From positions 2,474,501 through 2,538,500 of the forward strand of contig NZ_CP025611.1 in assembly GCF_002868735.1 (NCBI RefSeq): a DNA stretch of 64,000 bases. The letters are read 5' to 3'. Numbering within the stretch: the first letter of the stretch is position 1; every line of letters begins with the position of its first letter. Below the pieces are notes generated by a model, which saw only the letters and a list, made by a program, of their open reading frames with translations, was not told the DNA's origin and did no database searches. Source of the stretch: Niveispirillum cyanobacteriorum (lineage in GTDB: Bacteria > Pseudomonadota > Alphaproteobacteria > Azospirillales > Azospirillaceae). Positions 1 to 64,000 of the stretch are shown piece by piece. The translations under genes and the position numbers were made by a program.

Positions 1-328
1 GCAGGCGGCAACCGCCCTGTCGGTGCGTATCGGCGCCTATCATTTCCTGCCGGCGGCCAAGCGGCTGGAGAAGGCGGACGGTGCCGCCATCCGTCTGACG
101 GAAAAGGAAACGCAGATTCTGGACCACCTCTGCCGCTGCGGCGGCATGGCGGCGCGGCAGGACCTGCTGGACAATGTCTGGGGCTATGGCGCCGGCATCG
201 ATACCCACACGCTGGAAACCCATATCTACCGCCTGCGCCGCAAGATCCGGGCGGGCCTGGGCCAAGATCTCCTGCTGCTGCGGGTGGATGGCGGCTATCG
301 ACTGACGCTGGAGCCTGTGCCGGCATGA
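1..328 (+). CDS. OmpR/PhoB-family response regulator, C-terminal part (5' end outside window)
   Basis: The open frame runs in from the left edge and ends at the TGA at 326-328. The visible ~108 residues are a winged-helix DNA-binding domain: LTEKETQILDHL recognition-fold start, then LLDNVWGYG, the THTLETHIYRLRRKI recognition helix, and the final LLRVDGGYRL hairpin typical of OmpR-class regulators. The receiver domain must lie upstream of the window. The GTG at 23 is only an internal codon, because the domain's first strand begins before it. The stop overlaps the start of the next gene (ATGA), so it is probably cotranscribed with the two lipoprotein genes and may control envelope functions (inference). 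Its cognate kinase is not visible. Confidence 0.85.
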   Translation, partial: QAATALSVRIGAYHFLPAAKRLEKADGAAIRLTEKETQILDHLCRCGGMAARQDLLDNVWGYGAGIDTHTLETHIYRLRRKIRAGLGQDLLLLRVDGGYRLTLEPVPA

Positions 329-906
329 CGCCTCCTTCCCGCCGCGCCCTGCTGGCCCTGTTCGCCCTGTCGCCGCTGGCTGCCTGCTCATCCGGTCCAA
401 GGCCGGAGGATGAGGAAGGGTTGCCGCCTGACCTGCCACCCCTGCCGGCGGTGCGGCGCATCGTGCTGTCCCACGCCAAAAGCGGGGAACGGGTAGATGT
501 GGTCTATTTCTTCAACAATGCCTATGACCCCCGCGCCATGCAGAAGATCGAACTGCTGCTGCGTGATCGGCGGACGGGGCAGGTGGGGCGCATCGACCCG
601 CTGCTGATGGATTTCATGTTCGACCTGTTGCAGCGCACGGGCCTGCCCCCCTCCACGGAGGTGCAGGTGACGGACGGGTTCCGTTCCCCCGGCACTAATG
701 CCGATCTGGTGCGCGACAACCCCAATGCCGCCCGCGAAAGTTATCACCTGCAGGGCCGGGCCATGGATTTCAAGGTGCCGGTCCTACCCGGCCCGGCCCT
801 GGGCGAAATTGCGAAAACCATGCAGCGGGGCGGGGCCGCCTATTACCCTTCCACCGGCCATACCCATATTGATACGGGGCCCAACCGCACCTGGAAAACG
901 CGATGA
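325..906 (+). CDS. DUF882/M15 family murein endopeptidase-like lipoprotein (MepK/YcbK-like)
   Basis: 193 aa, close to the size of E. coli YcbK (MepK), a zinc DD-/LD-type peptidoglycan endopeptidase. The N-terminus has a hydrophobic signal with a lipobox LAAC (Cys21), so it is probably a lipoprotein. The M15-type metal ligands are visible: His141 and Asp148 in YHLQGRAMDF, and His181 in THIDTGP. The family's GG-x-YYP strand and the terminal R-x-W are present too. It overlaps the regulator gene by 4 bases upstream and the next lipoprotein gene by 4 bases downstream. Role (family knowledge): trimming peptidoglycan cross-links in the periplasm. Substrate specificity cannot be read from the sequence. 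Confidence 0.85.
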   Translation: MTPPSRRALLALFALSPLAACSSGPRPEDEEGLPPDLPPLPAVRRIVLSHAKSGERVDVVYFFNNAYDPRAMQKIELLLRDRRTGQVGRIDPLLMDFMFDLLQRTGLPPSTEVQVTDGFRSPGTNADLVRDNPNAARESYHLQGRAMDFKVPVLPGPALGEIAKTMQRGGAAYYPSTGHTHIDTGPNRTWKTR

Positions 907-1592
907 AGCGCTGGCTGCTTGCGTTTGCCCTTCTACTGCCGCTGACCGGGTGCAAACCGGTCCTGACCGCGCGCGTGCCCGTCCTGCCCACCGGTGATGA
1001 GCTGCCCGCCGGGGCGGTGCCCCGCGATCTGCCCACCGGCACCGGCGACACGCTGACCGTGACCGAGGAAAAGATGCGGGTCGGCGTGCGCTATGTGGTC
1101 AGCGCGCCGGGCGGCCGCGTCGGCTCCATCGCGTTCGAACCCGTGCCCGACATACCGCTGGCCCGCATCCAGGTGCCGGGCGGGGAGGCGCGTGCTGTCT
1201 TTCTGGCCCAGGGAAGGGTGACCCAGGCCGGTCTGGAAAGGCTGCTGCACGGCACCCGCCACGCCAAGGATCTGGCCCGCACCCTGACAGACGGCGTGGG
1301 TGCTGCGGAGGAACGCTATCTCTTCGCCTTCTTCGCCCTGATGCGCCAAGGCACCGATGCTCCGCGCCTGGCCCTGATCCAGTGCGGGGTGAGCCATTCC
1401 GGTCAGGAACCCATCGCCAAGGCGTTGCAGGTACAGGCCGCCCGCCAGGGGTTGAGGCTGGACGCCGATGGCGACTTGATCCGCCTGCCCAACCGCGATC
1501 TGGCCCTGTCGGTGCTGTTTCAGGGGCTGCGCGACGCCCTGGCTAACGGCGACTGCCGCGCCGACCTGCCGTTGCAGCTTCCTGATCTGTGA
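903..1592 (+). CDS. Putative lipoprotein of unknown function
   Basis: 229 aa. The N-terminus is a signal peptide ending in the lipobox LTGC (Cys17), so an outer- or inner-membrane lipoprotein is likely. The rest has no motif I recognise; two further Cys residues (in LIQCGVS and NGDCRAD) could form a disulfide in the periplasm. The start overlaps the stop of the murein endopeptidase-like gene (ATGA), so the two are translationally coupled and may act together on the cell wall (inference). It ends 139 bases before ptsP. I see no convincing terminator in that gap, only low-stability inverted repeats. Confidence 0.7.
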   Translation: MKRWLLAFALLLPLTGCKPVLTARVPVLPTGDELPAGAVPRDLPTGTGDTLTVTEEKMRVGVRYVVSAPGGRVGSIAFEPVPDIPLARIQVPGGEARAVFLAQGRVTQAGLERLLHGTRHAKDLARTLTDGVGAAEERYLFAFFALMRQGTDAPRLALIQCGVSHSGQEPIAKALQVQAARQGLRLDADGDLIRLPNRDLALSVLFQGLRDALANGDCRADLPLQLPDL

Positions 1593-1731
1593 TTGCGCTC
1601 TACCCCATTTAAGCACCATTGACCGCCATTCGACCCGTGTGATGGCGCGCTTCATGTGGTAGGGATACGGCAACCGGCTGCCCATTCCTGGGGGCCGGGC
1701 CTGGTGCGTGCGGAATGGAACTGGTCAGGCC

Positions 1732-4044
1732 ATGACGATGATGAGCGGCACCCCGGCCATCGTGCCGGAGGTGGGACGGAGCCCCGATCCCGTGGCCGGC
1801 GCGCGGCGCCTGCTGGCCCGTCTGCGTGACGTCATGGCGGGCAGCGGGTCGGCGCAGGACCGGCTCGACAAGATCGTGATGACCATCGCCCATGAGATGA
1901 CGGCGGACGTGTGCTCCTGCTACGTCATGCGCGCGGGCGAGGTTTTGGAACTGTTCGCCACCATCGGTCTGAACCCGGACGCCGTGCATAAGACCCGTAT
2001 GCGTGTGGGTGAGGGTTTGATCGGCGACGTGGCGGCCCATTCGCGGCCCATCGCGCTGGCCAACGCCCCTAGCCATCCCAATTTCGCCTATCGCCCCGAA
2101 ACAGGTGAAGACCCGTTCAACGGCTTCCTGGCCGTGCCGATTGTGCGCGGGGGCCGCGTGCGCGGCGTGCTGGCCATCCAGCACAAGGACCGCCGCGATT
2201 ATGACGAACAGGAAGTGGAGACTTTGCAGACCATCGCCATGATCGTGGCCGAACTGGTGGTCGTGGGCGAACTGGTCGACAGCCGCGAGCTGTCGTTGGT
2301 CAATGATCTGGTCCTGCTGCCGTCACGCGTGGAAGGCACCAGCCTGAACCGGGGCGTGGGCATGGGCGTGGCCGTTCTGCACCGGCCACAGCTGACCATC
2401 CGCCAGATGGTGGCCGATGATCCGGAGGCAGAGCTGGCGCGCCTGAAAGAGGCCGTGACCAGCATGCATTCGGCCATCGATCAGATGCTGATCGCGGTGG
2501 GCGAGTCTGACAGCGAACATGCGGAGATCATGCAGACCTACCGCATGGTCGCCGCTGACCGTGGCTGGCTGAACCGTATCCGGGAGGCGATCCGGTCCGG
2601 CCTGACGGCGGAAGCCGCCGTACAGCGCGTGCAGGATGACAATTCCGCCCGCATGGCGCAGGTGGCCGATCCCTATATCCGCGACCGGCTGCTGGACCTG
2701 AACGACATCACCAACCGGCTGTTGCAGCATCTGGCCGGCAAGCCCGTGGTGGCGACGGGCGGCACCCTGCCCGATGAATTCGTGCTGGTGGCCCGCAATC
2801 TGGGTCCCGCCGAACTGCTCGATTATGACCGCCGCCGTCTGCGCGGGCTGGTGTTGGAGGAAGGGTCGGCCTACAGCCATGTGGCTATCGTGGCCCGCGC
2901 GCTGGACATCCCCGTGGTGGGACAGGCCGCCGACATCCTGCGCCGGGTGGAACCGCTGGATTTCCTGATCGTCGATGGCGACAATGGTCAGGTCTTCGTG
3001 CGGCCCGCCGACGACATCCAGGCTGTCTTTGCCGCCAGCCTCGCCGCCCGTCAGCGCCGGCAGGCCGAATATGCAAGGCTGCTCGAACTGCCCGCCGTCA
3101 CGCGTGACGGGCAGGATGTGAAGCTGATGCTGAATTGCGGGCTGCTGATCGACCTGCCGCATCTGAAAACGACGGGGGCGGACGGGGTCGGCCTGTACCG
3201 CACCGAAATCCCCTTCATGGTCCGCCCCTCCTACCCGGACGTGGCAACGCAGTTTGAGAATTACAGCAAGGTGCTGGAGGAGGCGGGCGGCCTGCCCGTC
3301 AATTTCCGTACCCTGGATGTCGGTGGCGACAAGACCCTGCCCTATTTCCCGGAACTGGGGGAAGAGAACCCGGCCCTTGGCTGGCGCGCTATCCGCATCG
3401 GTCTGGACCGTCCCTCCATGCTGCGCAAGCAGCTGCGCGCCATGCTGATGGCGGGGGCCGGACGCGATGTGCGGATCATGTTCCCCATGGTCGCCACCGT
3501 CGCCGAATTCATCCAGGCCCGCCGCATCCTGGACCTGGAGGTCAAGCGCCTGAAGGATGGCGGCCATCCGGGTCCGGCCGACCTGAAGGTCGGGGTCATG
3601 ATGGAAGTGCCGGCCCTGCTGTTCCAGCTGGACGCCCTGCTGCCCCTGGTCGATTTCATGTCGGTCGGGTCGAACGACATGTTGCAGTACCTGTTCGCCA
3701 GCGACCGCGGCAATCCCATGATGAATAACCGCTACGACCTGCTGTCGCCGGCCCTGCTGCGCGTGCTGAAGATGCTGGTCGAAAAATGCGGGGAGGCGGG
3801 GGTGACCCTGTCGCTGTGCGGGGAAATGGCCAGCAAGCCCCTGGACGCCATGGCCCTGCTGGGTGTGGGCATGCGCCATCTCTCGATGTCGGCCCCGGCC
3901 TTTTTCGAGGTGAAAAGCATGCTGCGCTCGCTGCATGCGGGTGACCTGGCCGCCTATATGGATCAGCTCTATCACCTGCCCGTCCGCAGCCTGCGGCCCT
4001 ACTTGAGGGCCTATGCGGCTGATCACGGTGTCCGCTTGGGGTAA
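1732..4044 (+). CDS. ptsP: Phosphoenolpyruvate-protein phosphotransferase PtsP (EI-Ntr)
   Basis: 770 aa from the ATG at 1732 (a GTG at 1708 would add 8 residues). It autophosphorylates from PEP and starts the nitrogen-type PTS relay to NPr and EIIA-Ntr in the cytoplasm. Domains: GAF (about 30-170), PEP-utiliser N-terminal helical domain (about 180-330), swivelling phosphohistidine domain with SAYSHVAIVARAL (His383), and the PEP-binding barrel with DVGGDKTLPYF and the active-site Cys in SLCGEMASKP. The GAF domain separates PtsP from the sugar-type EI; in enterobacteria it senses glutamine (family knowledge). A second enzyme I without GAF lies at 30046. Neither NPr nor EIIA-Ntr sits next to this copy. 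Confidence 0.95.
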   Translation: MTMMSGTPAIVPEVGRSPDPVAGARRLLARLRDVMAGSGSAQDRLDKIVMTIAHEMTADVCSCYVMRAGEVLELFATIGLNPDAVHKTRMRVGEGLIGDVAAHSRPIALANAPSHPNFAYRPETGEDPFNGFLAVPIVRGGRVRGVLAIQHKDRRDYDEQEVETLQTIAMIVAELVVVGELVDSRELSLVNDLVLLPSRVEGTSLNRGVGMGVAVLHRPQLTIRQMVADDPEAELARLKEAVTSMHSAIDQMLIAVGESDSEHAEIMQTYRMVAADRGWLNRIREAIRSGLTAEAAVQRVQDDNSARMAQVADPYIRDRLLDLNDITNRLLQHLAGKPVVATGGTLPDEFVLVARNLGPAELLDYDRRRLRGLVLEEGSAYSHVAIVARALDIPVVGQAADILRRVEPLDFLIVDGDNGQVFVRPADDIQAVFAASLAARQRRQAEYARLLELPAVTRDGQDVKLMLNCGLLIDLPHLKTTGADGVGLYRTEIPFMVRPSYPDVATQFENYSKVLEEAGGLPVNFRTLDVGGDKTLPYFPELGEENPALGWRAIRIGLDRPSMLRKQLRAMLMAGAGRDVRIMFPMVATVAEFIQARRILDLEVKRLKDGGHPGPADLKVGVMMEVPALLFQLDALLPLVDFMSVGSNDMLQYLFASDRGNPMMNNRYDLLSPALLRVLKMLVEKCGEAGVTLSLCGEMASKPLDAMALLGVGMRHLSMSAPAFFEVKSMLRSLHAGDLAAYMDQLYHLPVRSLRPYLRAYAADHGVRLG

Positions 4045-4136
4045 TGCCGGAGCACCGGGCGCATGGGTTGCGCGAACCCGCTCCCCGTTGCTAAGAGAAA
4101 TAGCGTAAGGCAAAGGGTCAAAGCCGGCGGGGAACC

Positions 4137-5345
4137 ATGGGCGACCAGTACGGACGACAGCAGGATATGCGCGAGATGCGCAATGGCGGTGCAGGCGCAA
4201 CGGCATCGGAGCCGGAGGCGCAGCAAGCCCATCCGCCCGGCCCCCGCCATGTTGGCGAGGCGCTGAAGGCACGGCGTGAGGCGCTGGGCTACAGCTTGCC
4301 GGATCTCGCCGCCAATCTGCGCATCCGCCAGAACTTCCTGGAAGCGATCGAGGAAGGGCGCTGGTCGGACCTGCCCGGCCACGCCTATTCCACGGGCTTC
4401 CTGCGCTCCTACGCCCAGATCGTGGGCCTGGACCCCGGTGCCGTGCTGCTGCGGTTCAAGCAGGATGCGGCAGGGCATGAGCCGGCACCGGAGCTGTATT
4501 TCCCCGAACCCGTGAATGAAAGCCGCGTGCCCGGCGGGGCCGTGCTGCTGATCTCGGCCCTGCTGGCGCTGGGTGTCTATGGCGGCTGGTATGTGCTGTC
4601 GGCGGCGGACCGGTCGGTGGGCGATCTGGTCCCGGCCCTACCGGAACGCCTGTCCAAGCTGATCTATGGCGACGGCACCGTCGTGGAACCGCCGCCCACC
4701 CCCACCACCGTCCTGAACCAGGGACAGGTGGAAGCGCTGGTGGAAGCTGCACCGCCATCGGCACCGGAGGTGGGGTCGGCCACGACGACCGGCCTGCCCA
4801 CCGCCCCGCCCATGCCCACCGCCAGCACGTCCACACCGCTGCCCGCCACCGACACCACGCCCGTGGCCCAGGGTCCAGCGACGGACGAGGATAGCGAAGT
4901 GCCGCAACTCCCCGACCTGGGTCAGGCTCCCGCCCCGACCACGGCGCCCGAACCCGCCACGCCCGATGTGGAACCGGTGGCCGCCGGTGAGGTGTCGGGT
5001 ACCCCCGCCGCCCCCGCCGCCAATGCCCCGCCCGCCACCACCGAACAGGTGGTGCCCACCGGCCGCGTCTTCGGTCTGGCCGACGGCAAGGTGCGCGTCA
5101 CCATCCGCGCTGTGGAGGATAGCTGGATCGAGGTGCGCGACGGCAAGGGCACGCTCTGGGCCTCGCGCGTGCTGCGCCGGGGCGACCTGTTCCGCGCACC
5201 CGACGTGCCCGGCATGGTGCTGAACACCGGCAATGCCGGCGGCCTTGTCGTGTCACTGGATGGCCGCGACCTTGCCCCGCTGGGCGCCAAGTCCCAGGTA
5301 TTGCGCAACGTCCCCCTGGCCCCCGAGGCACTGGCGACGCGGTAA
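4137..5345 (+). CDS. RodZ-like helix-turn-helix membrane protein (DUF4115)
   Basis: 402 aa. An N-terminal Xre-type HTH domain spans about residues 38-110 (GEALKARREALGYSLPDLA, then LEAIEEGRW, then YSTGFLRSYAQIVGLD, the RodZ/YfgA pattern). One transmembrane helix lies at about 132-156. A long Pro/Thr/Ala-rich periplasmic linker follows (about 170-305), then a C-terminal DUF4115 beta domain (about 310-395: VRVTIRAVEDSWIEVRD). RodZ links MreB to the cell-wall elongation machinery (family knowledge). Placement just before ispG matches the yfgA-ispG order seen in many proteobacteria. SD GGGG sits 6 bases before the ATG. The linker is low-complexity; its length is expected to vary between strains. 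Confidence 0.85.
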   Translation: MGDQYGRQQDMREMRNGGAGATASEPEAQQAHPPGPRHVGEALKARREALGYSLPDLAANLRIRQNFLEAIEEGRWSDLPGHAYSTGFLRSYAQIVGLDPGAVLLRFKQDAAGHEPAPELYFPEPVNESRVPGGAVLLISALLALGVYGGWYVLSAADRSVGDLVPALPERLSKLIYGDGTVVEPPPTPTTVLNQGQVEALVEAAPPSAPEVGSATTTGLPTAPPMPTASTSTPLPATDTTPVAQGPATDEDSEVPQLPDLGQAPAPTTAPEPATPDVEPVAAGEVSGTPAAPAANAPPATTEQVVPTGRVFGLADGKVRVTIRAVEDSWIEVRDGKGTLWASRVLRRGDLFRAPDVPGMVLNTGNAGGLVVSLDGRDLAPLGAKSQVLRNVPLAPEALATR

Positions 5346-5352
5346 GTCTTGG

Positions 5353-5448
5353 CGTAGGTCAGGTCGAGGCGCAGGTCGAGCCCTGACAGAAAAAGCTTTC
5401 AGTCCATGATCCGTCAGGGCCCGCGCGCTGCGATCGACCTGACCTACG
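5353..5448. repeat. Long imperfect inverted repeat between the RodZ-like gene and ispG
   Basis: Two arms (5353-5387 and 5413-5448) fold into a hairpin around a 25-base loop. The outer 15 bases (5353-5367 with 5434-5448, CGTAGGTCAGGTCGA) and the inner 8 bases (5380-5387 with 5413-5420, GCCCTGAC) pair perfectly; the middle is imperfect. The loop contains AAAGCTTT. It starts 8 bases after the RodZ-like stop and ends 30 bases before the ispG ATG. It could be a terminator, an mRNA processing structure or a dispersed palindromic element. No T-run follows on either strand. Confidence 0.75.
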
Positions 5449-5478
5449 AAGTTGACCCCTGTCCCCGAAGGTTCATCC

Positions 5479-6600
5479 ATGAGCCCCAACCACGATCCCA
5501 CCGCCCACCGCCCCTGGCGCCAGATCCAGCGCCGCAAGTCCCGTCAGGTGCGGGTCGGGTCGGTGCTGGTGGGGGGCGACGCGCCGATCAGCGTCCAGAC
5601 CATGACCAACACGTCCACCGCGGACGCCAAGGCCACGATCGAGCAGATCCGGCGGGCGGAAGAGGCGGGCGCCGATATTGTCCGCGTCTCCTGCCCGGAT
5701 GAGGAAAGCACGGCGGCCCTGGTCGAGATTGTGCGTGCAGCACAGGTGCCCATCGTGGCCGACATCCATTTCCATTACCGCCGCGCCATCGAGGCGGCGA
5801 AGGCGGGTGCCGCCTGCCTGCGCATCAATCCCGGCAATATCGGGTCGGCGGAACGGGTGCGCGAGGTGGTGCAGGCCGCCAAGGACCATGGCTGTTCCAT
5901 GCGGATCGGCGTCAATGCCGGCAGCCTGGAACGCGAATTGCTGGAGCGTTATGGCGAACCCTGCCCGGAGGCGCTGGTCGAAAGCGCTTTGACCCACGCC
6001 AAGATCCTGGAGGATCATGATTTCCGGGAGTTCAAGATCTCGGTGAAGGCCTCCGACGTCTTCCTGGCCGTCGCAGCCTATCAGGGGCTGGCAGAGGCCT
6101 GTGACTACCCGCTGCATATCGGCATTACCGAGGCGGGCGGCCTGCGCGCTGGCACCGTCAAATCCTCCATCGGCCTGGGTATGCTGCTCTGGTCCGGCAT
6201 CGGCGACACGATCCGCGTCTCCCTTTCCGCCGATCCGGTGGAAGAGGTGAAGGTCGGGTATGAGATGCTGAAAAGCCTGGGCCTGCGCCGCCGGGGTGTC
6301 ACCGTCATCTCCTGCCCCTCCTGCGCGCGGCAGCAGTTCGACGTGATCAAGACGGTGGAAGTGCTGGAAGAACGCCTTGCCCATATCACCACGCCCCTGA
6401 CTGTGTCTGTCATCGGCTGTGTCGTGAACGGGCCGGGGGAGGCGACCATGACCGATATCGGCTTCACCGGCGGCGGCAAGGGCACGCATCAGGTCTATCT
6501 GGGGGGTGTTCCCGCCCACCGCCTGAAGGACGAGGCCATCGTCGACCATCTGGTAAAGCTGGTGGAAGAAAAGGCCGCCGCCATCCGCGCGGGGCAGTGA
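5479..6600 (+). CDS. ispG: 4-hydroxy-3-methylbut-2-enyl diphosphate synthase (IspG/GcpE)
   Basis: 373 aa from the ATG at 5479, which has an AAGG Shine-Dalgarno; an in-frame TTG at 5452 lies inside the inverted-repeat flank and is less likely. It converts MEcPP to HMBPP, the penultimate step of the MEP isoprenoid pathway, in the cytosol. The N-terminal TIM barrel begins [23 protein letters not shown]. The C-terminal [4Fe-4S] domain keeps all ligands: Cys279 and Cys282 (SCPSC), Cys314 ([10 protein letters not shown]) and the Glu after NGPG. The electron donor is flavodoxin or ferredoxin (family knowledge). The gene is complete, with no oddities. Confidence 0.97.
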
Positions 6601-6673
6601 TACCCGATCCCGCGATTGGCGGTGATCAGCGGTAGCGCATGTGTTTGCGGGGTCTGCGGGGGATGCTGTGGGG

Positions 6674-6695
6674 GCCGGAACTGCTGACTTCCGGC
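6674..6695 (+). terminator. Possible weak terminator hairpin after ispG
   Basis: GCCGGAA (6674-6680) pairs with TTCCGGC (6689-6695) across an 8-base loop, 74 bases after the ispG stop. No T-run follows, so termination is only a guess. The remaining gap (6601-6894) holds an 11-G tract at 6774-6784 and no convincing gene. A 55-codon minus-strand frame that reads through the G tract is discussed in the findings. Confidence 0.3.
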
Positions 6696-6894
6696 TCTGT
6701 CCGCGCTATGATGCACACCATCATCGCCAGACCCGCGCGAACCCATTCGTCGTTGCCCGCTTCCGGAGCGCTTGGGGGGGGGGGTAGCGTCATGGAACGC
6801 ACCCCTGTTTTATGTTTCATTTGGTTGCAGGACACCGATTCCTGGCCAGAGCAGACCTGTCGCCGCCTCCGAATTCAGCCGGCAGGCACCGCTG

Positions 6895-7950
6895 TTAAAG
6901 CCAGCCGCGCTTGCGGAAGTACCAGAGCGGTAGGACGGCGGACAGCACCATCAGGCCCAGCGCCAGCGGATAGCCGAAGCTCCAGTCCAGTTCCGGCATA
7001 TGTTCGAAATTCATGCCATAGATGCTGGCAACCAGCGTTGGCGGCAGGAAGGCGACAGACGCGACCGAGAATATTTTGATGATGTTGGTCTGCTGGATAT
7101 TGATCACGCCCAGCGTGGCATCCAGCAGGAAGTTGGTCTGCATGGCCTGAAAGGCGGCATGTTCGACCAGGGAATGTATGTCGCGCCCGATGGTCTTCAG
7201 CCGCGATTTCTGGTCCTTGTTCATGCGCGGGCCCGTTACGGTGGTGGCAAAGGCCACCAGCCGTTCCAGGCCAGCCAGACTGTCCCGCACCTTCTGGGTC
7301 AGGTCGCCGGCCCGGCCCACGGCGGTGATGACGGCGCGCATCGACACCGTTGTGGGCGGGCGGCGGCGGACATGGGTGCGGTCCACCACCTGATGGCGCG
7401 GCGCCTTGGCCCCGTCGCGGATGGCCAGCGTTTCCACCGTCCGATCCTCATGATCGGCGAAGACGCGGTGCGACAACCGGTCCAGGTCCGCCGTGACACG
7501 TTCCAGAACGTCGGCGGCGCGGTCCACTACGGCCTCCAGCAGGCCCAGGAACGCTTCCATCGGGCAGGTCACCAGTTCCTGCTGTTTCAGGGCGCGGGCC
7601 GCGAAGATGGCGAACCAGAGCGGTTCGGTATAGCGGATGGTGACCAGCCGGTCAGGGGCCAGCACAAAGGTCAACAGCCCGCGTTCCAGCAGGCCCGTGG
7701 CGGAGCGTACGATGACCGGCGTGGTCATGAAGGCCACCTCCCCCTCGGTATAGAGGCGGGAGGAGGTTTCGATCTCGTTGATATCTTCCAGGGTCGGCAG
7801 GTCCGCCGACAGCAGGTTGGAAACGGTCAGCCGCTCCATCTCGTCCGGGTGCAGCAGGTCAAGCCAGACCGTGCCCGGGGGAATGGCATCCCCCGGACCC
7901 ACAGCCTGGGCCGTCAGGCCACTGGCGTCCCGGACGTAAGCCGTAATCAA
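6895..7950 (-). CDS. corA: CorA-family magnesium/cobalt transporter
   Basis: 351 aa, typical CorA length. The long soluble N-terminal funnel domain is followed by two C-terminal membrane helices. The signature YGMN follows the first helix ([25 protein letters not shown]), then an acidic loop (ELDW), the second helix and a basic tail. It forms a pentameric Mg2+ channel in the inner membrane (family knowledge). The apparent start is TTG at 7950-7948, overlapping the folD stop, so translation is probably coupled; MITAYV at the N-terminus agrees with relatives. It is the last gene of the minus-strand unit yggT-DUF167-folD-corA. Confidence 0.9.
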
Positions 7951-8861
7951 AGGCCGATCCCGGCGGGCAGGGGCACACCGGCGCTGCGGCAGGCGGCGGT
8001 GACGGTATTGGCCAGCAGACAGGCAATGGTCATCGGCCCCACCCCACCCGGCACCGGTGTAATGGCCCCGGCCACCGACGCCGCCTCGGCATAACAGACA
8101 TCGCCCACGATGCGGGTCTTGCCGGCAGCAGCAGCGGCGGGATCACGGGCCGGCACACGGTTAATGCCGACATCGATGACCACCGCCCCTTCCTTGATCC
8201 AGTCGCCCTTAACCATTTCCGGGCGGCCCACGGCGGCGACTAGGATATCCGCCTCGCGGCAGATGCCGGCCAGATCGCGGGTGCGGGAGTGGGCAATGGT
8301 GACAGTACAGTCGGCCTGCAACAGCAGCTGCGCCATGGGCTTGCCCACGATGTTGGACCTTCCCACGACAACGGCATGCATGCCGCGAAGGTCCTTCACC
8401 GTATCCTTCAGCAGCATCATGCAACCCAGCGGCGTGCAGGGCACCAGGGCCGGCAGCCCAACCGATAGGCGCCCGGCATTGACCACATGGAACCCGTCCA
8501 CATCCTTGGCCGGATCAATGGCCGACAGCACGGCCTGCGCATCGATATGGCCGGGCAGGGGGAGCTGGACCAGAATGCCGTGGATCGACGGGTCATTGTT
8601 CAGCTGGTTGACCAGACGCAGCAGCTCATCCTGGCTGGTGGAGGCATCCAGCCGGTGGGTGACGGAATGCATGCCGGCTTCGCGGGTCTGTTCGCCCTTG
8701 TTGCGGACATAGATGGCGCTGGCCGGGTCCTCGCCCACCAGCACCACGGCCAGACCGGGGACCAGGGCATGGGTGGTACGCAACTGCTCCACGGCGGCGC
8801 CGATGCGCGCCCGCAAGCCGGCGGCGAAGCCCTTGCCATCAATGATGCGTGCCTCGGCCAT
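7947..8861 (-). CDS. folD: Bifunctional methylenetetrahydrofolate dehydrogenase/cyclohydrolase
   Basis: 304 aa, the normal FolD size. It interconverts 5,10-methylene-THF, methenyl-THF and 10-formyl-THF using NADP(+) in the cytosol, supplying one-carbon units. Visible hallmarks: [14 protein letters not shown] with the catalytic Lys, [11 protein letters not shown], the dinucleotide-binding [16 protein letters not shown], and [12 protein letters not shown] near the C-terminus. It lies 32 bases after the DUF167 gene and overlaps corA by 4 bases. The coding sequence looks intact. Confidence 0.96.
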
Positions 8862-8893
8862 ATCCGGTCTCCCCGTTCTCTCAACAAAAGTGG

Positions 8894-9217
8894 CTACAGC
8901 CCGCCCAGCCAGTCACTCAGCCGGGGCATCAGGGCCTCTGTCTCGCCGGCAACGAATAATATCTTTGACCGGTCCGTGCCACCCGCGACGACGCCGATGC
9001 TGCTTTTCGGAATTCGCCACGCTTTGGCCAGCAGTTCGATGATGGCAGCGTTGGCCTTGCCATCTTCCGGCACGGCGGTGACCGCGATCTTTACCTGCTG
9101 CCGCCCGTCGGCCCCCTCCGCCACGCCCTGTACTGCGTTGCGGCTGGCGCGGGGGGTGGCGCGGACAAACAGCCGCACGCCGCCCTGGGCCGGTTCCAGA
9201 GGCGGCCTGACGGTCAT
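8894..9217 (-). CDS. DUF167 (YggU-family) protein
   Basis: 107 aa. It carries the DUF167 pattern: [12 protein letters not shown], then [25 protein letters not shown] and the strand/helix [14 protein letters not shown]. The family folds as a small alpha/beta protein of unknown biochemical role and very often sits beside yggT, as here. The ATG overlaps the yggT stop by one base (TGATG), so the two are translated together. It precedes folD on the same strand. Confidence 0.88.
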
Positions 9218-9516
9218 CAGATGATGCCGTAATTCAGGATCAAGCGCTGGATGAACATTACGATCAGGATCAGGACGACCGGCGACAGATCGACGCCCCC
9301 CAGATTGGGCAGGACATTGCGGATGGGCCGCAGGGCCGGTTCCGTCAACCGGTACAGCACGTCAGAGATCATATAGACCGCCCGGTTGCGGGTGTTCACC
9401 ACATTGAAGGCGATCAGCCAGGACAGGATGGCTGAAATGATCAGCACCCAGACATAGAGGTCCAGCGCCACATAAAGGATTTCGGCGATGGTGCGCAGCA
9501 GCGGGTCCATGTTCAT
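9217..9516 (-). CDS. YggT-family integral membrane protein
   Basis: 99 aa from the ATG at 9516 (MNMDPLL), preceded by GGA about 8 bases upstream. A longer frame reaching 9666 encodes an unrelated, charged N-terminus and is rejected. Two hydrophobic segments (about residues 10-35 and 72-95) flank the conserved middle TEPALRPIRNVLPNLGGVDLSP, which identifies the family. Homologues have been linked to osmotic stress and to cell-division or thylakoid organisation; the precise role is unknown. First gene of the yggT-DUF167-folD-corA unit. Its promoter should lie in 9520-9660. Confidence 0.88.
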   Translation of the reverse strand: MNMDPLLRTIAEILYVALDLYVWVLIISAILSWLIAFNVVNTRNRAVYMISDVLYRLTEPALRPIRNVLPNLGGVDLSPVVLILIVMFIQRLILNYGII

Positions 9517-9668
9517 TCCATGTCCGGTGGGCGGGCGGCGGATACCGACCCGCATCTGTTGAGGAACGTAATGTCGCGACCCCGCCCTGTCCACCCCTGC
9601 GCGGGTCCGCCCCGGATCGGGACCATGGGGCCATGCACCAAATGTAGGCCCTGGCCGTGAAGGCATGC

Positions 9669-9697
9669 TTGACAGGGCGGGGCCAGATCAGCATTAT
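9669..9697 (+). promoter_or_regulatory. Sigma-70 type promoter for tRNA-Ala
   Basis: TTGACA (9669-9674, perfect -35) is separated by 17 bases from CATTAT (9692-9697, 4 of 6 matches to TATAAT). A start near 9704 would give a leader of about 39 bases before the mature tRNA 5' end at 9743. Spacing and position fit a stable-RNA promoter. Confidence 0.65.
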
Positions 9698-9742
9698 CCG
9701 CGCCACTTCGGGGGCCTGCCGTTCTGGTAGGTTCGATGGTGC

Positions 9743-9818
<76 letters not shown>

Positions 9819-9931
9819 TTCCTCCGGGTTTCCGATCAGACTTGAATTTCGGGTTCGGCAGATGCATCGCTGTTCCGGCATGGCCGACCTGATATGCTGG
9901 TATCCACGCCCTTTGGCGGGAAGGCAGCCTT

Positions 9932-10285
9932 ATGCCCACTGAGATACGGCACATCATCTTCACCAATGAAGAGGTGATCCGCGCGGTCGTGGATTATCAC
10001 CGCCGTTCGGGAAACCCCCTGCCGTCGGGTAGCATCATCCGTCTGGAAATCCAGACGGAGCCGCAGGTGCGCTGCGCCCTGCATATTGGTCTGGATGACG
10101 GGGCGCGGCAGGTGCAGTGGATCGATAACCCCACGCTGGCCGCCTGCCTCATCTTCTACTGCATCAATCAGCGTATCCCGCTACCCACCAAATCGGCCAA
10201 GCAGTTGCATATGATGAACGACAAGGTCACCCTGGTTGTTCACAAGAATGCCCAGACCGACCGGGGCGGCGCGCGGGTGGCATGA
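9932..10285 (+). CDS. Conserved hypothetical protein
   Basis: 117 aa, no signal peptide or membrane segment. The N-terminus (MPTEIRHIIFTNEEVIRAVVDYHRR) and the central hydrophobic segment NPTLAACLIFYCINQRIPLP suggest a compact alpha/beta protein. I recall similar proteins in Rhodospirillales but no assigned function. It stands alone between the tRNA gene and the PAS-domain gene. The start is ATG at 9932 with GGGAAGG about 11 bases upstream. Codon usage matches the neighbours. Confidence 0.75.
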   Translation: MPTEIRHIIFTNEEVIRAVVDYHRRSGNPLPSGSIIRLEIQTEPQVRCALHIGLDDGARQVQWIDNPTLAACLIFYCINQRIPLPTKSAKQLHMMNDKVTLVVHKNAQTDRGGARVA

Positions 10286-10371
10286 TTTGGCCCCTCAGGT
10301 GCCGACTGCGCTCAGAGCATCCTATTGTTGCAGTGCGGTGAATATAGACAGCCTTCAATGACGGGCGCACC

Positions 10372-10953
10372 ATGCCCGCCACCTTCCACCATGGCGGTTC
10401 CAGCCCCATGATATCAGGCACGGCAAACCGGTCCGACGATCCCATGCCCCCGCCCGCGGAAAGCGCTCCCGCCCTGTTGCAACCCCTGCTGCCCTGGTGG
10501 CGGGCGCTGCCCCGCGCGGAAGGGACCTTGCCGCTCTGGACGGGTGAACTGGTCTTCGATCTGAAACCCTGGCTGGGCCATCTGCTGATGGCGCGGTTCC
10601 CGCGTGATGGGTCGGGGGCGCATTACACGCTGTACGGCTCTGGGCTGGTCGAATTCACGGGCCGCGACCTGACGGGGCGGGGCCTGCGCGATGCCAGCAA
10701 GTCGCCTGGCTTCAAGCTGACCGCCGACAGCTATGTGACCGCCCGGCAGACCGGTCGCGCGCATTGGAGCCGGGTGCGTGTAGACCTGCCGGGCGGGGAC
10801 AATGTGCGCTATGACCGGCTGCTGCTGCCCTTTGCTTGTGCCGATGGCGATGCCCGCGTCCTGGGCGCCATCCGTTTTGACCGCCACCTGCCCCGGCACT
10901 GGGATGCCGACGATATGCGCCTGTCGATCGAGCAGGAGGCGTTGCTGGGATAG
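10372..10953 (+). CDS. PAS_5-type PAS-domain protein
   Basis: Up to 193 aa; ATGs at 10372, 10408 and 10444 are all possible because no strong Shine-Dalgarno decides. The core matches single-domain PAS_5 proteins of alphaproteobacteria: WTGELVFDLKPWLGHLLMARF, then HYTLYGSGLVEFTGRDLTGRGL, then a central helix and the paired strands RVRVDLP...YDRLLLPFA...LGAIRF. No output domain is attached, so it may act by protein contact or ligand binding. Function is unknown. It ends 4 bases before the convergent gene at 10958. Confidence 0.7.
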   Translation: MPATFHHGGSSPMISGTANRSDDPMPPPAESAPALLQPLLPWWRALPRAEGTLPLWTGELVFDLKPWLGHLLMARFPRDGSGAHYTLYGSGLVEFTGRDLTGRGLRDASKSPGFKLTADSYVTARQTGRAHWSRVRVDLPGGDNVRYDRLLLPFACADGDARVLGAIRFDRHLPRHWDADDMRLSIEQEALLG

Positions 10954-10957
10954 GAGG

Positions 10958-11452
10958 TTACATATAGTGACCCAAAGACAGGAAGTTTTCCTTTGTTGTG
11001 GCATCGACAGGCAGTTCCCGCTCCAGAACCAGTTCCGCCACGCGCGCGGCGATGGCGTCAAAGCCGGTGAGCTGGCTTTCGATGCTGTAACGGCCCCGGC
11101 CCGCCCGGATAGTCAACTGCATCCAGCCGCCTGACTTGTCCTTCTTTGTTGAATAGTAGCGCAGCTTCACGCCCGTGATCTGGTCCCAGCGGGCCATGAC
11201 CATGAAGAAGCCGCTGGGCAGGACCAGGCCTTCTTCCGTTACCCGGCAGGCCGCCCCGCGCCGGGCCAGCGTTCGCAACCCCAGCCAGCCGAACAACCCA
11301 GCCCCCGCCAGCAGCGGCACCGCCACCAGCGGGTGGGCATCGAACCCGACCAGGGCAAGGGGGCCCAGCGTCACCGCCAGGCCCCCCGCCGCCCGCAACC
11401 CGTCAGCCTTTAGCGCATCTGCCGGATAGCGGCCGAACCCCGGTTCTGTCAC
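10958..11452 (-). CDS. Membrane protein with a PH-like C-terminal domain, unknown function
   Basis: 164 aa. Two hydrophobic stretches near residues 20-60 (GGLAVTLGPLALVGF and VAVPLLAGAGLFGWLGL) are followed by a soluble domain with an aromatic, basic strand pattern (VLPSGFFMVMARWDQITGVKLRYYSTKKD) like bacterial PH/DUF304-type domains. The start overlaps the stop of the oligopeptidase gene by 4 bases, so it is cotranscribed and probably coupled. No catalytic motif is seen. Confidence 0.7.
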   Translation of the reverse strand: MTEPGFGRYPADALKADGLRAAGGLAVTLGPLALVGFDAHPLVAVPLLAGAGLFGWLGLRTLARRGAACRVTEEGLVLPSGFFMVMARWDQITGVKLRYYSTKKDKSGGWMQLTIRAGRGRYSIESQLTGFDAIAARVAELVLERELPVDATTKENFLSLGHYM

Positions 11453-13683
11453 TTGGACATCCCGTGGGCGCGCAGGATGAAGGCCTGGGACAGGGCCACT
11501 TCCTTCAGCTTGTCAAAGCGGCCGGTGGAACCGCCATGGCCGGCACTCATCTCCGTCTTCAGCATCAGGACATTGTCGTCGGTCTTGTAGACGCGCAGCT
11601 TGGCCGCCCACTTGGCCGGTTCCCAATAGGTGACGCGGTAATCATTCAGCCCTGCCGTGATCAGGATCGGCGGATAAGGCCGCTTGGTCACATTGTCATA
11701 GGGGCTGTAGGTCTTCATGACATCGTAGATTTCCTTGATGTTGGGATTGCCCCATTCCGGGTAATCGCCGGTGGTCAGGGGCAGCGTGTCGTCGAACAGG
11801 GTGTTCAGCACATCGACGAAGGGCACATGTGCCACGGCCCCGGCAAACATGCCGTCGGACGCCATGTTCAACACAGCGCCCATCAGGGTGCCGCCGGCGG
11901 ACCCGCCCTCAATGCTGATCTGGCCGGGGCTGGTGTAACCCTGAGACACCAGGAACTGTGCCACATCCAGGAAATCGTTGAAGGTATTGGGCTTGTTGGT
12001 CAGGCGCCCGGCATCATGCCAGGGGCGGCCCATCTCCTCCCCCCCGCGGATATGGGCGATGGCATAGACGAAACCCCGATCCAGCAGGCCGATGCGATTG
12101 GTGGAGAAGCCGGGCTCCATGGCGATGGAGTAGGAGCCATAGCCATAGAGATGCATCGGTGCCTTGCCGTCCTTCTTCACATCCTTGCGATAGACGATGG
12201 AGACGGGAATGGGCGTGCCGTCGCGCGCAGGGGCCATCAACCGCTCGGAGGTGTAGAGCGAGGGATCATAGCCGCTGGGGATTTCCTGCACCTTGCGCGT
12301 CGTCAGGGTGCGGGCGGCCAAGTCATAGTCGAACACGGTCGGCGGCGTGACCAGAGAGTGGTAACGGACGCGAAGGGTACCCGTCTCATATTCCTCGTTA
12401 TTCATGCCCGACACAGCGAAGGCGGCGTCAGGAAAGGCGATGGTGTGCGACCCGCCCTTATTGTCAAGCACCCAGACCTGCTGCGTGCCGTCCTGCCGTC
12501 CAAACACCACCAGCCAGTCCTTCAGTGCCAGCAAGCCCGTCAGATATTGCCGGTCGCTGCCGGCCATCACTTCAGTCCAGGCCTTCTCCGACCAGTCATT
12601 GATTGGCGTCTTCAGCAGGCGGAAATTCAGATGCTTGTCATTGGACAGGATCCACAGGCTGTCGCCCTGGTCGGCCACGGAATAGAGATGGTTCTCCCGG
12701 CGCGGGATCACCGGCTTGGGCTTGGCCGTCGGGTTATCGGACGGGATCAACAGGGTTTCGGAGGAGACCAGCGTGCCCGATCCGATCTCGATGAAGCGGC
12801 CGGATTGGCTTTCGCCGATGCCGACCCACCAGGACGGGTCCTGTTCCTCATACACCAGGGTACCAGCATCGGCCTTGGCGCCCAGGACCGTGCGCATCAC
12901 CTGCTTGGGCCGCTGGCTTTCATCTTTGAGCACATAGAACAGGGTCTTGTTGTCGGCTGCCCAGACGACGGAACCCGAGGTACCGGGGATCGGCTCTCCC
13001 ACGAACTCCCCGCTCGTCAGGTCCTTCACGACAATGGTGAAGTTTTCTGAGCCGTTATCATCGAAACTGTAGGCGAGATAGCGGCCATCGGGGCTGGGTT
13101 CCAGCGCCTCTACATCGTAGAAGTCCTTGCCCTTGGCCAGCTCGTTGACGTCCAGGATGGTCTTTTCAGATCCTTCCGCCTCACCCTTGGCGCGGCGCAC
13201 GAAGGTGGGGTGGTCCTGTCCGGCGGCAAAGCGCGACTGGTAGATATAGGCGCCGCGCGGATAGGGCACACCAGTATCATCCTCCTTCACGCGGCCCTTC
13301 AACTCGGCGAACAGGCTGGCGCGCAGGCCGTCCTCCTCCTTGCCCAGGACCGTGTCGGTATAGGCGTTTTCCGCCTTCAGGTAATCCAGCACCTCCGCGT
13401 CATCGACCTTGGGATAATCCTTGTCGCGCAGCCAGTCATAGGGATCGACCCAGGTCTCGCCATGGCGCACATGCTCCACGGGCACCTGTTTGGCCACGGG
13501 CGGTGCGGGGAACAGGCTCTGGCGCAGCGGGGGCAGGTCGGTGGCGGTCTGCTGAACGGGCATCTCGGCGTTTTTCCTTGGCAAGGTCACATAGGCCAGC
13601 GTGGTGGCCCCGACCAGGGCGGCAAACAGGATCAGGATGCCAGGCCGGCGCGGCCCGCCCCCGGAATGATGACCCGATAACAT
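11449..13683 (-). CDS. ptrB: S9A prolyl oligopeptidase family, oligopeptidase B-like
   Basis: 744 aa from the ATG at 13683, which has GGGGTG before it; the upstream extension to 13773 is rejected. An N-terminal hydrophobic segment (about residues 13-32) suggests a signal anchor, so the enzyme may act at or beyond the inner membrane, unlike cytosolic E. coli PtrB. A seven-bladed propeller (about 90-480) precedes the alpha/beta-hydrolase domain with the triad Ser595 (GGSAGG), Asp681 (LNDYRV) and His716 (GHGG). Family activity: cleavage of short peptides after Arg/Lys. The acidic residues defining dibasic specificity were not checked. It is followed by the overlapping membrane-protein gene. Confidence 0.88.
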   Translation of the reverse strand: MLSGHHSGGGPRRPGILILFAALVGATTLAYVTLPRKNAEMPVQQTATDLPPLRQSLFPAPPVAKQVPVEHVRHGETWVDPYDWLRDKDYPKVDDAEVLDYLKAENAYTDTVLGKEEDGLRASLFAELKGRVKEDDTGVPYPRGAYIYQSRFAAGQDHPTFVRRAKGEAEGSEKTILDVNELAKGKDFYDVEALEPSPDGRYLAYSFDDNGSENFTIVVKDLTSGEFVGEPIPGTSGSVVWAADNKTLFYVLKDESQRPKQVMRTVLGAKADAGTLVYEEQDPSWWVGIGESQSGRFIEIGSGTLVSSETLLIPSDNPTAKPKPVIPRRENHLYSVADQGDSLWILSNDKHLNFRLLKTPINDWSEKAWTEVMAGSDRQYLTGLLALKDWLVVFGRQDGTQQVWVLDNKGGSHTIAFPDAAFAVSGMNNEEYETGTLRVRYHSLVTPPTVFDYDLAARTLTTRKVQEIPSGYDPSLYTSERLMAPARDGTPIPVSIVYRKDVKKDGKAPMHLYGYGSYSIAMEPGFSTNRIGLLDRGFVYAIAHIRGGEEMGRPWHDAGRLTNKPNTFNDFLDVAQFLVSQGYTSPGQISIEGGSAGGTLMGAVLNMASDGMFAGAVAHVPFVDVLNTLFDDTLPLTTGDYPEWGNPNIKEIYDVMKTYSPYDNVTKRPYPPILITAGLNDYRVTYWEPAKWAAKLRVYKTDDNVLMLKTEMSAGHGGSTGRFDKLKEVALSQAFILRAHGMSK

Positions 13684-13787
13684 GTGCGACACCCCGATGA
13701 TGGTTGACGGTTGGCCGCAGGATAGGGCCGCAGATTGGAAGCGCCAATGCTGAAATCCAGGCGGACCCATCATTTAGGGCAGGCATC

Positions 13788-13816
13788 GGTACCCGAAACG
13801 ATTTATAGTGGTACCC
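13788..13816. repeat. Tandem GGTACCC direct repeat in a divergent promoter region
   Basis: GGTACCC occurs at 13788-13794 and again at 13810-13816, 22 bases apart (two helical turns), in an AT-richer patch between the oligopeptidase gene and the GGDEF regulator gene. The spacing would suit a dimeric regulator, but two short matches can arise by chance. Confidence 0.3.
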
Positions 13817-13891
13817 AATATAGATCGCTGCCCGATCCGGTTCCCGCCGCCAAACGGTGGAACTGATTGGAGCGGCATACATTTGTTTCAA

Positions 13892-13908
13892 TCTGGTGTT
13901 TCACCAGA
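13892..13908. promoter_or_regulatory. Short perfect inverted repeat upstream of the GGDEF regulator gene
   Basis: TCTGGTG (13892-13898) pairs with CACCAGA (13902-13908) around TTT. It sits 10 bases before the AGGAAG Shine-Dalgarno of the gene at 13931. It could be an operator or a leader hairpin that affects ribosome access. There is no direct evidence for either. Confidence 0.35.
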
Positions 13909-13930
13909 CATTCAGTAGGAAGTCCGTCCA

Positions 13931-15547
13931 ATGGGGGGCGGACCAGCCGCATGGCGGCGGACGGAACGGGGTCAAGCCTTGGTTGATGACGATTTCCTGT
14001 TCGCGGAGGATGGCACCCTCAAGGGTGCGCCTGCCGCGCTGCCGGAAAGCCGCCAGCCGGACGGCCCGCCCTGGCGCATTCTGATCGTCGATGACGATGA
14101 GGAGGTGCATTCCGTCACCCGCTACGCCCTGCGCAAGGTACGCTTCCGCGACCGCCCGCTGGAACTGCTGTCCGCCTATTCCGCGGCACAGGCGCTGACC
14201 ATGCTGGCGGCAGAGGCCGATGTGGCCCTGGTCCTGCTGGACGTGGTGATGGAGACGGATGATGCCGGCCTGCGTCTGGTCCGCGCAATCCGCGAGGATC
14301 TGGCGGATACCGCCATCCGCATCATCCTGCGCACCGGACAGCCGGGGCAGGCGCCCGAGGAACGGGTGATCGTCGATTACGACGTCAATGACTACAAGGC
14401 CAAGACGGAACTCACCTCGCAGAAGCTGTTCACGACCGTGATCGCCGCCCTGCGTGCCTATGACAGCATCACGACCATCGAGGCCAACCGCCGTGGCCTG
14501 CGCCGCATGATCGCGCTGGATGACCGGCTGCGCCCCGATATGGGGATGGAGGCCTATGCCCAGACGGTCCTGGAACAGGCCGGCCCCATCCTGGGCGCCA
14601 ATGCCTGCGGTCTTGCCTGTGTCGTGGAGGGGGTGGAGGGCTGGTCCATCGGCGGCACCCGTTTCCGGCCCCTGGCCGCCACAGGACGTTTTGCCGATAT
14701 GACAGCGGTCCCGGAAGGCAGCCCTCTGCATGAACGGCTGCTGGCCGCCCTGGCCGACCGGCGCACGGGCGTGGCCGGACAGACAGCCACGCTCTACATG
14801 CCCGGCCCCGATGGCGGGGCCTTCCTGGCCATTCTGGATTGCGACCGTGTGCTGATGCCAGCGGATGCGGAGATGCTGGGCGTTCTGACGGCCAAGTTCG
14901 CGGGCGGGTTGGTCAATCTGGTGCTGTATGAACAGCTGAGCCAGGCCAATACCGACCTGCGCGCCCTCACCCAGACGCTGGAACATCGCGTCGCTGAACG
15001 CACCCGCGAGCTGTCGGAAGCCAATGCCAAGCTGGAAACGCTGGCCAGCATCGACAGCCTGACCGGCATCCTGAACCGCCGCCGCTTCATGGAACTGGCC
15101 GAGGCGGAATGGGATCGCTGCACACGTTATGGCCGCGCCTTCTCCCTGCTGCTGCTGGACCTGGATCAGTTCAAGCGCATCAACGACAACCACGGGCATG
15201 CCGCCGGCGACACCGCGATCCGCGTTGCCGCTGAACGGGCGGGCAGCAGCCTGCGCACCACCGATTGCCTGGCCCGCTTCGGGGGGGAAGAACTGGTGGC
15301 CATGTTGCCTGAAACCGACCTGCCGGCGGCCCTGCTGGCGGCGGAACGCATCCGCAGCGCCATCGGCACCCATCCCGTCCTGCATGAGGACAAGGCCATC
15401 CCGCTGACCACCAGCATCGGCGTTGCCTCCTGGCGCGGGGATACGGAAACACTGGCCCAATTGCTGGACCGCGCCGATCAGGCGCTGTATCAGGCGAAGC
15501 TGCAGGGCCGTAACCGCGTGGAAGCGTCCCGCGTCACCGTTTCCTGA
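13931..15547 (+). CDS. Response regulator with DUF3369 and diguanylate cyclase domain
   Basis: 538 aa. Domain order: receiver (about 49-170, phospho-acceptor Asp104 in LVLLDVVMETDD, switch Lys in DYKAKTE), DUF3369 sensor-like domain (about 175-330), a short coiled coil (NTDLRALTQTLEHRVAERTRELSEANAKLE), then GGDEF (about 365-530) with an intact GGEEL active site at 451-455, so cyclic-di-GMP synthesis is expected. The receiver has DDDEE in place of the usual acidic pair. The AGGAAG Shine-Dalgarno supports the ATG at 13931. No histidine kinase is adjacent; the PAS kinase at 17655 is a possible but unproven partner. Confidence 0.9.
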   Translation: MGGGPAAWRRTERGQALVDDDFLFAEDGTLKGAPAALPESRQPDGPPWRILIVDDDEEVHSVTRYALRKVRFRDRPLELLSAYSAAQALTMLAAEADVALVLLDVVMETDDAGLRLVRAIREDLADTAIRIILRTGQPGQAPEERVIVDYDVNDYKAKTELTSQKLFTTVIAALRAYDSITTIEANRRGLRRMIALDDRLRPDMGMEAYAQTVLEQAGPILGANACGLACVVEGVEGWSIGGTRFRPLAATGRFADMTAVPEGSPLHERLLAALADRRTGVAGQTATLYMPGPDGGAFLAILDCDRVLMPADAEMLGVLTAKFAGGLVNLVLYEQLSQANTDLRALTQTLEHRVAERTRELSEANAKLETLASIDSLTGILNRRRFMELAEAEWDRCTRYGRAFSLLLLDLDQFKRINDNHGHAAGDTAIRVAAERAGSSLRTTDCLARFGGEELVAMLPETDLPAALLAAERIRSAIGTHPVLHEDKAIPLTTSIGVASWRGDTETLAQLLDRADQALYQAKLQGRNRVEASRVTVS

Positions 15548-15562
15548 AGGCGTTCATCGACC

Positions 15563-16234
15563 ATGCCCCTGACCGCACCGGCCTTTCCCCGGCCCCTGCA
15601 CGCTGTTGTCTTCGATATGGACGGGCTGCTGATCGACACGGAACGCCATGTGCGCGAAGCGACGCTGGGGGCGGCGCTGGATGTTGGCCGGCCCATGGAT
15701 GATGATTTCTATGCTGGCATCATCGGCACGCCCTGGCCCGAAACGCTGGCTATGCTGAAGGATTATTTCGGCGGGCAGGACGGGTTTGACCGGTTCCGCG
15801 CCCATTTCGTGCCCCGGATGGAGGCCTTGCGCCAAGGCGTGGAGATGATGGCGGGTGTGGTCGAACTGCTGGACTATCTGGACACAGCAGGCCTGCCCAA
15901 GGCCGTGGCGACCTCCACGGGCCGGGAGAAGGCCGACGAACATCTGCGCCATGTCGGCATCCATCATCGTTTCGATGCCATCGTCACCCGCGATGACGTC
16001 ACGCGCGGCAAGCCGCATCCCGAACCGTACCTAACGGCGGCCCGGCTGCTGGGTGTTGATCCCGCCCATTGCCTGGCGCTGGAGGACAGCCATAACGGCA
16101 TCCGCTCCGCCCATGGCGCCGGCATGATGGCGGTGATGGTGCCCGACCTGCTACCCGCCACGGACGAGATGCGGGCGCTGGCCCTGCATGTGGCCGAAAG
16201 CCTGCATCAAGTGCGGGGAATGCTGCGGGGGTGA
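15563..16234 (+). CDS. HAD-superfamily phosphatase/phosphoglucomutase-like hydrolase
   Basis: 223 aa, subfamily IA size. Motif I FDMDGLLIDTE gives nucleophile Asp18 and acid/base Asp20. The helical cap spans about 30-90. Motif II is VATSTGR, motif III Lys is in RGKPHPEPY, and motif IV is LEDSHNGIRSAHGAGM. This is the pattern of beta-phosphoglucomutase and small-sugar-phosphate phosphatases (YniC/GPH type). Substrate cannot be predicted. It begins 15 bases after the GGDEF gene on the same strand and may share its transcript. Confidence 0.88.
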   Translation: MPLTAPAFPRPLHAVVFDMDGLLIDTERHVREATLGAALDVGRPMDDDFYAGIIGTPWPETLAMLKDYFGGQDGFDRFRAHFVPRMEALRQGVEMMAGVVELLDYLDTAGLPKAVATSTGREKADEHLRHVGIHHRFDAIVTRDDVTRGKPHPEPYLTAARLLGVDPAHCLALEDSHNGIRSAHGAGMMAVMVPDLLPATDEMRALALHVAESLHQVRGMLRG

Positions 16235-16237
16235 TGG

Positions 16238-16459
16238 TCACATCACTTCCCGGCGTTCCTCCGGCGGGGGGATGGGGCGGCCCAGGCGGACCCAGACGGC
16301 GCGACGTTCGTTGGGCGTCATCACGCCCCAGCGCATGATCTCTTCCAGCAGCCGCTTGCAGCCCAGACAGTATTGGCGCTTGCGGTCAAGGTCGCAGCGG
16401 CGGATGCAGGGGCTGGGCACGTAATCATCGGGGTCGGGCACCTGTACCTGGATAACCAT
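16238..16459 (-). CDS. DUF1289 small cysteine-rich protein
   Basis: 73 aa. It carries the DUF1289 signature SPCIRRC...YCLGC with Cys18, Cys22, Cys31 and Cys34, followed by RLLEEIMRWG and the M-x-x-x-E-R-R motif. Four conserved cysteines suggest zinc or iron-sulfur binding (inference). The family has no established function. It lies 6 bases downstream of the FAD oxidoreductase gene, so the two form one unit. Confidence 0.87.
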   Translation of the reverse strand: MVIQVQVPDPDDYVPSPCIRRCDLDRKRQYCLGCKRLLEEIMRWGVMTPNERRAVWVRLGRPIPPPEERREVM

Positions 16460-16465
16460 CGTACA

Positions 16466-17479
16466 TTATCCCCCCATCGCAGCGGCCAACCGCGCGCCGC
16501 TGACAAAGGCCGCCTCGGCCCGCGCTTCCAGACACCAGTCGCCGCAGGCCCCGATGCCAAGCGCAGGGTCCAGCAGGAACCCGTCGGAAAGCGGCCTTGT
16601 GGGCAGGGCATAGCGCCAGCGATGGGCGCTGATCAAGGCCGGATCGCCACTGATGCCCGTCGCGGCGCGGAATGCCGGCAGCAGGGCCGCCGCCACCGCA
16701 TCCGCCGCATCCTCCAGATGCCGGATGGACCAGTCAGGTGCCGCGTGGGCGACAAAGCTGGCGCCCCCGGCGCGGCCCGGCTTGGCCCCATCATGGGCGA
16801 TCCAGGACAGGGGGCGATCTTCTGCCCCCGCGCCTGCGATGAAGGCGGCATCCCAGGCGGGCAGGGCTGCCTGATCAAAGCCCAGCATCAGGGCCCAGCA
16901 GGGGGCCATCACAGCCTCACCCGCGTGCATGGCCAGGGCGGGGGCGACGGGCGACAACAGGTCCACAGCCTGGGGCGACGGAACCGCGACGATGACAGCG
17001 GCAAACGGCCCCTCCACCGCCCCATCCTCCATCCGCAGATGCCAGTCACCGGGGGCACCTGTAATTGACAGGGCACGGCGGGCAAAGCGGGGACGGGCGG
17101 CATCGGGCAGACGGGCGATCAGGCCCTGGATGATGCCGTTCATGCCGGGCACGCCCACGAACCGTTCCACGGGATGCGGCTCCACCCCGCCGTCGGCAGT
17201 CAGGCGCACAATATGCCCGGTCCAGGGCGCGGCATGGCCATCAGCCACCAGCCCGTCCACGACACGGCGCAGGCCGGCATCGCGCACCGTCAGATATTGC
17301 CCGCCATGGTCAAAGCGCCAGCCATCGGCCCGCCGCGTGGACAGACGCCCGCCCGGTCCCCGCCCCTTGTCGAACAGGGCGACGGCCATCCCCCGCTGCG
17401 TCAGCGACAAAGCCGCCGACAGACCGGCAAGGCCGGCGCCGATAATGGCGGTGGGGTGGGCGGAGGCAGGGTTCTGCAT
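16466..17479 (-). CDS. FAD-dependent oxidoreductase, renalase-like
   Basis: 337 aa from the ATG at 17479; the frame continues to 17689 but the added N-terminus is not protein-like. The Rossmann FAD motif AIIGAGLAGLSAAL lies at about 10-23, then LFDKGRGPGGRLSTRR and the conserved FDHGGQYLT, the pattern of the renalase/NAD(P)-FAD amine-oxidase-like family. A second FAD contact near the C-terminus reads GIGACGDWCLEARAEAAFVSG. Likely a cytosolic flavoprotein; known renalases oxidise misformed NAD(P)H isomers (family knowledge), which may or may not apply. Operon with DUF1289. Confidence 0.82.
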   Translation of the reverse strand: MQNPASAHPTAIIGAGLAGLSAALSLTQRGMAVALFDKGRGPGGRLSTRRADGWRFDHGGQYLTVRDAGLRRVVDGLVADGHAAPWTGHIVRLTADGGVEPHPVERFVGVPGMNGIIQGLIARLPDAARPRFARRALSITGAPGDWHLRMEDGAVEGPFAAVIVAVPSPQAVDLLSPVAPALAMHAGEAVMAPCWALMLGFDQAALPAWDAAFIAGAGAEDRPLSWIAHDGAKPGRAGGASFVAHAAPDWSIRHLEDAADAVAAALLPAFRAATGISGDPALISAHRWRYALPTRPLSDGFLLDPALGIGACGDWCLEARAEAAFVSGARLAAAMGG

Positions 17480-17654
17480 GATGGTTCCGGTCTGCGGGGA
17501 TAAGGTGCGGTGCCAGATGGGGTGCTGCCGTTGCCTGTCCAGGGTGCACAGGCGAGAATCTGTTCGGCTACTGCCCATACTATGCTTGTGCGTCATGGCA
17601 CCAGGGGCAACGAAATGGTAACAATAGTCCATTGATTGAGGCCGCGAGCAGGCG

Positions 17655-19157
17655 ATGGACGGTACGACCGGCGCAGAACGGCCCCCCACCTCACCGGACC
17701 GCCTTCGGGTGCGCTATCCGGTCCTGTCTCCCTGGCTGGCTTTGCCGCTGGCGCTGGCCGGGATGGCGGCTCTTGCCGTGACCTTGCTGCGGCCCGAAGC
17801 GGCCCTGCCCGCCGGGGTCAGCCCCTGGCAGCCAGCGGCACTTGCCTGTGCCGGGCTGGCGGTCCTGCTACTGCTGGCCGTCATCATCCACGCCGCCTGT
17901 CAGCAACGATCCCAATCCATCCGCGAACGCCAGGAACTGCGCGACGCCAATGCCGCCCTGGTGGCGCAGGTGGCGCGTCAGCAGGCGGTGATGGACCGGC
18001 TGGCACAGTCGGAACGCAAATATCGCGAGATTTATGAGACGGCGATGGAAGGGATGTTCACCATCGACATTCCCGGCCGTTTCCTGTCCGCCAATCCCGC
18101 CCTGCTGGCCATGCTGCGCTATGACAGTCTGGAACAGCTGCAGGCCGAAGTGCAGGACGCCACCGTCAGTTTCTACATGGATCAGCAGAACCGGGAGGCC
18201 ATCACCCAGGCCCTGCTGGCACAGGAAGAGGTGGGCAGCGTTCCCGTCGAACTGCGCCGCCGTGACGGCGAAGGCTTCTGGGTCGCCATTTCGGCCCGAA
18301 TCATCCGCAATGCAGATGGCAAGGCCGTGGCCTTCCAGGGCAGCGTGCGCGACATCACGCAATGGCGCCGCGACCGGCAGGCCATGGAGGCGGCCTTGAA
18401 CGCCGCCGAAATGGCCAACCGCGCCAAGTCGGAATTCCTGGCGAACATGACGCATGAGTTGCGCACGCCGCTGAACGCCATCATCGGCTTTTCAGAGATC
18501 ATCGCGACGGAGGCTATGGGGCCGATGGGTCAGCCCGCCTATCGCGAATATGCCCATGATGTCCACGACAGCGGCCAGATGCTGCTGTCGCTGATCAACG
18601 ACATCCTAGACCTGTCCAAGATCCAGGCCGGCAAGAAAGAACTATCGGAAAAGCTGGTGGATGTGCCCCGCCTGATCCGGTCCAGCATGCGCCTTGTTGC
18701 CGAGCGTGCCGACAAGGGCGGGGTGCTGCTGGAAACGGAGATGGAGGCGGAACTGCCGCCCGTGCGCGCCGATGAGGTGGCGTTGAAGCAGATCCTGTCC
18801 AATCTTCTGTCCAACGCCGTGAAATTCACGCCGCAGGGCGGCAAGGTGGTCTGCGGTGCCCGGGTGGAGGCCGATGGCGGCATGTCGCTCTATGTCCGCG
18901 ACAATGGCATCGGCATGCGCGAGGAAGATATCGCGACCGCCATGGAGCCGTTCCGCCAGATCGAGGGCAGTCATTCCCGCTCCGCCGGCGGTGTGGGGCT
19001 GGGTCTGCCCCTGGTCCTGGCGTTGGCACGCCTGCATGGCGGCGACGCCACGCTGGAAAGCACCGTCGATATCGGCACCACGGTCACCGTCGTCCTACCA
19101 CCCGCCCGGGTGCAGGCCATGCCCCTGGCCTTCCTGCGCTCCGTCATTCCGGCATAG
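17655..19157 (+). CDS. PAS-domain membrane sensor histidine kinase
   Basis: 500 aa. Two N-terminal membrane helices (about 26-46 and 59-84) with almost no periplasmic loop imply intramembrane or cytosolic sensing. A coiled coil and a PAS domain (about 120-240) follow, then HisKA with phospho-His267 in FLANMTHELRTPLNAIIGFSE and HATPase with NLLSNAVKF (N box), DNGIGM and GVGLGLPL. No receiver is fused and no response regulator gene is adjacent. The 175-base divergent gap upstream (17480-17654) shows no clear operator. Confidence 0.9.
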   Translation: MDGTTGAERPPTSPDRLRVRYPVLSPWLALPLALAGMAALAVTLLRPEAALPAGVSPWQPAALACAGLAVLLLLAVIIHAACQQRSQSIRERQELRDANAALVAQVARQQAVMDRLAQSERKYREIYETAMEGMFTIDIPGRFLSANPALLAMLRYDSLEQLQAEVQDATVSFYMDQQNREAITQALLAQEEVGSVPVELRRRDGEGFWVAISARIIRNADGKAVAFQGSVRDITQWRRDRQAMEAALNAAEMANRAKSEFLANMTHELRTPLNAIIGFSEIIATEAMGPMGQPAYREYAHDVHDSGQMLLSLINDILDLSKIQAGKKELSEKLVDVPRLIRSSMRLVAERADKGGVLLETEMEAELPPVRADEVALKQILSNLLSNAVKFTPQGGKVVCGARVEADGGMSLYVRDNGIGMREEDIATAMEPFRQIEGSHSRSAGGVGLGLPLVLALARLHGGDATLESTVDIGTTVTVVLPPARVQAMPLAFLRSVIPA

Positions 19158-19268
19158 GCCGGCATAGGGATGTCGGAGACCAAGCATTCGGGACCTCAAC
19201 CACCGCCATTTACATCCGATCCCGGATGAATTAGTCTTCGTGCCGAAACAAGCCGGAGCCTGACGCCC

Positions 19269-19292
19269 ATGGATTTGAACCCGCACATCTGA
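19269..19292 (+). CDS. Possible 7-codon leader peptide upstream of the ABC-F gene
   Basis: ATG to TGA encodes MDLNPHI. GGAG at 19255-19258 lies 10 bases before the ATG, a good Shine-Dalgarno position. The stop is followed 5 bases later by a GC-only hairpin (19298-19312), and the ABC-F start is 49 bases after the stop. Leader-peptide attenuation is known for several ABC-F genes in other bacteria; applying it here is inference. Confidence 0.35.
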   Translation: MDLNPHI

Positions 19293-19297
19293 CCGCC

Positions 19298-19312
19298 GCC
19301 CCCGCCGGGGGC
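19298..19312 (+). promoter_or_regulatory. GC-only hairpin between the leader frame and the ABC-F gene
   Basis: GCCCCC (19298-19303) pairs with GGGGGC (19307-19312) around a 3-base loop. No T-run follows, so it is not a classical terminator. It could be the attenuator partner of the short frame just upstream. Confidence 0.4.
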
Positions 19313-19340
19313 CGTCTCATGTCCGACCAGGGTTCCATCC

Positions 19341-20858
19341 ATGCCGCATTGGCTTGTGGCCGAGGGGCTGTGCTTCACGCATGGCGCCGACCGGCCGTTG
19401 ATCGACGCTCTCTCCCTTTCTATCGCCGATGAACGGGTCGCCCTGCTGGGTGGCAACGGGGTTGGCAAGACAACCCTGCTGAACCTGCTGACGGGGGTCA
19501 TTCAGCCCGCGCGCGGCCATGTCGCCCGGCGGGGCCGGCATTTCCATTGGCCGCAACTGACCCAACCGGGGCAGGTGGTCGGTGACCTGCTGCCCGATGA
19601 TCCGGGCCGGGCGGCGGCGTTGGCACGCCTGCACCTGCCGCCCGACCTGCCGGACGCGCTGCCGTTGGACCGCCTGTCGGGCGGACAGGTGGCGCGGCTG
19701 CGGCTGGTGGCCATCCGGTTGATGCGGCCCGATCTTCTGATCCTGGACGAGCCGGGCAATGACCTGGATGAAGGGGGGCGGGCGCTGCTGTCCGATCTGA
19801 TCCGGGGTTGGCGCGGCGGGTTGCTGCTGGTCAGTCATGAGGCGGGGCTGCTGTCGCTGACCGACCGTATCCTGGAACTGTCCCCCCTGGGCCTGCGCAG
19901 CCATGGCGGAGGTTATCAAGGCTGGCTGGCCGCCAGCGAGGCCGAGCGCCAAGCGGCGGAACGCGCCCTGGCCGATGCCGGCAAACAGGCACGCTTGGCG
20001 CGGGAAACAGCGCGGGAGGAGGCGGCCAGGGCGGCGCGGCGCGCGCGCACCGGCAAACAGGAAAGGGCGCGGGGGTCGAACGCCCCCATCCTGATGGGCA
20101 TGCGCCGCGACAATGCCGAACGCGCGGCATCGGCAAGGCGCATCAAGGGGGAACGACAGATACAGGCCGCCAGCATGGCGCTGGATCACGCACGCGACCG
20201 TCTGCCCCCGCCCTTGCCACCCCTGGATATGGCCATCGGCGCATCCGCCGTGCCGGCAGGCAGGGTTCTGCTGCGGGCAGAGGGGCTGTGCCTGTCGCGG
20301 GGCGGGCGGGAACTGTGGCGGGACCTGTGCTTCACTATCACCGGCCCCGCGCGCATCGCCCTGACGGGGCCGAACGGGGCGGGGAAAAGCAGCCTGCTTG
20401 ACTGTCTGACGGGTTGCCTGGCCGCCGATGCCGGCAGCATCACCCGTGCGCCCGGCCTGCGTCTGGCGCGGCTGGATCAACGTCTGGCCGCCGCATCGGA
20501 TGACACGCCCCTGTCACTGTCCCGCGCAGCACAGCCGCAACAGTCGGAGGGGGCGATCCGCGCCAGTCTGGCCCGATTCGGCTTCCGGGCGGGGGCGGCG
20601 CTGGTGCCGCTGCGCCTGCTGTCGGGCGGCATGCGGGTGCGCGCCCATCTCTGCGCCGCGCTGGGTGGTCCGGTCGCACCGCAACTTCTGCTGCTGGACG
20701 AGCCGGCCAACCATCTGGACCTGGAAGGGCGCGGAGCCTTGCTGGAGGCCCTGAATGCCTATGATGGCGCCCTCATCCTGGTCAGCCATGACCGGGATTT
20801 CCGCCACGCGGTAAACACCGATCAGGAGATCGCGATCCCAGGCCAAAACCATAGGTGA
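19341..20858 (+). CDS. ABC-F family ATPase (Uup/EttA-like)
   Basis: 505 aa with two ABC domains and no membrane segments. First domain: Walker A GGNGVGKTT, signature LSGGQVARLRL, Walker B LLILDEPGNDLD. A basic, Arg-rich linker (about 195-300) includes long A/R runs. Second domain: GPNGAGKSS, LSGGMRVRAHL and LLLLDEPANHLD. ABC-F proteins bind the ribosomal E site and act in translation or antibiotic protection. The first Walker B reads PGND instead of the usual PTNH, and the protein is shorter than Uup. Upstream lies a possible leader peptide and hairpin. Confidence 0.88.
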   Translation: MPHWLVAEGLCFTHGADRPLIDALSLSIADERVALLGGNGVGKTTLLNLLTGVIQPARGHVARRGRHFHWPQLTQPGQVVGDLLPDDPGRAAALARLHLPPDLPDALPLDRLSGGQVARLRLVAIRLMRPDLLILDEPGNDLDEGGRALLSDLIRGWRGGLLLVSHEAGLLSLTDRILELSPLGLRSHGGGYQGWLAASEAERQAAERALADAGKQARLARETAREEAARAARRARTGKQERARGSNAPILMGMRRDNAERAASARRIKGERQIQAASMALDHARDRLPPPLPPLDMAIGASAVPAGRVLLRAEGLCLSRGGRELWRDLCFTITGPARIALTGPNGAGKSSLLDCLTGCLAADAGSITRAPGLRLARLDQRLAAASDDTPLSLSRAAQPQQSEGAIRASLARFGFRAGAALVPLRLLSGGMRVRAHLCAALGGPVAPQLLLLDEPANHLDLEGRGALLEALNAYDGALILVSHDRDFRHAVNTDQEIAIPGQNHR

Positions 20859-21036
20859 TGAGTACGACCGGCAGGATCGGCCATAAGCGCATAATCAAAC
20901 TATGTCTGATACAATGTTAACGAGTAAATCATTTGATGGTCATACGACCAACCGCTAGTCTCTCCGCATCCTTGCAGGCACGCGGCGCCCATCCCGGCAC
21001 GCTGCGTGCCCACCAGCCAAAGCGGAGGGGATGGGA

Positions 21037-22746
21037 ATGAGCGATATCCTGGATATAGCGATTGTCGGTGGCGGCGTGACTGGCACCTATTGCGCCTGGC
21101 GCCTGACGGGCGATCAGGGGATCACGGGCGCCAAGGTGGCGATGTTCGAATATAGCGACCGGATCGGCGGCCGCCTGTACACCAAGACCATCCCCGGCAT
21201 GCCCAACATCGCCGCCGAACTGGGCGGCATGCGCTATATCCCGCCCAGCGAGGAGGATGACGCCTCCAACCAGCCGATGGTCAGCAATCTGATCGACGCG
21301 CTGGGCCTGCCCTCGCATGTCTTCCTGATGGGCAATCCCAAGCCCGGCCCCGACGGGCAGCCCATCGGCGAGAAGGACAACATCTTCTTCCTGCGCGGCA
21401 AGCATCTGAAGATGAAGGAGCAGTCCGACCCGGACAAGGTGCCCTACAACCTGTCCTGGAACGAACGCGGCAAGAGCGTGAATGACCTGCAGGTCTTTGC
21501 CTTCGATCTGCTGGTGCCCAAGAACAAGCGCAATTCGCTGGATGCGCTGATGGAAACCACGGTGTTCGGCCACCCGCTGTACACGTACGGTTTCTGGAAC
21601 CTGATGAGCCAGACCCTGTCGTCGGAGGCCTATCAGTTCATGAAGGATGCCGGCGGCTATGACGCGAACGTGGCCAACGCAAATGCCGTGGCACAGTTGC
21701 CGGCCACCGAATATGCCAATACCAGCGGCTTCAAGGCCATCACCGGCGGCTATCAGCGCCTGCCCCTGACGCTGGCAGAAAAGGCGGCAGCCCAGGGCAC
21801 CGACATCCGCATGAACCGCCGCATTTCCCGCATCGAACGGGGAGAGGACGGCGTTTACAGCCTTACCGTGGTCGAAACGGAGACCCAGCTGGTCTATGCC
21901 GACCTGGGCGGCCTGCGCGAGGTGACCAAGGATAAGGAGGGGGTGGAACCCACCATCGTGAAGGCCAAGGATATCATCCTGGCCCTGCCGCGCCGGTCTC
22001 TGGAACTGATCGAATGGGTGGAATGGAAGCAGCCCGACGTGAAGGCCATGGTCAACTCAGTGCTGATCCAGGACGCGTTCAAGCTGCTGCTGGCCTATGA
22101 CTACCCCTGGTGGGAGGCGCAGGGCCTGGTGGCCGGGCGTTCCATCACCGACCTTCCCGTCCGCCAGATCTACTATTTCGGAACGGAGGAGGATCAGCCG
22201 CATGGGGAGAAGGGCAATACCCGTTCCCTGCTGATGGCATCCTACAATGACATCACCACCGTCCCCTTCTGGAAGGGTCTGGAAAAGGGTGCGCCCTTCC
22301 TGGGTCGCCTGCCCGAGGGGGTGAAGGGTGTCGCCAAGGAGAAATCCGGATCGGGTGAGGCCGACACACCCATCCCGCTGGCCGAATGCATCGCCACCGA
22401 CGCCATGGTCTCCAGCGCGCATTCGCAGATCCTGGCCGTGCACGGTCTGGTCGATGTCGATCAGCCCTATTCGGCCATCTATCACGACTGGTCGGGCGAT
22501 CCGTATGGCGGCGGCTGGCACGAATGGAAGGCGGGTTTCCGCTACGACAAGCTGATGCCTGCCATCCGCCAGCCCGTGCTGAAGGATCGCGTCTTCATCT
22601 GTGGCGAGGCCTATTCCAACAATCAGGGCTGGGTCGAGGGCTGTTTGCAGACGGCTGAACATGTGCTGCTGGAAAAGTTCGACCTGCCCTGGCCCGCCTA
22701 TCTGGCGCATCTGAAGGACCAGCAGGCAGCTGTTCTCGGACCGTAA
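21037..22746 (+). CDS. Flavin-containing amine/L-amino-acid oxidase
   Basis: 569 aa. GGAGGGG lies 6 bases before the ATG at 21037, which decides it over the ATG at 21031. FAD-binding hallmarks: DIAIVGGGVTGTYCAWRL at the N-terminus, FEYSDRIGGRLYT, the conserved AELGGMRY, and C-terminal FICGEAYSNNQGWVEGCLQTAEHVL. This is the amine oxidase (PF01593) pattern seen in L-amino-acid oxidases and tryptophan 2-monooxygenase. No signal peptide, so probably cytosolic. The next gene is a 2-oxo-acid decarboxylase, which suggests oxidative deamination of an amino acid to an oxo acid that is then decarboxylated (inference). Substrate is unknown. Confidence 0.82.
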   Translation: MSDILDIAIVGGGVTGTYCAWRLTGDQGITGAKVAMFEYSDRIGGRLYTKTIPGMPNIAAELGGMRYIPPSEEDDASNQPMVSNLIDALGLPSHVFLMGNPKPGPDGQPIGEKDNIFFLRGKHLKMKEQSDPDKVPYNLSWNERGKSVNDLQVFAFDLLVPKNKRNSLDALMETTVFGHPLYTYGFWNLMSQTLSSEAYQFMKDAGGYDANVANANAVAQLPATEYANTSGFKAITGGYQRLPLTLAEKAAAQGTDIRMNRRISRIERGEDGVYSLTVVETETQLVYADLGGLREVTKDKEGVEPTIVKAKDIILALPRRSLELIEWVEWKQPDVKAMVNSVLIQDAFKLLLAYDYPWWEAQGLVAGRSITDLPVRQIYYFGTEEDQPHGEKGNTRSLLMASYNDITTVPFWKGLEKGAPFLGRLPEGVKGVAKEKSGSGEADTPIPLAECIATDAMVSSAHSQILAVHGLVDVDQPYSAIYHDWSGDPYGGGWHEWKAGFRYDKLMPAIRQPVLKDRVFICGEAYSNNQGWVEGCLQTAEHVLLEKFDLPWPAYLAHLKDQQAAVLGP

Positions 22747-22763
22747 GCCACTGCTTACGAATG

Positions 22764-22787
22764 GGGCGCCCGACAGGCCGGGCGCCC
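22764..22787 (+). terminator. Strong hairpin between the oxidase and decarboxylase genes
   Basis: GGGCGCCCG (22764-22772) pairs perfectly with CGGGCGCCC (22779-22787) around ACAGGC. TT and a C-run follow rather than U-run, so partial termination or 3'-end protection is more likely than full termination. The decarboxylase gene starts 51 bases downstream. Confidence 0.5.
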
Positions 22788-22838
22788 TTCCCCCCCGTCC
22801 CGCATATCCACATTCCTTGCCCACGGGAGATGGCGCCC

Positions 22839-24554
22839 ATGAATCCGCTTCCCACCGACTTCACCGTTTCCGACTATCTGATCCAGCGCCTGCATGAGGC
22901 GGGGCTGCGCGACGTCTTCACGGTGCCCGGCGATTATGTCGCCCGCTGGTTCGATTATATTGACGACAAGGCCCGCAATGTCGGGTCGCAGCTGAACCGG
23001 CTGGGCTGCCGATCGGAGCTGGAGGCGGGGTATGCCGCCGATGCCTATGGCCGGATCAACGGCATTTCCTGCGCTGCCGTCACCTATGGTGTCGGCGCCT
23101 TCTCGCTGATCAATCCGGTGGCCGGTTCCTATGTCGAGCGCGTGCCGACGGTCGCCATTTCCGGCAGCCCCGGCACTGGTCCCGCCGACCGGCCCTTTGC
23201 CCGCACCTACAAGATCCTGCTGCACCATGCGACAGGCAATTACGGGGCCGATCGCGATGCCTATGAGGACATCACGGCGGAAGCCATCATCATCAGCGAC
23301 GCCGCCGAGGCCCCTGCCATGATCGACGGTGCTCTGGGCGCCGCCCTGTCGGAAAAGCGGCCCGTCTATATCGAGATCTGGCGGCAGCTGTGGGATACGC
23401 CCTGCGCCAAGCCGGAAAAGGCGCTGGTCATCCCGCCCTTGCCCATCGACCAGGATGCCGTGGACGCCGCCGCCGCGCATGTGGCCAGCCTGATCAAGGC
23501 CGCTGCCAAGCCCCTGTTCTGGGGCGGGATCGAGGTGCAGCGCTATGGCCTGCAGGATGGCTTCGCAGGACTGGTCGATCAGACGGGCATCCCCTATGTC
23601 ACCAGTCTTCTGGCCAAAAGCGTGCTGGCCGAGACCCATCCCGGCTTCATCGGCACCTACACAGGGCCGTCATCGGATTATTCCACCTATAACACTGTCG
23701 ATCTGTCCGATCTGGTGGTGGTGACGGGCGACCTGCTGACCGATGATTATGAAGGCTTCGTGGGCAAGGATTTCCGCCAGATGGTGGTGGCCTATGACAG
23801 CACAGTGCGGGTGGGCGAGGCCTATTATTTCCAGGTACCGCTGGCGGCCTTTATCGAGGCCCTGTCCATCGCGTTGAAGGATGCGGGCAAGCGCGACCCC
23901 TGGGCCGTCAAGGGACCGGCGGTCATTGACCCGGATTTCAAGCCCTTCCCGCCGGACGTGATTACCTATGCCCGCTTCTTCCAGCGCATGCTGACCTGGG
24001 TCGATGCCGACATGACCCTGGTGCCCGATGAAAGCAGCAGCATGTATGTCAGCTGCAACATCCCCGTGAACCGGGCCAACGCCTTTGTGTCGGAGGCGGC
24101 CTGGGGCAGCATCGGCTATGCCTCGGCGGCAGCGCTGGGCCTGTCGGTGGCAGCTCCGGATGCGCGGCCCGTGGTGTTTGCCGGCGATGGCGGGTTCCAG
24201 ATGGTGGCGCAGACGGTCAGCACCATGGCGGTCTATAAGCGCAACCCCATCATCTTCGTGATGGCCAACACCATCTATGGCATCGAACAGGCCCTGACCA
24301 ACGACAAGGCCTATACCGAGGGCCAGCCCTTCAACCCGTTCAATGTCATCCCGTCCTGGGATTACGCCGGGTTGGCCGTGGCGCTGGGCGCCAAGGGCGT
24401 GGCCGTGACAACCCTGACGGAGCTGGAGAGCGCCCTGTCGACGGTGAAAGCCGATCTGGATTCGGTCTGGCTGGTGCAGGTCAACCTGCCCGCCGACGAC
24501 ATCCCGCAGGAAATCCTGCGACTGGCCAGCAACACCGGCCCGACACCCCCGTAA
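22839..24554 (+). CDS. Thiamine-diphosphate 2-oxo-acid decarboxylase (pyruvate/indolepyruvate decarboxylase-like)
   Basis: 571 aa from the ATG at 22839 (GGGAG upstream). It splits a 2-oxo acid to aldehyde and CO2. Visible residues: catalytic Glu60 in RSELEAGYAADAYGR, the tandem His129-His130 (LLHHATG) that marks pyruvate/indolepyruvate/phenylpyruvate decarboxylases, and the Mg-ThDP motif starting GDGG at Asp450. The position after GDG is Gly where bacterial PDCs often have Ser. It follows the flavin amine oxidase gene with a 92-base gap, so the pair could convert an amino acid to the aldehyde one carbon shorter, for example indole- or phenylacetaldehyde. Substrate choice is inference. Confidence 0.85.
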   Translation: MNPLPTDFTVSDYLIQRLHEAGLRDVFTVPGDYVARWFDYIDDKARNVGSQLNRLGCRSELEAGYAADAYGRINGISCAAVTYGVGAFSLINPVAGSYVERVPTVAISGSPGTGPADRPFARTYKILLHHATGNYGADRDAYEDITAEAIIISDAAEAPAMIDGALGAALSEKRPVYIEIWRQLWDTPCAKPEKALVIPPLPIDQDAVDAAAAHVASLIKAAAKPLFWGGIEVQRYGLQDGFAGLVDQTGIPYVTSLLAKSVLAETHPGFIGTYTGPSSDYSTYNTVDLSDLVVVTGDLLTDDYEGFVGKDFRQMVVAYDSTVRVGEAYYFQVPLAAFIEALSIALKDAGKRDPWAVKGPAVIDPDFKPFPPDVITYARFFQRMLTWVDADMTLVPDESSSMYVSCNIPVNRANAFVSEAAWGSIGYASAAALGLSVAAPDARPVVFAGDGGFQMVAQTVSTMAVYKRNPIIFVMANTIYGIEQALTNDKAYTEGQPFNPFNVIPSWDYAGLAVALGAKGVAVTTLTELESALSTVKADLDSVWLVQVNLPADDIPQEILRLASNTGPTPP

Positions 24555-24561
24555 GCTGTAT

Positions 24562-24585
24562 GGGGCGGGTGTAACCACCCGCCCC
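24562..24585. terminator. Bidirectional terminator between convergent genes
   Basis: GGGGCGGGTG (24562-24571) pairs with CACCCGCCCC (24576-24585) around TAAC, directly after the decarboxylase stop and 6 bases before the DsrE-like gene's stop. On the plus strand CACTTCTTAC follows, a weak U-rich tail. Confidence 0.65.
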
Positions 24586-24591
24586 CACTTC

Positions 24592-25014
24592 TTACACAAA
24601 CAGCATCTGGTCACCAGGCCGCACCTGGCCCAGCAGGGTGACCATGCCCGTCGTCTCGACATTCAAATCGGGACGTAGGACCGGGTCGCGGATGCCCAGC
24701 GCCCGCCAACCCATTTCACAGGCCAGGAACGCCACACCCAGCTCGGCACAAGCCGTCAGCAACTCGTCAAACGTGCCCACACCGCGCAGGGCCAGCGTAT
24801 CGTCGCGGGCCTCCGGGCTGGTGCCATCGTCGGAGAAATCCAGACGTTTCCAGCCTTCCCGCGCCATCAGGGCCGGCAGGGCGCGGCCTGTGAAGAACAG
24901 GGTCACGGGCCGTCCCGTGGCCGCGGCGGCAGCGGCCGTGACCAGGGCGTAATGCACACGGTCATAACCGCCGGACTGGATCACCAGCACCAGACCCCAT
25001 TTTCCGTCGGACAT
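24592..25014 (-). CDS. DsrE-family small protein
   Basis: 140 aa from the ATG at 25014 with GGGGAG 7 bases upstream; the frame to 25101 runs into moeB and is rejected. The fold pattern fits DsrE/F: an initial strand WGLVLVIQSGGYDRVHYALVTAAAAAATG, then VTLFFTGRALPAL, and a central FLACEMGWRALG with a cysteine where DsrE-type sulfur carriers place theirs. Such proteins move persulfide sulfur in the cytosol (family knowledge). It follows a MoeB-like E1 and a TSUP exporter gene on the same strand, which supports a sulfur role. The acceptor is unknown. Confidence 0.75.
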   Translation of the reverse strand: MSDGKWGLVLVIQSGGYDRVHYALVTAAAAAATGRPVTLFFTGRALPALMAREGWKRLDFSDDGTSPEARDDTLALRGVGTFDELLTACAELGVAFLACEMGWRALGIRDPVLRPDLNVETTGMVTLLGQVRPGDQMLFV

Positions 25015-25036
25015 GCAAAGGCTCCCCGGCGTGGTT

Positions 25037-25831
25037 TCACTTATGATGGGAAAGATCGATGTAGGTCGGGTGGGTGCCACAGACAGGGCAATCCGGGTCA
25101 CGGCGGATTTTCACGGTCCGGAACCCCGTCTCCAGTGCTGAATACATCAGCAGGCGGCCCGACAGGCTGTCACCGATCCCCAGCAGTTCCTTCAACACCT
25201 CAACGGCCTGAAGGCTCCCCATTGTTCCCGCCAGGGCACCCAGAACCCCGCCTTCCGAACAGGACGGGATCATGCCGGGCGGCGGCGGCTCGCGGAAAAT
25301 ACAGCGATAGCAGGGGTGCGGGTCGCCACAATGCGCCTTGAAGGTGGATAGCTGCCCGTCAAAACGCAGCATGGCGGCACTGACCAGCGTCTTTCCCGCC
25401 AGATAACAGGCATCATTCAACAGGAAGCGGGTGGCGAAATTGTCGGTGCCATCGGCCACAACATCATAGCCGGCGATGATGTCCAGCACATTGGACCGGT
25501 TCAGACGGGTCTTGTGGACCTCCACCTTAACATCCGGGTTGATGGCGGCGATGCGGGCGGCCGCACTGTCCACCTTGGGCACGCCGATGCCGGCCGTATC
25601 ATGAATCACCTGACGCTGCAGGTTCGATAGATCCACGACATCATCATCGACAATGCCGATGCGCCCCACCCCGGCGGCCGCCAGATACAGCAGCATGGGC
25701 GCCCCCAGCCCCCCTGCCCCCACGATCAGGGCGGAGGATGACAGCAGCTTCGACTGCCCCTCCCCGCCCACCTCACGCAGCATGATATGGCGGGCGTAAC
25801 GGTCGATCTGGCTGTCAGACAGGTCCAGCAT
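25037..25831 (-). CDS. moeB: MoeB/ThiF-family adenylyltransferase (E1-like)
   Basis: 264 aa. It adenylates the C-terminal Gly-Gly of a sulfur-carrier protein (MoaD or ThiS) with ATP. Hallmarks: RYARHIMLREVGGEGQ, the nucleotide-binding VGAGGLGAPMLLYLAAAGVG, DDDVVDLSNLQRQ, DGTDNFATRF, and two zinc CxxC pairs, CYRC and CPVC. No C-terminal rhodanese domain is present, unlike eukaryotic MOCS3. Whether it serves molybdopterin, thiamine or both cannot be told here. It lies between the TSUP and DsrE genes with 11- and 22-base gaps. Confidence 0.9.
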   Translation of the reverse strand: MLDLSDSQIDRYARHIMLREVGGEGQSKLLSSSALIVGAGGLGAPMLLYLAAAGVGRIGIVDDDVVDLSNLQRQVIHDTAGIGVPKVDSAAARIAAINPDVKVEVHKTRLNRSNVLDIIAGYDVVADGTDNFATRFLLNDACYLAGKTLVSAAMLRFDGQLSTFKAHCGDPHPCYRCIFREPPPPGMIPSCSEGGVLGALAGTMGSLQAVEVLKELLGIGDSLSGRLLMYSALETGFRTVKIRRDPDCPVCGTHPTYIDLSHHK

Positions 25832-25842
25832 AAAGAGCTTCC

Positions 25843-26643
25843 TCAGGCAGCGAACAGGTCGCGGACGAGAAGATACAGAGGGTGGTCGGGTTGCGCCACC
25901 AATCGGATGGTCATACCCAGACAGACAACCACCAGCAGCGGCCGCACCAGTTTGGTGCCAAAGCGCAGGGCGGCATGGCTGCCGGCCCAGGCACCGACCA
26001 CCTGCGCCACCGCCATGATCAGCCCCGCCTTCCAGACGATCTGCCCGCCCAGCGCGAACACGCCCAGGCTGACGACATTGCTGGTGAAGTTCAGCAGCTT
26101 GGTGTTGGCTGTGGCGCGGCGCATATTCATGCCCAGCAGCGCCACACAGCCCAACGCAAAGAAGCTGCCCGTGCCCGGCCCGAAAAACCCATCGTAGAAG
26201 CCGACCGCGAAGCCGATGGTCAGGCTGAAAGCCGGCAGGGTCATGCGGGCCTTGGCCTCCACATCACCCACGCGCGGGCTGAGCAGGAAATAGACGGCGA
26301 TGGCGACCAGCAAGACGGGGATCACCGCCGTCATGAAGCCGGTTCCCGTCATCCGCACCACCATGGTGCCCGTGGCCGATCCCGCAAAGACGCACGCCAC
26401 AGTGAAGGTCATGGCCTTCAGTTCAATCTGCCCCGCCCGCCAGAAGGTGATGGTGGCCATGGCGGTGCCGAAACTGCCCTGCAACTTGTTGGTGGCCAGT
26501 GCCGCCGCCGGTGGAATGCCCGTGGACAGCAGGGCCGGAATGGTGATCAACCCACCCCCGCCCGCGATTGCATCAACGAAGCCGGCCAGCAAGGCAGCAC
26601 AGGCCAGAAAGACCAGGAGGTCGGTGGTCAGCAGTTCGGTCAA
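25843..26643 (-). CDS. TSUP-family (TauE/SafE) anion exporter
   Basis: 266 aa with about eight hydrophobic helices and the family repeats: FVDAIAGGGGLITIPALL in the first half and GFYDGFFGPGTGSFFALG in the second. The family exports sulfite, sulfoacetate or other sulfur-containing anions across the inner membrane. First gene of a minus-strand unit with MoeB- and DsrE-like genes. Substrate is not determinable, but the neighbours point to sulfur. Confidence 0.88.
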   Translation of the reverse strand: MTELLTTDLLVFLACAALLAGFVDAIAGGGGLITIPALLSTGIPPAAALATNKLQGSFGTAMATITFWRAGQIELKAMTFTVACVFAGSATGTMVVRMTGTGFMTAVIPVLLVAIAVYFLLSPRVGDVEAKARMTLPAFSLTIGFAVGFYDGFFGPGTGSFFALGCVALLGMNMRRATANTKLLNFTSNVVSLGVFALGGQIVWKAGLIMAVAQVVGAWAGSHAALRFGTKLVRPLLVVVCLGMTIRLVAQPDHPLYLLVRDLFAA

Positions 26644-26701
26644 GATCAGGCCCGCAAACGGTTAGCTTCCAAATATTTCGCCAACCTACTTTCCAAATAG
26701 C

Positions 26702-27244
26702 CTAGTCGCCAATATATAGTGGTACTCCGTAAGCAGCGCACAAGTTCGCGCAAGCCCAGGCGACCCATTCCGAATCAGCAGTGTATTTATGAATACAAAG
26801 CACGAAATCCCTTCTGCAATCTAACGGAGTCTTATCCAGGTCCAGTTTTAGTATAGAAATCAAGCATTCCCAAGCCATCTCGTTAACCACGGATGCTTCA
26901 AAATCTGTATTCGTAAGGCTTTCAGGTATCTTAAATACAGGATGATTGTCAGCAACATCTAGAAAAGATTCAACAAATAGAGCGGCGATTTTTCCTTGGT
27001 TTATTCTATCATTTAATGGAAATTCGTTTCTGCTTTTGAATTCTCCAACCTTTCTCTTGTATGTTTCTGCTATTCTTTTCTTTGCAGATTCGTTAAATTC
27101 CACAGTGGAATCAATTTTGTGAACAACTTTACAAGCAACAGTAAAAATCTTGGCAACTTTATTGCCAATTTTCTGCGCCAATTCCTCGCGCTGCAGAAGC
27201 TTACTTTCGGGGAAAGGATACTCTGAGGGAGCAAACTTGGGCAT
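26702..27244 (-). CDS. Hypothetical protein in an AT-rich islet
   Basis: 180 aa, rich in Lys, Ile, Asn and Phe, with codon use (AAA, ATT, TTT, AAT) unlike the GC-rich neighbours. This suggests recent transfer. No signal peptide or membrane helix. The first half is charged and probably helical (about residues 18-80); the second carries three Trp and several Cys residues. I recognise no family. A 73-codon frame ends 22 bases upstream on the same strand with the same composition, so the two likely moved and are expressed together. A toxin-antitoxin, immunity or defence role is possible but unsupported. Confidence 0.7.
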   Translation of the reverse strand: MPKFAPSEYPFPESKLLQREELAQKIGNKVAKIFTVACKVVHKIDSTVEFNESAKKRIAETYKRKVGEFKSRNEFPLNDRINQGKIAALFVESFLDVADNHPVFKIPESLTNTDFEASVVNEMAWECLISILKLDLDKTPLDCRRDFVLCIHKYTADSEWVAWACANLCAAYGVPLYIGD

Positions 27245-27266
27245 AATGTCTTGCGCTCAACCGACC

Positions 27267-27488
27267 TTAAGAATTGGAACCGGATAGCGCAGACGCACGT
27301 GCATGGATGCTGGCGTAAAAATCCAAGCCCTGTTGGAGTATCTTTTCGCTGTTTACATCTAAATAAACAATTGCCTCCTCAGCATTGAAATCCGGGGAGG
27401 AGTTCGACATCGTCAACGAATTGAGTGCGACACACCCAGGTTTCAGCTGAAACCGATGCCCCCTGCTTATAGCCACTGCTATCTCCAT
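27267..27488 (-). CDS. Small hypothetical protein paired with the AT-rich gene
   Basis: 73 aa from the ATG at 27488, or 47 aa from the ATG at 27410 (MSNSSPDFNAEEA); neither has a strong Shine-Dalgarno. The shorter form is acidic and looks more protein-like (EEAIVYLDVNSEKILQQGLDFYASIHARA). Placed 22 bases before the 180-aa gene. A minus-strand terminator hairpin sits 21 bases upstream of the longer start, so either expression starts after it or the hairpin attenuates the pair. No recognised family. Confidence 0.5.
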   Translation of the reverse strand: MEIAVAISRGHRFQLKPGCVALNSLTMSNSSPDFNAEEAIVYLDVNSEKILQQGLDFYASIHARASALSGSNS

Positions 27489-27508
27489 ACGATCTGGCCG
27501 GAATCAAA

Positions 27509-27529
27509 ACGCAGCCCAGAGGGCTGCGT
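27509..27529 (-). terminator. Rho-independent terminator, minus strand
   Basis: ACGCAGCCC (27509-27517) pairs with GGGCTGCGT (27521-27529) around a 3-base loop. Read on the minus strand the hairpin ends in TTTT then GATT, a canonical intrinsic terminator. No complete minus-strand gene lies before it, only an open frame ending at 27544. Confidence 0.75.
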
Positions 27530-27543
27530 CAAACGACACAGAT

Positions 27544-27663
27544 TCATGCGGCCTGCCCGCACAACTCTTCCAACACGAACCTAAGGGTTTGAGCGGGTCT
27601 TGTCAATCGATAGGGTTTCGAATTCCGCGACTCGGGTCCTTTGGTCAGGTCCGTGGTGCGGAA
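27544..27663 (-). pseudogene. Possible C-terminal remnant of a lost minus-strand gene
   Basis: After a TAA, 39 codons stay open and end at TGA (27546-27544), 14 bases before the intrinsic terminator. The translation ends TLRFVLEELCGQAA and reads like a protein C-terminus. Length alone is not significant; the stop-plus-terminator arrangement is the only support. TTGACA within it with TAGGTT 17 bases on could instead be a promoter for the AT-rich pair. The rest of the gap up to 27852 holds an 8-base inverted repeat (27621-27628 with 27658-27665) and nothing else I can name. Confidence 0.25.
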
Positions 27664-27852
27664 TTAGAACTGTGACCGTATCCGGTCGGCAAGTCTTCCC
27701 CTAAACACCGATTACCCTCGCCCCCCGCTCCCGCGTTTGCTAAGAAGGTATACCAATCGAAATCGGGCGGGATGGCCGGGATGGCGAAGCAGGGTGCGGA
27801 TGGGTGGCGGGATGTTGCCCGCCGGGACCGCTGATCCCATGTGTTGGTGATC

Positions 27853-28350
27853 ATGGTCCAGATACATGCAAGCTGTGTTGCCATTGACGGAACAGCCCTG
27901 CTGCTGCGGGGGCCGTCGGGGTCGGGCAAATCCGATCTGGCCTTGCGGCTGGTCGATGAGGGGGCGCGGCTGGTGGCTGATGACCGGGTCGACCTGATAT
28001 CCGACGGTAGGGGCGGGCTGATCGCCCGCTGTCCGCAGCCCATCGAGGGATTGATGGAGGTGCGGGGCCTGGGCGTCCTGCCGGTGCCCGCCATTGATGC
28101 CGCTCCTGTGTCTCTGATCGTCGATCTGGGCATGGTCGAGGAGCGCTTGCCCGATCCGGGGTTTGAGGTCATTGCCGGCGTCGCCCTGCCATGCATCCGC
28201 CTGAACCCGTTCCATGTCTCCACACCGGCCAAGCTGCGCCTCGCCATGGCGGCCCTGTCCCGCGGCTGGCCACTGGTGCCAGGGGAAAGTGCGTGGCGCG
28301 GGCTGGTGGCCGCTGCCGCCGCGCAAGGCACGCAAAGGGGCCGGGCATGA
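27853..28350 (+). CDS. hprK: HPr kinase/phosphorylase, short alphaproteobacterial form
   Basis: 165 aa from the ATG at 27853; an in-frame GTG at 27841 would add 4 residues. Only the C-terminal catalytic domain of Firmicute HprK is present, as usual in alphaproteobacteria. Walker A GPSGSGKS spans residues 20-27, followed by VADDRVDL and the family motif LMEVRGLGVLPVP. It phosphorylates a serine of HPr with ATP, and probably reverses this with phosphate. Overlaps rapZ by 4 bases. The chvG/chvI two-component genes that often precede hprK in this class are absent here; the AT-rich islet lies upstream instead. Confidence 0.92.
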   Translation: MVQIHASCVAIDGTALLLRGPSGSGKSDLALRLVDEGARLVADDRVDLISDGRGGLIARCPQPIEGLMEVRGLGVLPVPAIDAAPVSLIVDLGMVEERLPDPGFEVIAGVALPCIRLNPFHVSTPAKLRLAMAALSRGWPLVPGESAWRGLVAAAAAQGTQRGRA

Positions 28351-29291
28351 GCGAAGCCAGCGCGCTGGGTCCTGATGGCCGTCTGCCCATCGTGGTGGCC
28401 ACCGGCATGTCGGGCGGTGGCCTATCCACGGCCATGAAATGCCTGGAGGATCTGGGCTATGAGGCGGTCGACAATTTGCGTCTATCGCTGTTGCAGCCGC
28501 TGGTCAGCCAGCCGCACGACCGGCCCCTGGTGATCGGCATTGACAGCCGCACCCGTGATTTCAATGCCCAGACCCTGCTGGCCCAGATATCGGAACTGCG
28601 CGCCCGGCCCGACCTGCGCATGCGGGTTCTGTTCATGGATGCCCATGCCGACGCCTTGCAGCGGCGATATACTGAGACGCGCCGGCCCCACCCGCTGGCC
28701 GCCGACCGTCCGGTTCTGGACGGGATCGCCACTGAACGCGTGCTGATGCAGCCGCTGCGTGATGCAGCGGACGAGGTGGTGGACACCACCAACTTCTCCG
28801 TCCATGACACGCGCCGGCACCTGACGGGTCTGTTCCGTCTGGATGGCGGGCCGGGCCTGTCGATCTTCGTGACCAGCTTCGCCTATCGCCATGGTGTCCC
28901 GCGTGAGGCCGATCTGGTCTTCGATGTGCGGTTCCTGGACAATCCGCATTGGGATCCTGTGACCCGTCCCCTGACAGGGCTGGATCAGCCGGTGGCCGAT
29001 TACATCACCCGTGATCCCGACTGGCCGGAGTTTTTTGGCAATCTGACGCGGCTGCTGGAACCTTTGCTGCCCCGCTATGTGCGGGAGGGCAAGCATTATC
29101 TGACCATCGCGGTCGGCTGCACGGGCGGCCGTCACCGGTCGGTCTTCACCACCCATCTCCTGGCCACCTGGCTGAAGGAGCGGGGATACAAGGTGGGCGA
29201 GGCGCATCGCGATCTCGACCGCAAGGCGCAGGTGCTGCCCGTCCCCGAAGATCGGGCGGCCACCGGCACGAACCTGAGGGAAAGCGCATGA
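28347..29291 (+). CDS. rapZ: RNase adapter protein RapZ-like, altered Walker A
   Basis: 314 aa. The ATG at 28347 overlaps the hprK stop. The C-terminal half carries the conserved SFAYRHGVPREADLVFDVRFLDNPHW and VGCTGGRHRSV motifs of RapZ (formerly YvcJ/YhbJ), the part that in E. coli binds glucosamine-6-phosphate and GlmZ RNA. The N-terminal P-loop reads GMSGGGLST (residues 20-28): the lysine needed for ATP binding is Leu26 (codon CTA). The rest of the domain, including LEDLGYEAVDNL, is intact. Loss of nucleotide binding is inferred. It forms an operon with hprK and PTS genes, which links it to carbon/nitrogen signalling. Confidence 0.92.
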   Translation: MSEASALGPDGRLPIVVATGMSGGGLSTAMKCLEDLGYEAVDNLRLSLLQPLVSQPHDRPLVIGIDSRTRDFNAQTLLAQISELRARPDLRMRVLFMDAHADALQRRYTETRRPHPLAADRPVLDGIATERVLMQPLRDAADEVVDTTNFSVHDTRRHLTGLFRLDGGPGLSIFVTSFAYRHGVPREADLVFDVRFLDNPHWDPVTRPLTGLDQPVADYITRDPDWPEFFGNLTRLLEPLLPRYVREGKHYLTIAVGCTGGRHRSVFTTHLLATWLKERGYKVGEAHRDLDRKAQVLPVPEDRAATGTNLRESA

Positions 29292-29692
29292 TTGGCTTGG
29301 TCCTTGTCACCCATGGCAACCTGGCTGTGGAGTTCATCGCCGCCATGGAGCATGTGGTGGGCCCACAGAAACAGGTCTCTGCCGTCTGTATCGGACCTGA
29401 AGACGACATGGAGCAGCGGCGCAACGACATCCTGGCCGACGTTGCCAAATGCGATGCCGGCGACGGCGTCGTTGTCCTGACCGACATGTTCGGCGGCACG
29501 CCATCCAATCTGGCCATCTCCATCATGGATCGCGCCAAGGTGGAGGTGATCGCCGGCATGAACCTGCCCATGCTGATCAAGCTGGCCTCCATCCGCAAGA
29601 CGGGGGCTGACCTGAAAGGTGCTGTGGCCGCCGCACAGGAAGCGGGCCGCAAATACATCAATGTCGCCTCCGCCCTGTTGTCGGACGGCTGA
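29288..29692 (+). CDS. PTS EIIA component, mannose family
   Basis: 134 aa. The single EIIA-Man domain has phospho-acceptor His9 in LVTHGNLA and the family's VVVLTDMFGGTPSNLA. No EIIB, EIIC or EIID is present nearby, so it probably works as a regulatory phospho-protein rather than in sugar import, as described for other alphaproteobacteria. Its ATG overlaps the rapZ stop by 4 bases. The HPr gene follows 29 bases later. Confidence 0.93.
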   Translation: MIGLVLVTHGNLAVEFIAAMEHVVGPQKQVSAVCIGPEDDMEQRRNDILADVAKCDAGDGVVVLTDMFGGTPSNLAISIMDRAKVEVIAGMNLPMLIKLASIRKTGADLKGAVAAAQEAGRKYINVASALLSDG

Positions 29693-29721
29693 ACCTCACC
29701 CTGCCCGGAACCGGACCCCTG

Positions 29722-30015
29722 ATGAGCGAAAGCCTTTTACCGCCCGACGCGCTGTCACGCACCGTTACCATCCGCAACCGCCGCGGCCTGCATGCCCGCG
29801 CCGCCGCCAAGTTCGTAAAGCTGGCCGGCGATTTCGACGCGATGGTGGAGGTGGAGCGCGCCGACAATATCGTGTCGGGCGTGTCGATCATGGGCCTGAT
29901 GATGCTGGCCGCCAGCATCGACACCACCATCGATATCCGCACCGCCGGGCCGCAGGCGCGGGAGGTGCTGGACGCGCTGACCAAGCTGGTTGACGATAAG
30001 TTCGGCGAAGACTGA
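29722..30015 (+). CDS. HPr-family phosphocarrier protein
   Basis: 97 aa. The EI-dependent site is His24 in RRGLHARAAAKF, and Ser55 in GVSIMGLMML fits the HprK target. It passes phosphate from enzyme I to EIIA in the cytosol. A ~10-residue N-terminal extension precedes the usual HPr start. Placed between the EIIA gene and ptsI, all on one strand. Confidence 0.94.
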   Translation: MSESLLPPDALSRTVTIRNRRGLHARAAAKFVKLAGDFDAMVEVERADNIVSGVSIMGLMMLAASIDTTIDIRTAGPQAREVLDALTKLVDDKFGED

Positions 30016-30045
30016 AGAAGAACAAAGTTCGGGGAGTAGCCGCCC

Positions 30046-31845
30046 ATGACCACGCGACAGCAGCCGGGGCTGACTGGTGCTGAGGCCGGATCCACGGCTG
30101 AACGAACCCTGCGCGGCCTGGGCGTGTCGCCCGGCATCGCCATTGGCCCCGCCCATGTCATGGAGGCGGGGGCCATCCAGGTCCCCGAATATACCGTCGT
30201 CGAGACGGCGTTGGCAGACGAGGTCGCCCGGTTCCATGGGGCTGCCGAAAAGGCACGCCGGCAGTTGGGCAAGCTGAAGGCCAAGGCCGGCACCCTGCCC
30301 GCCGATGCCGCTGCCGACATGGCCATCCTGCTGGACGCGCATCAGGCCATGCTGTCGGGATCGCGTCTGATCCGGGGCGTTGAACGGCGCATCCGCACCG
30401 AACGCCTGAACGCCGAATCGGCTGTGCAACAGGAGATCACGGTCCTGGCGCAGAGCTTTGCCGCTATGGACGATGCCTATCTGGCCGCCCGCGTCGCCGA
30501 TGTGCGGGAGGTGGGGCGCCGCCTGATCCGCAATCTGATGGAAACGCCCTATCAGGCCTTCTCCCGCCTGCCGGACGGCGCCATCATCCTGGCCGAGGAA
30601 CTGTCCCCGGCCGACACGGCCCTTCTGGACCCGCGCCGTATCGGTGGTTTCGCGACGGTGCTTGGCGGGGCGGAGGGGCATACGGCCATCATGGCCCGTT
30701 CCCTGTCACTGCCCGCCGTGCTGGGTGCTGCGGGCCTGTTGCAGGGTGTGGAGACGGGCGATCTGGTGGTGGTGGATGGGCGCGCGGGCCGCGTGCTGAT
30801 CAACCCGTCAGAGGATGTGCTGGCCGATTACCGGCAGCGTCAGGCCCTGTGGAAGGCCGAGCGGGAGCAGCTGAAGGCTCTGGCAGGCCTTCCCGCCATC
30901 ACGCGCGACGGCACATCCCTGACCCTGAACGCCAATCTGGAACTGCCGCGCGAGATGGAGGGGGCCCGCGATGCCGGGGCCGCCGGTGTCGGCCTGCTGC
31001 GGACCGAGTTCATGTATATGAACCGCGACGATCTGCCGGGCGAAGAGGAACAGTATCAGGAGTTACGCGACCTGATCATCGCCATGGACGGCCGGCCCGT
31101 CACGGCCCGCACCCTGGATGTGGGTGGAGAAAAGCTGGCGGGTGCCCTGGCCGACCGGTTCGCCACGCCGGCCAATCCGGCCCTGGGCCTGCGCGCCATC
31201 CGCCTGGGTCTGAAGGAACCAAAGCTGCTGGAGACGCAGCTGGCCGCCATGCTGCGCGCCGGGGCACACGGGCCGATCCGCATCCTGGTCCCGATGATCA
31301 GCAACCCGTCGGAGATGCGCAAGGTACGCGAGCTGATGCGCGCCGTGGCCCGCCGCCTGCTGCGCCGGGGCCATGCCATCGCCGATCCGCTGCCCCCGCT
31401 GGGCGCCATGATCGAGATACCGGGGGCGGCGCTCGCCGCCGACAGTCTGGCCAGCGTATCGGACTTCTTCGCCATCGGCACCAATGACCTGATCCAGTAT
31501 ACACTGGCCATCGACCGTGGCGATGAACAGGTCGCCTATCTCTATGACCCGCTGCACCCCGCCGTGCTGCGTCTGGTGCAGTTCACGGTGGAGGCGGCAG
31601 GACGGGCCGGCATTCCGGTTTCCGTCTGTGGCGAAATGGCGGGTGATCCACGCTATGCCGCCTTGCTGCTAGGCTTGGGCGTGCGCGAACTGTCCATGGC
31701 GCCGGGCAATCTGCCCCTGGTGAAGCGCCGGGTGCGCGGCCTGGACCTGCGCGAGGCGACGCGGCGGGCCGGTATGATCATGAGCCAGACCGATGGCGGG
31801 CGCATTGCGGCACTGCTGGATGATTTCAACGAAGCGTTGGGGTAA
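30046..31845 (+). CDS. ptsI: Phosphoenolpyruvate-protein phosphotransferase (enzyme I)
   Basis: 599 aa, standard EI length with no GAF domain, unlike PtsP at 1732. Domains: HPr-binding helical N-part, swivelling domain with phospho-His212 in GGAEGHTAIMARSL, and PEP-binding barrel with LLRTEFMYM, TLDVGGEKL and Cys528 in SVCGEMAGDP. The usual T-S before the active His reads E-G here. GGGGAG precedes the ATG. Last gene of the regulatory PTS operon hprK-rapZ-EIIA-HPr-EI. With PtsP, the genome has at least two enzyme I proteins that could cross-talk. Confidence 0.95.
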   Translation: MTTRQQPGLTGAEAGSTAERTLRGLGVSPGIAIGPAHVMEAGAIQVPEYTVVETALADEVARFHGAAEKARRQLGKLKAKAGTLPADAAADMAILLDAHQAMLSGSRLIRGVERRIRTERLNAESAVQQEITVLAQSFAAMDDAYLAARVADVREVGRRLIRNLMETPYQAFSRLPDGAIILAEELSPADTALLDPRRIGGFATVLGGAEGHTAIMARSLSLPAVLGAAGLLQGVETGDLVVVDGRAGRVLINPSEDVLADYRQRQALWKAEREQLKALAGLPAITRDGTSLTLNANLELPREMEGARDAGAAGVGLLRTEFMYMNRDDLPGEEEQYQELRDLIIAMDGRPVTARTLDVGGEKLAGALADRFATPANPALGLRAIRLGLKEPKLLETQLAAMLRAGAHGPIRILVPMISNPSEMRKVRELMRAVARRLLRRGHAIADPLPPLGAMIEIPGAALAADSLASVSDFFAIGTNDLIQYTLAIDRGDEQVAYLYDPLHPAVLRLVQFTVEAAGRAGIPVSVCGEMAGDPRYAALLLGLGVRELSMAPGNLPLVKRRVRGLDLREATRRAGMIMSQTDGGRIAALLDDFNEALG

Positions 31846-31891
31846 AAGGGATAATTATCCCTATACGCCCGCACCGACGCGAGGGCCGCCG

Positions 31892-32689
31892 ATGACGCCA
31901 TGGACCTGTAAAGCGCTCGCCCTGGCCGCCCTTCTGGCCATGACCGAGCCTGCCATCGCCCAGGCCGACCTGACCATCCGGGAGGAACGGGCGGTCACGG
32001 TGGACGGCGCACCAGAGGTTTGGCAGGTGGCCTGGGTCGGCCCCGTGCGCGATTATTGCGAGGCGGTAAGCCCGGAAGTGGCCATGACGCCTGCCTGTGC
32101 CGTCTTCGCCCGTGGACAGGCGGGCCGCCTTCTGCTGCGCCGGCTGCGCGGTGGGGCCGTGGTGGATCAGTTTGATCCCGCCCCGGCCTTCAAGGGCATG
32201 GGGGATGGCTGGACCGATGGCTGGTCACTGCTGCCCCGCCATGCCGTGCGCGACGATGATTATGAGCGCTGGCTGGAGGATGAGGGGGCATTCCTGCGCG
32301 CCGTCCAGGAGCGTCCGACTGCCACCGTCCTGGAACTTTATGATTACAACCGCGACGGCAAGGCTCAGGAATTCCTGATCCGCACCGAAACCGGACCATC
32401 GGGTCGGGGGCTTTATGCCGCTGTCGGCCTGATCGGGGGCAAGCTGGGCTTTCTGCACTCCACCGGTCGGCCCGACCGGGCCCTTGTGCTACCGCGCGAC
32501 ATCTGGGTGGCGCTGCGCGACCGTGGAGGGCCGGTCTCCCAGACAAAATCGGCCTGCGGGGACAAGGGTGCATCATTGCGCAGCGAACAGGTCCTGACTG
32601 CCGCCGATGGCCGGATCGGTGTGAGGGCGCGCGATTATGAATGCGCCCTGGGTACCCCGCCCGTGTTGAAAGCGGAATATGACGGATAG
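31892..32689 (+). CDS. Secreted hypothetical protein
   Basis: 265 aa from the ATG at 31892 (GAGGG upstream). A signal peptide is clear (CKALALAALLAMTEPAIAQA, cleavage near residue 24). The mature part has Cys residues in YCEA, PACAV, SACGD and YECAL that could form two disulfides, and a segment LYDYNRDGKAQEFLIRTE resembling an FG-GAP/EF-hand-like Asp-rich loop. I recognise no family. It starts 46 bases after ptsI with no obvious terminator between. Downstream lies a set of strong hairpins. Confidence 0.7.
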   Translation: MTPWTCKALALAALLAMTEPAIAQADLTIREERAVTVDGAPEVWQVAWVGPVRDYCEAVSPEVAMTPACAVFARGQAGRLLLRRLRGGAVVDQFDPAPAFKGMGDGWTDGWSLLPRHAVRDDDYERWLEDEGAFLRAVQERPTATVLELYDYNRDGKAQEFLIRTETGPSGRGLYAAVGLIGGKLGFLHSTGRPDRALVLPRDIWVALRDRGGPVSQTKSACGDKGASLRSEQVLTAADGRIGVRARDYECALGTPPVLKAEYDG

Positions 32690-32715
32690 GAATGACGGCC
32701 CTGTTCTATACCAAC

Positions 32716-32752
32716 GGCACGAAACCATGACCGATGGTCAAGATTTCGTGCC
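32716..32752 (+). ncRNA. Two-tier hairpin, first of a folded intergenic segment
   Basis: GGCACGAAA (32716-32724) pairs with TTTCGTGCC (32744-32752); inside, TGACC (32728-32732) pairs with GGTCA (32736-32740) around GAT, with a symmetric 3-base internal loop. The apical part contains ATGACCGATGG, a sequence that recurs in the hairpin at 32825-32853. Either a terminator complex for the secreted-protein gene or part of a structured leader for the cluster at 32915. Confidence 0.55.
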
Positions 32753-32804
32753 CCTCAATCGCCGGCAGGCGCGTCCGCGCCCTTGGCTACGCCGCACGGG
32801 CGGC

Positions 32805-32824
32805 GCGGCGGCAGTCGCCGCCGT
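32805..32824 (+). ncRNA. GC-rich hairpin in the folded intergenic segment
   Basis: GCGGCGGC (32805-32812) pairs with GCCGCCGT (32817-32824, last pair G-U) around AGTC. It directly abuts the next hairpin, so the two could stack coaxially. Confidence 0.5.
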
Positions 32825-32853
32825 GCCATCGGTCATAGTTTATGACCGATGGC
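32825..32853 (+). ncRNA. Perfect 13-bp hairpin before the dehydrogenase cluster
   Basis: GCCATCGGTCATA (32825-32837) pairs with TATGACCGATGGC (32841-32853) around GTT, followed by TTTATTC, a modest U-rich tail. It may be an intrinsic terminator, yet it repeats the ATGACCGATGG core of the hairpin at 32716. It ends 61 bases before the start of the BchC-like gene. Confidence 0.6.
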
Positions 32854-32914
32854 TTTATTCGCCCCTGCCTTCTCCCGTATGCTGCCCGCCCCTGTTCATG
32901 GAGCGTGAGAGCAC

Positions 32915-33892
32915 ATGATGCCCCTGCCCGACCGTGCCACCGCCTTCTGGACGCTGGCCCCTGGCAAAGGGGCGCTGTGCCAGCAGGAACTGTCCGAACC
33001 CATGGCCGGCGACGTCCTGGTCCGCGCGCTGGCCAGTGGGATCAGCCGCGGGACGGAGGGGCTGGTCTTCCGGGGCGGCGTGCCTGCCGAACTGCACCCC
33101 CTGATGCGCTGCCCGTTTCAGGAGGGGGATTTTCCGGGGCCGGTTAAATATGGCTATGCCCTGGTCGGCATCGCCGATTATGGCCCTGCCAATCTGAAGG
33201 GGCGGCGCGTCTTCTCTCTGCACCCGCATCAGGATGTGGCCGTGATCCCGGTCGAGGGATGCCGCCCCGTCCCCGATGCCGTCCCCACCGAGCGCGCCGT
33301 GTTGGCCGCCAACATGGAGACGGCCCTGAACATCCTGTGGGATGGCGGGGCCGCACCCGGACAGCGCATCGCCGTGGTGGGCGGGGGCATTGTCGGCGGG
33401 CTGACAGCCTATCTGGCGGCACGCATGCCGGGAGCGGATGTCACGCTGATCGATATCGACCCGGCCCGCGCCGACCTGGCCCATGCCTTTGGCGCCGCAT
33501 TCGCGACGCCGGATAATGCCGACAGCTTGGATTGCGATCTGGTCATTCATACCAGCGCCAGCCAGAGCGGCCTTGCCACCGCCCTGCGCCTGGCGGGGAT
33601 GGAGGCCACCATCGTGGAGGCATCCTGGTACGGCGACCGGCCCGTGACGGTGCCGCTGGGCGGTGGTTTCCATGCCGGACGACACCGCATCATCTCCTCG
33701 CAGGTGGGCAGGGTCTCCCCCTCCTTCCGCCCGCGATGGACCCTTTCGCGGCGTCTGGACAAGGCCTTGTCGCTGCTGGCCGATCCGGTTCTGGACCTTC
33801 TGGTTGGCCCGAGTGTTGATTTCACGCACTTGCCCATGGCCATGGCAGACCTAGCTGGCCTGTCATTCGGGTGTCCCGTCGTTCGTTACTAG
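32915..33892 (+). CDS. Medium-chain dehydrogenase, BchC-like, lacking the catalytic zinc cysteine
   Basis: 325 aa. MDR fold: N-terminal domain with ALASGISRGTEGLVFRG, then FPGPVKYGYALVG and LHPHQDVAVIP; Rossmann motif VVGGGIVGGLTAYLAAR (about 152-168) with LIDIDPARAD; a conserved EASWYGDRPVTVPLGGGFH near the end. Where zinc alcohol dehydrogenases have CGICGTD this protein has SGISRGTE, the pattern I recall from BchC, so it probably does not use the classical zinc site. It heads a four-gene plus-strand cluster with pterin-synthase-like, glycosyltransferase and methyltransferase genes. Substrate is unknown. A role in that pathway is inference. Confidence 0.82.
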   Translation: MMPLPDRATAFWTLAPGKGALCQQELSEPMAGDVLVRALASGISRGTEGLVFRGGVPAELHPLMRCPFQEGDFPGPVKYGYALVGIADYGPANLKGRRVFSLHPHQDVAVIPVEGCRPVPDAVPTERAVLAANMETALNILWDGGAAPGQRIAVVGGGIVGGLTAYLAARMPGADVTLIDIDPARADLAHAFGAAFATPDNADSLDCDLVIHTSASQSGLATALRLAGMEATIVEASWYGDRPVTVPLGGGFHAGRHRIISSQVGRVSPSFRPRWTLSRRLDKALSLLADPVLDLLVGPSVDFTHLPMAMADLAGLSFGCPVVRY

Positions 33893-33917
33893 TATTCCGT
33901 TCTCTGAAAGGACAGGC

Positions 33918-34334
33918 ATGTATTCCGTGTCGGTGCGTGACCACATCATGATCGCCCATTCCTTTGTGGGGGCGATCTTCGGCCCGGCGCAGGCCCTGCA
34001 CGGAGCCACCTTTGTCGTAGATGCCGAATTCCGCCGCCGACAGCTGTCACCGGAGGGGCTGGTGGTGGATATCGGGGCCGCATCCGCCTTGCTGAAGCAA
34101 GTGCTGGCCCCGCTGAACTATCAGAACCTGGACGAGATGCCGGAATATCGCGGGCGCAACACCACCACCGAATATCTGGCGGGCGATATCCATCGCAAGA
34201 TCGCAGCTGGCATCCGCGCAGGCGCGCTGGGTGCCGATGGGCCGGCGCTGGATGGGCTGCGGGTCGTCTTGTCGGAAAGCCATACCGCCTGGGGTTCGTA
34301 TGAGGCACCGCTGAACGTGGAGGCGGCGCGATGA
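33918..34334 (+). CDS. Divergent 6-pyruvoyl/6-carboxy-tetrahydropterin synthase-fold protein
   Basis: 138 aa, T-fold. Zinc ligand candidates His14 (IAHSF) and His28 (LHGATF) are present, but the third ligand of the usual HGH motif is Ala30, and the catalytic Cys four residues before the first H of HGH is Ala24. Retained features are NYQNLDEMP, NTTTEYLA and the C-terminal SESHTAWGSY. The usual QueD/PTPS reaction on dihydroneopterin triphosphate is therefore doubtful; it may be a different pterin-binding or lyase activity. Its gene overlaps the glycosyltransferase gene by 4 bases. Shine-Dalgarno AAAGGA precedes the ATG. Confidence 0.85.
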   Translation: MYSVSVRDHIMIAHSFVGAIFGPAQALHGATFVVDAEFRRRQLSPEGLVVDIGAASALLKQVLAPLNYQNLDEMPEYRGRNTTTEYLAGDIHRKIAAGIRAGALGADGPALDGLRVVLSESHTAWGSYEAPLNVEAAR

Positions 34335-35392
34335 TCGGTCAGCCCCTGCATATCCTTTGCCCCGGTGACATTAATCAGCTGACGGGCGGATATGGCTATC
34401 TCCGCCGGCTGGTGGCGGGACTGAGTGACCTGGGGGAAACGGTCATCGTGCATGAAATGCCGGGACCGCATCCCTTTGTCGATGATCCGTCGCGCAATGC
34501 TGCCGATGCCATCATGGCGGCCATCCCCGATGGCGCGCCGGTCCTAATCGACGGGCTGGCCCTGCCAGTCGCGGCGCATGCGATCTGGGTCGATCGTTAT
34601 CGCCTGCGCTTTGCCGCCTTGGTGCATCACCCGCTGCATCTGGAAAACGGATTGACGCCGGAACAGGCCGATACCCTATTCCGGATTGAACGCGATGCGC
34701 TGGCCCATATGCGCCACGTCATCGTGCCGTCGCGCACCACGATGAAGGGCGTGATTGACCTGTCGGTACCGCCCGCCCGGATCAGCATCGCCAATCCCGG
34801 TACCGATCCCGCCGAACCCGCCACGGGCAGCGGCAGCGGTGATGGCCCCACCATTCTGTGTGTCGCCACCCTGACCCCGCGCAAGGGGCATCTTGTGCTG
34901 ATCGAGGCTCTGGCTCGCGTCAGGCACCTGCCCTGGCGGCTGGTCCTGGTGGGCAGTGATGCCCGCCATCCCGGACAGGCCGCCTCCATCGCCCTGTCCG
35001 TTGCCGGGCACGGTCTGGCCGACCGGGTGCGGCTGGCGGGTGAATTGTCGGGCCCGGCGCTGAGTGCCGAATGGCGCGCGGCGGACCTGTTCACCCTGGT
35101 CAGTTTTCATGAGGGCTATGGCATGGTTGCCGCCGACGCCCTGAAACGCGGCCTACCCTGTATCGTCACCGATGCCGGCGGTTTGGCAGAGGTGGTGCCC
35201 CCCGAGGCCGGAGCTGTTGTCCCGCCGGGCGACGTGGCCGCCCTGGCCGCGGCCTTTGAAAGGCTTCTGTCAGATTCTGAAGCGCTGGACACGGCCCGCG
35301 CGGCAGCACGGCGGGCGGGCGATGGGTTGCCGACATGGCAACATTCTGTGTCATTGATCAGGGACGCCCTATCCGTCATCCTGGTTTCCTAA
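34331..35392 (+). CDS. Glycosyltransferase, GT4 family (GT-B fold)
   Basis: 353 aa, no membrane segment. The N-terminal Rossmann domain opens PLHILCPGDINQLTGGYGYLRRLVAGL. The C-terminal nucleotide-sugar domain contains ILCVATLTPRKGHLVLIEAL, LVLVGSD, ADLFTLVSFHEGYGMVAADALKRGLP (the E-x7-E type motif: EGYGMVAADA) and GAVVPPGDVAALA. Retaining GT4 enzymes use UDP-, GDP- or ADP-sugars. It overlaps the pterin-fold gene, so a soluble small-molecule acceptor such as a pterin is more likely than lipid-linked polysaccharide (inference). Confidence 0.85.
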   Translation: MIGQPLHILCPGDINQLTGGYGYLRRLVAGLSDLGETVIVHEMPGPHPFVDDPSRNAADAIMAAIPDGAPVLIDGLALPVAAHAIWVDRYRLRFAALVHHPLHLENGLTPEQADTLFRIERDALAHMRHVIVPSRTTMKGVIDLSVPPARISIANPGTDPAEPATGSGSGDGPTILCVATLTPRKGHLVLIEALARVRHLPWRLVLVGSDARHPGQAASIALSVAGHGLADRVRLAGELSGPALSAEWRAADLFTLVSFHEGYGMVAADALKRGLPCIVTDAGGLAEVVPPEAGAVVPPGDVAALAAAFERLLSDSEALDTARAAARRAGDGLPTWQHSVSLIRDALSVILVS

Positions 35393-35413
35393 GGAAAGTG
35401 ATCGGACACCGAC

Positions 35414-36283
35414 ATGAACCTTGATTTCGAATCCGACTGGCTGCGCCTGCGCGAACCGCTGGACGAAGCGGCGCGGGCCGTGGGGCTGGCCTGGGCCTTC
35501 GGGCGCGTGCTGCCGGCCCATCCCATGATCATCGATCTGGGTGCGGGGACCGGCAGCAATGTCCGGCAACTGGCCATGAAGCTGGGTCGGGGCGAGCAGG
35601 ATTGGACCCTGATCGAGAAGGACCGCAAGCTTCTGGCCAAGGCACCGGGGGAGATCGGGCGCTGGGCTGACCGCAATGGCTGGGAGCATAAGGAACAACG
35701 CCGCGCCTATATGATCACCTGCGACGACATGGCCGTGCGGGTGGAGATGCGCAGCTTCGATCTGGCGCAGGATCCGGCGGAACTGGGCCTGAACCAGTAT
35801 GACGGTATCACCGCCAAGGCCCTGTTCGATCTGGTGTCGCTGCCCTGGCTGGACCGGTTCGTGAAAGAACTGGCCAGTTGCGGCTTCCCCCCCCTGCTGG
35901 TGACGCTGACTGTTGACGGGCGCGTCGAGTTTTCCATTGCGGATGAGGATGACGGGTTCGTGCTGGACCTGTTCCACACCCATATGGGCCGGGCCAAGGG
36001 CCTGGGCGGACCCGCCCTGGGACCGGCGGCCCCGCAGGCCCTGGCCAATGCCCTGACGGGGGCAGGGTATAAGGTGGAAACGGCCCAGGCCGACTGGAAG
36101 ATCGGGCCCAAGCAGATTGCCGCCCATCTGGCCATGATCGCCGGCTATGAAAAGGCAGCCAAGGAGCAAGACCCCGGCAACAGCGCCCGCATCGCAGCCT
36201 GGGCCGACCGCCGCCGCACCCTGGCCAGCGAACAGGGTGCACGCCTGATGGTCGGCCACCAGGATCTCCTGGCCAAACGGTAA
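35414..36283 (+). CDS. Class I SAM-dependent methyltransferase
   Basis: 289 aa. SAM-binding motif I is IIDLGAGTGSNVRQLA (about 37-52), followed by the acidic LIEKD of motif II. The centre has GITAKALFDLVSLPWLDRFV and the C-terminal half an unusual LVTLTVDGRVEFSIADEDDGFV. It begins 21 bases after the glycosyltransferase gene and closes the cluster. Target atom and substrate are not readable. The last residues are strongly basic/polar without known tags. Confidence 0.8.
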   Translation: MNLDFESDWLRLREPLDEAARAVGLAWAFGRVLPAHPMIIDLGAGTGSNVRQLAMKLGRGEQDWTLIEKDRKLLAKAPGEIGRWADRNGWEHKEQRRAYMITCDDMAVRVEMRSFDLAQDPAELGLNQYDGITAKALFDLVSLPWLDRFVKELASCGFPPLLVTLTVDGRVEFSIADEDDGFVLDLFHTHMGRAKGLGGPALGPAAPQALANALTGAGYKVETAQADWKIGPKQIAAHLAMIAGYEKAAKEQDPGNSARIAAWADRRRTLASEQGARLMVGHQDLLAKR

Positions 36284-36294
36284 ACCTTAAAACC

Positions 36295-36328
36295 CGGCAG
36301 CGACTGCTGCCGCGCCGCACGTGCGGCG
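36295..36328. terminator. Hairpin pair between convergent genes
   Basis: CGGCAG (36295-36300) pairs with CTGCCG (36307-36312), followed at once by the 16-base palindrome CGCCGCACGTGCGGCG (36313-36328). They lie 12 bases after the methyltransferase stop and 49 before the amidohydrolase stop. No clear U-tract, so probably bidirectional 3'-end structures. Confidence 0.5.
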
Positions 36329-36376
36329 TAAAGCCAAGCGGCGGATGCCGCGCCGGCGCTTGAGGCAACTGAAAGA

Positions 36377-37615
36377 CTAAAACCCCGCGGCGGACGCGGG
36401 GGCAAAGCCCAGTACGGGCGCGGCGCGGGACAGGGTGACGCGCACCCCATCCTTCCACAACGCCAGATGCCGCGATGCATCCGCCGCCGCCTCGATATCC
36501 GCCACGACATTGCCGGGCACCAGCAGCAGGTCCGCTGCCGCACCCTTCACAATGCGGCCACGGTCAGGGAAATCCAGAAGATCGGCGGCAACCGAGGTCC
36601 CGGCCTTCAATGCGGCCAGCGGGTCCATGCCCAGCGCCACCATGTGCCGCAGTTCCTGCGCATTCTCGCCATGGCGGTTGCCGGGCGTACCGGCATCGGT
36701 GCCCAGCGCCACCACCCCGCCCGCAGCGACAAAGCGTCGGAAACTGTCGAAATGCATGCTGCCGAACCGTTCCGCCTTGGCCCGAACAAAGGCAGGCAGC
36801 CGGTCCTTCATCTCCAGCAGGGCCATCATGGCGGACAAGGTGGGGACCAGCCGCACGCCCTTGTCGATCATGATGGCGACCTGCGCGTCGGTCAGTTCGA
36901 ACCCATGTTCGATACTATCCACCCCCGCCGCGACGGCACGGGCAATGCCCCGCGCGCCCTGGGCATGGGCTGTGATCTTCAAGCCGAAATCGTGGGCCAT
37001 GGTGACGGCGGCGGCCAGTTCACCCTCCGCCGGATGCGGGGCCAGCGGATCCACTCCGCCCGTCAGCACGCCGCCGGTGGCGATCAGCTTGATACAGTCG
37101 GCCCCGTGTTTGACATTGGTGCGCACCCCGCGCAGCCAGTCGTTGGGCCCGTCGCATTCAATCCCGATCCAGGCCCCGTGCCCGCCGGTAATGGTCAGCG
37201 CCTTGCCCGCACAGCGCATGGAGGGGCCGACATGCCGGCCCGCACGGATGGCGTCGCGGATGGAGATTTCCAGCCATTCCACCCCGCCCAGATCACGCAT
37301 GGACGTGATGCCGCCGGCCAGCGTGGCTTGGGCATTCTCCAGCAGGCGCAGGGTCAGGTCGCCCATGGGGCGCTGCCGCAGGGTGGTGACGACGTCCCCC
37401 GTCGCCTCCAGCGCCAGATGCACATGCGCATCGACCAGACCCGGCATCAAGGTGGCGCCCGACGTATCGTGACGCGGGCCCGCATAGCCTACGAAATCCG
37501 CCACCGGCGCTACCGATGCGACGTGCCCGTCACTGACCAGCACGCCCAGCCCGGGCTGCGGGACTGAAAGCCCGTCAAACACCAGACCACCGGACAGGAG
37601 CAATTGCTGCGTCAT
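36377..37615 (-). CDS. Metal-dependent amidohydrolase (imidazolonepropionase/prolidase-like)
   Basis: 412 aa. Amidohydrolase barrel ligands are visible: HVHL (DAHVHLALE, about 62-66), a candidate carboxylated Lys in CIKLIATGGV, HAQG, IEHGFEL and the final Asp in LGTDAGTPGN. This matches the COG1228 group, whose characterised members hydrolyse N-acyl or X-Pro dipeptide bonds or imidazolonepropionate. No signal peptide; probably cytosolic. GAAGG lies 8 bases before the ATG. It faces the pterin-like cluster convergently, so a shared pathway is only a possibility. Confidence 0.85.
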   Translation of the reverse strand: MTQQLLLSGGLVFDGLSVPQPGLGVLVSDGHVASVAPVADFVGYAGPRHDTSGATLMPGLVDAHVHLALEATGDVVTTLRQRPMGDLTLRLLENAQATLAGGITSMRDLGGVEWLEISIRDAIRAGRHVGPSMRCAGKALTITGGHGAWIGIECDGPNDWLRGVRTNVKHGADCIKLIATGGVLTGGVDPLAPHPAEGELAAAVTMAHDFGLKITAHAQGARGIARAVAAGVDSIEHGFELTDAQVAIMIDKGVRLVPTLSAMMALLEMKDRLPAFVRAKAERFGSMHFDSFRRFVAAGGVVALGTDAGTPGNRHGENAQELRHMVALGMDPLAALKAGTSVAADLLDFPDRGRIVKGAAADLLLVPGNVVADIEAAADASRHLALWKDGVRVTLSRAAPVLGFAPASAAGF

Positions 37616-37708
37616 GAAACGACCTTCACCAGTGATGGAAACCGGTGGGCAGCATAGCGTGGGTTGGCAACGAAATCACGCGGGGGCAACTGGTTACCGA
37701 AGACCGCC

Positions 37709-38575
37709 CTATCCCCGCGCCAGCATCACCGGCGTGGCATAGGCGCCGATGGGCAGGACGCTGGAGGCGCTGTCGCCCAACCGCTGGATCACGGCGGACA
37801 GGCGCGGGTCGTCCAGGGGGACGAAGCCTTCCACCTCGACCAGATGCACCGCACCGCCGCCGCCGGGCAGATGGTGGGTGCGTAGCTGCAGGGTGGCGAA
37901 GCCGGCCCCTTCCAGCACATCTTTCAACCGGCCCCGGCTGACATCCTGCGTCACTTCGACCGCCAGAAGTGCCCGGTCATCGCCGGTCGCCTCCATTGGG
38001 ACGGCGGCCAGGACCAGGGCGTCGCCACCCTCCCGCCCCACACTCTGCCCCTCCACCCGCAGGAAGGGCAGGCGGGCGATGATGCGCGGGGTCTTGGGAT
38101 CAGGCGAGAGGATGAAACGCCACCAGGGGTCGTTGTCGTCTTCCTCCGGCCAGGGAACGACGGCCAGGGTCGCGGTACCTTCGGAGACGGCGCGCAACGC
38201 TGCCATCGGCGTATTGACCGCGAAGGTCGGCGTGGTGGACCCGAAATGGTCGCGCGCATTGTCCCAGAGCGGGCTTTGAGCCTCGTTCGCGCAAACAACG
38301 GCCACAGCCAGCGGACCCTGGATGCGGGTCAGGGCGGCGATCATCTCGCGCCACATACGTACCACGGCTTCCACCGGGAAGGCACCGCTGTGCCGGCCCA
38401 CCAGATTGCGCACGATCTCCGCCTCGCGGCCGGGGCGGATGTGGGGACGGCCTGGCGGCTTTACCTTCGCCACCTCCTCCACCACCTGCGCGCGGCGCAT
38501 GAGCAGCGTATGGATTTCCGCATCGATCGTATCGATCTGGCGGCGCAAGTCGTCCAAGGTCGGTTTGGTGGGCAT
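37709..38575 (-). CDS. AroQ chorismate mutase with degenerate prephenate-dehydratase-like C-terminal region
   Basis: 288 aa. Residues 1-90 are an AroQ helical chorismate mutase (LDDLRRQIDTIDAEIHTLLMRRAQVVEEVAKVK, then REAEIVRNL and MWREMIAA), converting chorismate to prephenate. The remaining ~200 residues look like a decayed periplasmic-binding/prephenate dehydratase fold plus an ACT-like end (ALLAVEVTQDVSRGRLKDVLEGAGF), but no TRF catalytic motif is visible, so dehydratase activity is unlikely; the ACT-like part may regulate. Divergent from metX across 177 bases. Prephenate dehydrogenase lies far away at 57225. Confidence 0.82.
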   Translation of the reverse strand: MPTKPTLDDLRRQIDTIDAEIHTLLMRRAQVVEEVAKVKPPGRPHIRPGREAEIVRNLVGRHSGAFPVEAVVRMWREMIAALTRIQGPLAVAVVCANEAQSPLWDNARDHFGSTTPTFAVNTPMAALRAVSEGTATLAVVPWPEEDDNDPWWRFILSPDPKTPRIIARLPFLRVEGQSVGREGGDALVLAAVPMEATGDDRALLAVEVTQDVSRGRLKDVLEGAGFATLQLRTHHLPGGGGAVHLVEVEGFVPLDDPRLSAVIQRLGDSASSVLPIGAYATPVMLARG

Positions 38576-38648
38576 GGAGGGCCGGTTTTGGGTCCTTCGA
38601 GGGGCGGATAGTATTAGGCGGGATGTCCCCCCGAAATCAAAGAAAACA

Positions 38649-38676
38649 TTGACACTCGTCGCCCCCCTTCATAGCT
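38649..38676 (+). promoter_or_regulatory. Possible metX promoter
   Basis: TTGACA (38649-38654) is a perfect -35; the best -10 is CATAGC (38670-38675) with a 15-base spacer, a weak match. It lies about 75 bases before the metX ATG. Downstream GC-rich pairing (around 38688-38726) might be a leader structure. I looked for a SAM-II riboswitch and did not find its conserved pseudoknot bases. Confidence 0.35.
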
Positions 38677-38752
38677 CTTGTCACCCAGCCCGGCACGGCC
38701 CCACAGGGCCCGCCACACCGGGTCGCATGACCGGACGGGACAGCCAGCAACC

Positions 38753-39967
38753 ATGAATGTGGCCATCGACGCGACGAGCCAGGACCCCAGCGAAGCCGCC
38801 AATTCCGGCCCCGCAGGCTATATCCGCCTGGGCCTGGACAGGCCCCTGGAGCTGGATGGCGGCGGCACGCTTTCGGGCTTTCGGCTGGCCTACCGCACCT
38901 ATGGCAGGCTGAATGCCGACCGTTCCAACGCCGTGCTGGTCTGCCATGCGCTGACCGGCGACCAATATGTGGCCGAACAGCACCCGGTGACGGGCAAGGC
39001 CGGCTGGTGGGACCTGATGGTGGGTCCGGGCCGGCCCGTCGATACCGACCGTTTCTTCGTCATCTGCTCCAACGTCATCGGCGGCTGCCTGGGCAGCGAA
39101 GGCCCAAAGGAGACGGATGACGCCACGGGTAAGCCCTGGGCCCTGAATTTCCCCGTCATCACCATTGCCGACATGGTGCGGGCCCAGAAGATGCTGATCG
39201 ACCATCTGGGCATCGCCCAGTTGTTCTGTGTCATCGGCGGGTCGATGGGCGGGATGCAGGTGCTGCAATGGGCCGTCTCCTACCCGGACAAAGTCTATTG
39301 CTGCCTGCCCATCGCCACGGCGGCCCGCCACAGCGCGCAGAACATCGCCTTCCATGAGGTCGGGCGTCAGGCCATCATGGCCGATCCCGATTGGCGCCTG
39401 GGCGACTATCTGAACCAGGGGACAAGGCCGACCAAGGGCCTGTCGGTGGCGCGCATGGCCGCCCACATCACTTACCTGTCGGAACCCGCATTGCACCGGA
39501 AGTTTGGGCGCAACCTACAGGACCGTAAATCCATCACCTTCGGCTTTGACGCCGACTTTCAGGTGGAAAGCTATCTGCGCTATCAGGGCATCAGCTTCGT
39601 CGAACGGTTCGATGCCAATTCCTATCTCTATATCACCCGCGCCATGGATTATTTCGATCTCGCCGCCGACCATGGCGGGGTGCTGGCCAATGCCTTCCGC
39701 GTTGCCGGGCCCGACGGGCGCCCGACGGGCACGCCGGTCAAATTCTGCGTCATCAGCTTTTCCAGCGACTGGCTGTTTCCGACCAGCGAAAGCCGGGCCG
39801 TGGTGCATGCCCTGAACGCTGTCGCCGCCAATGTCAGCTTTGTCGAGGTGGAGACGGACAAGGGCCACGACGCCTTCCTGCTGGATGTGCCGGAATTCTA
39901 TCAGGTGGCGCGGGGCTTCATCGAAGGCCACGCGGCGCGGCGCGGCATCGCCGCCAAGGTGGGGTAA
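38753..39967 (+). CDS. metX: Homoserine O-acetyltransferase/succinyltransferase MetX
   Basis: 404 aa from the ATG at 38753; the frame to 38678 is rejected because the extension lies in the promoter region. Alpha/beta hydrolase fold with triad Ser164 ([12 protein letters not shown]), Asp339 (SSDWLFP) and His372 (DKGHDAF). It O-acylates homoserine to feed methionine synthesis by sulfhydrylation. Some MetX proteins use succinyl-CoA; that choice depends on residues I did not resolve. metW follows 7 bases later, the classical arrangement. Confidence 0.95.
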
Positions 39968-39974
39968 CAGACCA

Positions 39975-40607
39975 ATGGCCGTGACCTCCCTTCTGCCGCC
40001 TGCCTCCATCCGCAGCGATCTGGAAAGCATTGTCGAATGGGTCGAGGCAGGCAGCCGCGTGCTGGATGTCGGCTGCGGCGATGGTGAACTGCTGCATGCC
40101 CTGGTTCACCGCAAGCAGGTGGATGGGCGCGGCATCGAACTATCGATGGACGGAGTGCGCGCTTCCGTCGCCCGTGGTCTGGCCGTGATCCAGGGCGACG
40201 CCGATACAGACCTGAAGGATTATCCCAGCGACGGGTTCGACTATGTGATCCTGTCGCAGACCCTGCAGGCCACGCGTCACCCACGCATCGTGCTGGATCA
40301 TCTGGTCCGTATCGGGCGTCATGCCATCGTCTCTGTGCCCAATTTCGGCTATTGGCGGGTACGGGCCGATCTGCTGCTTCGTGGGCGGATGCCGGTAACG
40401 GACCGTCTGGGCCATGAATGGTACGAGACGCCCAATATCCACTTTTGCACCATCGCCGACATGGTCGCATTGTGCCAGGATATGGGAGTTACCATCGAAC
40501 GCAGCCTGATCCTGGGTGCCGATGACCGGGCTGTTCCCGCCCCCGCCGACAGTGTCCGCGCCAACTGGCTTGGCGTGCAGGCGGTCTTCTTGCTGCAACG
40601 CAGCTAA
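39975..40607 (+). CDS. metW: Methionine biosynthesis protein MetW
   Basis: 210 aa, methyltransferase-like fold: RVLDVGCGDGELLHAL (motif I), then GIELS, QGDADTDLKDYPSDGFDYVILSQTLQA, and PNFGYWRVRADLLLRGRMP. MetW is needed with MetX for homoserine acylation activity in several proteobacteria, although it looks like a SAM methyltransferase. Start ATG at 39975, 7 bases after metX. Confidence 0.94.
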   Translation: MAVTSLLPPASIRSDLESIVEWVEAGSRVLDVGCGDGELLHALVHRKQVDGRGIELSMDGVRASVARGLAVIQGDADTDLKDYPSDGFDYVILSQTLQATRHPRIVLDHLVRIGRHAIVSVPNFGYWRVRADLLLRGRMPVTDRLGHEWYETPNIHFCTIADMVALCQDMGVTIERSLILGADDRAVPAPADSVRANWLGVQAVFLLQRS

Positions 40608-40824
40608 GGAAATTTCGTTAAACCGATACAGAAGGTTATAAACGTACTTTTCTCCTTGCCCCCTACCGCCTTTGGGTGCAGTCTTTTGTGACGGTTCGGC
40701 GGCAAGTGGGTGACAGTACAGCCCCCCAGCGCATTCCCCGCCCGCTTGTCGCCGCGCCGCCCCTTTTCGATCCTGGCCCCCTCTTGCGGGGTGCGCCAGC
40801 CCCAAGGATGGGAGGCCCGTAAAC

Positions 40825-40965
40825 ATGCTCCGACCCCAACGCGCCTATGCCGACATGGCCGGCAACCTGCGCCGCGCGCGCCAGCGCCTGGAACGGCTGG
40901 AATATGTATCGACGGCCCTGATGGGATTGTCGCTGGCCCTGCTTCTGGGTGCGGCGATGATGTGA
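40825..40965 (+). CDS. Small single-helix membrane protein, 46 aa
   Basis: A 46-codon frame with an excellent Shine-Dalgarno (GGGAGG at 40810-40815, 9 bases before the ATG). The first half is basic and helical (ADMAGNLRRARQRLERLEYV); the second is one membrane helix (ALMGLSLALLLGAAMM). It has its own 217-base upstream region, with TATAAA at about 40638-40643 as a weak -10. An intrinsic terminator follows at 41039. Function is unknown; such proteins often modulate membrane complexes. Confidence 0.6.
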   Translation: MLRPQRAYADMAGNLRRARQRLERLEYVSTALMGLSLALLLGAAMM

Positions 40966-41038
40966 GGGGTGGGCGGTATTCTCCGTGCCGCCATACCCTG
41001 TTGAGTTGCCCTGTTCCGTAGGATTTCTGCTAACCTGT

Positions 41039-41069
41039 ACGGCCCCCGGCTCTGCCTGGGGCCGTTTTT
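41039..41069 (+). terminator. Rho-independent terminator
   Basis: ACGGCCCC (41039-41046) pairs with GGGGCCGT (41058-41065) around an 11-base loop, followed by TTTTT. It ends the small membrane protein's transcript before the LapA-domain gene. Confidence 0.88.
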
Positions 41070-41100
41070 CTGTCTGAAGCAGCCCCGAAGGGATGACCCC

Positions 41101-41397
41101 GTGCGCTATCTCTCCTGGATACTCACCCTGCCGCTGACGGCGCTGGCGATCAGCTTCGCCGTGTCGAACCTGACGCCGGTGCAACTGGCACTCTGGCCCC
41201 TGGTCGGCACGCTGGAAGCACCGGCCTTCACCCTGGTGCTGGTGACCTTGGTCGTGGGGTTCTTCGCCGGTGGGCTGACCGTCTGGCTTGGCCAGCATGG
41301 GAACCGCCGCGCCGCCCGCCAGCATCAGGCCCGCGCCGACCGGTTGCAGAAGGAACTGGACGCGGCACGCGCAGTGAAGCCAATCGAACTGCCGTAA
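41101..41397 (+). CDS. LapA-domain (DUF1049) membrane protein
   Basis: 98 aa with a GTG start. Two membrane helices (about 7-24 and 42-64) and a basic coiled tail (RRAARQHQARADRLQKELDAARA). This is the LapA/YciS pattern (AISFAVSNLTPVQLALWPL). In E. coli LapA works with LapB in lipopolysaccharide assembly control; the pairing partner is not here. Starts 31 bases after the terminator. Confidence 0.82.
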   Translation: MRYLSWILTLPLTALAISFAVSNLTPVQLALWPLVGTLEAPAFTLVLVTLVVGFFAGGLTVWLGQHGNRRAARQHQARADRLQKELDAARAVKPIELP

Positions 41398-41470
41398 CGC
41401 TTGCCAACCGTAGCGCCCTTCCGCACTATACCCTGAAACAAGCGTTTGAATTTCAGGGAGGGAGTACGCG

Positions 41471-41947
41471 ATGCAGGTCCCCAAGCAACCAACCTTGACG
41501 CTGGCCGATTATCAGGCGCGGGTGGGTACGGAACTGGGCCGGTCAGACTGGCTGACCGTGGATCAGGGCATGATCGACCGGTTTGCTGACCTGACGGGTG
41601 ATCACCAGTTCATCCACATCGATCCGGTCCGCGCCGCCGCCACGCCGCTGGGCGGCACGGTGGCCCATGGCTTCCTGACCCTATCGCTGTTGGGCGCCAT
41701 GGGGATGGAGATGGTGCCGCCACTGGCCGGTGCCGCCATGATCATCAATTACGGCTTCGACAAGCTGCGCTTTATCACGCCTGTGCGCAGCGGTGGCCGC
41801 ATCCGTGGCGCCTTGACCCTGCTGGGCGTGGAGACGAAGGGTCCCGGCCAGTACCTGATGCGCTATGCTGTTACGGTAGAGGTAGAAGGTGCGGACAGGC
41901 CGGCATTGGCAGCGGAATGGCTGGTCATGATGGTGACCGTCGGCTGA
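41471..41947 (+). CDS. MaoC-family (R)-hydratase/dehydratase
   Basis: 158 aa hot-dog fold. The hydratase motif FADLTGDHQFIHIDPVRAAATPLGGTVAHGFLTLSLL supplies the catalytic Asp and His. Such enzymes hydrate 2-enoyl-CoA thioesters. AGGGAGGGAG precedes the ATG. It stands alone, so the pathway (fatty acid or polyhydroxyalkanoate metabolism) is open. Confidence 0.9.
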   Translation: MQVPKQPTLTLADYQARVGTELGRSDWLTVDQGMIDRFADLTGDHQFIHIDPVRAAATPLGGTVAHGFLTLSLLGAMGMEMVPPLAGAAMIINYGFDKLRFITPVRSGGRIRGALTLLGVETKGPGQYLMRYAVTVEVEGADRPALAAEWLVMMVTVG

Positions 41948-41951
41948 TGCC

Positions 41952-42593
41952 CTAAAGCGACGCCATGGCCAGCAGAAGGCCGGCGCCGATCAGCAACGCA
42001 CCTGTCATCCGGTTAAGCCAGCGTTGCGCCACCGGACCGGTGAGGCGCAAGGCCAGACCCTTGCCCCCCACGGCATAGGTCATGATCCAGCCGAATTCGA
42101 TGATCAGCATTGTGACCACCAGGATGGTCAGCTGCGGCGCCATGGGCCGCGCCGGATCAATGAATTGCGGGAAGAAGGCGGCCATGAAGACCAGCGCCTT
42201 GGGGTTCGACAATGTGATCAGCAGACCCTGGCCCAGCAGCCCCAATTGCCCCCGCCGGTCAGGGCCTGCTTTCATGGCGGCATCCATATCCGCCACCTCG
42301 TCCCGGATGGGGGCCCGCCACGCCTGAATGCCCAGCCATGTCAGATAAGCCACACCCACCCATTTGAAGATGGTGAAAGCCAGTGGCGAGGTCTTCAGCA
42401 GCACGCCGACCCCCAGTGCGGACAGGCCCGCCAACAGTCCCAGCGACAGGCACATGCCGATCCCGCCCCAGGCAGCCCCCACCAGCCCGTGACGCATGCC
42501 CATGGACAGGGCCGAGAGCATGTTGGGGCCGGGCGTTGCCGACAGGAAGAAACAGGTGGTCAGGAAAATGACCAAGGTCTGGGTGGAGATCAT
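41952..42593 (-). CDS. LysE/RhtB-family amino-acid exporter
   Basis: 213 aa with about six membrane helices. The N-terminal motif FFLSATPGPNMLSALSMGMRHGLVGAAWGGIG is the LysE/RhtB signature, and FKWVGVAYLTWLGIQAWR follows. Exports amino acids or homoserine lactone-like compounds from the cytosol; substrate unknown. Its start overlaps the stop of the mechanosensitive channel gene by one base. Confidence 0.9.
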   Translation of the reverse strand: MISTQTLVIFLTTCFFLSATPGPNMLSALSMGMRHGLVGAAWGGIGMCLSLGLLAGLSALGVGVLLKTSPLAFTIFKWVGVAYLTWLGIQAWRAPIRDEVADMDAAMKAGPDRRGQLGLLGQGLLITLSNPKALVFMAAFFPQFIDPARPMAPQLTILVVTMLIIEFGWIMTYAVGGKGLALRLTGPVAQRWLNRMTGALLIGAGLLLAMASL

Positions 42594-44893
42594 TATGCAT
42601 CCGTGCGCGAGGCGCCATCCATGCCAGCCGTGAACGGATTGGCGGCGGCGCTTGAACCGGCACTGATATGCAGCACTTGCTGCGGGAAGGGAATGGTGAT
42701 GCCGTCAGCGTCGAACCGCTTTTTCATGCGGCGGTTGAACTCCCGCCCGATCCCCCACTGCTGTCCCGCCCGCGTCTTGATGCGGCCCTTGACCAGGACG
42801 GCGCTGTCCTGGAACGCGTCCACGCCGGCGATTTCCACAGGCCCCAGGATATTCGCCGCATATTCGGGTTCCGCCTGCATCTGCGCCCCGATATCTCGCA
42901 GCACGGCCACCACCTTGTCCGTGTCCACGGCATAATCGACGGTGACATTCAGGACATAGAAGCTGAAATCCTTGGTGCTGTTGGTAACCGTGGTGACGGA
43001 ACTGAACGGGATGGTGTGAACGGCACCGTCATAGCCGCGCAGGCGGATGGACCGGATGGACATGGCCTCTACCCCGCCCGACAGGCCGCCGACGGTGACG
43101 CTGTCACCGACCGAGATCGTATCTTCGATCAGGATGAACAGGCCGGTGATCACATCCTTGACCAGGGTCTGCGCCCCGAAACCGACGGCCAGACCGATGA
43201 CACCGGCACCGGCCAGCAGGGGCGCGATATTCACCCCCATTTCCGACAGCACGATCAGCCCCGCCATGGTGATCAGGAAGATGGTCAGGGCATTGCGCAA
43301 CAGCGGCAGCAGGGTACGCATCCGCGCGCTGCGCACCAGCCGCGCGCCCTGATCGTCAGTGGCATTCAGGTACCGAAGGATGGCGCCATTGACCATTTCC
43401 CAGACGACCAGCGCCAGGGTCAGCACCACCAGGATAGTCACGGCACTGGACGCCACCCGCTGCCCCAAGTCGGAACCCAGCCAGGACAGGGCATCGGCAC
43501 CCCAGGCCTGCAACAGCAGCAGCAGGGTGAACAGGGCCAGCACCGCCTGCGCCACCCGACGCAGGAAGGGCAGGTACCGGTTGGCCCGTTCCTCCAGCCC
43601 CGGATAGGCGGTGCGCACATCGCTGGGAACCTTCAGCCCCTGGTCCACCAGCCGGTCAAGCCCTTCTGACAGCAGGCGGGAGACGATCAGAATGGCACCC
43701 GTGACCAGGGTGGCGCGCAGCACGAAATCGAACCCGCCCGCAATCTCCAGCGCCCAGATCAGATAGACGGCACCCAGATAGAGGATGGCCAGGATGTGCC
43801 AGACATCGGCCAGCCTTTGCCGCACCATCGACAGGGCGGCATGGCGGCGGGCCTTTGCCGTGCTGGGCGGAGGCAGAGGTTCATCCCCGGCCGCCTCCCC
43901 GGCCAGGACGGCGCGCAAGGCCTCGTCATCCCCTGTTGGGGCCGGGGCCGTCCGGCCCCGCAATGTCTGCGCCACCGCTTCCCGGTTCTGCAGGATCAGA
44001 ACGATCAGCATGGCGGTGACCAGCAGGCCCACCAGCTTCAACCAGGCGGCATGCGGCGTGACGGGCAGGCCCAGCACGCGCATCGCCTCACCCACGAAAT
44101 AGCCGTAGACGCCGATGATGGTGACGCGGCGAATCCAGATCAGCAGATACTGCGCGGTTTCATCCGTCACGCGCGCCAGCCGCAGATTGACGGTGCTGGG
44201 TGACAGCAGCACCCGGCTGACCACCAGCACGCCCTGCACGATCAGACTGGCATTCAGGATGGTGAGCGACGCCAGTCGCACCGCGCGCGGCGCCTCCGTT
44301 GCCGACAACAGGCCAAACCCGGCCAGCGCGAAGGACGCCATGGGCAACAGGTCGATCACCAGCCGGGCCAGCAGCAACAGCAGCTTGGCCGGCAGGCCAC
44401 CCGGTGAACGCGCGCCCAGCGCCTTGCGGGGCCGGGCCAGCAGCCAGATCATGGCAAAGCGCGCGGCATAGCCGCCACCGATAATACCGGCCAGATGCAG
44501 GGCCAGCAGGCCCCAGGCATCGCGCTTGGCCGGGTCCGCCACCTGTTGGTTCAGCCAGCGCAGCGCATGCGGTGCGTCGATGACGGCGCGGCTGGCCGCC
44601 GCCACCTGCTGGCTGAACAGGTCGATCCGGTCCGACAAAGTATCCAGCGCCCGGCTTCCGATCGTCTCCGGCTCCGCCGCCGGCTTCTCCACCGCCTTCA
44701 ACGCCTTCAACTGCGCCAGCAGCGCGTCGCGCTGGGCCGGGTCCTCCAATGTCGTGATCAGCCGATCAACCTCAGCAGCGCTGGGTTTCTCATCACCGGG
44801 AGCGGCGTTCTGTGCCAGTGCGGGCGGGGCCCCCAACAGGGCAAACCCGAGAAGCAGGCAGGACAGAAGAAAGCGGATCGGGCGGGTCTGCAT
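42593..44893 (-). CDS. Large MscS-family mechanosensitive channel
   Basis: 766 aa. A signal peptide (LLSCLLLGFALLGAPPALA) is followed by a periplasmic helical segment (about 28-120), multiple membrane helices (about 125-530) and the C-terminal MscS core with pore-helix residues GAGVIGLAVGFGAQTLVKDVITGLFILIEDTISVGDSV and a cytoplasmic beta/alpha vestibule. YbiO/MscM-like size. It releases solutes under osmotic downshift. Co-directional with lysE. Confidence 0.88.
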   Translation of the reverse strand: MQTRPIRFLLSCLLLGFALLGAPPALAQNAAPGDEKPSAAEVDRLITTLEDPAQRDALLAQLKALKAVEKPAAEPETIGSRALDTLSDRIDLFSQQVAAASRAVIDAPHALRWLNQQVADPAKRDAWGLLALHLAGIIGGGYAARFAMIWLLARPRKALGARSPGGLPAKLLLLLARLVIDLLPMASFALAGFGLLSATEAPRAVRLASLTILNASLIVQGVLVVSRVLLSPSTVNLRLARVTDETAQYLLIWIRRVTIIGVYGYFVGEAMRVLGLPVTPHAAWLKLVGLLVTAMLIVLILQNREAVAQTLRGRTAPAPTGDDEALRAVLAGEAAGDEPLPPPSTAKARRHAALSMVRQRLADVWHILAILYLGAVYLIWALEIAGGFDFVLRATLVTGAILIVSRLLSEGLDRLVDQGLKVPSDVRTAYPGLEERANRYLPFLRRVAQAVLALFTLLLLLQAWGADALSWLGSDLGQRVASSAVTILVVLTLALVVWEMVNGAILRYLNATDDQGARLVRSARMRTLLPLLRNALTIFLITMAGLIVLSEMGVNIAPLLAGAGVIGLAVGFGAQTLVKDVITGLFILIEDTISVGDSVTVGGLSGGVEAMSIRSIRLRGYDGAVHTIPFSSVTTVTNSTKDFSFYVLNVTVDYAVDTDKVVAVLRDIGAQMQAEPEYAANILGPVEIAGVDAFQDSAVLVKGRIKTRAGQQWGIGREFNRRMKKRFDADGITIPFPQQVLHISAGSSAAANPFTAGMDGASRTDA

Positions 44894-45061
44894 GGGCAGG
44901 TCGGGCCTTTTGTTCCGAAAACCGAATGGGTCGCGACACCCAACATAGCAATCCTGGCCCGATGTTCCATGGGTAAGGCCATGTGTCTAACACCTCTCGT
45001 CCCGGCACGCCGGTCGCGCTATGTATCTGGCAAAGCAATCCAACAAACCTACGGACGATCC

Positions 45062-45724
45062 ATGTCAACCGCCGATACGCCCGAAAACCCGCCCAACGCC
45101 AAGCTGGTGGACGCCAAGCAGAAATGGGCTGAGGAAGGTCGCCTGATGACCGGCAGCGCTGCCCCGCGCGCCGACCGGTTGCCCCCCGGCCAGCGGGAGG
45201 TGAAGAACTGGCCCGTGCTGGATCTGGGTATCCAGCCGGAAATCGCGCTAGACCAGTGGGAATTGACCATCGACGGGCTGGTGGATAACCCCACCACCTG
45301 GGGCTGGGCACAGTTCAAGAGCCAGCCCCACTTTACCGACGTGTCGGACATCCACTGCGTCACTGCCTGGTCACGCTACGACAATCACTGGGAAGGCGTG
45401 TCGGCCAAGCATATTCTGGAGGTGGTGAAGCCCCTGCCGGAGGCAAGGCACATCGTCTTCCATTCCTATGATGGCTACACGACCAATGTCGCCCTGTCGG
45501 TGTTTGACGATAGTGACGTGCTGCTGGCCCATAGCTGGGAAGGCAAGCCGATCACGACAGAGCATGGCGGGCCGGTGCGGGTGATCATACCGAAATTCTA
45601 TTTCTGGAAATCCGCTAAATGGGTGAACCGCATCGAGTTCGTGGCTGAGGATCGGCCCGGCTTTTGGGAAGAACGCGGTTACCACAATGAGGGCGATCCC
45701 TGGACCGAACAGCGCTATAGCTGA
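45062..45724 (+). CDS. Sulfite-oxidase-like molybdopterin oxidoreductase, cytosolic form
   Basis: 220 aa from the ATG at 45062; the longer open frame to 44495 runs antisense through the channel gene and is rejected. The Mo-binding region includes Cys99 in DIHCVTAWSRYDNHWEGV, and a C-terminal PVRVIIPKFYFWKSAKWVNRIEF typical of the family. No Tat signal is visible, unlike MsrP, and no heme subunit is adjacent. Reaction unknown; may reduce or oxidise sulfur or N-hydroxylated compounds. Confidence 0.85.
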   Translation: MSTADTPENPPNAKLVDAKQKWAEEGRLMTGSAAPRADRLPPGQREVKNWPVLDLGIQPEIALDQWELTIDGLVDNPTTWGWAQFKSQPHFTDVSDIHCVTAWSRYDNHWEGVSAKHILEVVKPLPEARHIVFHSYDGYTTNVALSVFDDSDVLLAHSWEGKPITTEHGGPVRVIIPKFYFWKSAKWVNRIEFVAEDRPGFWEERGYHNEGDPWTEQRYS

Positions 45725-45786
45725 GGCGGGGTAACCGATTCGGTCCGTTGCCAGATGGCGGCGTCGGGCTTATATTCAGGAAGGTT

Positions 45787-45812
45787 GCCGGGACAGTTGG
45801 CGCTGCCCCGGC
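45787..45812 (-). terminator. Hairpin after the 28-codon minus-strand frame
   Basis: On the minus strand GCCGGGGCAG pairs with CTGTCCCGGC (10 pairs including one G-U) around CGCCAA. The plus-strand version has an A-C mismatch, so the minus transcript folds better. It lies 6 bases beyond the stop of the small frame. No U-run. Confidence 0.45.
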
Positions 45813-45818
45813 TCCCCC

Positions 45819-45905
45819 TTAGAACCGGATCACAAGGCGCAGGCTGATGCCGAAGCCTTTGAACACCAGTTCTATGGAACGGGGTTGCTTAGGTTCAGTA
45901 AGCAT
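45819..45905 (-). CDS. Possible 28-aa small protein
   Basis: ATG at 45905 to TAA at 45819. AGGAG and AAGG lie just upstream of the ATG, a strong Shine-Dalgarno. The peptide starts MLTEPKQPRSIELV and ends in a hydrophobic, basic stretch (KGFGISLRLVIRF) that could be amphipathic. A hairpin follows. It sits in the 337-base gap between the oxidoreductase and rnr genes; a second hairpin (45927-45947, GGGGGTGG with CCGCCCCC) is upstream. No known family. Confidence 0.4.
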   Translation of the reverse strand: MLTEPKQPRSIELVFKGFGISLRLVIRF

Positions 45906-46061
45906 CCTTCTCGCTCCTGTGTGCCGGGGGGTGGCCAATCCGCCCCCTGTTACACCACGAGGAATAGAATAGGCGAACGCTGATTCCTCTTGAAGGAACC
46001 TATCGGCGTCTCGCCTATTTTTTTGCCTTCAGCCCATCTTGTACACGCGGACATCATTCCC

Positions 46062-48353
46062 TTGAAAAATCCCAAGAAAGAAGCCCCCTTCCCCACCAAG
46101 GATCAGGTCCTGGAGTTCATCCGGGAAAGTCCGTACCCGGTGGGCAAGCGGGAGATTGCGCGCGCCTTTCACATCAGCGGTGATGACCGTGTCGCGCTGA
46201 AGGAACTGCTGCGCGATCTGGAAGGGGATGGAACCATTGAGAAGGGCGGGCGCCGCCGTTTGGCCCCGCCGGCCAGCCTGCCGCCCGTGGGTGTGGTGAT
46301 TGTCACGGGCGTGGATGGTGATGGGGAGGTGATCGCCCGACCGTTGAACTGGTCCGACCCGGACCGAGAACCGCCGCGCATCCTGATGAAACCGGAACGG
46401 CGCGGCACCCCTGCTTTGGGTGAGGGGGACCGGGCGCTGGCCCGGCTGGCCCGCATCCGCGACGACCTGTATGAGGGCCGCACCATCAAGAAGCTGGGCG
46501 GGGATCAGACAGCGCAGATCGTGGGTGTGTATGAGCTGGGTCCCGATGGTGGTCGGTTGCGCCCTGCTGACCGAAGGGCCAAGGCGGAGTTCGTCATCCT
46601 GCCCCAGAATGCCATGGACGCGGCACCCGGCGATCTGGTGGTGGCGGAGGTTCTGCCGTCCTCCCGCCATGGCCTGAAACAGGCGCGCGTGGTGGAAGTG
46701 CTGGGCGGGATTGACCAGCCCAAGGCCATCAGCCTGATCGCCATCCACCAGCATGGCATTCCGGTTCATTTCCCACCGGCCGCCATTGAACAGGCGGAGG
46801 CCGCGACGGAGCCGACCCTGTCCGGTCGCACCGACCTGCGCGATATCCCGCTGGTCACCATCGATGGGGCCGATGCGCGCGATTTCGACGATGCCGTGTT
46901 TGCTGAAAAGGATACGGACCCCAATAATGCGGGCGGCTGGCACCTGCTGGTCGCCATTGCCGACGTGTCGGCCTATGTCACGCCGGGCAGCCCGCTGGAC
47001 AAATCGGCGCTGGATCGCGGCAATAGCTGCTATTTCCCCGACCGCGTCGTGCCGATGCTGCCCGAGGCACTGTCGAATGAGCTGTGCAGCCTGAAGCCCG
47101 GTGTCAACCGCGCCTGCCTGGCGGTCCATATCTGGATCGACGCGTCAGGCCGGATCAAGCGGCACCGGTTCGTGCGTGGCCTGATGCGCTCTGCCGCACG
47201 CCTGACCTATGAACAGGTGCAGGAAGCGTTCGACGGCGCGCCCGACGATTTGACCGGCCCGCTGCTGGACCCGGTCATCCGCCCGCTCTATGGCGCCTAT
47301 GAAGTGCTGGCGCAGGCGCGGGCCAAGCGCGGCACGCTGGAGCTGGACCTGCCCGAACGCAAGGTGCGGATTGGGGAGGATGGCAAGGTGGCGGAAATCG
47401 GGGTGCGTGCCCGGTTCGACAGTCACCGCCTGATTGAGGAATTTATGATCGCCGCCAATGTCGCGGCGGCAGAGGCGCTGGAGGCGCGCGACACGCCCCT
47501 ACTCTATCGTGTCCATGCCGAACCGGCCCTGGACAAGCTGGAACCGCTGCGCGAGTTCTTGAAGACCATGGGCTATAATCTAGCCAAGGGCACCTTGATG
47601 CGGCCCGCGGCCTTCACCAACATCCTGGACAAGGCCAAGGACACGCCGGAGTCAGAGATGATCAGCACGGTCATCCTGCGCTCCCAGGCGCAGGCCGTGT
47701 ATCAGCCCGACAATATCGGCCATTTCGGTCTGGCGCTGGAGCGCTACGCCCATTTCACCAGCCCGATCCGCCGCTATGCCGACCTGATCGTGCATCGCGC
47801 CCTGGTGCGTGCCTATCACCTGGGTGATGGCGGCCTCAGCGATGAGGAGATGGGCAAGCTGGACAAGATCGGGGAGCAGATCTCCGGCACCGAACGCCGC
47901 GCGGCGGACGCGGAACGCGATGCGCTGGACCGCTATGTTGCCTCATACCTGTCCGACCGGGTGGGGGCGACCTTCAGCGGCAAGATCAGTGGTGTGTCGA
48001 ATTTCGGTCTGTTCGTCAGCCTGGATGAAACGGGGGCGGACGGGATCGTGCCCGTCTCCACCCTGCCCGATGATTTCTACGACCATGACCAGGTTCATCA
48101 CTGCCTGCTGGGCCGCCGTCATCGCCGCGTGTTCAAGCTGGGGGAGCTGGTGAAAATCCGGCTGATCGAGGCCGATGCCATCACCGGCTCCATGGTCTTC
48201 CGCCTATTGAACCCGGACGGGACGGAGATGCCGGGCGGGCGTGGGTCGGGCACAGGGGTATCGCGCCGGGGCCGTCCGGAACGGCGGAGAGAGAGGGCAG
48301 AGGCCGAGCCGTCAGGCATGGATATGCCAAAGCCGCCGCGCCGCCGGCGATAG
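46062..48353 (+). CDS. rnr: Ribonuclease R
   Basis: 763 aa from TTG at 46062 (MKNPKKEAPFPTKDQVLEFI), which matches where RNase R proteins begin; a TTG at 45990 would add 24 unrelated residues, and no ATG is available. Domains: N-terminal winged helix, cold-shock domains, RNB catalytic domain with DGADARDFDDAVF Asp cluster (about 270-600), S1 domain (about 630-710: FSGKISGVSNFGLFVSL) and a basic tail. Processive 3'-5' exonuclease for structured RNA. Ends 13 bases from convergent ynfA. Confidence 0.93.
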   Translation: MKNPKKEAPFPTKDQVLEFIRESPYPVGKREIARAFHISGDDRVALKELLRDLEGDGTIEKGGRRRLAPPASLPPVGVVIVTGVDGDGEVIARPLNWSDPDREPPRILMKPERRGTPALGEGDRALARLARIRDDLYEGRTIKKLGGDQTAQIVGVYELGPDGGRLRPADRRAKAEFVILPQNAMDAAPGDLVVAEVLPSSRHGLKQARVVEVLGGIDQPKAISLIAIHQHGIPVHFPPAAIEQAEAATEPTLSGRTDLRDIPLVTIDGADARDFDDAVFAEKDTDPNNAGGWHLLVAIADVSAYVTPGSPLDKSALDRGNSCYFPDRVVPMLPEALSNELCSLKPGVNRACLAVHIWIDASGRIKRHRFVRGLMRSAARLTYEQVQEAFDGAPDDLTGPLLDPVIRPLYGAYEVLAQARAKRGTLELDLPERKVRIGEDGKVAEIGVRARFDSHRLIEEFMIAANVAAAEALEARDTPLLYRVHAEPALDKLEPLREFLKTMGYNLAKGTLMRPAAFTNILDKAKDTPESEMISTVILRSQAQAVYQPDNIGHFGLALERYAHFTSPIRRYADLIVHRALVRAYHLGDGGLSDEEMGKLDKIGEQISGTERRAADAERDALDRYVASYLSDRVGATFSGKISGVSNFGLFVSLDETGADGIVPVSTLPDDFYDHDQVHHCLLGRRHRRVFKLGELVKIRLIEADAITGSMVFRLLNPDGTEMPGGRGSGTGVSRRGRPERRRERAEAEPSGMDMPKPPRRRR

Positions 48354-48366
48354 AAAAGGGAGCGGC

Positions 48367-48699
48367 TTACGCCCCCCGCGGCGCCCACAGGATAGTGGCA
48401 GCACCAACGAGGCATAAGGCGGCACCGGTCAGGTCCCAACGGTCGGGCCGCTGCCCCTCCACCAGCCACATCCAGACCAGCGAAGCGGCGATATAGATCC
48501 CGCCATAGGCGGCGAAGGCCCGGCCCGCCGCGTCAGCAGGCACCCGTGTCAGGACCCAGGCGAACAGGGCAAGACTGGCCATGCCGGGGACCAGCCACAG
48601 GGCGGACCGCCCGTCGCGCATCCAGGCCCAGAAGGCAAAACAGCCGGCGATTTCCGCAAACGCGGCCAGGGCATAGAGCAGGATGGTGCCGCCGGCCAC
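48367..48699 (-). CDS. YnfA/UPF0060 membrane protein
   Basis: 110 aa, four hydrophobic helices. The family signature [25 protein letters not shown] and [27 protein letters not shown] is complete. YnfA resembles small multidrug-resistance transporters and some members export dyes or antiseptics. Lies 7 bases after prmA on the same strand. Confidence 0.92.
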
Positions 48700-48706
48700 C
48701 GGCCCC

Positions 48707-49585
48707 TCAGCCCTTTTTCAGGACCAGGGTGGACCAGTCGCCCAGGCGGAAACGCTTGACCAGACGCAGGCCCTGCGCGCGGTGGGCATTGATCACCAGC
48801 GGTTCCTGACGGTGCAGCAGACCCGACAGGATGGCGGTGCCGCCCGGCGACAGGAAGCGGTTCAGGTCCGGCGACATCCGGGCCAGCGGGCGGGCCAGGA
48901 TGTTGGCGACGATCAGGTCGAACTTGCCATGGCGGCGCACCGCCTCGGCGGCATAGCCGTTTGCAGCGTAGAGCTTCACCAGCTTGTGCACGCGGTTCAG
49001 CTGCGCATTCTCCGTCGCGATCTCAATCGACAGCTCGTCGATATCGACGCCGATCACCGGCTTGTGCGCCAGCTTGGCGATGGCGAAGGCCAGGATGCCG
49101 GAGCCACAGCCCATGTCCAGCGCGCTGCGGAAACTGTCGCGCCCGCGAGAGGCCAGTTCGGAAATGGCGCGCAGGCAGCCCTGCGTCGTCGCATGCTCAC
49201 CCGACCCGAAGGCCATGGCCGCCTCGATCTGCAGGCCCATTTTACCCTTAGGCACCGGCTTCTTGTGATGGCTGCCATGGATGAAGAAACGCCCGGCCTC
49301 AATCGGCGGGAAAGACAGATAGGTCTGGGTCACCCAGTCGATGGGGGCCAGGGGCTCCTTGGTCAGTTCCGGCTCATTGATGCCATGGGCGGCCGCCAGC
49401 ACGGCTAGTTTCAGGCCGATGCGGTTGGTGTCGGGCTCATTATAGGAGGTGCACTCGATCAGCCACTGGCCGCCCTCCTGCAACTCAAAGGTGGAGACGG
49501 CGTCCACATGTGGTTCCACCATGTCGGCGAAAACAGGGACCAGCGCCTCCGGCACCTCGAACGCGACACGCCACATCGGCTGCAT
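48707..49585 (-). CDS. prmA: Ribosomal protein L11 methyltransferase PrmA
   Basis: 292 aa from the ATG at 49585 with GGAG upstream. PrmA motifs: [16 protein letters not shown], the SAM site [37 protein letters not shown] and [10 protein letters not shown]. Trimethylates L11 on the large ribosomal subunit. Followed by ynfA. Confidence 0.94.
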
Positions 49586-49637
49586 GTAACTCTCCGCCCG
49601 TAAACCTGACAAAACCAAGGATGATGGCCTTTCTAGT

Positions 49638-49671
49638 CGCAAAGCCGGCAGGCCGGCAATGGCGCTTTGCG
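49638..49671. repeat. Inverted repeat upstream of prmA and the TonB receptor gene
   Basis: CGCAAAGC (49638-49645) pairs with GCTTTGCG (49664-49671) with further pairing inside (GCCGGC repeated). A second short hairpin, CCTTCCG-TTA-CGGAAGG, lies near 49714-49730. Both sit in the 290-base divergent gap 49586-49875, which also contains AT-rich promoter-like sequence (TTGAAATATAACAATG) before the receptor gene. Confidence 0.45.
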
Positions 49672-49875
49672 GCGGGGACATCTGCGGTGGCGGCGGGGAT
49701 TTAAGGGTCCCGACCTTCCGTTACGGAAGGCGTATGTAGCGCAAGCCGTTAACGCAACCGCGCAACAGAACCATCATGGTTTCGACGGAAACACGTCAAA
49801 TCATTGAAATATAACAATGCTATCCGCCCATTGTGCGCCGCAGCAACCATGCCGGCGACCGAAGGGATGCCTATA

Positions 49876-52128
49876 ATGAACCATCGTCAGCTGATCCTGG
49901 GAACGGCGCTCGCCACCCTGTTCGCCGTCTCTCCCGCCTTTGCGCAGACCGCGCAGGTGGCCGAAGCCGCCCCGATGCTGGAAGAGATCATCGTTTATGG
50001 CCGTGGCGAGGCCCGGCAGGTGCAGGGTGTGACCCAGGCCGCCATCGCCCTGGAAGCACCGGGCACCAGCCCCCTGAAGGCCATCGAGAACCTGCCCGGC
50101 GTCAGCTTCCAGTCGGCCGATCCGTTCGGTGCCTATGAATGGTCGACCCGCATCACCATCCGCGGCTTTAACCAGAACCAGCTGGGTTTCACGCTGGATG
50201 GGGTGCCGCTGGGCGACATGTCCTATGGCAACCATAATGGCCTGCATATCTCCCGCGCCATCAGCTCTGAGAACATCGACCAGGTGACGGTGGCGCAGGG
50301 CGCCGGCTCGCTGGCCACCGCATCGACCAGCAATCTGGGCGGTACCGTGCAGTTCACCTCGCGTCGTCCGGCCAAGGAAGCCGGCGCCTATATCGCAGGC
50401 ACGCTGGGCAGCGAGAAGACGGGCCGTGGCTTCGTGCGCCTGGAAACGGGTGAGCTGTCCACCGGCACCAGCGCCTATGTCAGCTATACCCGCCAGAATG
50501 CTGACAAGTGGAAGGGCAATGGCGTCCAGAAGCAGGACCAGCTGAATTTCAAGGTCGTGCAGACCGTGGGTGAGGGTGAGATCAGCGCCTGGGTCAACTG
50601 GTCCGACCGGGCCGAGAATGACTATCAGGACCTGTCGAAGGAAATGATCAACCGCCTGGGCTATAACTGGGACAATTTCGCGAAGGATTGGGCCACGGCC
50701 CTGCGCGTCGCCGATATCTATAATGGCCTCGCCACCGGTCCCTATCCGGGCAAGATCACGTCCGTGGATGATGCCTATTACGATGCGGCGGGCCTGCGTG
50801 AGGATACAATTGGCGCCGTCAATCTGGCCTACCCGCTGACCGACGCGGTGAAGCTGGATGTTACGGGCTATGCCCATAAGAATGACGGCCAGGGTCTATG
50901 GTTCACGCCCTATGTGGTGACGCCGGGCGGGGCGCCCATGTCCATCCGCACCACTGAATATGGCATTGAACGGTACGGTGCCGTCAGCCAGTTGACGGCA
51001 GAGATTGGCGACCACACGGTCAGCGGCGGCTTCTGGTTCGAACAGAATGATTTCGCCCATGCCCGCCGCTTCTATGGGCTGAACCGCGCCAGCCCGGGCC
51101 GTTCCTCCACGCAGTTCCAGCGCGGGGCCATGGCCACGCAGTGGCAGTATGATTTCGACACCGAAACCCGGCAGTTCAACCTGTCGGACAGCTGGAAGGT
51201 CATGGACGCCCTAACCGTAACCGCAGGTTTCAAGGCCGTGAAGGTGGAAAACACCGCCAAGACCCTGGTCGGCCCCGTCAAGAACGGAACCATCAAGGCC
51301 AAGGACAATTTCCTGCCGCAGGCCGGCTTCGTCTATGAGCTGACCAACGAACACCAGATCTTCGGCTCCTATGCCGAGAATATCCGCACCTTTGAAAGCT
51401 CCAACACCGGTGGCCCCTTCTCCACCAGCCAGGACGGCTTTAATGCCATCCGCAACAGTCTGGAACCGGAAACCAGCCGCACCATCGAGCTGGGCTGGCG
51501 CTTCAATGCGGGCATTGTGAAGGGCGTGGTCGCCGCTTATGACGTGCAGTTCGATGACCGCCTGCTGGCCCTGACCCTGGGGCCGGGGATCGTCGGCAAC
51601 CCGTCGGCCCTGCAGAATGTCGGTGGTGTCTCCACGCGCGGTATCGAGGCGGGTGCGACCATCGAGGTGACGGACGCTGTCTCCATCGTTGCCTCCTACA
51701 CCTACAATGACAGCACCTATGACGATAACGTCTTCAGCGCGACGGGGGCCGTGACGGCGGCAACCGATGGCAAGACGGTCGTCAACGCGCCCAAAAACCT
51801 GCTGCGCGGTGAGCTGAAGTACGACGATGGCAATCTCTACGCGTCGGCCAGCGCTGCCTATACCGGCAAGCGTTACTACACCTACCTGAACGACGCCTCC
51901 GTCGAAGGCTATACCCTGGCGGAGATCAGCCTTGGTTACCGGTTCGAAGGCAATGCCTGGGCAGAAGGGACCGAGCTGCAGGCCAATGTGACCAACCTGT
52001 TTGACAAAAAGTACATCTCCACCATCGGCTCCAACGGCTTCACCAACAGCGATCCGACAGGCACGTCCCAGACCCTGCTGGCCGGTGCGCCGCGTCAGTT
52101 CTTCGTGTCGGTGAAGAAGCAGTTCTAA
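49876..52128 (+). CDS. TonB-dependent outer-membrane receptor
   Basis: 750 aa from the ATG at 49876 (GAAGGGA upstream). Signal peptide ends near AFAQ. TonB-box-like EEIIVYGRG (about 36-44), plug domain (about 50-160: RITIRGFNQNQLGFTLDGVPLGD) and a 22-strand barrel ending with the terminal Phe. Imports a ligand across the outer membrane using TonB energy. A PhoD-type phosphatase gene follows, so an organic phosphate or metal-phosphate ligand is possible (inference). Two hairpins separate the genes. Confidence 0.92.
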   Translation: MNHRQLILGTALATLFAVSPAFAQTAQVAEAAPMLEEIIVYGRGEARQVQGVTQAAIALEAPGTSPLKAIENLPGVSFQSADPFGAYEWSTRITIRGFNQNQLGFTLDGVPLGDMSYGNHNGLHISRAISSENIDQVTVAQGAGSLATASTSNLGGTVQFTSRRPAKEAGAYIAGTLGSEKTGRGFVRLETGELSTGTSAYVSYTRQNADKWKGNGVQKQDQLNFKVVQTVGEGEISAWVNWSDRAENDYQDLSKEMINRLGYNWDNFAKDWATALRVADIYNGLATGPYPGKITSVDDAYYDAAGLREDTIGAVNLAYPLTDAVKLDVTGYAHKNDGQGLWFTPYVVTPGGAPMSIRTTEYGIERYGAVSQLTAEIGDHTVSGGFWFEQNDFAHARRFYGLNRASPGRSSTQFQRGAMATQWQYDFDTETRQFNLSDSWKVMDALTVTAGFKAVKVENTAKTLVGPVKNGTIKAKDNFLPQAGFVYELTNEHQIFGSYAENIRTFESSNTGGPFSTSQDGFNAIRNSLEPETSRTIELGWRFNAGIVKGVVAAYDVQFDDRLLALTLGPGIVGNPSALQNVGGVSTRGIEAGATIEVTDAVSIVASYTYNDSTYDDNVFSATGAVTAATDGKTVVNAPKNLLRGELKYDDGNLYASASAAYTGKRYYTYLNDASVEGYTLAEISLGYRFEGNAWAEGTELQANVTNLFDKKYISTIGSNGFTNSDPTGTSQTLLAGAPRQFFVSVKKQF

Positions 52129-52144
52129 GTTTTCACGTTCCTCA

Positions 52145-52168
52145 GGTGCCGGCATGGTCGCCGGCACC
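52145..52168 (+). terminator. Intrinsic terminator after the TonB receptor gene
   Basis: GGTGCCGGC (52145-52153) pairs perfectly with GCCGGCACC (52160-52168) around ATGGTC, followed by CTTTGTCTGTCT. A second hairpin, GGGGCGG (52200-52206) with CCGCCCC (52216-52222) then TTCTTT, follows, so transcription into the phosphatase gene is probably reduced. Confidence 0.75.
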
Positions 52169-52242
52169 CTTTGTCTGTCTCTCTTCCCTTTTTGAAACTG
52201 GGGCGGGCCGTGGGTCCGCCCCTTCTTTCATCTGGAGGCCCC

Positions 52243-53352
52243 ATGTCCCGCCCCCTTCTCGACCGCCGTCTGCTGCTGACCGGGCTGGCCGCAGCACCAC
52301 TGGTGGCGCAGGCCGCACAGGCGCAGAATGTGCGCCGCCTGCCGGAAACCGCGATGCCGACCCGTATCGCCTTTGGTTCCTGCGCGCATCAGACCAAGGA
52401 GCAGCCGATCTGGGACGCCATCCTGGCCGCCAAACCGGACCTGATGATCCTGCTGGGCGACAATGTCTATCTCGACACCCGCAATGTCGATGACATGAAG
52501 GCCAAATACGCCATGCTGGCCGCCAAGCCGGGGTTCCAGAAGCTGCGCGAAGCGGTACCCATCGTCGCTACCTGGGACGATCACGATTTCGGCGAGAATG
52601 ATGCCGGGGCTGAATACCCGATGAAGGCCGATAGCCGGAAACTGTTCTGTGATTTCTTTGGGGAGGCACCTGACAGCATCCGCCGCACCCGGCCCGACGG
52701 CATCTATACCGCCTATGAGTTCGGTCCCAAGGGCCGGCGGTTGCAGATCATCCTGCCCGACCTGCGCTGGAACCGCACACCGCTGGCCACCATCGACATG
52801 GGCGGTAAGGAGTATAAGGAATGGGCCACGGCCCGGCATGAGGCGGGCCAAAGCGTGCCCGGCCCCTATGCCCGTCTGCCAGAGGGGGAGGCGACGCAAC
52901 TGGGGGAGGCGCAGTGGCAATGGCTGGAGGGACAGCTGGCCCGTCCCGCCGACCTGCGCATCCTGGCCTCATCCCTGCAGGTCGTGTCGGATTTTCCGGG
53001 CTGGGAGGCCTGGATCAACTTCACCCATGATCATCAGCGCCTGATCGAGGCGATCCGCGAGAAACGGGCGAACGGCTTGTTCTGCATTTCCGGCGACACG
53101 CATTACGCCGAAATCTCAAAACTGGATTGGAATGTGCCCTACCCGCTGTGGGATTTCACCTCGTCGGGTTTGACGGAGGTCTGGCCCGTATTGCCGCCCA
53201 ATGCCCGGCGGGTGGGCGAGGCCTATCGTGCCCAGAATTTCGGCCTGATCGAGATCGACTGGGCGGCCCAGCAGGTCGTCATCACCATTCATGATGTCGG
53301 CGGGGCGGAACAGTTACGCCAGGTGGTGGCGTTGGGGGATCTGCGGGTCTAA
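52243..53352 (+). CDS. PhoD-family alkaline phosphatase/phosphodiesterase, Tat-exported
   Basis: 369 aa from the ATG at 52243 (GGAGG before it). N-terminal DRRLLLTGLAAAPLVAQAAQA is a likely twin-arginine signal. Metallophosphatase motifs: IAFGSCAH, LMILLGDNVYLD, VATWDDHDFGENDAG and CISGDTHYAE. PhoD enzymes use Ca/Fe and release phosphate from diesters and monoesters in the periplasm. Possibly works with the TonB receptor upstream. Confidence 0.9.
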   Translation: MSRPLLDRRLLLTGLAAAPLVAQAAQAQNVRRLPETAMPTRIAFGSCAHQTKEQPIWDAILAAKPDLMILLGDNVYLDTRNVDDMKAKYAMLAAKPGFQKLREAVPIVATWDDHDFGENDAGAEYPMKADSRKLFCDFFGEAPDSIRRTRPDGIYTAYEFGPKGRRLQIILPDLRWNRTPLATIDMGGKEYKEWATARHEAGQSVPGPYARLPEGEATQLGEAQWQWLEGQLARPADLRILASSLQVVSDFPGWEAWINFTHDHQRLIEAIREKRANGLFCISGDTHYAEISKLDWNVPYPLWDFTSSGLTEVWPVLPPNARRVGEAYRAQNFGLIEIDWAAQQVVITIHDVGGAEQLRQVVALGDLRV

Positions 53353-53798
53353 AACCCCGGATCGGGGCGCAGGTGAATGACGTCAAAGCCATGGGCCGCC
53401 GTCAGCCGGTTCGCCACGGTCAGGCGGTGGCACTGGCTATGGTCGGCCTCAAAGCACAGAAGGCAGGCGGGCTTGTCCAGCGACAGGGACCCCGCCAGCC
53501 CCAGCTCATACTGCGCCTCCGGCCGTGCCAGCCCTTCCTCCACGATGGACCAGAATTCGTCCATGCGACCGGCACGGTTGGCCAGCCGCCCTTCCTTGGG
53601 CGTGCCCAGCTTTTTCAGGTGCAGATACGCGATCCCTTCCGCCTCCAGGCTGGCGCGAAGCGGCGATTTGGAAAAGCCGGCGCGGCGAGAGGATGGTAGC
53701 TCACGTACATCGAGCAATAGCCGTACTCCCGCCGCCTTCAACGCCGCGATCACCGCCCCTTGGCTGGCGCCTTCATACCCGATCGTGTGCAGGATCAT
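53349..53798 (-). CDS. DUF488-family protein
   Basis: 149 aa. The DUF488 pattern is clear: MILHTIGYEG, LLLDVRELPSSRRAGFSKSPL, and CLLCFEADHSQCHRLTVANRL with Cys and His residues that suggest metal or nucleic-acid contacts. Function unestablished. Its start overlaps the kdpE stop by 4 bases, an unusual neighbour for the Kdp regulators. It ends convergent with the phosphatase gene, overlapping by 4 bases. Confidence 0.87.
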   Translation of the reverse strand: MILHTIGYEGASQGAVIAALKAAGVRLLLDVRELPSSRRAGFSKSPLRASLEAEGIAYLHLKKLGTPKEGRLANRAGRMDEFWSIVEEGLARPEAQYELGLAGSLSLDKPACLLCFEADHSQCHRLTVANRLTAAHGFDVIHLRPDPGF

Positions 53799-54496
53799 GG
53801 CATATCCTGTGAGTCGGCAAAACGATAGCCGATGCCCGGCTCCGTCTGCACGAAGACAGGCGCGTTGGGGTCATCCTCGATCTTCTGGCGCAACTGGCGG
53901 ATATAGACGCGCAGATATTGCACCTCGTCCGCCTTGGCCGGCCCCCAGACCTCTTTCAGGATCTGGGCATGGGTCAGGATGCGGCCCGCATGCTGGGCCA
54001 GCAGGCGCAGCAGGTCAAACTCCGTCGGCGACAGGTGCAGGCGCTTGCTCGCCTTCTGCACATGCCGGTTGACCATGTCGATTTCCAGGTCGCGGATGCG
54101 CAGCAGGGGGCGGCCCCCCACCTGTTGTATCGCGTGGCGCTGGGCCGCCCTGATGCGGGCCATCAACTCGCCCGCCCCGAACGGCTTGGTCACGTAATCG
54201 TCGGCCCCTAAGTCCAGTGCCAAAATCTTGTCCTGCTCGCGATCACGGCTGGACAGTACGATCAGCGGCACCGGGCGTTCGCGCTTCAAGGTAGGGATCA
54301 AGTCCAGGCCGTCCATATCAGGCAGGCCCAGATCCAATAGGATCAGTTCGGGCAGGGACTGGCGGGCCAGGATCAGGGCCTGGGAGGCGGATGTCGCCTC
54401 CACCATCTCCCACCCTTCCGGGGTGATGATGGTTTTCAGCAGGCGGCGGATCGCCACCTCATCCTCGACCACCAGAATACGGTGGGGCCGCGTCAT
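53795..54496 (-). CDS. kdpE: KdpE response regulator
   Basis: 233 aa. Receiver with acidic pair Glu11-Asp12 and phospho-acceptor Asp55 (LILLDLGLPDMDG), switch Lys in VTKPF, and OmpR winged helix (about 130-230: HLSPTEFDLLRLLAQHAGRILTHAQILKEVWGP). This is the KdpE type, which activates the kdpFABC potassium pump. Overlaps kdpD by 4 bases. No kdpFABC gene lies in the window. Confidence 0.93.
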   Translation of the reverse strand: MTRPHRILVVEDEVAIRRLLKTIITPEGWEMVEATSASQALILARQSLPELILLDLGLPDMDGLDLIPTLKRERPVPLIVLSSRDREQDKILALDLGADDYVTKPFGAGELMARIRAAQRHAIQQVGGRPLLRIRDLEIDMVNRHVQKASKRLHLSPTEFDLLRLLAQHAGRILTHAQILKEVWGPAKADEVQYLRVYIRQLRQKIEDDPNAPVFVQTEPGIGYRFADSQDMP

Positions 54497-57219
54497 GCCG
54501 TCGCCTCCGCCATCACCATATCACCGCGCGGGTCCACGATCAGCGTCATCTCAAGACAGGCGCCGGGGCCGCCATCGGCCCGGTCGCGCGCAGTCAGGGT
54601 GCCGCCCATCGCCTCCACAAAACCACGTGCGATGGCAAGGCCCAGGCCAGTACCGGCGGTGCGGTGATCCTTAGCCTCCACGCGGAAGAACTTGTCGAAG
54701 ATGCGGGCCCGCGCTTCCTCCGGGATTCCCGGCCCTTCATCCTCCACGCGAAGCTTCACATGTGCCGCGTCGCGCAGGGCCTGGATGCGGATGGCAGTGC
54801 CGTGGGGTGCGTACTTGCCGGCATTATCCAGCAGGTTGAACAGGGCCTGTTCCAGCAGCAGATGGTCCCCCTGTACCAGCGGCAGGTCGCCCGGCATGCG
54901 GATATCAATCATATGGCCCGTCAGGACCGGCCCCGCCCGGCGTACCGCCCCCGATACGACATCGGCCAGATCGATGGGCTCGCGCTTCAGGTCCAGGGCG
55001 CCGGCCTCCAGCCGCGTCATGTCCAGCAGGTTGCGCACGAAGCGGGCCATGCGTTCGGCCTCTCCATGCAGCGTATCCAGCATGGATGCGGTCTCCGCCG
55101 GTTCCAGCCGCCCCTGGCCGGCCTTCAGGCCCGTGACGGTGCCGATGATGGCGGCCAACGGCGTGCGCAGGTCATGGGACAGCGAGGTCAGCATGGCGGA
55201 GCGCAGCCGTTCCGTCTCCCCCTCCAGCTTGGCCTGATCGATGGCGCGAACCAGCTTCACCCGCTCAATCGCCACCGCCGCCTGATCCAGCAGCGCATCC
55301 AGCAGGCGGCGATCATCGGGCGTCAGCAGGGGGCCGGTGCCGGCATCATCACTGCCGATCCCTGCCACTGCGACCGTCGCGCGTTCGGTGCGCAGCGGCA
55401 GGTACAGGCGCTGCGTGCCCGGCAGGGTGGCAGCCCCCCGCCCCGCCGGCTTGCCATTCTCAAACGCCCAGACGGCGGCGGCATGGTCGGCGTTGGAAAT
55501 CTGGTCATCGGGCGGATAGGCGGAGGCCGGATACAGGCTGGCGGCATTCTCCTCATCCGCCGGCAGCATCAGGACGACGCGCAGTTTCAGCATCAGGGCA
55601 ATCTGATGGCTGGCCGCCCACAGCAGGTCGTCCATGTCGCCGATCCCGGCCAGCTTGCTGGCAAAGGCCGAAAGCTGCGCCGTGGTGCGCGCCCGGATAC
55701 GGGCGATTTCCGCCTGTTCACGCACCCGCGCCGTTAACCGGCTGGTGACCATGGCCACGCCCGTGAAGAAGACCAGCGACCAGATGTTGGACGGGTCCCC
55801 CACGGAGAAGGTGTAAAGCGGCGGCAGGAAGAAGAAATTATAGGCGGCCACGGCCAGCACCGCCGTGAACAGGGATGGCAGGAAGCCGTGCAGAACCGCA
55901 CTGCCCAGCACCGCCATCAGGAACACCAGACTGATATTCTGCACGCCCAGCCATTCATCGACCAGCACACCCGCCCCCAGCGCCAGGGCGGTGAAGGCGA
56001 TGCCGGCCAGATAGGCCTTGTAATCGGCGGACCTTGCCGGGGGGCGGGTGGTCACCCGGCGGGCGGCGTTACTGTCGGGGTCGGGCTGTTCGCTGGCGAT
56101 GACATGTACCGATATGCCCGTGGCCCGGCGCAGCAGGTCATGCACCACCGACCCGTTCACCATTTCAAACCAGCGCGACCGCTGCGACTTGCCGATGATG
56201 ATCTGGGTGATGTTATGGGCGTGCGCGAAACCAACCAGCGCCTCCGTCACGGTCCGGCCCGGCAGGGTCAGCGCCTCCCCCCCCAGCTGTTCGGCCAGAC
56301 GCAGGGCATCGGCCACGCGGTCGCGCGCTGCCTCGTCCAGGCGCTGATGACGGGCGGTTTCGACATAGACAGCGGTGAACGGTGCCTTCAACCGGTCGGC
56401 CATGCGCTTGGCATGGCGGACCAGCCCGCCCGCGCCCGGATCATCGGAGATACAGACCAGCAAGCGGTCGCCTGCGGCCCACGGCCCGGCGATGGCATGG
56501 CTGCGCATATAGGTGACCATCTGGTCATCCACCCGTTGCGCCGTGCGCCGCAGCGCCAGTTCGCGCAGCGCCGTCAGGTTTCCGGGGGAGAAGTAATGTT
56601 TCAGGGCACGCTGGGCCTGATCGCGGACATAGACCTTGCCTTCGCCCAAGCGCTTGATCAGGTCGGCGGGGGTGAGGTCGATGACCTCCACCTCGTCGGC
56701 GCTGTCGATCACCTGATCGGGCACCGTTTCACGCACCCGAATGCGGGTGATGCGGGCGACCACATCATTCAGGCTTTCCACATGCTGCACATTCAGGGTG
56801 GTCAGCACGTCGATGCCGGCGTCGCGCAGCTCCTCCACATCGGAATGGCGCTTGGCATGGCGGCTGCCCGGCGCATTGGTATGGGCCAGTTCATCGACCA
56901 GGACCATGGCGGGCCGTCGGGCGATCAATCCGTCCAGGTCCATCTCCGACAGCTCCTGCCCGCGATAGGACAGGGTCTTGCGCGGGAAGACCTCCAGCCC
57001 GGCCAGCATGGCGTCGGTTTCCGCCCGCCCGTGGGTTTCCACCACGCCGACCACCACATCGACCCCATCCTTCTTCAGGGCATGGGCTGTGCGCAGCATC
57101 TCGTACGTCTTGCCCACGCCGGGGGCGGCACCCAGGAAGATTTTCAGCTTGCCGCGCCGTTCGGCCGTTGCTGCTTGCAACAGGGCGTCGGGGGAGGGCC
57201 GGCGGGCATCATCGGCCAT
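54493..57219 (-). CDS. kdpD: KdpD sensor histidine kinase
   Basis: 908 aa from the ATG at 57219; the frame to 57402 overlaps tyrA and is rejected. Domains: KdpD N-terminal P-loop (GAAPGVGKTYEML), USP-like domain (about 250-370), four membrane helices with DUF4118 (about 400-500), GAF (about 520-650), HisKA with SLSHDLRTPLAAIIG, and HATPase (VEDEGPGIPEEA, GTGLGLAIARGF). Senses potassium limitation. Five bases separate it from the tyrA stop. Confidence 0.94.
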   Translation of the reverse strand: MADDARRPSPDALLQAATAERRGKLKIFLGAAPGVGKTYEMLRTAHALKKDGVDVVVGVVETHGRAETDAMLAGLEVFPRKTLSYRGQELSEMDLDGLIARRPAMVLVDELAHTNAPGSRHAKRHSDVEELRDAGIDVLTTLNVQHVESLNDVVARITRIRVRETVPDQVIDSADEVEVIDLTPADLIKRLGEGKVYVRDQAQRALKHYFSPGNLTALRELALRRTAQRVDDQMVTYMRSHAIAGPWAAGDRLLVCISDDPGAGGLVRHAKRMADRLKAPFTAVYVETARHQRLDEAARDRVADALRLAEQLGGEALTLPGRTVTEALVGFAHAHNITQIIIGKSQRSRWFEMVNGSVVHDLLRRATGISVHVIASEQPDPDSNAARRVTTRPPARSADYKAYLAGIAFTALALGAGVLVDEWLGVQNISLVFLMAVLGSAVLHGFLPSLFTAVLAVAAYNFFFLPPLYTFSVGDPSNIWSLVFFTGVAMVTSRLTARVREQAEIARIRARTTAQLSAFASKLAGIGDMDDLLWAASHQIALMLKLRVVLMLPADEENAASLYPASAYPPDDQISNADHAAAVWAFENGKPAGRGAATLPGTQRLYLPLRTERATVAVAGIGSDDAGTGPLLTPDDRRLLDALLDQAAVAIERVKLVRAIDQAKLEGETERLRSAMLTSLSHDLRTPLAAIIGTVTGLKAGQGRLEPAETASMLDTLHGEAERMARFVRNLLDMTRLEAGALDLKREPIDLADVVSGAVRRAGPVLTGHMIDIRMPGDLPLVQGDHLLLEQALFNLLDNAGKYAPHGTAIRIQALRDAAHVKLRVEDEGPGIPEEARARIFDKFFRVEAKDHRTAGTGLGLAIARGFVEAMGGTLTARDRADGGPGACLEMTLIVDPRGDMVMAEATA

Positions 57220-57224
57220 GATGC

Positions 57225-58109
57225 TTACGCCTGCTTGGCATCGATGATGGAACGGCGGACGGCGCGGGTGCGGGTGAACAGCTCGTGCAGCTTGTCCCCC
57301 TCGCCCCAGCGGATGGCGCGCTGCAGGGCCGTCAGATCCTCTGTAAAGCGCTGGATCACCTCCAGCACCGCCTCGCGGTTGTTCAGGAAGATGTCGCGCC
57401 ACATGGTGGGGTCGCTGGCCGCGATGCGGGTGAAATCACGGAAGCCCGTGGCGCTGAACCGGATCACCTCCGACTGCAGATGTTCCTCCAGATCGGTGGC
57501 CGTGCCCACGATGGTGTAGGCGATCAGGTGGGGCAGGTGACTGGTGATGGCCAGCACCCGGTCATGATGGCCGGGTTCCATCACCTCGATCATCGACCCG
57601 CAGCCGCTCCAGAAGGCCGACAACCTGTCGACCGCCGCCTGATTGGTGCCCGGCGTCGGGGTTAGGATGCACCAGCGGCCCTTGAACAGCAGGGCGAAGC
57701 CGCTGTCTGGGCCGGAATGTTCGGTGCCGGCCAGCGGATGGCCGGGGATGAAATGCACCCCATCCGGCACATGCGGGGCGATATCGCGGATCACCGACTG
57801 TTTCACCGACCCTACATCGGTCAGAACGGTGCCGGCCGTCAGATGCGGGCCGATGACGGCGCCCAGATCGGCGAAGGCGCCGATGGGCGTGGCCAGCACC
57901 ACCAGATCGCATTGCGACACCAGAGCGGGATCTGTGCCCGCCTGTTGCGCCAGCCCCAGTTCCAGCACCCGATCGCACACGGCCTGTGAGCGGTCCACAC
58001 AGACGACACCATTGGCCAGCCCCGGATACTCGGCCACGCACCGCGCGATCGAGGAACCGATCAGGCCGAAGCCGACGATGGCGACCTTGTTGAACAGCGG
58101 GGCGGTCAT
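57225..58109 (-). CDS. tyrA: Prephenate/arogenate dehydrogenase family protein
   Basis: 294 aa. Rossmann motif VAIVGFGLIGSSIARCV at the N-terminus, LATPIGAF, the catalytic-site FIPGHPLAGTEHSGPDSG, and SHLPHLIAY. Converts prephenate (or arogenate) to the tyrosine precursor with NAD(P). Chorismate mutase is elsewhere (37709), so tyrosine synthesis is not clustered. Followed by kdpD on the same strand. Confidence 0.92.
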   Translation of the reverse strand: MTAPLFNKVAIVGFGLIGSSIARCVAEYPGLANGVVCVDRSQAVCDRVLELGLAQQAGTDPALVSQCDLVVLATPIGAFADLGAVIGPHLTAGTVLTDVGSVKQSVIRDIAPHVPDGVHFIPGHPLAGTEHSGPDSGFALLFKGRWCILTPTPGTNQAAVDRLSAFWSGCGSMIEVMEPGHHDRVLAITSHLPHLIAYTIVGTATDLEEHLQSEVIRFSATGFRDFTRIAASDPTMWRDIFLNNREAVLEVIQRFTEDLTALQRAIRWGEGDKLHELFTRTRAVRRSIIDAKQA

Positions 58110-58139
58110 GGGAGCGAACCTTGTATCCGGAAATGACGA

Positions 58140-58172
58140 GACCGGGGTTCACTATCACAGTGAACCCCGGTC
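58140..58172. terminator. Perfect 14-bp hairpin after the TonB receptor gene
   Basis: GACCGGGGTTCACT (58140-58153) pairs with AGTGAACCCCGGTC (58159-58172) around a 5-base loop, between the receptor stop (58222, minus) and tyrA start. A second hairpin, GCGGGGGC-AA-GCCCCCGC (58195-58212), lies just after the receptor stop. No U-run, but stability suggests effective 3'-end formation. Confidence 0.7.
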
Positions 58173-58221
58173 CGTCCAAATCGGCTTGTCGCATGCGGGG
58201 GCAAGCCCCCGCCGGCCGCCC

Positions 58222-61077
58222 TTACATCTTGAAGGTCAGGCGCGCATAGCCGAACTGGCCCGGCGCGTCATAGGTGGTGGGATCGAAATTGTTCAGGCCG
58301 CAGCTGAAGCAGGCCGGCGGGTCCTTGTCGAACAGGTTGTTGACGCCAAGGGTCATGCCGATCTTGCTGTCGAACATCGCCGGGAACCAGCTGAACTGCA
58401 CATCGGTATAGAGACGGTCGTTCAGCTTGTTGACGGCCTGGGTTTCGTCCACGCTCTTCACAAAGCGGTTGGTGAGCGAGGCGGAGAAATCATCCTTCGC
58501 CCAATCCAGGATCGCCGTGGCCTTGTATTTGGGGAAGGCCTGGTCGGGGCTGCCCTTTTCGGTGCCCTCCCGTTCGATCTTGGAGGTGCCGCTGGTGGCC
58601 GGGACCGTCTCCGTATAGTTCAGCAGGAAGGTCTGGTTCAGGCTGAACCGGAAGGTGCCCAGGTCGCTTTCCGGACCCTGCCAGTTGATGGTGAAATCGA
58701 TGCCGTCGGTATCGATGGCGCCGATATTCTGCAACAGGCCGCTGATCTGGTTGATAGCGCCAGAGGCGGTACGGGTGATGGAGGCGCAGGAGAAAGCGTC
58801 GTTATTCTGTTCGCAACGGCCCAGAATGGTCTCCGCCCCGATCGGCTGGATCGCGTCCTTCAGCGAGATGTCATAATAGTTCACCTCGAAATCCAGACGG
58901 TCGGCCCAGGACATTTCCCAGGACGGGCTGAACACGCCGCCGAACACCCAGCTTTCCGAGGTTTCGGGCTTCAGCTTCTTGTTGCCGCCGGTGATGACTG
59001 AAAGCTGCGGGTTGGCCTGCACATAGGAACCGTTGGCCGGCACACCATGGGCGATACAGTTGGCGCGGATCGCGGCGGACGCTGCGGTGCCGCCGGACAG
59101 GCCAAGCATGTCGGAGCAGGGATCGACCAGTTCCTGATCGAAGCGCGACGGCGTACCGAACAGCTCACCGATGCCCGGTGCGCGGAAGCCCTGGCCCCAT
59201 GACCCGCGCAACAACACATCTTCGGTGACGCGCCAGTTGACGCGGCCGCTATAGGTCGTCTCGCTGCCGAAGGTGGAATAGTCGGAGTAGCGAACCGCAC
59301 CCGACACTTCCAGCAGCTTGGCGATGGGCATGTCGGCGATCAGCGGCACGCGCAGCTCACCATAGGCCTCGTTCACATCAAAGCTGCCCTTGGACGGCAG
59401 GGCGGGGATGTCGGAACCCAGGCCAGCGGCGACCACGGCATCCGGCTGGAACTCACCCCGCTGGTCACGATATTCGTAACCAACGGCCAGACCGACGGCA
59501 CCCGCCGGCATCTGGAACAGGTCACCCGACAGGTTGAAGGAGGTGTCGGCCAGACGCTGCTTGCTGCTGTCCTGTTGCGTGAACAGCACGTAATCGATCA
59601 TCGGCTGGGTGATGGACCCCTGACCGCCGAAGATGTTGAACGGCACGCAGGAACCCGTGCAATTGGCGACAGGACCCAGGGCCTGGGCCAGACGCTGGGC
59701 ATTCACATTGCCCGTGAATTTCTGCGAGGCGCTGTTGCGGGAGAAGATGGTGTTGACGTCCCAGTACCACTTGTTCTCGCCCAGCATCAGCGAGCCGTCC
59801 AGCGTACCGGACACGTACCAGGTGTTCACTTCCTGCTCATAATGGCGCGGGCCGGCTTCGATGAAGCGGCGGCCGATGAAGGCGTAATTGGCCGGGCCAT
59901 TGGCCCCGCCCGACGACAGGGTGACGCCGAACGGATTATAGGGGTTGGTGCGATCGATGCTGATCTGGTCCAGCAGGTTGCCATTGCCGGCATCGGGACC
60001 CACGAACAACGGGATGGGGGCGGCCTGGTTAGCGGACTGGCGGTTATTGTAAACGGCCTTCAGGCGGAAATTGATGTCGGGCGTGATTTCCTGGGTCACC
60101 TGGAAATAGGTGCCCAGACGCTCCGACGGGGCCTGGATATAGTTATAGGGCTGGAAATTGAAGCGGTCCGCGGTGGTGAAGTTCTTGAAGCTGCCCGCCG
60201 TGGGGTTCAGCGGGTCAAAGGTCGGACGGCCCGTCAGCACTGCGTTCTTCAAGGTCAGGTTCATGCCCGCCCCGGTAACGGGGTTGTTGACGATGAAGCG
60301 GCCCAGCGGTGTGCCAGACGAGCAGGAGCTGTCGCATTCCGTGACGCCCGGCGTGGGGAACTGCGAGATGGAGCGGTCGCCCGACATCACGCTTTCCTGC
60401 TTCACATAGGTCAGGTCGGCCACGATGCTGGTGCCGCCAGAGGTGGCACCCCAGGACAGGTCATATTCCTGCGTGACGCCATCGCCTTCATCAAAGGCGC
60501 CGACCTGGGCGGAACCGGAGAAACCGTCCTGCTTGCGCTTGGTGATGATATTCACCACGCCGGAAATGGCATCCGACCCGTAAATGGGCGAGGCACCTTC
60601 CTGCAGAACCTCGATCCGGTCGATGATCCCCTTAGGAATCGAGTTCAGATCGGTGGAGGACGGGATGCCCGACGCGGACGCGCCATTGACCCAGCGCAGG
60701 CCGTCGACCAGCACCAGCGTGCGGCGCGAGCCCAGATAGCGCAGGTCCACTTCGGCCGAACCGGCACCCACGCCGCCGCCATCGGGCGGGTTGCCGAAAT
60801 TGCCGCTATTGTTGAACTTGCTATTCAGACCACCGCCGGAGATGGGCAGGCGCTGGAGAATTTCGGCTGTGTTGGACAGGCCGGTACGGGCCATGGCCTC
60901 ACTGTCGAGCTGTACGATCGGCTGCGTCTGGTTCAGTGGGCTTTGCCGGATACGCGAACCGGTGACGACAATTTCATCCAGCGTATCCTGGGCCGCCGCA
61001 GGCATCGCACCAGTGGCGCCAGCCGCCAAAAGGGCAAGCGTCGCCGTCCTGAAAAACAGGCTGTTCTTGGATTGCAT
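58222..61077 (-). CDS. Large TonB-dependent receptor, Oar/CirA-like
   Basis: 951 aa, longer than siderophore receptors. Signal peptide to MPAAAQ, TonB box [10 protein letters not shown], plug domain (about 45-175: [23 protein letters not shown]), and a long barrel. It ends with a Lys-Met after the terminal Phe (LTFKM). Such large receptors in sphingomonads and caulobacters import glycans, peptides or vitamins; the ligand is unknown. No transporter gene is adjacent. A 221-base divergent region precedes it. Confidence 0.92.
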
Positions 61078-61298
61078 TAGGTTCCCCTGTCCGAGAAAGG
61101 TTTGTTTTTAAACGCGGTTTCATGCCCGCGCCGCACAGCGTTAACAGATTATCAACCATCTGCGGAAGTCCCATGATTGCAACGGAATCGTATCCTTGGT
61201 GACTGTTTCTTTTCTGCATCTAAACAATTGGTACCAGTCATTGCGGCCACCGGTGTCAGGCTGCATACTTGGTTCTGCCCAATAGGGAGGGGGGAACC

Positions 61299-62348
61299 AT
61301 GTATAGTGATGAAGAACTCGATGCCGCCATATCGGCTGGTATCTTGAGCGATCAAAATGTCGCGGGCTTCCGTGACTTCGTCGCGACAAGAAGGGGCCAT
61401 GTCGACGCCCCGGAGCATGAGCGTTTCCGGCTGCTGACCGGGTTCAACGATGTGTTCGTGTCGGTCTGCTGCGGCCTGATTCTGGCCGCCGCCGCCTATC
61501 TGGGGGGACGGGCGCATCCGGCACTGGGCGGGCTGGCCGTGGCGGCCATCAGCTGGGGTCTGGCCGAGTATTTCACCCGCCGTCTGCGCCTGTCGCTGTC
61601 CAGCATCGTGCTGCTGATTGGCTTTGCCGGAGGTACCCTGGTGGCAGGCCTGACGGGCCTGTTCGACCTGATGGGCCTTGAACAGGCGCGCGTCCAGGAT
61701 ATCGCCGATGCCGCCGGTGCGATTGCCGGGGCGACAGTTCTGGCCGGGGTCGGCGCCTACGCCCATTGGCGCCGCTTCATGGTGCCGATCACGGTGGCGG
61801 CCGGGTCAGCCATCGCCCTGGCGGCCGTTGCGGCCTTGGCCGTGCTGGCGGTGCCGTCACTGCGTGACAGCATGCGGGTACTGGTGCTGATCGGCGGGCT
61901 GGTGATGTTCGCCATCGCCATGCGCTGGGACAGCCAGGATCGGGCGCGCAATACCCGCCGGTCCGACGTGGCCTTCTGGCTGCACTTGTCGGCCTCGCCC
62001 ATGATCATCCATCCGGTCTTCTCCTGGGTGGGAGCCAACGGGGCCGTGCAGATGGTCAGCCCCGGCCTGGCGCTGGCGACCTGCATCGGCACCTATCTGG
62101 TGATCGCCCTGGTGTCGCTGGCCATCGACCGCCGGGCCATGCTGGTGTCGGCCCTAGCCTATGTGCTGTATGCGATGGGACAACTGTTCGCCATGGCGGG
62201 CACGGCCAAGGAGATGAACATGGCCCTGGCTTCCCTGGTTATCGGGTCGGGCCTGCTGCTGCTTTCCACCCAATGGGAAGCTGCCCGCCGCCTGCTGGTC
62301 CCGCATTTGCCGGGCGGCATGCGGGAGGTGCTGCCCGTCGCGCGGTGA
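61299..62348 (+). CDS. Polytopic membrane protein, DUF2157-like
   Basis: 349 aa from the ATG at 61299 (strong GGGAGGGGGG). A short cytosolic N-terminus (MYSDEELDAAISAGILSDQNVAGFRDF) precedes about ten hydrophobic helices. This N-terminal helix followed by many helices resembles DUF2157-type proteins. No transport motif is seen. It occupies the place where infB often precedes rbfA. Confidence 0.72.
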   Translation: MYSDEELDAAISAGILSDQNVAGFRDFVATRRGHVDAPEHERFRLLTGFNDVFVSVCCGLILAAAAYLGGRAHPALGGLAVAAISWGLAEYFTRRLRLSLSSIVLLIGFAGGTLVAGLTGLFDLMGLEQARVQDIADAAGAIAGATVLAGVGAYAHWRRFMVPITVAAGSAIALAAVAALAVLAVPSLRDSMRVLVLIGGLVMFAIAMRWDSQDRARNTRRSDVAFWLHLSASPMIIHPVFSWVGANGAVQMVSPGLALATCIGTYLVIALVSLAIDRRAMLVSALAYVLYAMGQLFAMAGTAKEMNMALASLVIGSGLLLLSTQWEAARRLLVPHLPGGMREVLPVAR

Positions 62349-62359
62349 TTGCATCCGAC

Positions 62360-62386
62360 CCCGGCGGCCATGATCTGGCCGCCGGG
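62360..62386. terminator. Hairpin after the membrane-protein gene
   Basis: CCCGGCGGCC (62360-62369) pairs perfectly with GGCCGCCGGG (62377-62386) around ATGATCT, 12 bases after the stop. No U-run follows. Confidence 0.6.
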
Positions 62387-62549
62387 TGGCGGCGCCCGGC
62401 GTTTGAGGGGGCCGTAAAGTTCCCAATCTCTTCCATGCGTAACTTCCCTGTCTCATCCGGCGCCCGCTATGCTACGCACGGTCCCTTGACCTGACGCAGC
62501 AACGCCCGGTCCGGGGTCCCATCCCCCGCCAGGGCAAAGGATTGAAGTG

Positions 62550-63014
62550 ATGAGCAAACGACGCGACGGCGGCCATGCCGCCAAGGGACCCAGCCAGCGC
62601 CAGTTGCGCGTGGGCGAGGAAATCCGCCACATCCTGGCCGATATTTTCCGCCGCGGGGAATTCCGCGATCCCGAACTGATGGACCTGAATGTCACCGTGT
62701 CGGAAGTGCGCATCAGCCCCGACCTGAAGAACGCCACCGCCTTCGTCATGCCGCTGGGCGGGTCGAAGCCGGAACTGGTGGCGGCACTGAACCGCGCCTC
62801 GGCCTTCCTGCGCACCCAGGTGGCGCATGAAATGCGCCTGCCCTATGCCCCGCGCCTGTCCTTCCAGCTGGATACCAGCTTCGATTACGCGGAAAAGATC
62901 GACCGTATCCTGCACGACCCGCATGTCGCCCGCGACATGACGGGCATCGTCAATACCGGCAATGATGCCGAAGAGGACGAGGAAGAGGGCGGGGACCAGA
63001 ACCATGGCGCGTAA
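62550..63014 (+). CDS. rbfA: Ribosome-binding factor A
   Basis: 154 aa from the ATG at 62550 (AAAGGA upstream; GTG at 62547 is alternative). RbfA KH-like fold: QLRVGEEIRHILADIF, VTVSEVRISPDLKNATAFVMPLG, and LSFQLDTSFDYAEKIDRIL. It matures the 30S subunit. An acidic C-terminal tail follows (EEDEEEGGD). Overlaps truB by 11 bases. Confidence 0.94.
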   Translation: MSKRRDGGHAAKGPSQRQLRVGEEIRHILADIFRRGEFRDPELMDLNVTVSEVRISPDLKNATAFVMPLGGSKPELVAALNRASAFLRTQVAHEMRLPYAPRLSFQLDTSFDYAEKIDRILHDPHVARDMTGIVNTGNDAEEDEEEGGDQNHGA

Positions 63015-63942
63015 GCGCAAGGGCGTTCCCCGTCACGGCTGGCTGGTGCTGGACAAGCCCGGCACCATGACGAGCACCCAGGCGATGGCAAAGGTGCGCT
63101 GGATGATGAACGCGGAAAAGGCGGGCCATGGCGGCACGCTGGACCCCATCGCCACCGGCATCCTGCCCATTGCCTTCGGGGAGGCGACCAAGACCGTCCA
63201 GTACGCCATGGACGGGCACAAAACCTACCGTTTCGTGATGAAATTCGGGGAGGCCACGGACACCGACGACCGCGCCGGGCAGGTCATCGCCACCAGCGAT
63301 GTGCGCCCCACCGATGAACAGATCGAGAAGGCGCTTGAGGCCTTTCAGGGCCTGATCAGCCAGGTGCCGCCGCAATATTCCGCCATCAAGGTGGATGGCG
63401 AACGCGCCTATGATCTGGCCCGCGAAGGGGAGGCGGTGGAACTGGCCGCCCGTACCGTGCGTATCGACGGCTTCCACCTGACGGGCCGTCCCGACAATGA
63501 CCATGCCGAGTTCGAGGTGGAATGCGGCAAGGGCACCTATATGCGCTCGCTGGCCCGTGATCTGGCCCTGGCGGTGGGCACCGTCGGCCATATCACGGTG
63601 CTGCGCCGGTTGTCGGTGGGGCCGTTCACGCTGGCCAATGCTGTCACTCTGGAACAGCTGGAACAGATTGTGGCGGAAGGGGAGCCGGATCGGCTGCTGA
63701 TGCCCGTCGCGGCCCCGCTGGACCGGCTACCCGCCATCGACCTGTCACCCGTAGAGGCCGACCGCCTGCGCCATGGCCAGGGTGTGTCGCTGCTGCGCCG
63801 GGCCGACCTGGATCGGCTGGAGGCGCTGCGCGGTGCCGGCGGGGAGGAGGGCACGGCACTGGCCCTGACCGAAGGCCGCCCCGTGGCCCTGGTCCGGCTG
63901 GAGGGTGGCGAGCTTCGGCCTGCGCGCGTGCTGAACCTTTAA
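63004..63942 (+). CDS. truB: tRNA pseudouridine-55 synthase TruB
   Basis: 312 aa from the ATG at 63004; the frame extends to 62962 but that part overlaps rbfA further. Catalytic Asp47 lies in GHGGTLDPIATGILPIAFGEATK. PPQYSAIKVDGERAYDLAR and GTYMRSLARDLA are conserved. A PUA-like C-terminal domain follows. Modifies U55 of tRNAs. Confidence 0.95.
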   Translation: MARKRKGVPRHGWLVLDKPGTMTSTQAMAKVRWMMNAEKAGHGGTLDPIATGILPIAFGEATKTVQYAMDGHKTYRFVMKFGEATDTDDRAGQVIATSDVRPTDEQIEKALEAFQGLISQVPPQYSAIKVDGERAYDLAREGEAVELAARTVRIDGFHLTGRPDNDHAEFEVECGKGTYMRSLARDLALAVGTVGHITVLRRLSVGPFTLANAVTLEQLEQIVAEGEPDRLLMPVAAPLDRLPAIDLSPVEADRLRHGQGVSLLRRADLDRLEALRGAGGEEGTALALTEGRPVALVRLEGGELRPARVLNL

Positions 63943-63950
63943 GCCAGCCC

Positions 63951-64000
63951 TTACGCCGGCTTCGGTTCGGCGTCGATATCGGCAGGCGGGGGTTCCGGCG
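63951..64000 (-). CDS. Possible C-terminal end of a minus-strand gene (partial)
   Basis: A minus-strand frame ends at TAA (63953-63951), 9 bases past the truB stop; the visible end reads PPPADIDAEPKPA. The Pro/Glu-rich tail is plausible but only about 15 codons are in the window. rpsO, which often follows truB, is not visible here. Confidence 0.3.
   Translation of the reverse strand, partial: PEPPPADIDAEPKPA

Follow-up and report, generated by a model that had tools for sequence, protein, structure and literature searches.

A conserved four-gene operon with a PTPS-IV protein in Niveispirillum cyanobacteriorum is the core of an orphan pathway that may make a decorated pterin-like compound

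The window, a stretch of 64,000 nucleotides of the Niveispirillum cyanobacteriorum genome, carries at positions 32915-36283 of the + strand four genes for a zinc-less, BchC-like medium-chain dehydrogenase of 325 aa (DH, 32915..33892), a T-fold protein of 138 aa (33918..34334), a GT4 glycosyltransferase of 353 aa (34331..35392) and a class I SAM methyltransferase of 289 aa (35414..36283). The ORF coordinates confirm the head-to-tail arrangement described in an earlier note on this DNA, with distances of 25, -4 and 21 bases, the GT4 gene overlapping the T-fold gene by 4 bases. A terminator-like hairpin of 13 pairs followed by a T-rich run, recognised by consensus match only, lies 5' of the operon (32825..32853, + strand), and an Rfam search of positions 31500-36700 returned no match.

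The T-fold protein had been described as having a pterin-synthase fold, and it does match PF01242 (74 bits, cut-off 22.4), but the chemistry of 6-pyruvoyltetrahydropterin synthase (PTPS) or QueD cannot be assumed for it, the catalytic residues being lost. It is 56% identical to SCO6650 of Streptomyces coelicolor (E 9e-43), whose structure (PDB 3d7j) was released in 2008 and matches it in a fold search with a TM of 0.91, and it carries FGPAQ at residues 21-25, F21, G22, P23, A24 and Q25 each being conserved in 99-100% of 105 sequences. These are the rows kept from 143 matched loci once identical rows, rows with a stop and rows that fail to cover residues 3-128 had been left out. According to the available text of PMC5445326, FGPAQ is the signature of the PTPS-IV subfamily of COG0720; this subfamily, with SCO6650, is the closest known system and shares with the genes studied here this motif and a PF00925/PF01872 gene neighbourhood. 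Throughout the alignment, no Cys occurs within residues 15-30 (0/105), the position of Cys27 of E. coli QueD being F (one Y); the third zinc His (His33 of E. coli QueD) is Ala, so that HGA is read in 105/105; Asp70 is represented by N (87), A (6), D (3), S (3), G (2) or T (2), and His71 by Y (96) or F (9). The protein has neither the CxxxHGH motif and catalytic Cys, Asp and His of PTPS-I (QueD) nor, in the 105-sequence alignment, the motifs that the available part of PMC5041015 gives for PTPS-II (CxxxxxHGH) and PTPS-III (ExxHGH). PTPS-IV shares with QueD and PTPS (PTPS-I, PTPS-II) the T-fold (TM about 0.7 to QueD), two zinc His and a Glu, but has lost the catalytic Cys, Asp and His as well as one zinc His. 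The Glu, E120, is kept in 105/105 sequences and we take it to be the pterin-anchoring residue. Judged by its sequence, the T-fold protein belongs to PTPS-IV, not to QueD or PTPS. It is hardly credible that the gene is the genome's QueD, serving queuosine precursor synthesis: no other PF01242 gene was found in the genome and a QueC match was seen (22.7 bits with its neighbours against a cut-off of 22), but that match is weak and partial (positions 2-61 of 210), no que gene stands among the identified recurring neighbour families (F14 and F15, which recur in 8 and 7 loci, left out), and the QueD score of 29.8 bits (cut-off 89) and the lost motif contradict the assignment. The literature search found no product for PTPS-IV or 3d7j and no paper naming SCO6650; papers on SCO6650 and SCO6655 have reportedly come from Bandarian, and SCO6655 is named in a metabolic-model paper. 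Besides PMC5445326 and PMC5041015, the term PTPS-IV is used in an unrelated polysaccharide paper.

DH had been called BchC-like. BchC, the 3-hydroxyethyl bacteriochlorophyllide dehydrogenase, is indeed its best named family (TIGR01202, top NCBIfam model, residues 23-247 covered), but the score of 49.4 bits lies far below the cut-off of 291.25 and the gene neighbourhoods differ; DH is therefore a distant relative of BchC, and BchC itself is ruled out. Its SRGTE (44-48) and KYGY (78-81) motifs, invariant in 18/18 sequences, presumably occupy the positions of the zinc Cys and of GHE in classical MDRs. The GT4 domains (PF13692/PF00534) are recognised at E about 1e-28, with profile matches to Tll1590 (6kih, 3e-41), D-inositol-3-phosphate glycosyltransferase (7qsg, 2e-36) and a PimB-type enzyme (3okc, 4e-27). 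The methyltransferase matches no curated family above cut-off, PF13649 (E 0.002, below the family cut-off) being its sole Pfam match, and its AF2 model (mean pLDDT 95) resembles class I SAM methyltransferases. Since its best solved relatives are generic members of that class (3mgg_B: Z 20.2, rmsd 3.2, 239 aligned), the fold matches do not point to a substrate; no pterin methyltransferase is among the structural matches listed for the model. D41, G45 and G47 of the SAM loop are invariant in 23/23 methyltransferases, and the protein carries an N-terminal WLxLREP and a C-terminal VGHxDLL block.

Together, the four genes form the core of a widespread, conserved bacterial orphan pathway, which we call the PTPS-IV pathway. 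The arrangement is not a chance one: DH and GT4 flank the T-fold gene on one strand, in the collinear order DH-T-fold-GT4, in 78 of the 80 loci compared, and in 30/30 loci of a second draw from 44 matching genomes, the window's own included. The earlier note's view of a dedicated gene set is thus borne out, and its remark that the DH and T-fold subfamilies stand together in other alphaproteobacteria holds far beyond that class, the loci coming from Proteobacteria and Actinomycetota. The neighbourhood search that it proposed with the T-fold protein also shows that co-occurrence is not rare, the methyltransferase being present in 74 of the 78 loci used for neighbour counts (96 loci less the 18 that reach under 4 kb on a side, two places being counted twice). 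Among 59 related genomes, again with the window's own, the 21 with the T-fold gene all have DH at E <= 1e-50, and 0/38 others do. The literature search found no paper on the full gene set, and we know of no metabolite or enzyme assay for it as a whole.

Frequent partners of the core are RibA (cyclohydrolase II, PF00925; 54 of the 78 loci) and RibD_C (PF01872; 48). One or both are linked in 64/78 loci, in two phyla. Both are absent from the other 14, where these genes may lie elsewhere, as they do in the window's genome. The PF00925 and PF01872 neighbourhood of PTPS-IV has already been reported (PMC5445326); the available text of that report makes no mention of the DH, GT4 and methyltransferase core, of the two membrane enzymes described below or of a split arrangement. 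The co-occurring GTP cyclohydrolase that the earlier note advised looking for does exist, but instead of FolE it is a cyclohydrolase II, accompanied by a RibD_C reductase. The window's genome encodes both families, though neither beside the T-fold gene: the cluster-type RibA (L136) adjoins a CDP-alcohol phosphotransferase gene 184 kb from the operon, the two being 78% and 57% identical, respectively, to their counterparts in the N. irakense locus, and the matching RibD_C lies at C1:2099688, 407 kb from the operon. RibD_C of this type (E <= 1e-70) is found in 13/59 genomes, all with the T-fold gene.

This RibA (PF00925, 201.7 bits) keeps the CCC, Y105, D126 and R128 of E. coli RibA, and the cluster-type rows retain Cys54/65/67, D126 and R128; we take these residues and Y105 to be the zinc Cys and functional residues of the E. 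coli enzyme. Tyr105 is replaced in 8/18 rows linked to a creatininase-family gene (18 of the 78 loci) and kept in 10/18, versus 0/43 replacements in readable rows without creatininase; because the replaced rows are one Streptomyces clade and one Actinomadura, the loss represents one or two events. A creatininase-family protein, BrbF, deformylates a formylated cyclohydrolase intermediate, according to the available text of PMC9478397. No creatininase-family gene was found in the window's genome, whose RibA keeps Tyr105, and such an enzyme may therefore not be needed here. The N-terminal half of RibA occurs in 36/59 genomes, so that this RibA may also serve riboflavin synthesis; being non-discriminating, this half was dropped as a phylogenetic marker. 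As far as the available descriptions go, the first two or three steps of the PTPS-IV set and of early riboflavin synthesis with BrbF draw on the same enzyme families, but the reductase of the set stands alone, without a deaminase, and is linked with genes for the T-fold protein, the GT4 and membrane enzymes. A flavin- or deazaflavin-type product, as the riboflavin-type enzymes might suggest and as could follow from a role of PTPS-IV in F420 synthesis that a 2016 review mentions as unpublished (PMC5041015, available part), appears very unlikely: no lumazine or F0 synthase is among the identified recurring neighbour families (F14 and F15 again left out), and with a stand-alone RibD_C the 2-amino group would stay.

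A multi-pass membrane enzyme is encoded upstream of DH in 66/78 loci, an MdoH-like GT2 in 37 and a CDP-alcohol phosphotransferase in 29, with both in 0 and neither in 12, and flippase-like or ABC genes accompany it in part of these loci. This mutual exclusion seems strong by raw count, but only 2 switches are needed to explain it on a FastTree tree with 82 rows (the duplicates L048 and L051 and all rows without the full trio of proteins having been dropped). For this count the 14 rows with neither enzyme were set aside, and the window was assigned by hand to the phosphotransferase type on the evidence of its second locus. Of the 21 genomes with the T-fold gene, 17 have a CDP-alcohol phosphotransferase (E <= 1e-38), which is distant or on a separate contig in G000, G010, G006, G003 and G049; it occurs in 0/38 others. 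Among the remaining 4/21, the 15-kb locus of G020 lacks an MdoH-type gene as well. In G013, the one MdoH-type genome examined, no unlinked phosphotransferase was found. The DGxxAR...G...D...D motif, which we take to be that of CDP-alcohol phosphotransferases, is intact in 34/34 linked enzymes and in the window genome's own copy (PF01066, 49.1 bits, cut-off 22). Apparent matches to MdoH on the strand opposite DH, seen in the window and its relatives, were read as an artefact of over-long seed ORFs, and seeds were length-limited for the 78-locus counts. Family F8, which mixes ABC exporters, is not claimed as a member of the set here; its representative near the second locus looks by eye like an Atm1-type housekeeping exporter.

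By guilt by association, the partner genes suggest that the cell membrane is where the product is handled and that it is no simple soluble pigment, and the soluble compound of the earlier note is not borne out. A soluble pterin glycoside of the cyanopterin kind, with the usual product of cyclohydrolase I as starting material and the GT4 and the methyltransferase as decorating enzymes, would account for these two enzymes in the operon and for the FolE gene of the genome, cyanopterin being a methylated pterin disaccharide, namely 6-hydroxymethylpterin with a 4-O-methylglucuronyl-galactoside (PMC3546692). We nevertheless find it decidedly unlikely, as the partner is cyclohydrolase II with RibD_C, a membrane enzyme is so often present and the T-fold protein has lost the PTPS catalytic residues. 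The analogy with cyanobacterial pterin glycosides (PgtA/BGluT) proves loose: the product class would be the same if the product were a pterin with a sugar and a methyl group, but in the available text of PMC3546692 their entry step is GTP cyclohydrolase I, and no membrane enzyme or cyclohydrolase II is described. Since FolE is present, a second pterin route needs a reason. A pathway to an envelope glycolipid, with a T-fold protein and a DH that no longer use pteridines and with RibA and RibD_C as mere frequent riboflavin neighbours, is an unlikely explanation as well; the GT4 does resemble inositol-phosphate and PimB-type transferases, and the loci contain CDP-alcohol phosphotransferase, MdoH-like and LPG_TM genes (the last in 18 of 78), but it sits poorly with the two-phylum linkage of RibA or RibD_C, with a particular RibD_C that tracks the gene set even when unlinked, and with the invariant E120, the presumed pterin anchor.

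We return to a pteridine product, whose pterin-like nature is supported. From the observed gene content, linkage, co-occurrence and residue changes we infer the reactions and their order, and we judge the chances about even that the gene set makes a decorated 2-amino-4-oxo-pteridine-like compound from GTP in the following way: (i), cyclohydrolase II would open GTP to 2,5-diamino-6-ribosylamino-pyrimidinone 5'-phosphate, either directly or, where the lineage has the creatininase-family deformylase, through the formylated intermediate. (ii), the RibD_C reductase, having no deaminase domain, would convert the ribosyl to a ribityl chain and retain the 2-amino group, so that the product would stay pterin-like rather than lumazine- or flavin-like. 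(iii), the zinc-less DH would oxidise a side-chain alcohol, while the PTPS-IV protein, with its anchoring Glu kept and its catalytic residues lost, would bind the ring and help its closure or rearrangement; after oxidation at C2', cyclisation could give a neopterin-type dihydropterin with no need of cyclohydrolase I. (iv), the GT4 would add a sugar and the methyltransferase a methyl group and, (v), the membrane enzyme, a CDP-alcohol phosphotransferase here and an MdoH-like GT2 elsewhere, would couple the product to a lipid or a glycan, or else carry it toward the envelope. The full gene set, the lost PTPS residues and the interchangeable membrane enzymes make this a concrete and testable pathway hypothesis, and a membrane pterin as product would represent a cofactor or envelope lipid of a new kind. 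It is tempting to speculate further, doubtful though we hold it to be, that the product is a membrane-anchored, glycosylated, redox-active pterin, linked to a phospholipid or glycan, made from GTP by cyclohydrolase II, RibD_C and DH with cyclohydrolase I bypassed, flipped to the outside and perhaps engaged in electron exchange with the respiratory chain; if so, lipid-linked pterins would form a new cofactor class in Proteobacteria and Actinomycetota. The respiratory part of this proposal comes from a cytochrome b561 gene present in 14/78 loci.

The four-gene cluster is a genuine, conserved unit that belongs to a larger orphan pathway. It is arranged exactly as an earlier note had claimed, with four head-to-tail genes on the + strand (32915-36283) spaced by 25, -4 and 21 bases, in a window at C1:2474501-2538500 of the 6.05-Mb Niveispirillum cyanobacteriorum genome. 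The genes encode a BchC-like dehydrogenase (DH, 32915-33892), the T-fold protein (33918-34334), a GT4 glycosyltransferase (34331-35392) and a methyltransferase (35414-36283). Among the matches listed, the closest named relatives of the T-fold protein include those of MAGs labelled Niveispirillum (90% identity) and Azospirillum (89%) and that of Niveispirillum irakense (74%). The T-fold gene has DH immediately upstream and GT4 immediately downstream, on the same strand, in 78 of the best 80 loci from 380 confirmed relatives (more exist); the exceptions are L126, because its DH match is shortened, and L113, which lacks GT4. The methyltransferase comes after GT4 in 56 of these 80 loci and stands elsewhere in the locus in 14; in the other 10, some of them at contig ends, it was not found. 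In a second sample, drawn from 44 matching genomes, both T-fold flanks agree in 30/30 loci, own genome included.

Judged by its sequence, the T-fold protein belongs to PTPS-IV, and a PTPS or QueD identity is excluded. Across an alignment of 105 distinct sequences, taken from 143 matching loci, H14, H28 and E120 never vary and every FGPAQ residue reaches 99-100% conservation. Compared with E. coli QueD, the protein keeps E120 and two His, H14 being paired with His16 by our judgement as the aligner shows a gap there, whereas the third zinc His is replaced by Ala (105/105), Cys27 by Phe (104) or Tyr (1) and His71 by Tyr (96) or Phe (9); the Asp70 site is Asn in 87 and Asp in 3. The protein scores 74 bits with PF01242, its nearest solved structure is SCO6650 (3d7j, E 9e-43), and its AF2 model (mean pLDDT 90) matches 3d7j with a TM of 0.91. 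The subfamily and some of its neighbours have been published before: passages of PMC5445326 give FGPAQ as the PTPS-IV signature and PF00925 and PF01872 as neighbours, and a passage of PMC5041015 names PTPS-IV as an F420 protein, as an unpublished claim.

DH scores 49 bits with the BchC model, against a cut-off of 291, which marks it, at the sequence level, as a distant BchC relative. SRGTE and KYGY, invariant in the DH alignment (n=18), occupy the sites of the catalytic zinc ligands in classical MDR enzymes, so DH is probably zinc-independent. The GT4 profile is closest to Tll1590, MshA-like and PimB-like structures; the methyltransferase has only a weak Pfam match and is confidently predicted to adopt a class I fold.

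Partner families were obtained by de novo ORF clustering, followed by Pfam/NCBIfam searches on one example per family, and counted in those 78 of the 96 loci that have 4 kb or more on each side; two places enter twice, as L048/L141 and as L051/L138. RibA, of the cyclohydrolase II family, occurs in 54 of the 78, RibD_C, of the reductase family, in 48, and at least one of them in 64. The earlier suggestion of a soluble product is not supported, as an MdoH-like GT2 (37/78) or a CDP-alcohol phosphotransferase (29/78) is present in 66 loci; both occur together in 0/78 and neither is present in 12. Every one of these 66 genes is located upstream of DH, with 62 in divergent orientation. Both enzyme types are rich in hydrophobic segments, with 7 in the own phosphotransferase and 8 in one MdoH-like example. 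LPG_TM (18/78) always accompanies the phosphotransferase and FkbM methyltransferase (15/78) always the MdoH-like GT2, as does cytochrome b561 in 13 of its 14 loci; creatininase and an ABC exporter occur in 18 and 19 of the 78. The choice of membrane enzyme needs only 2 changes on the tree of the three core proteins, and so amounts to a clade-level swap rather than a series of independent events.

Co-occurrence was followed in 59 genomes, own included. The T-fold gene is present in 21, and DH (E <= 1e-50) in the same 21 and in 0/38 others (best 1e-7). The phosphotransferase (E <= 1e-38) is found in 17/21 T-fold genomes and 0/38 others (best 1.5e-9); it was not found in G005 and G014 (fragmented assemblies), G020 and G013, the last having an MdoH-type gene (L147) in its place. 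It lies far from the core in the own genome and G010, and on a different contig in G006, G003 and G049. Own-type RibD_C (E <= 1e-70) occurs in 13/21 and 0/38; for 11 of these 13 a long stretch was examined (the window plus ten loci of 20 kb), and none of them has a linked copy. A linked RibD_C is present in G013, G017, G026, G033 and G049, with one beside a DH fragment in G014; G020 has a relative of 43% identity, and none was found in G019. The RibA N-terminal half, in 36/59 genomes, is uninformative.

The own genome has one PF01242 gene, FolE, at best a partial QueC match at cut-off, and three matches each to PF00925 and PF01872; no creatininase gene was found in it. At L136 (~C1:2694557-2695807), a PF00925 gene 78% identical to RibA of the N. 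irakense locus adjoins, and perhaps overlaps, a CDP-alcohol phosphotransferase gene whose N. irakense counterpart is 57% identical. Because the same pair lies directly upstream of DH in N. irakense (L051/L138), the locus must have split in the sublineage of the window, with 184 kb now between its parts. The genome also has a stand-alone RibD_C (C1:2099688-2100368), which shares 45% identity with its counterparts in Micromonospora/Actinoplanes loci. On C3, L134 (C3:733500-753400) carries at 6338-10342 a second divergent RibD_C/RibA pair, next to a WD40-like repeat ORF (by eye) and a protein of 255 aa that matches nothing in Pfam, a gene content reminiscent of toxoflavin-type clusters. L135 (C3:598500-618400) carries a cyclohydrolase II-like copy (14928-16070) with N/H/P at the zinc Cys sites and Ile at the Tyr105 site.

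In the RibA alignment (64 rows, two of them the own paralogues L134 and L135, with L051/L138 the same place), the cluster-type sequences retain all three zinc Cys as well as D126 and R128 (E. coli RibA numbering). At the Tyr105 site, 7 rows have Met and 1 has His, every one of them from a locus with creatininase (8/18; the other 10 have Tyr), and 43/43 readable rows without linked creatininase have Tyr (L082 being an alignment gap). SCO6655, with Met at this site, reportedly stops at the formylated intermediate. Passages of PMC9478397 show a creatininase-family protein that deformylates the formylated cyclohydrolase intermediate. As Tyr105 is replaced only where creatininase is linked, the pattern, drawn from one or two lineages, fits a cyclohydrolase that skips deformylation paired with a deformylase.

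A pterin-like product is our favoured interpretation. From family knowledge, cyclohydrolase II would act first and the RibD_C reductase second. We infer that DH and the T-fold protein would then form the ring, GT4 and the methyltransferase decorate it and the membrane enzyme act last. On paper, DH would oxidise C2' of the ribityl chain, upon which the 5-amino group would close a dihydropterin ring. The membrane step is suggested by gene company and by the phosphotransferase motif, intact in 34/34 linked copies and the own copy. Searches of open-licence PubMed Central turned up no publication on the wider set, on the pair of alternative membrane modules or on the split arrangement in the own genome.

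L113, from a gammaproteobacterial MAG, holds at 1431-7245 DH and T-fold genes without GT4 and methyltransferase, followed by a thioesterase-like ORF and, further on, a bchI-like ORF (both by eye). At L150 (G022, 10329-11350), DH matches are split over two overlapping ORFs, which may reflect gene disruption or an error in the sequence. In the window, the 298-aa ORF 5' of the cluster (31793-32689) has zero Pfam/NCBIfam matches up to E 1. The spacer between it and DH (32690-32914) contains two inverted repeats, a terminator-like hairpin of 13 pairs (32825-32853) and a second near 32723-32760, GGCACGAAA...TTTCGTGCC (by eye).
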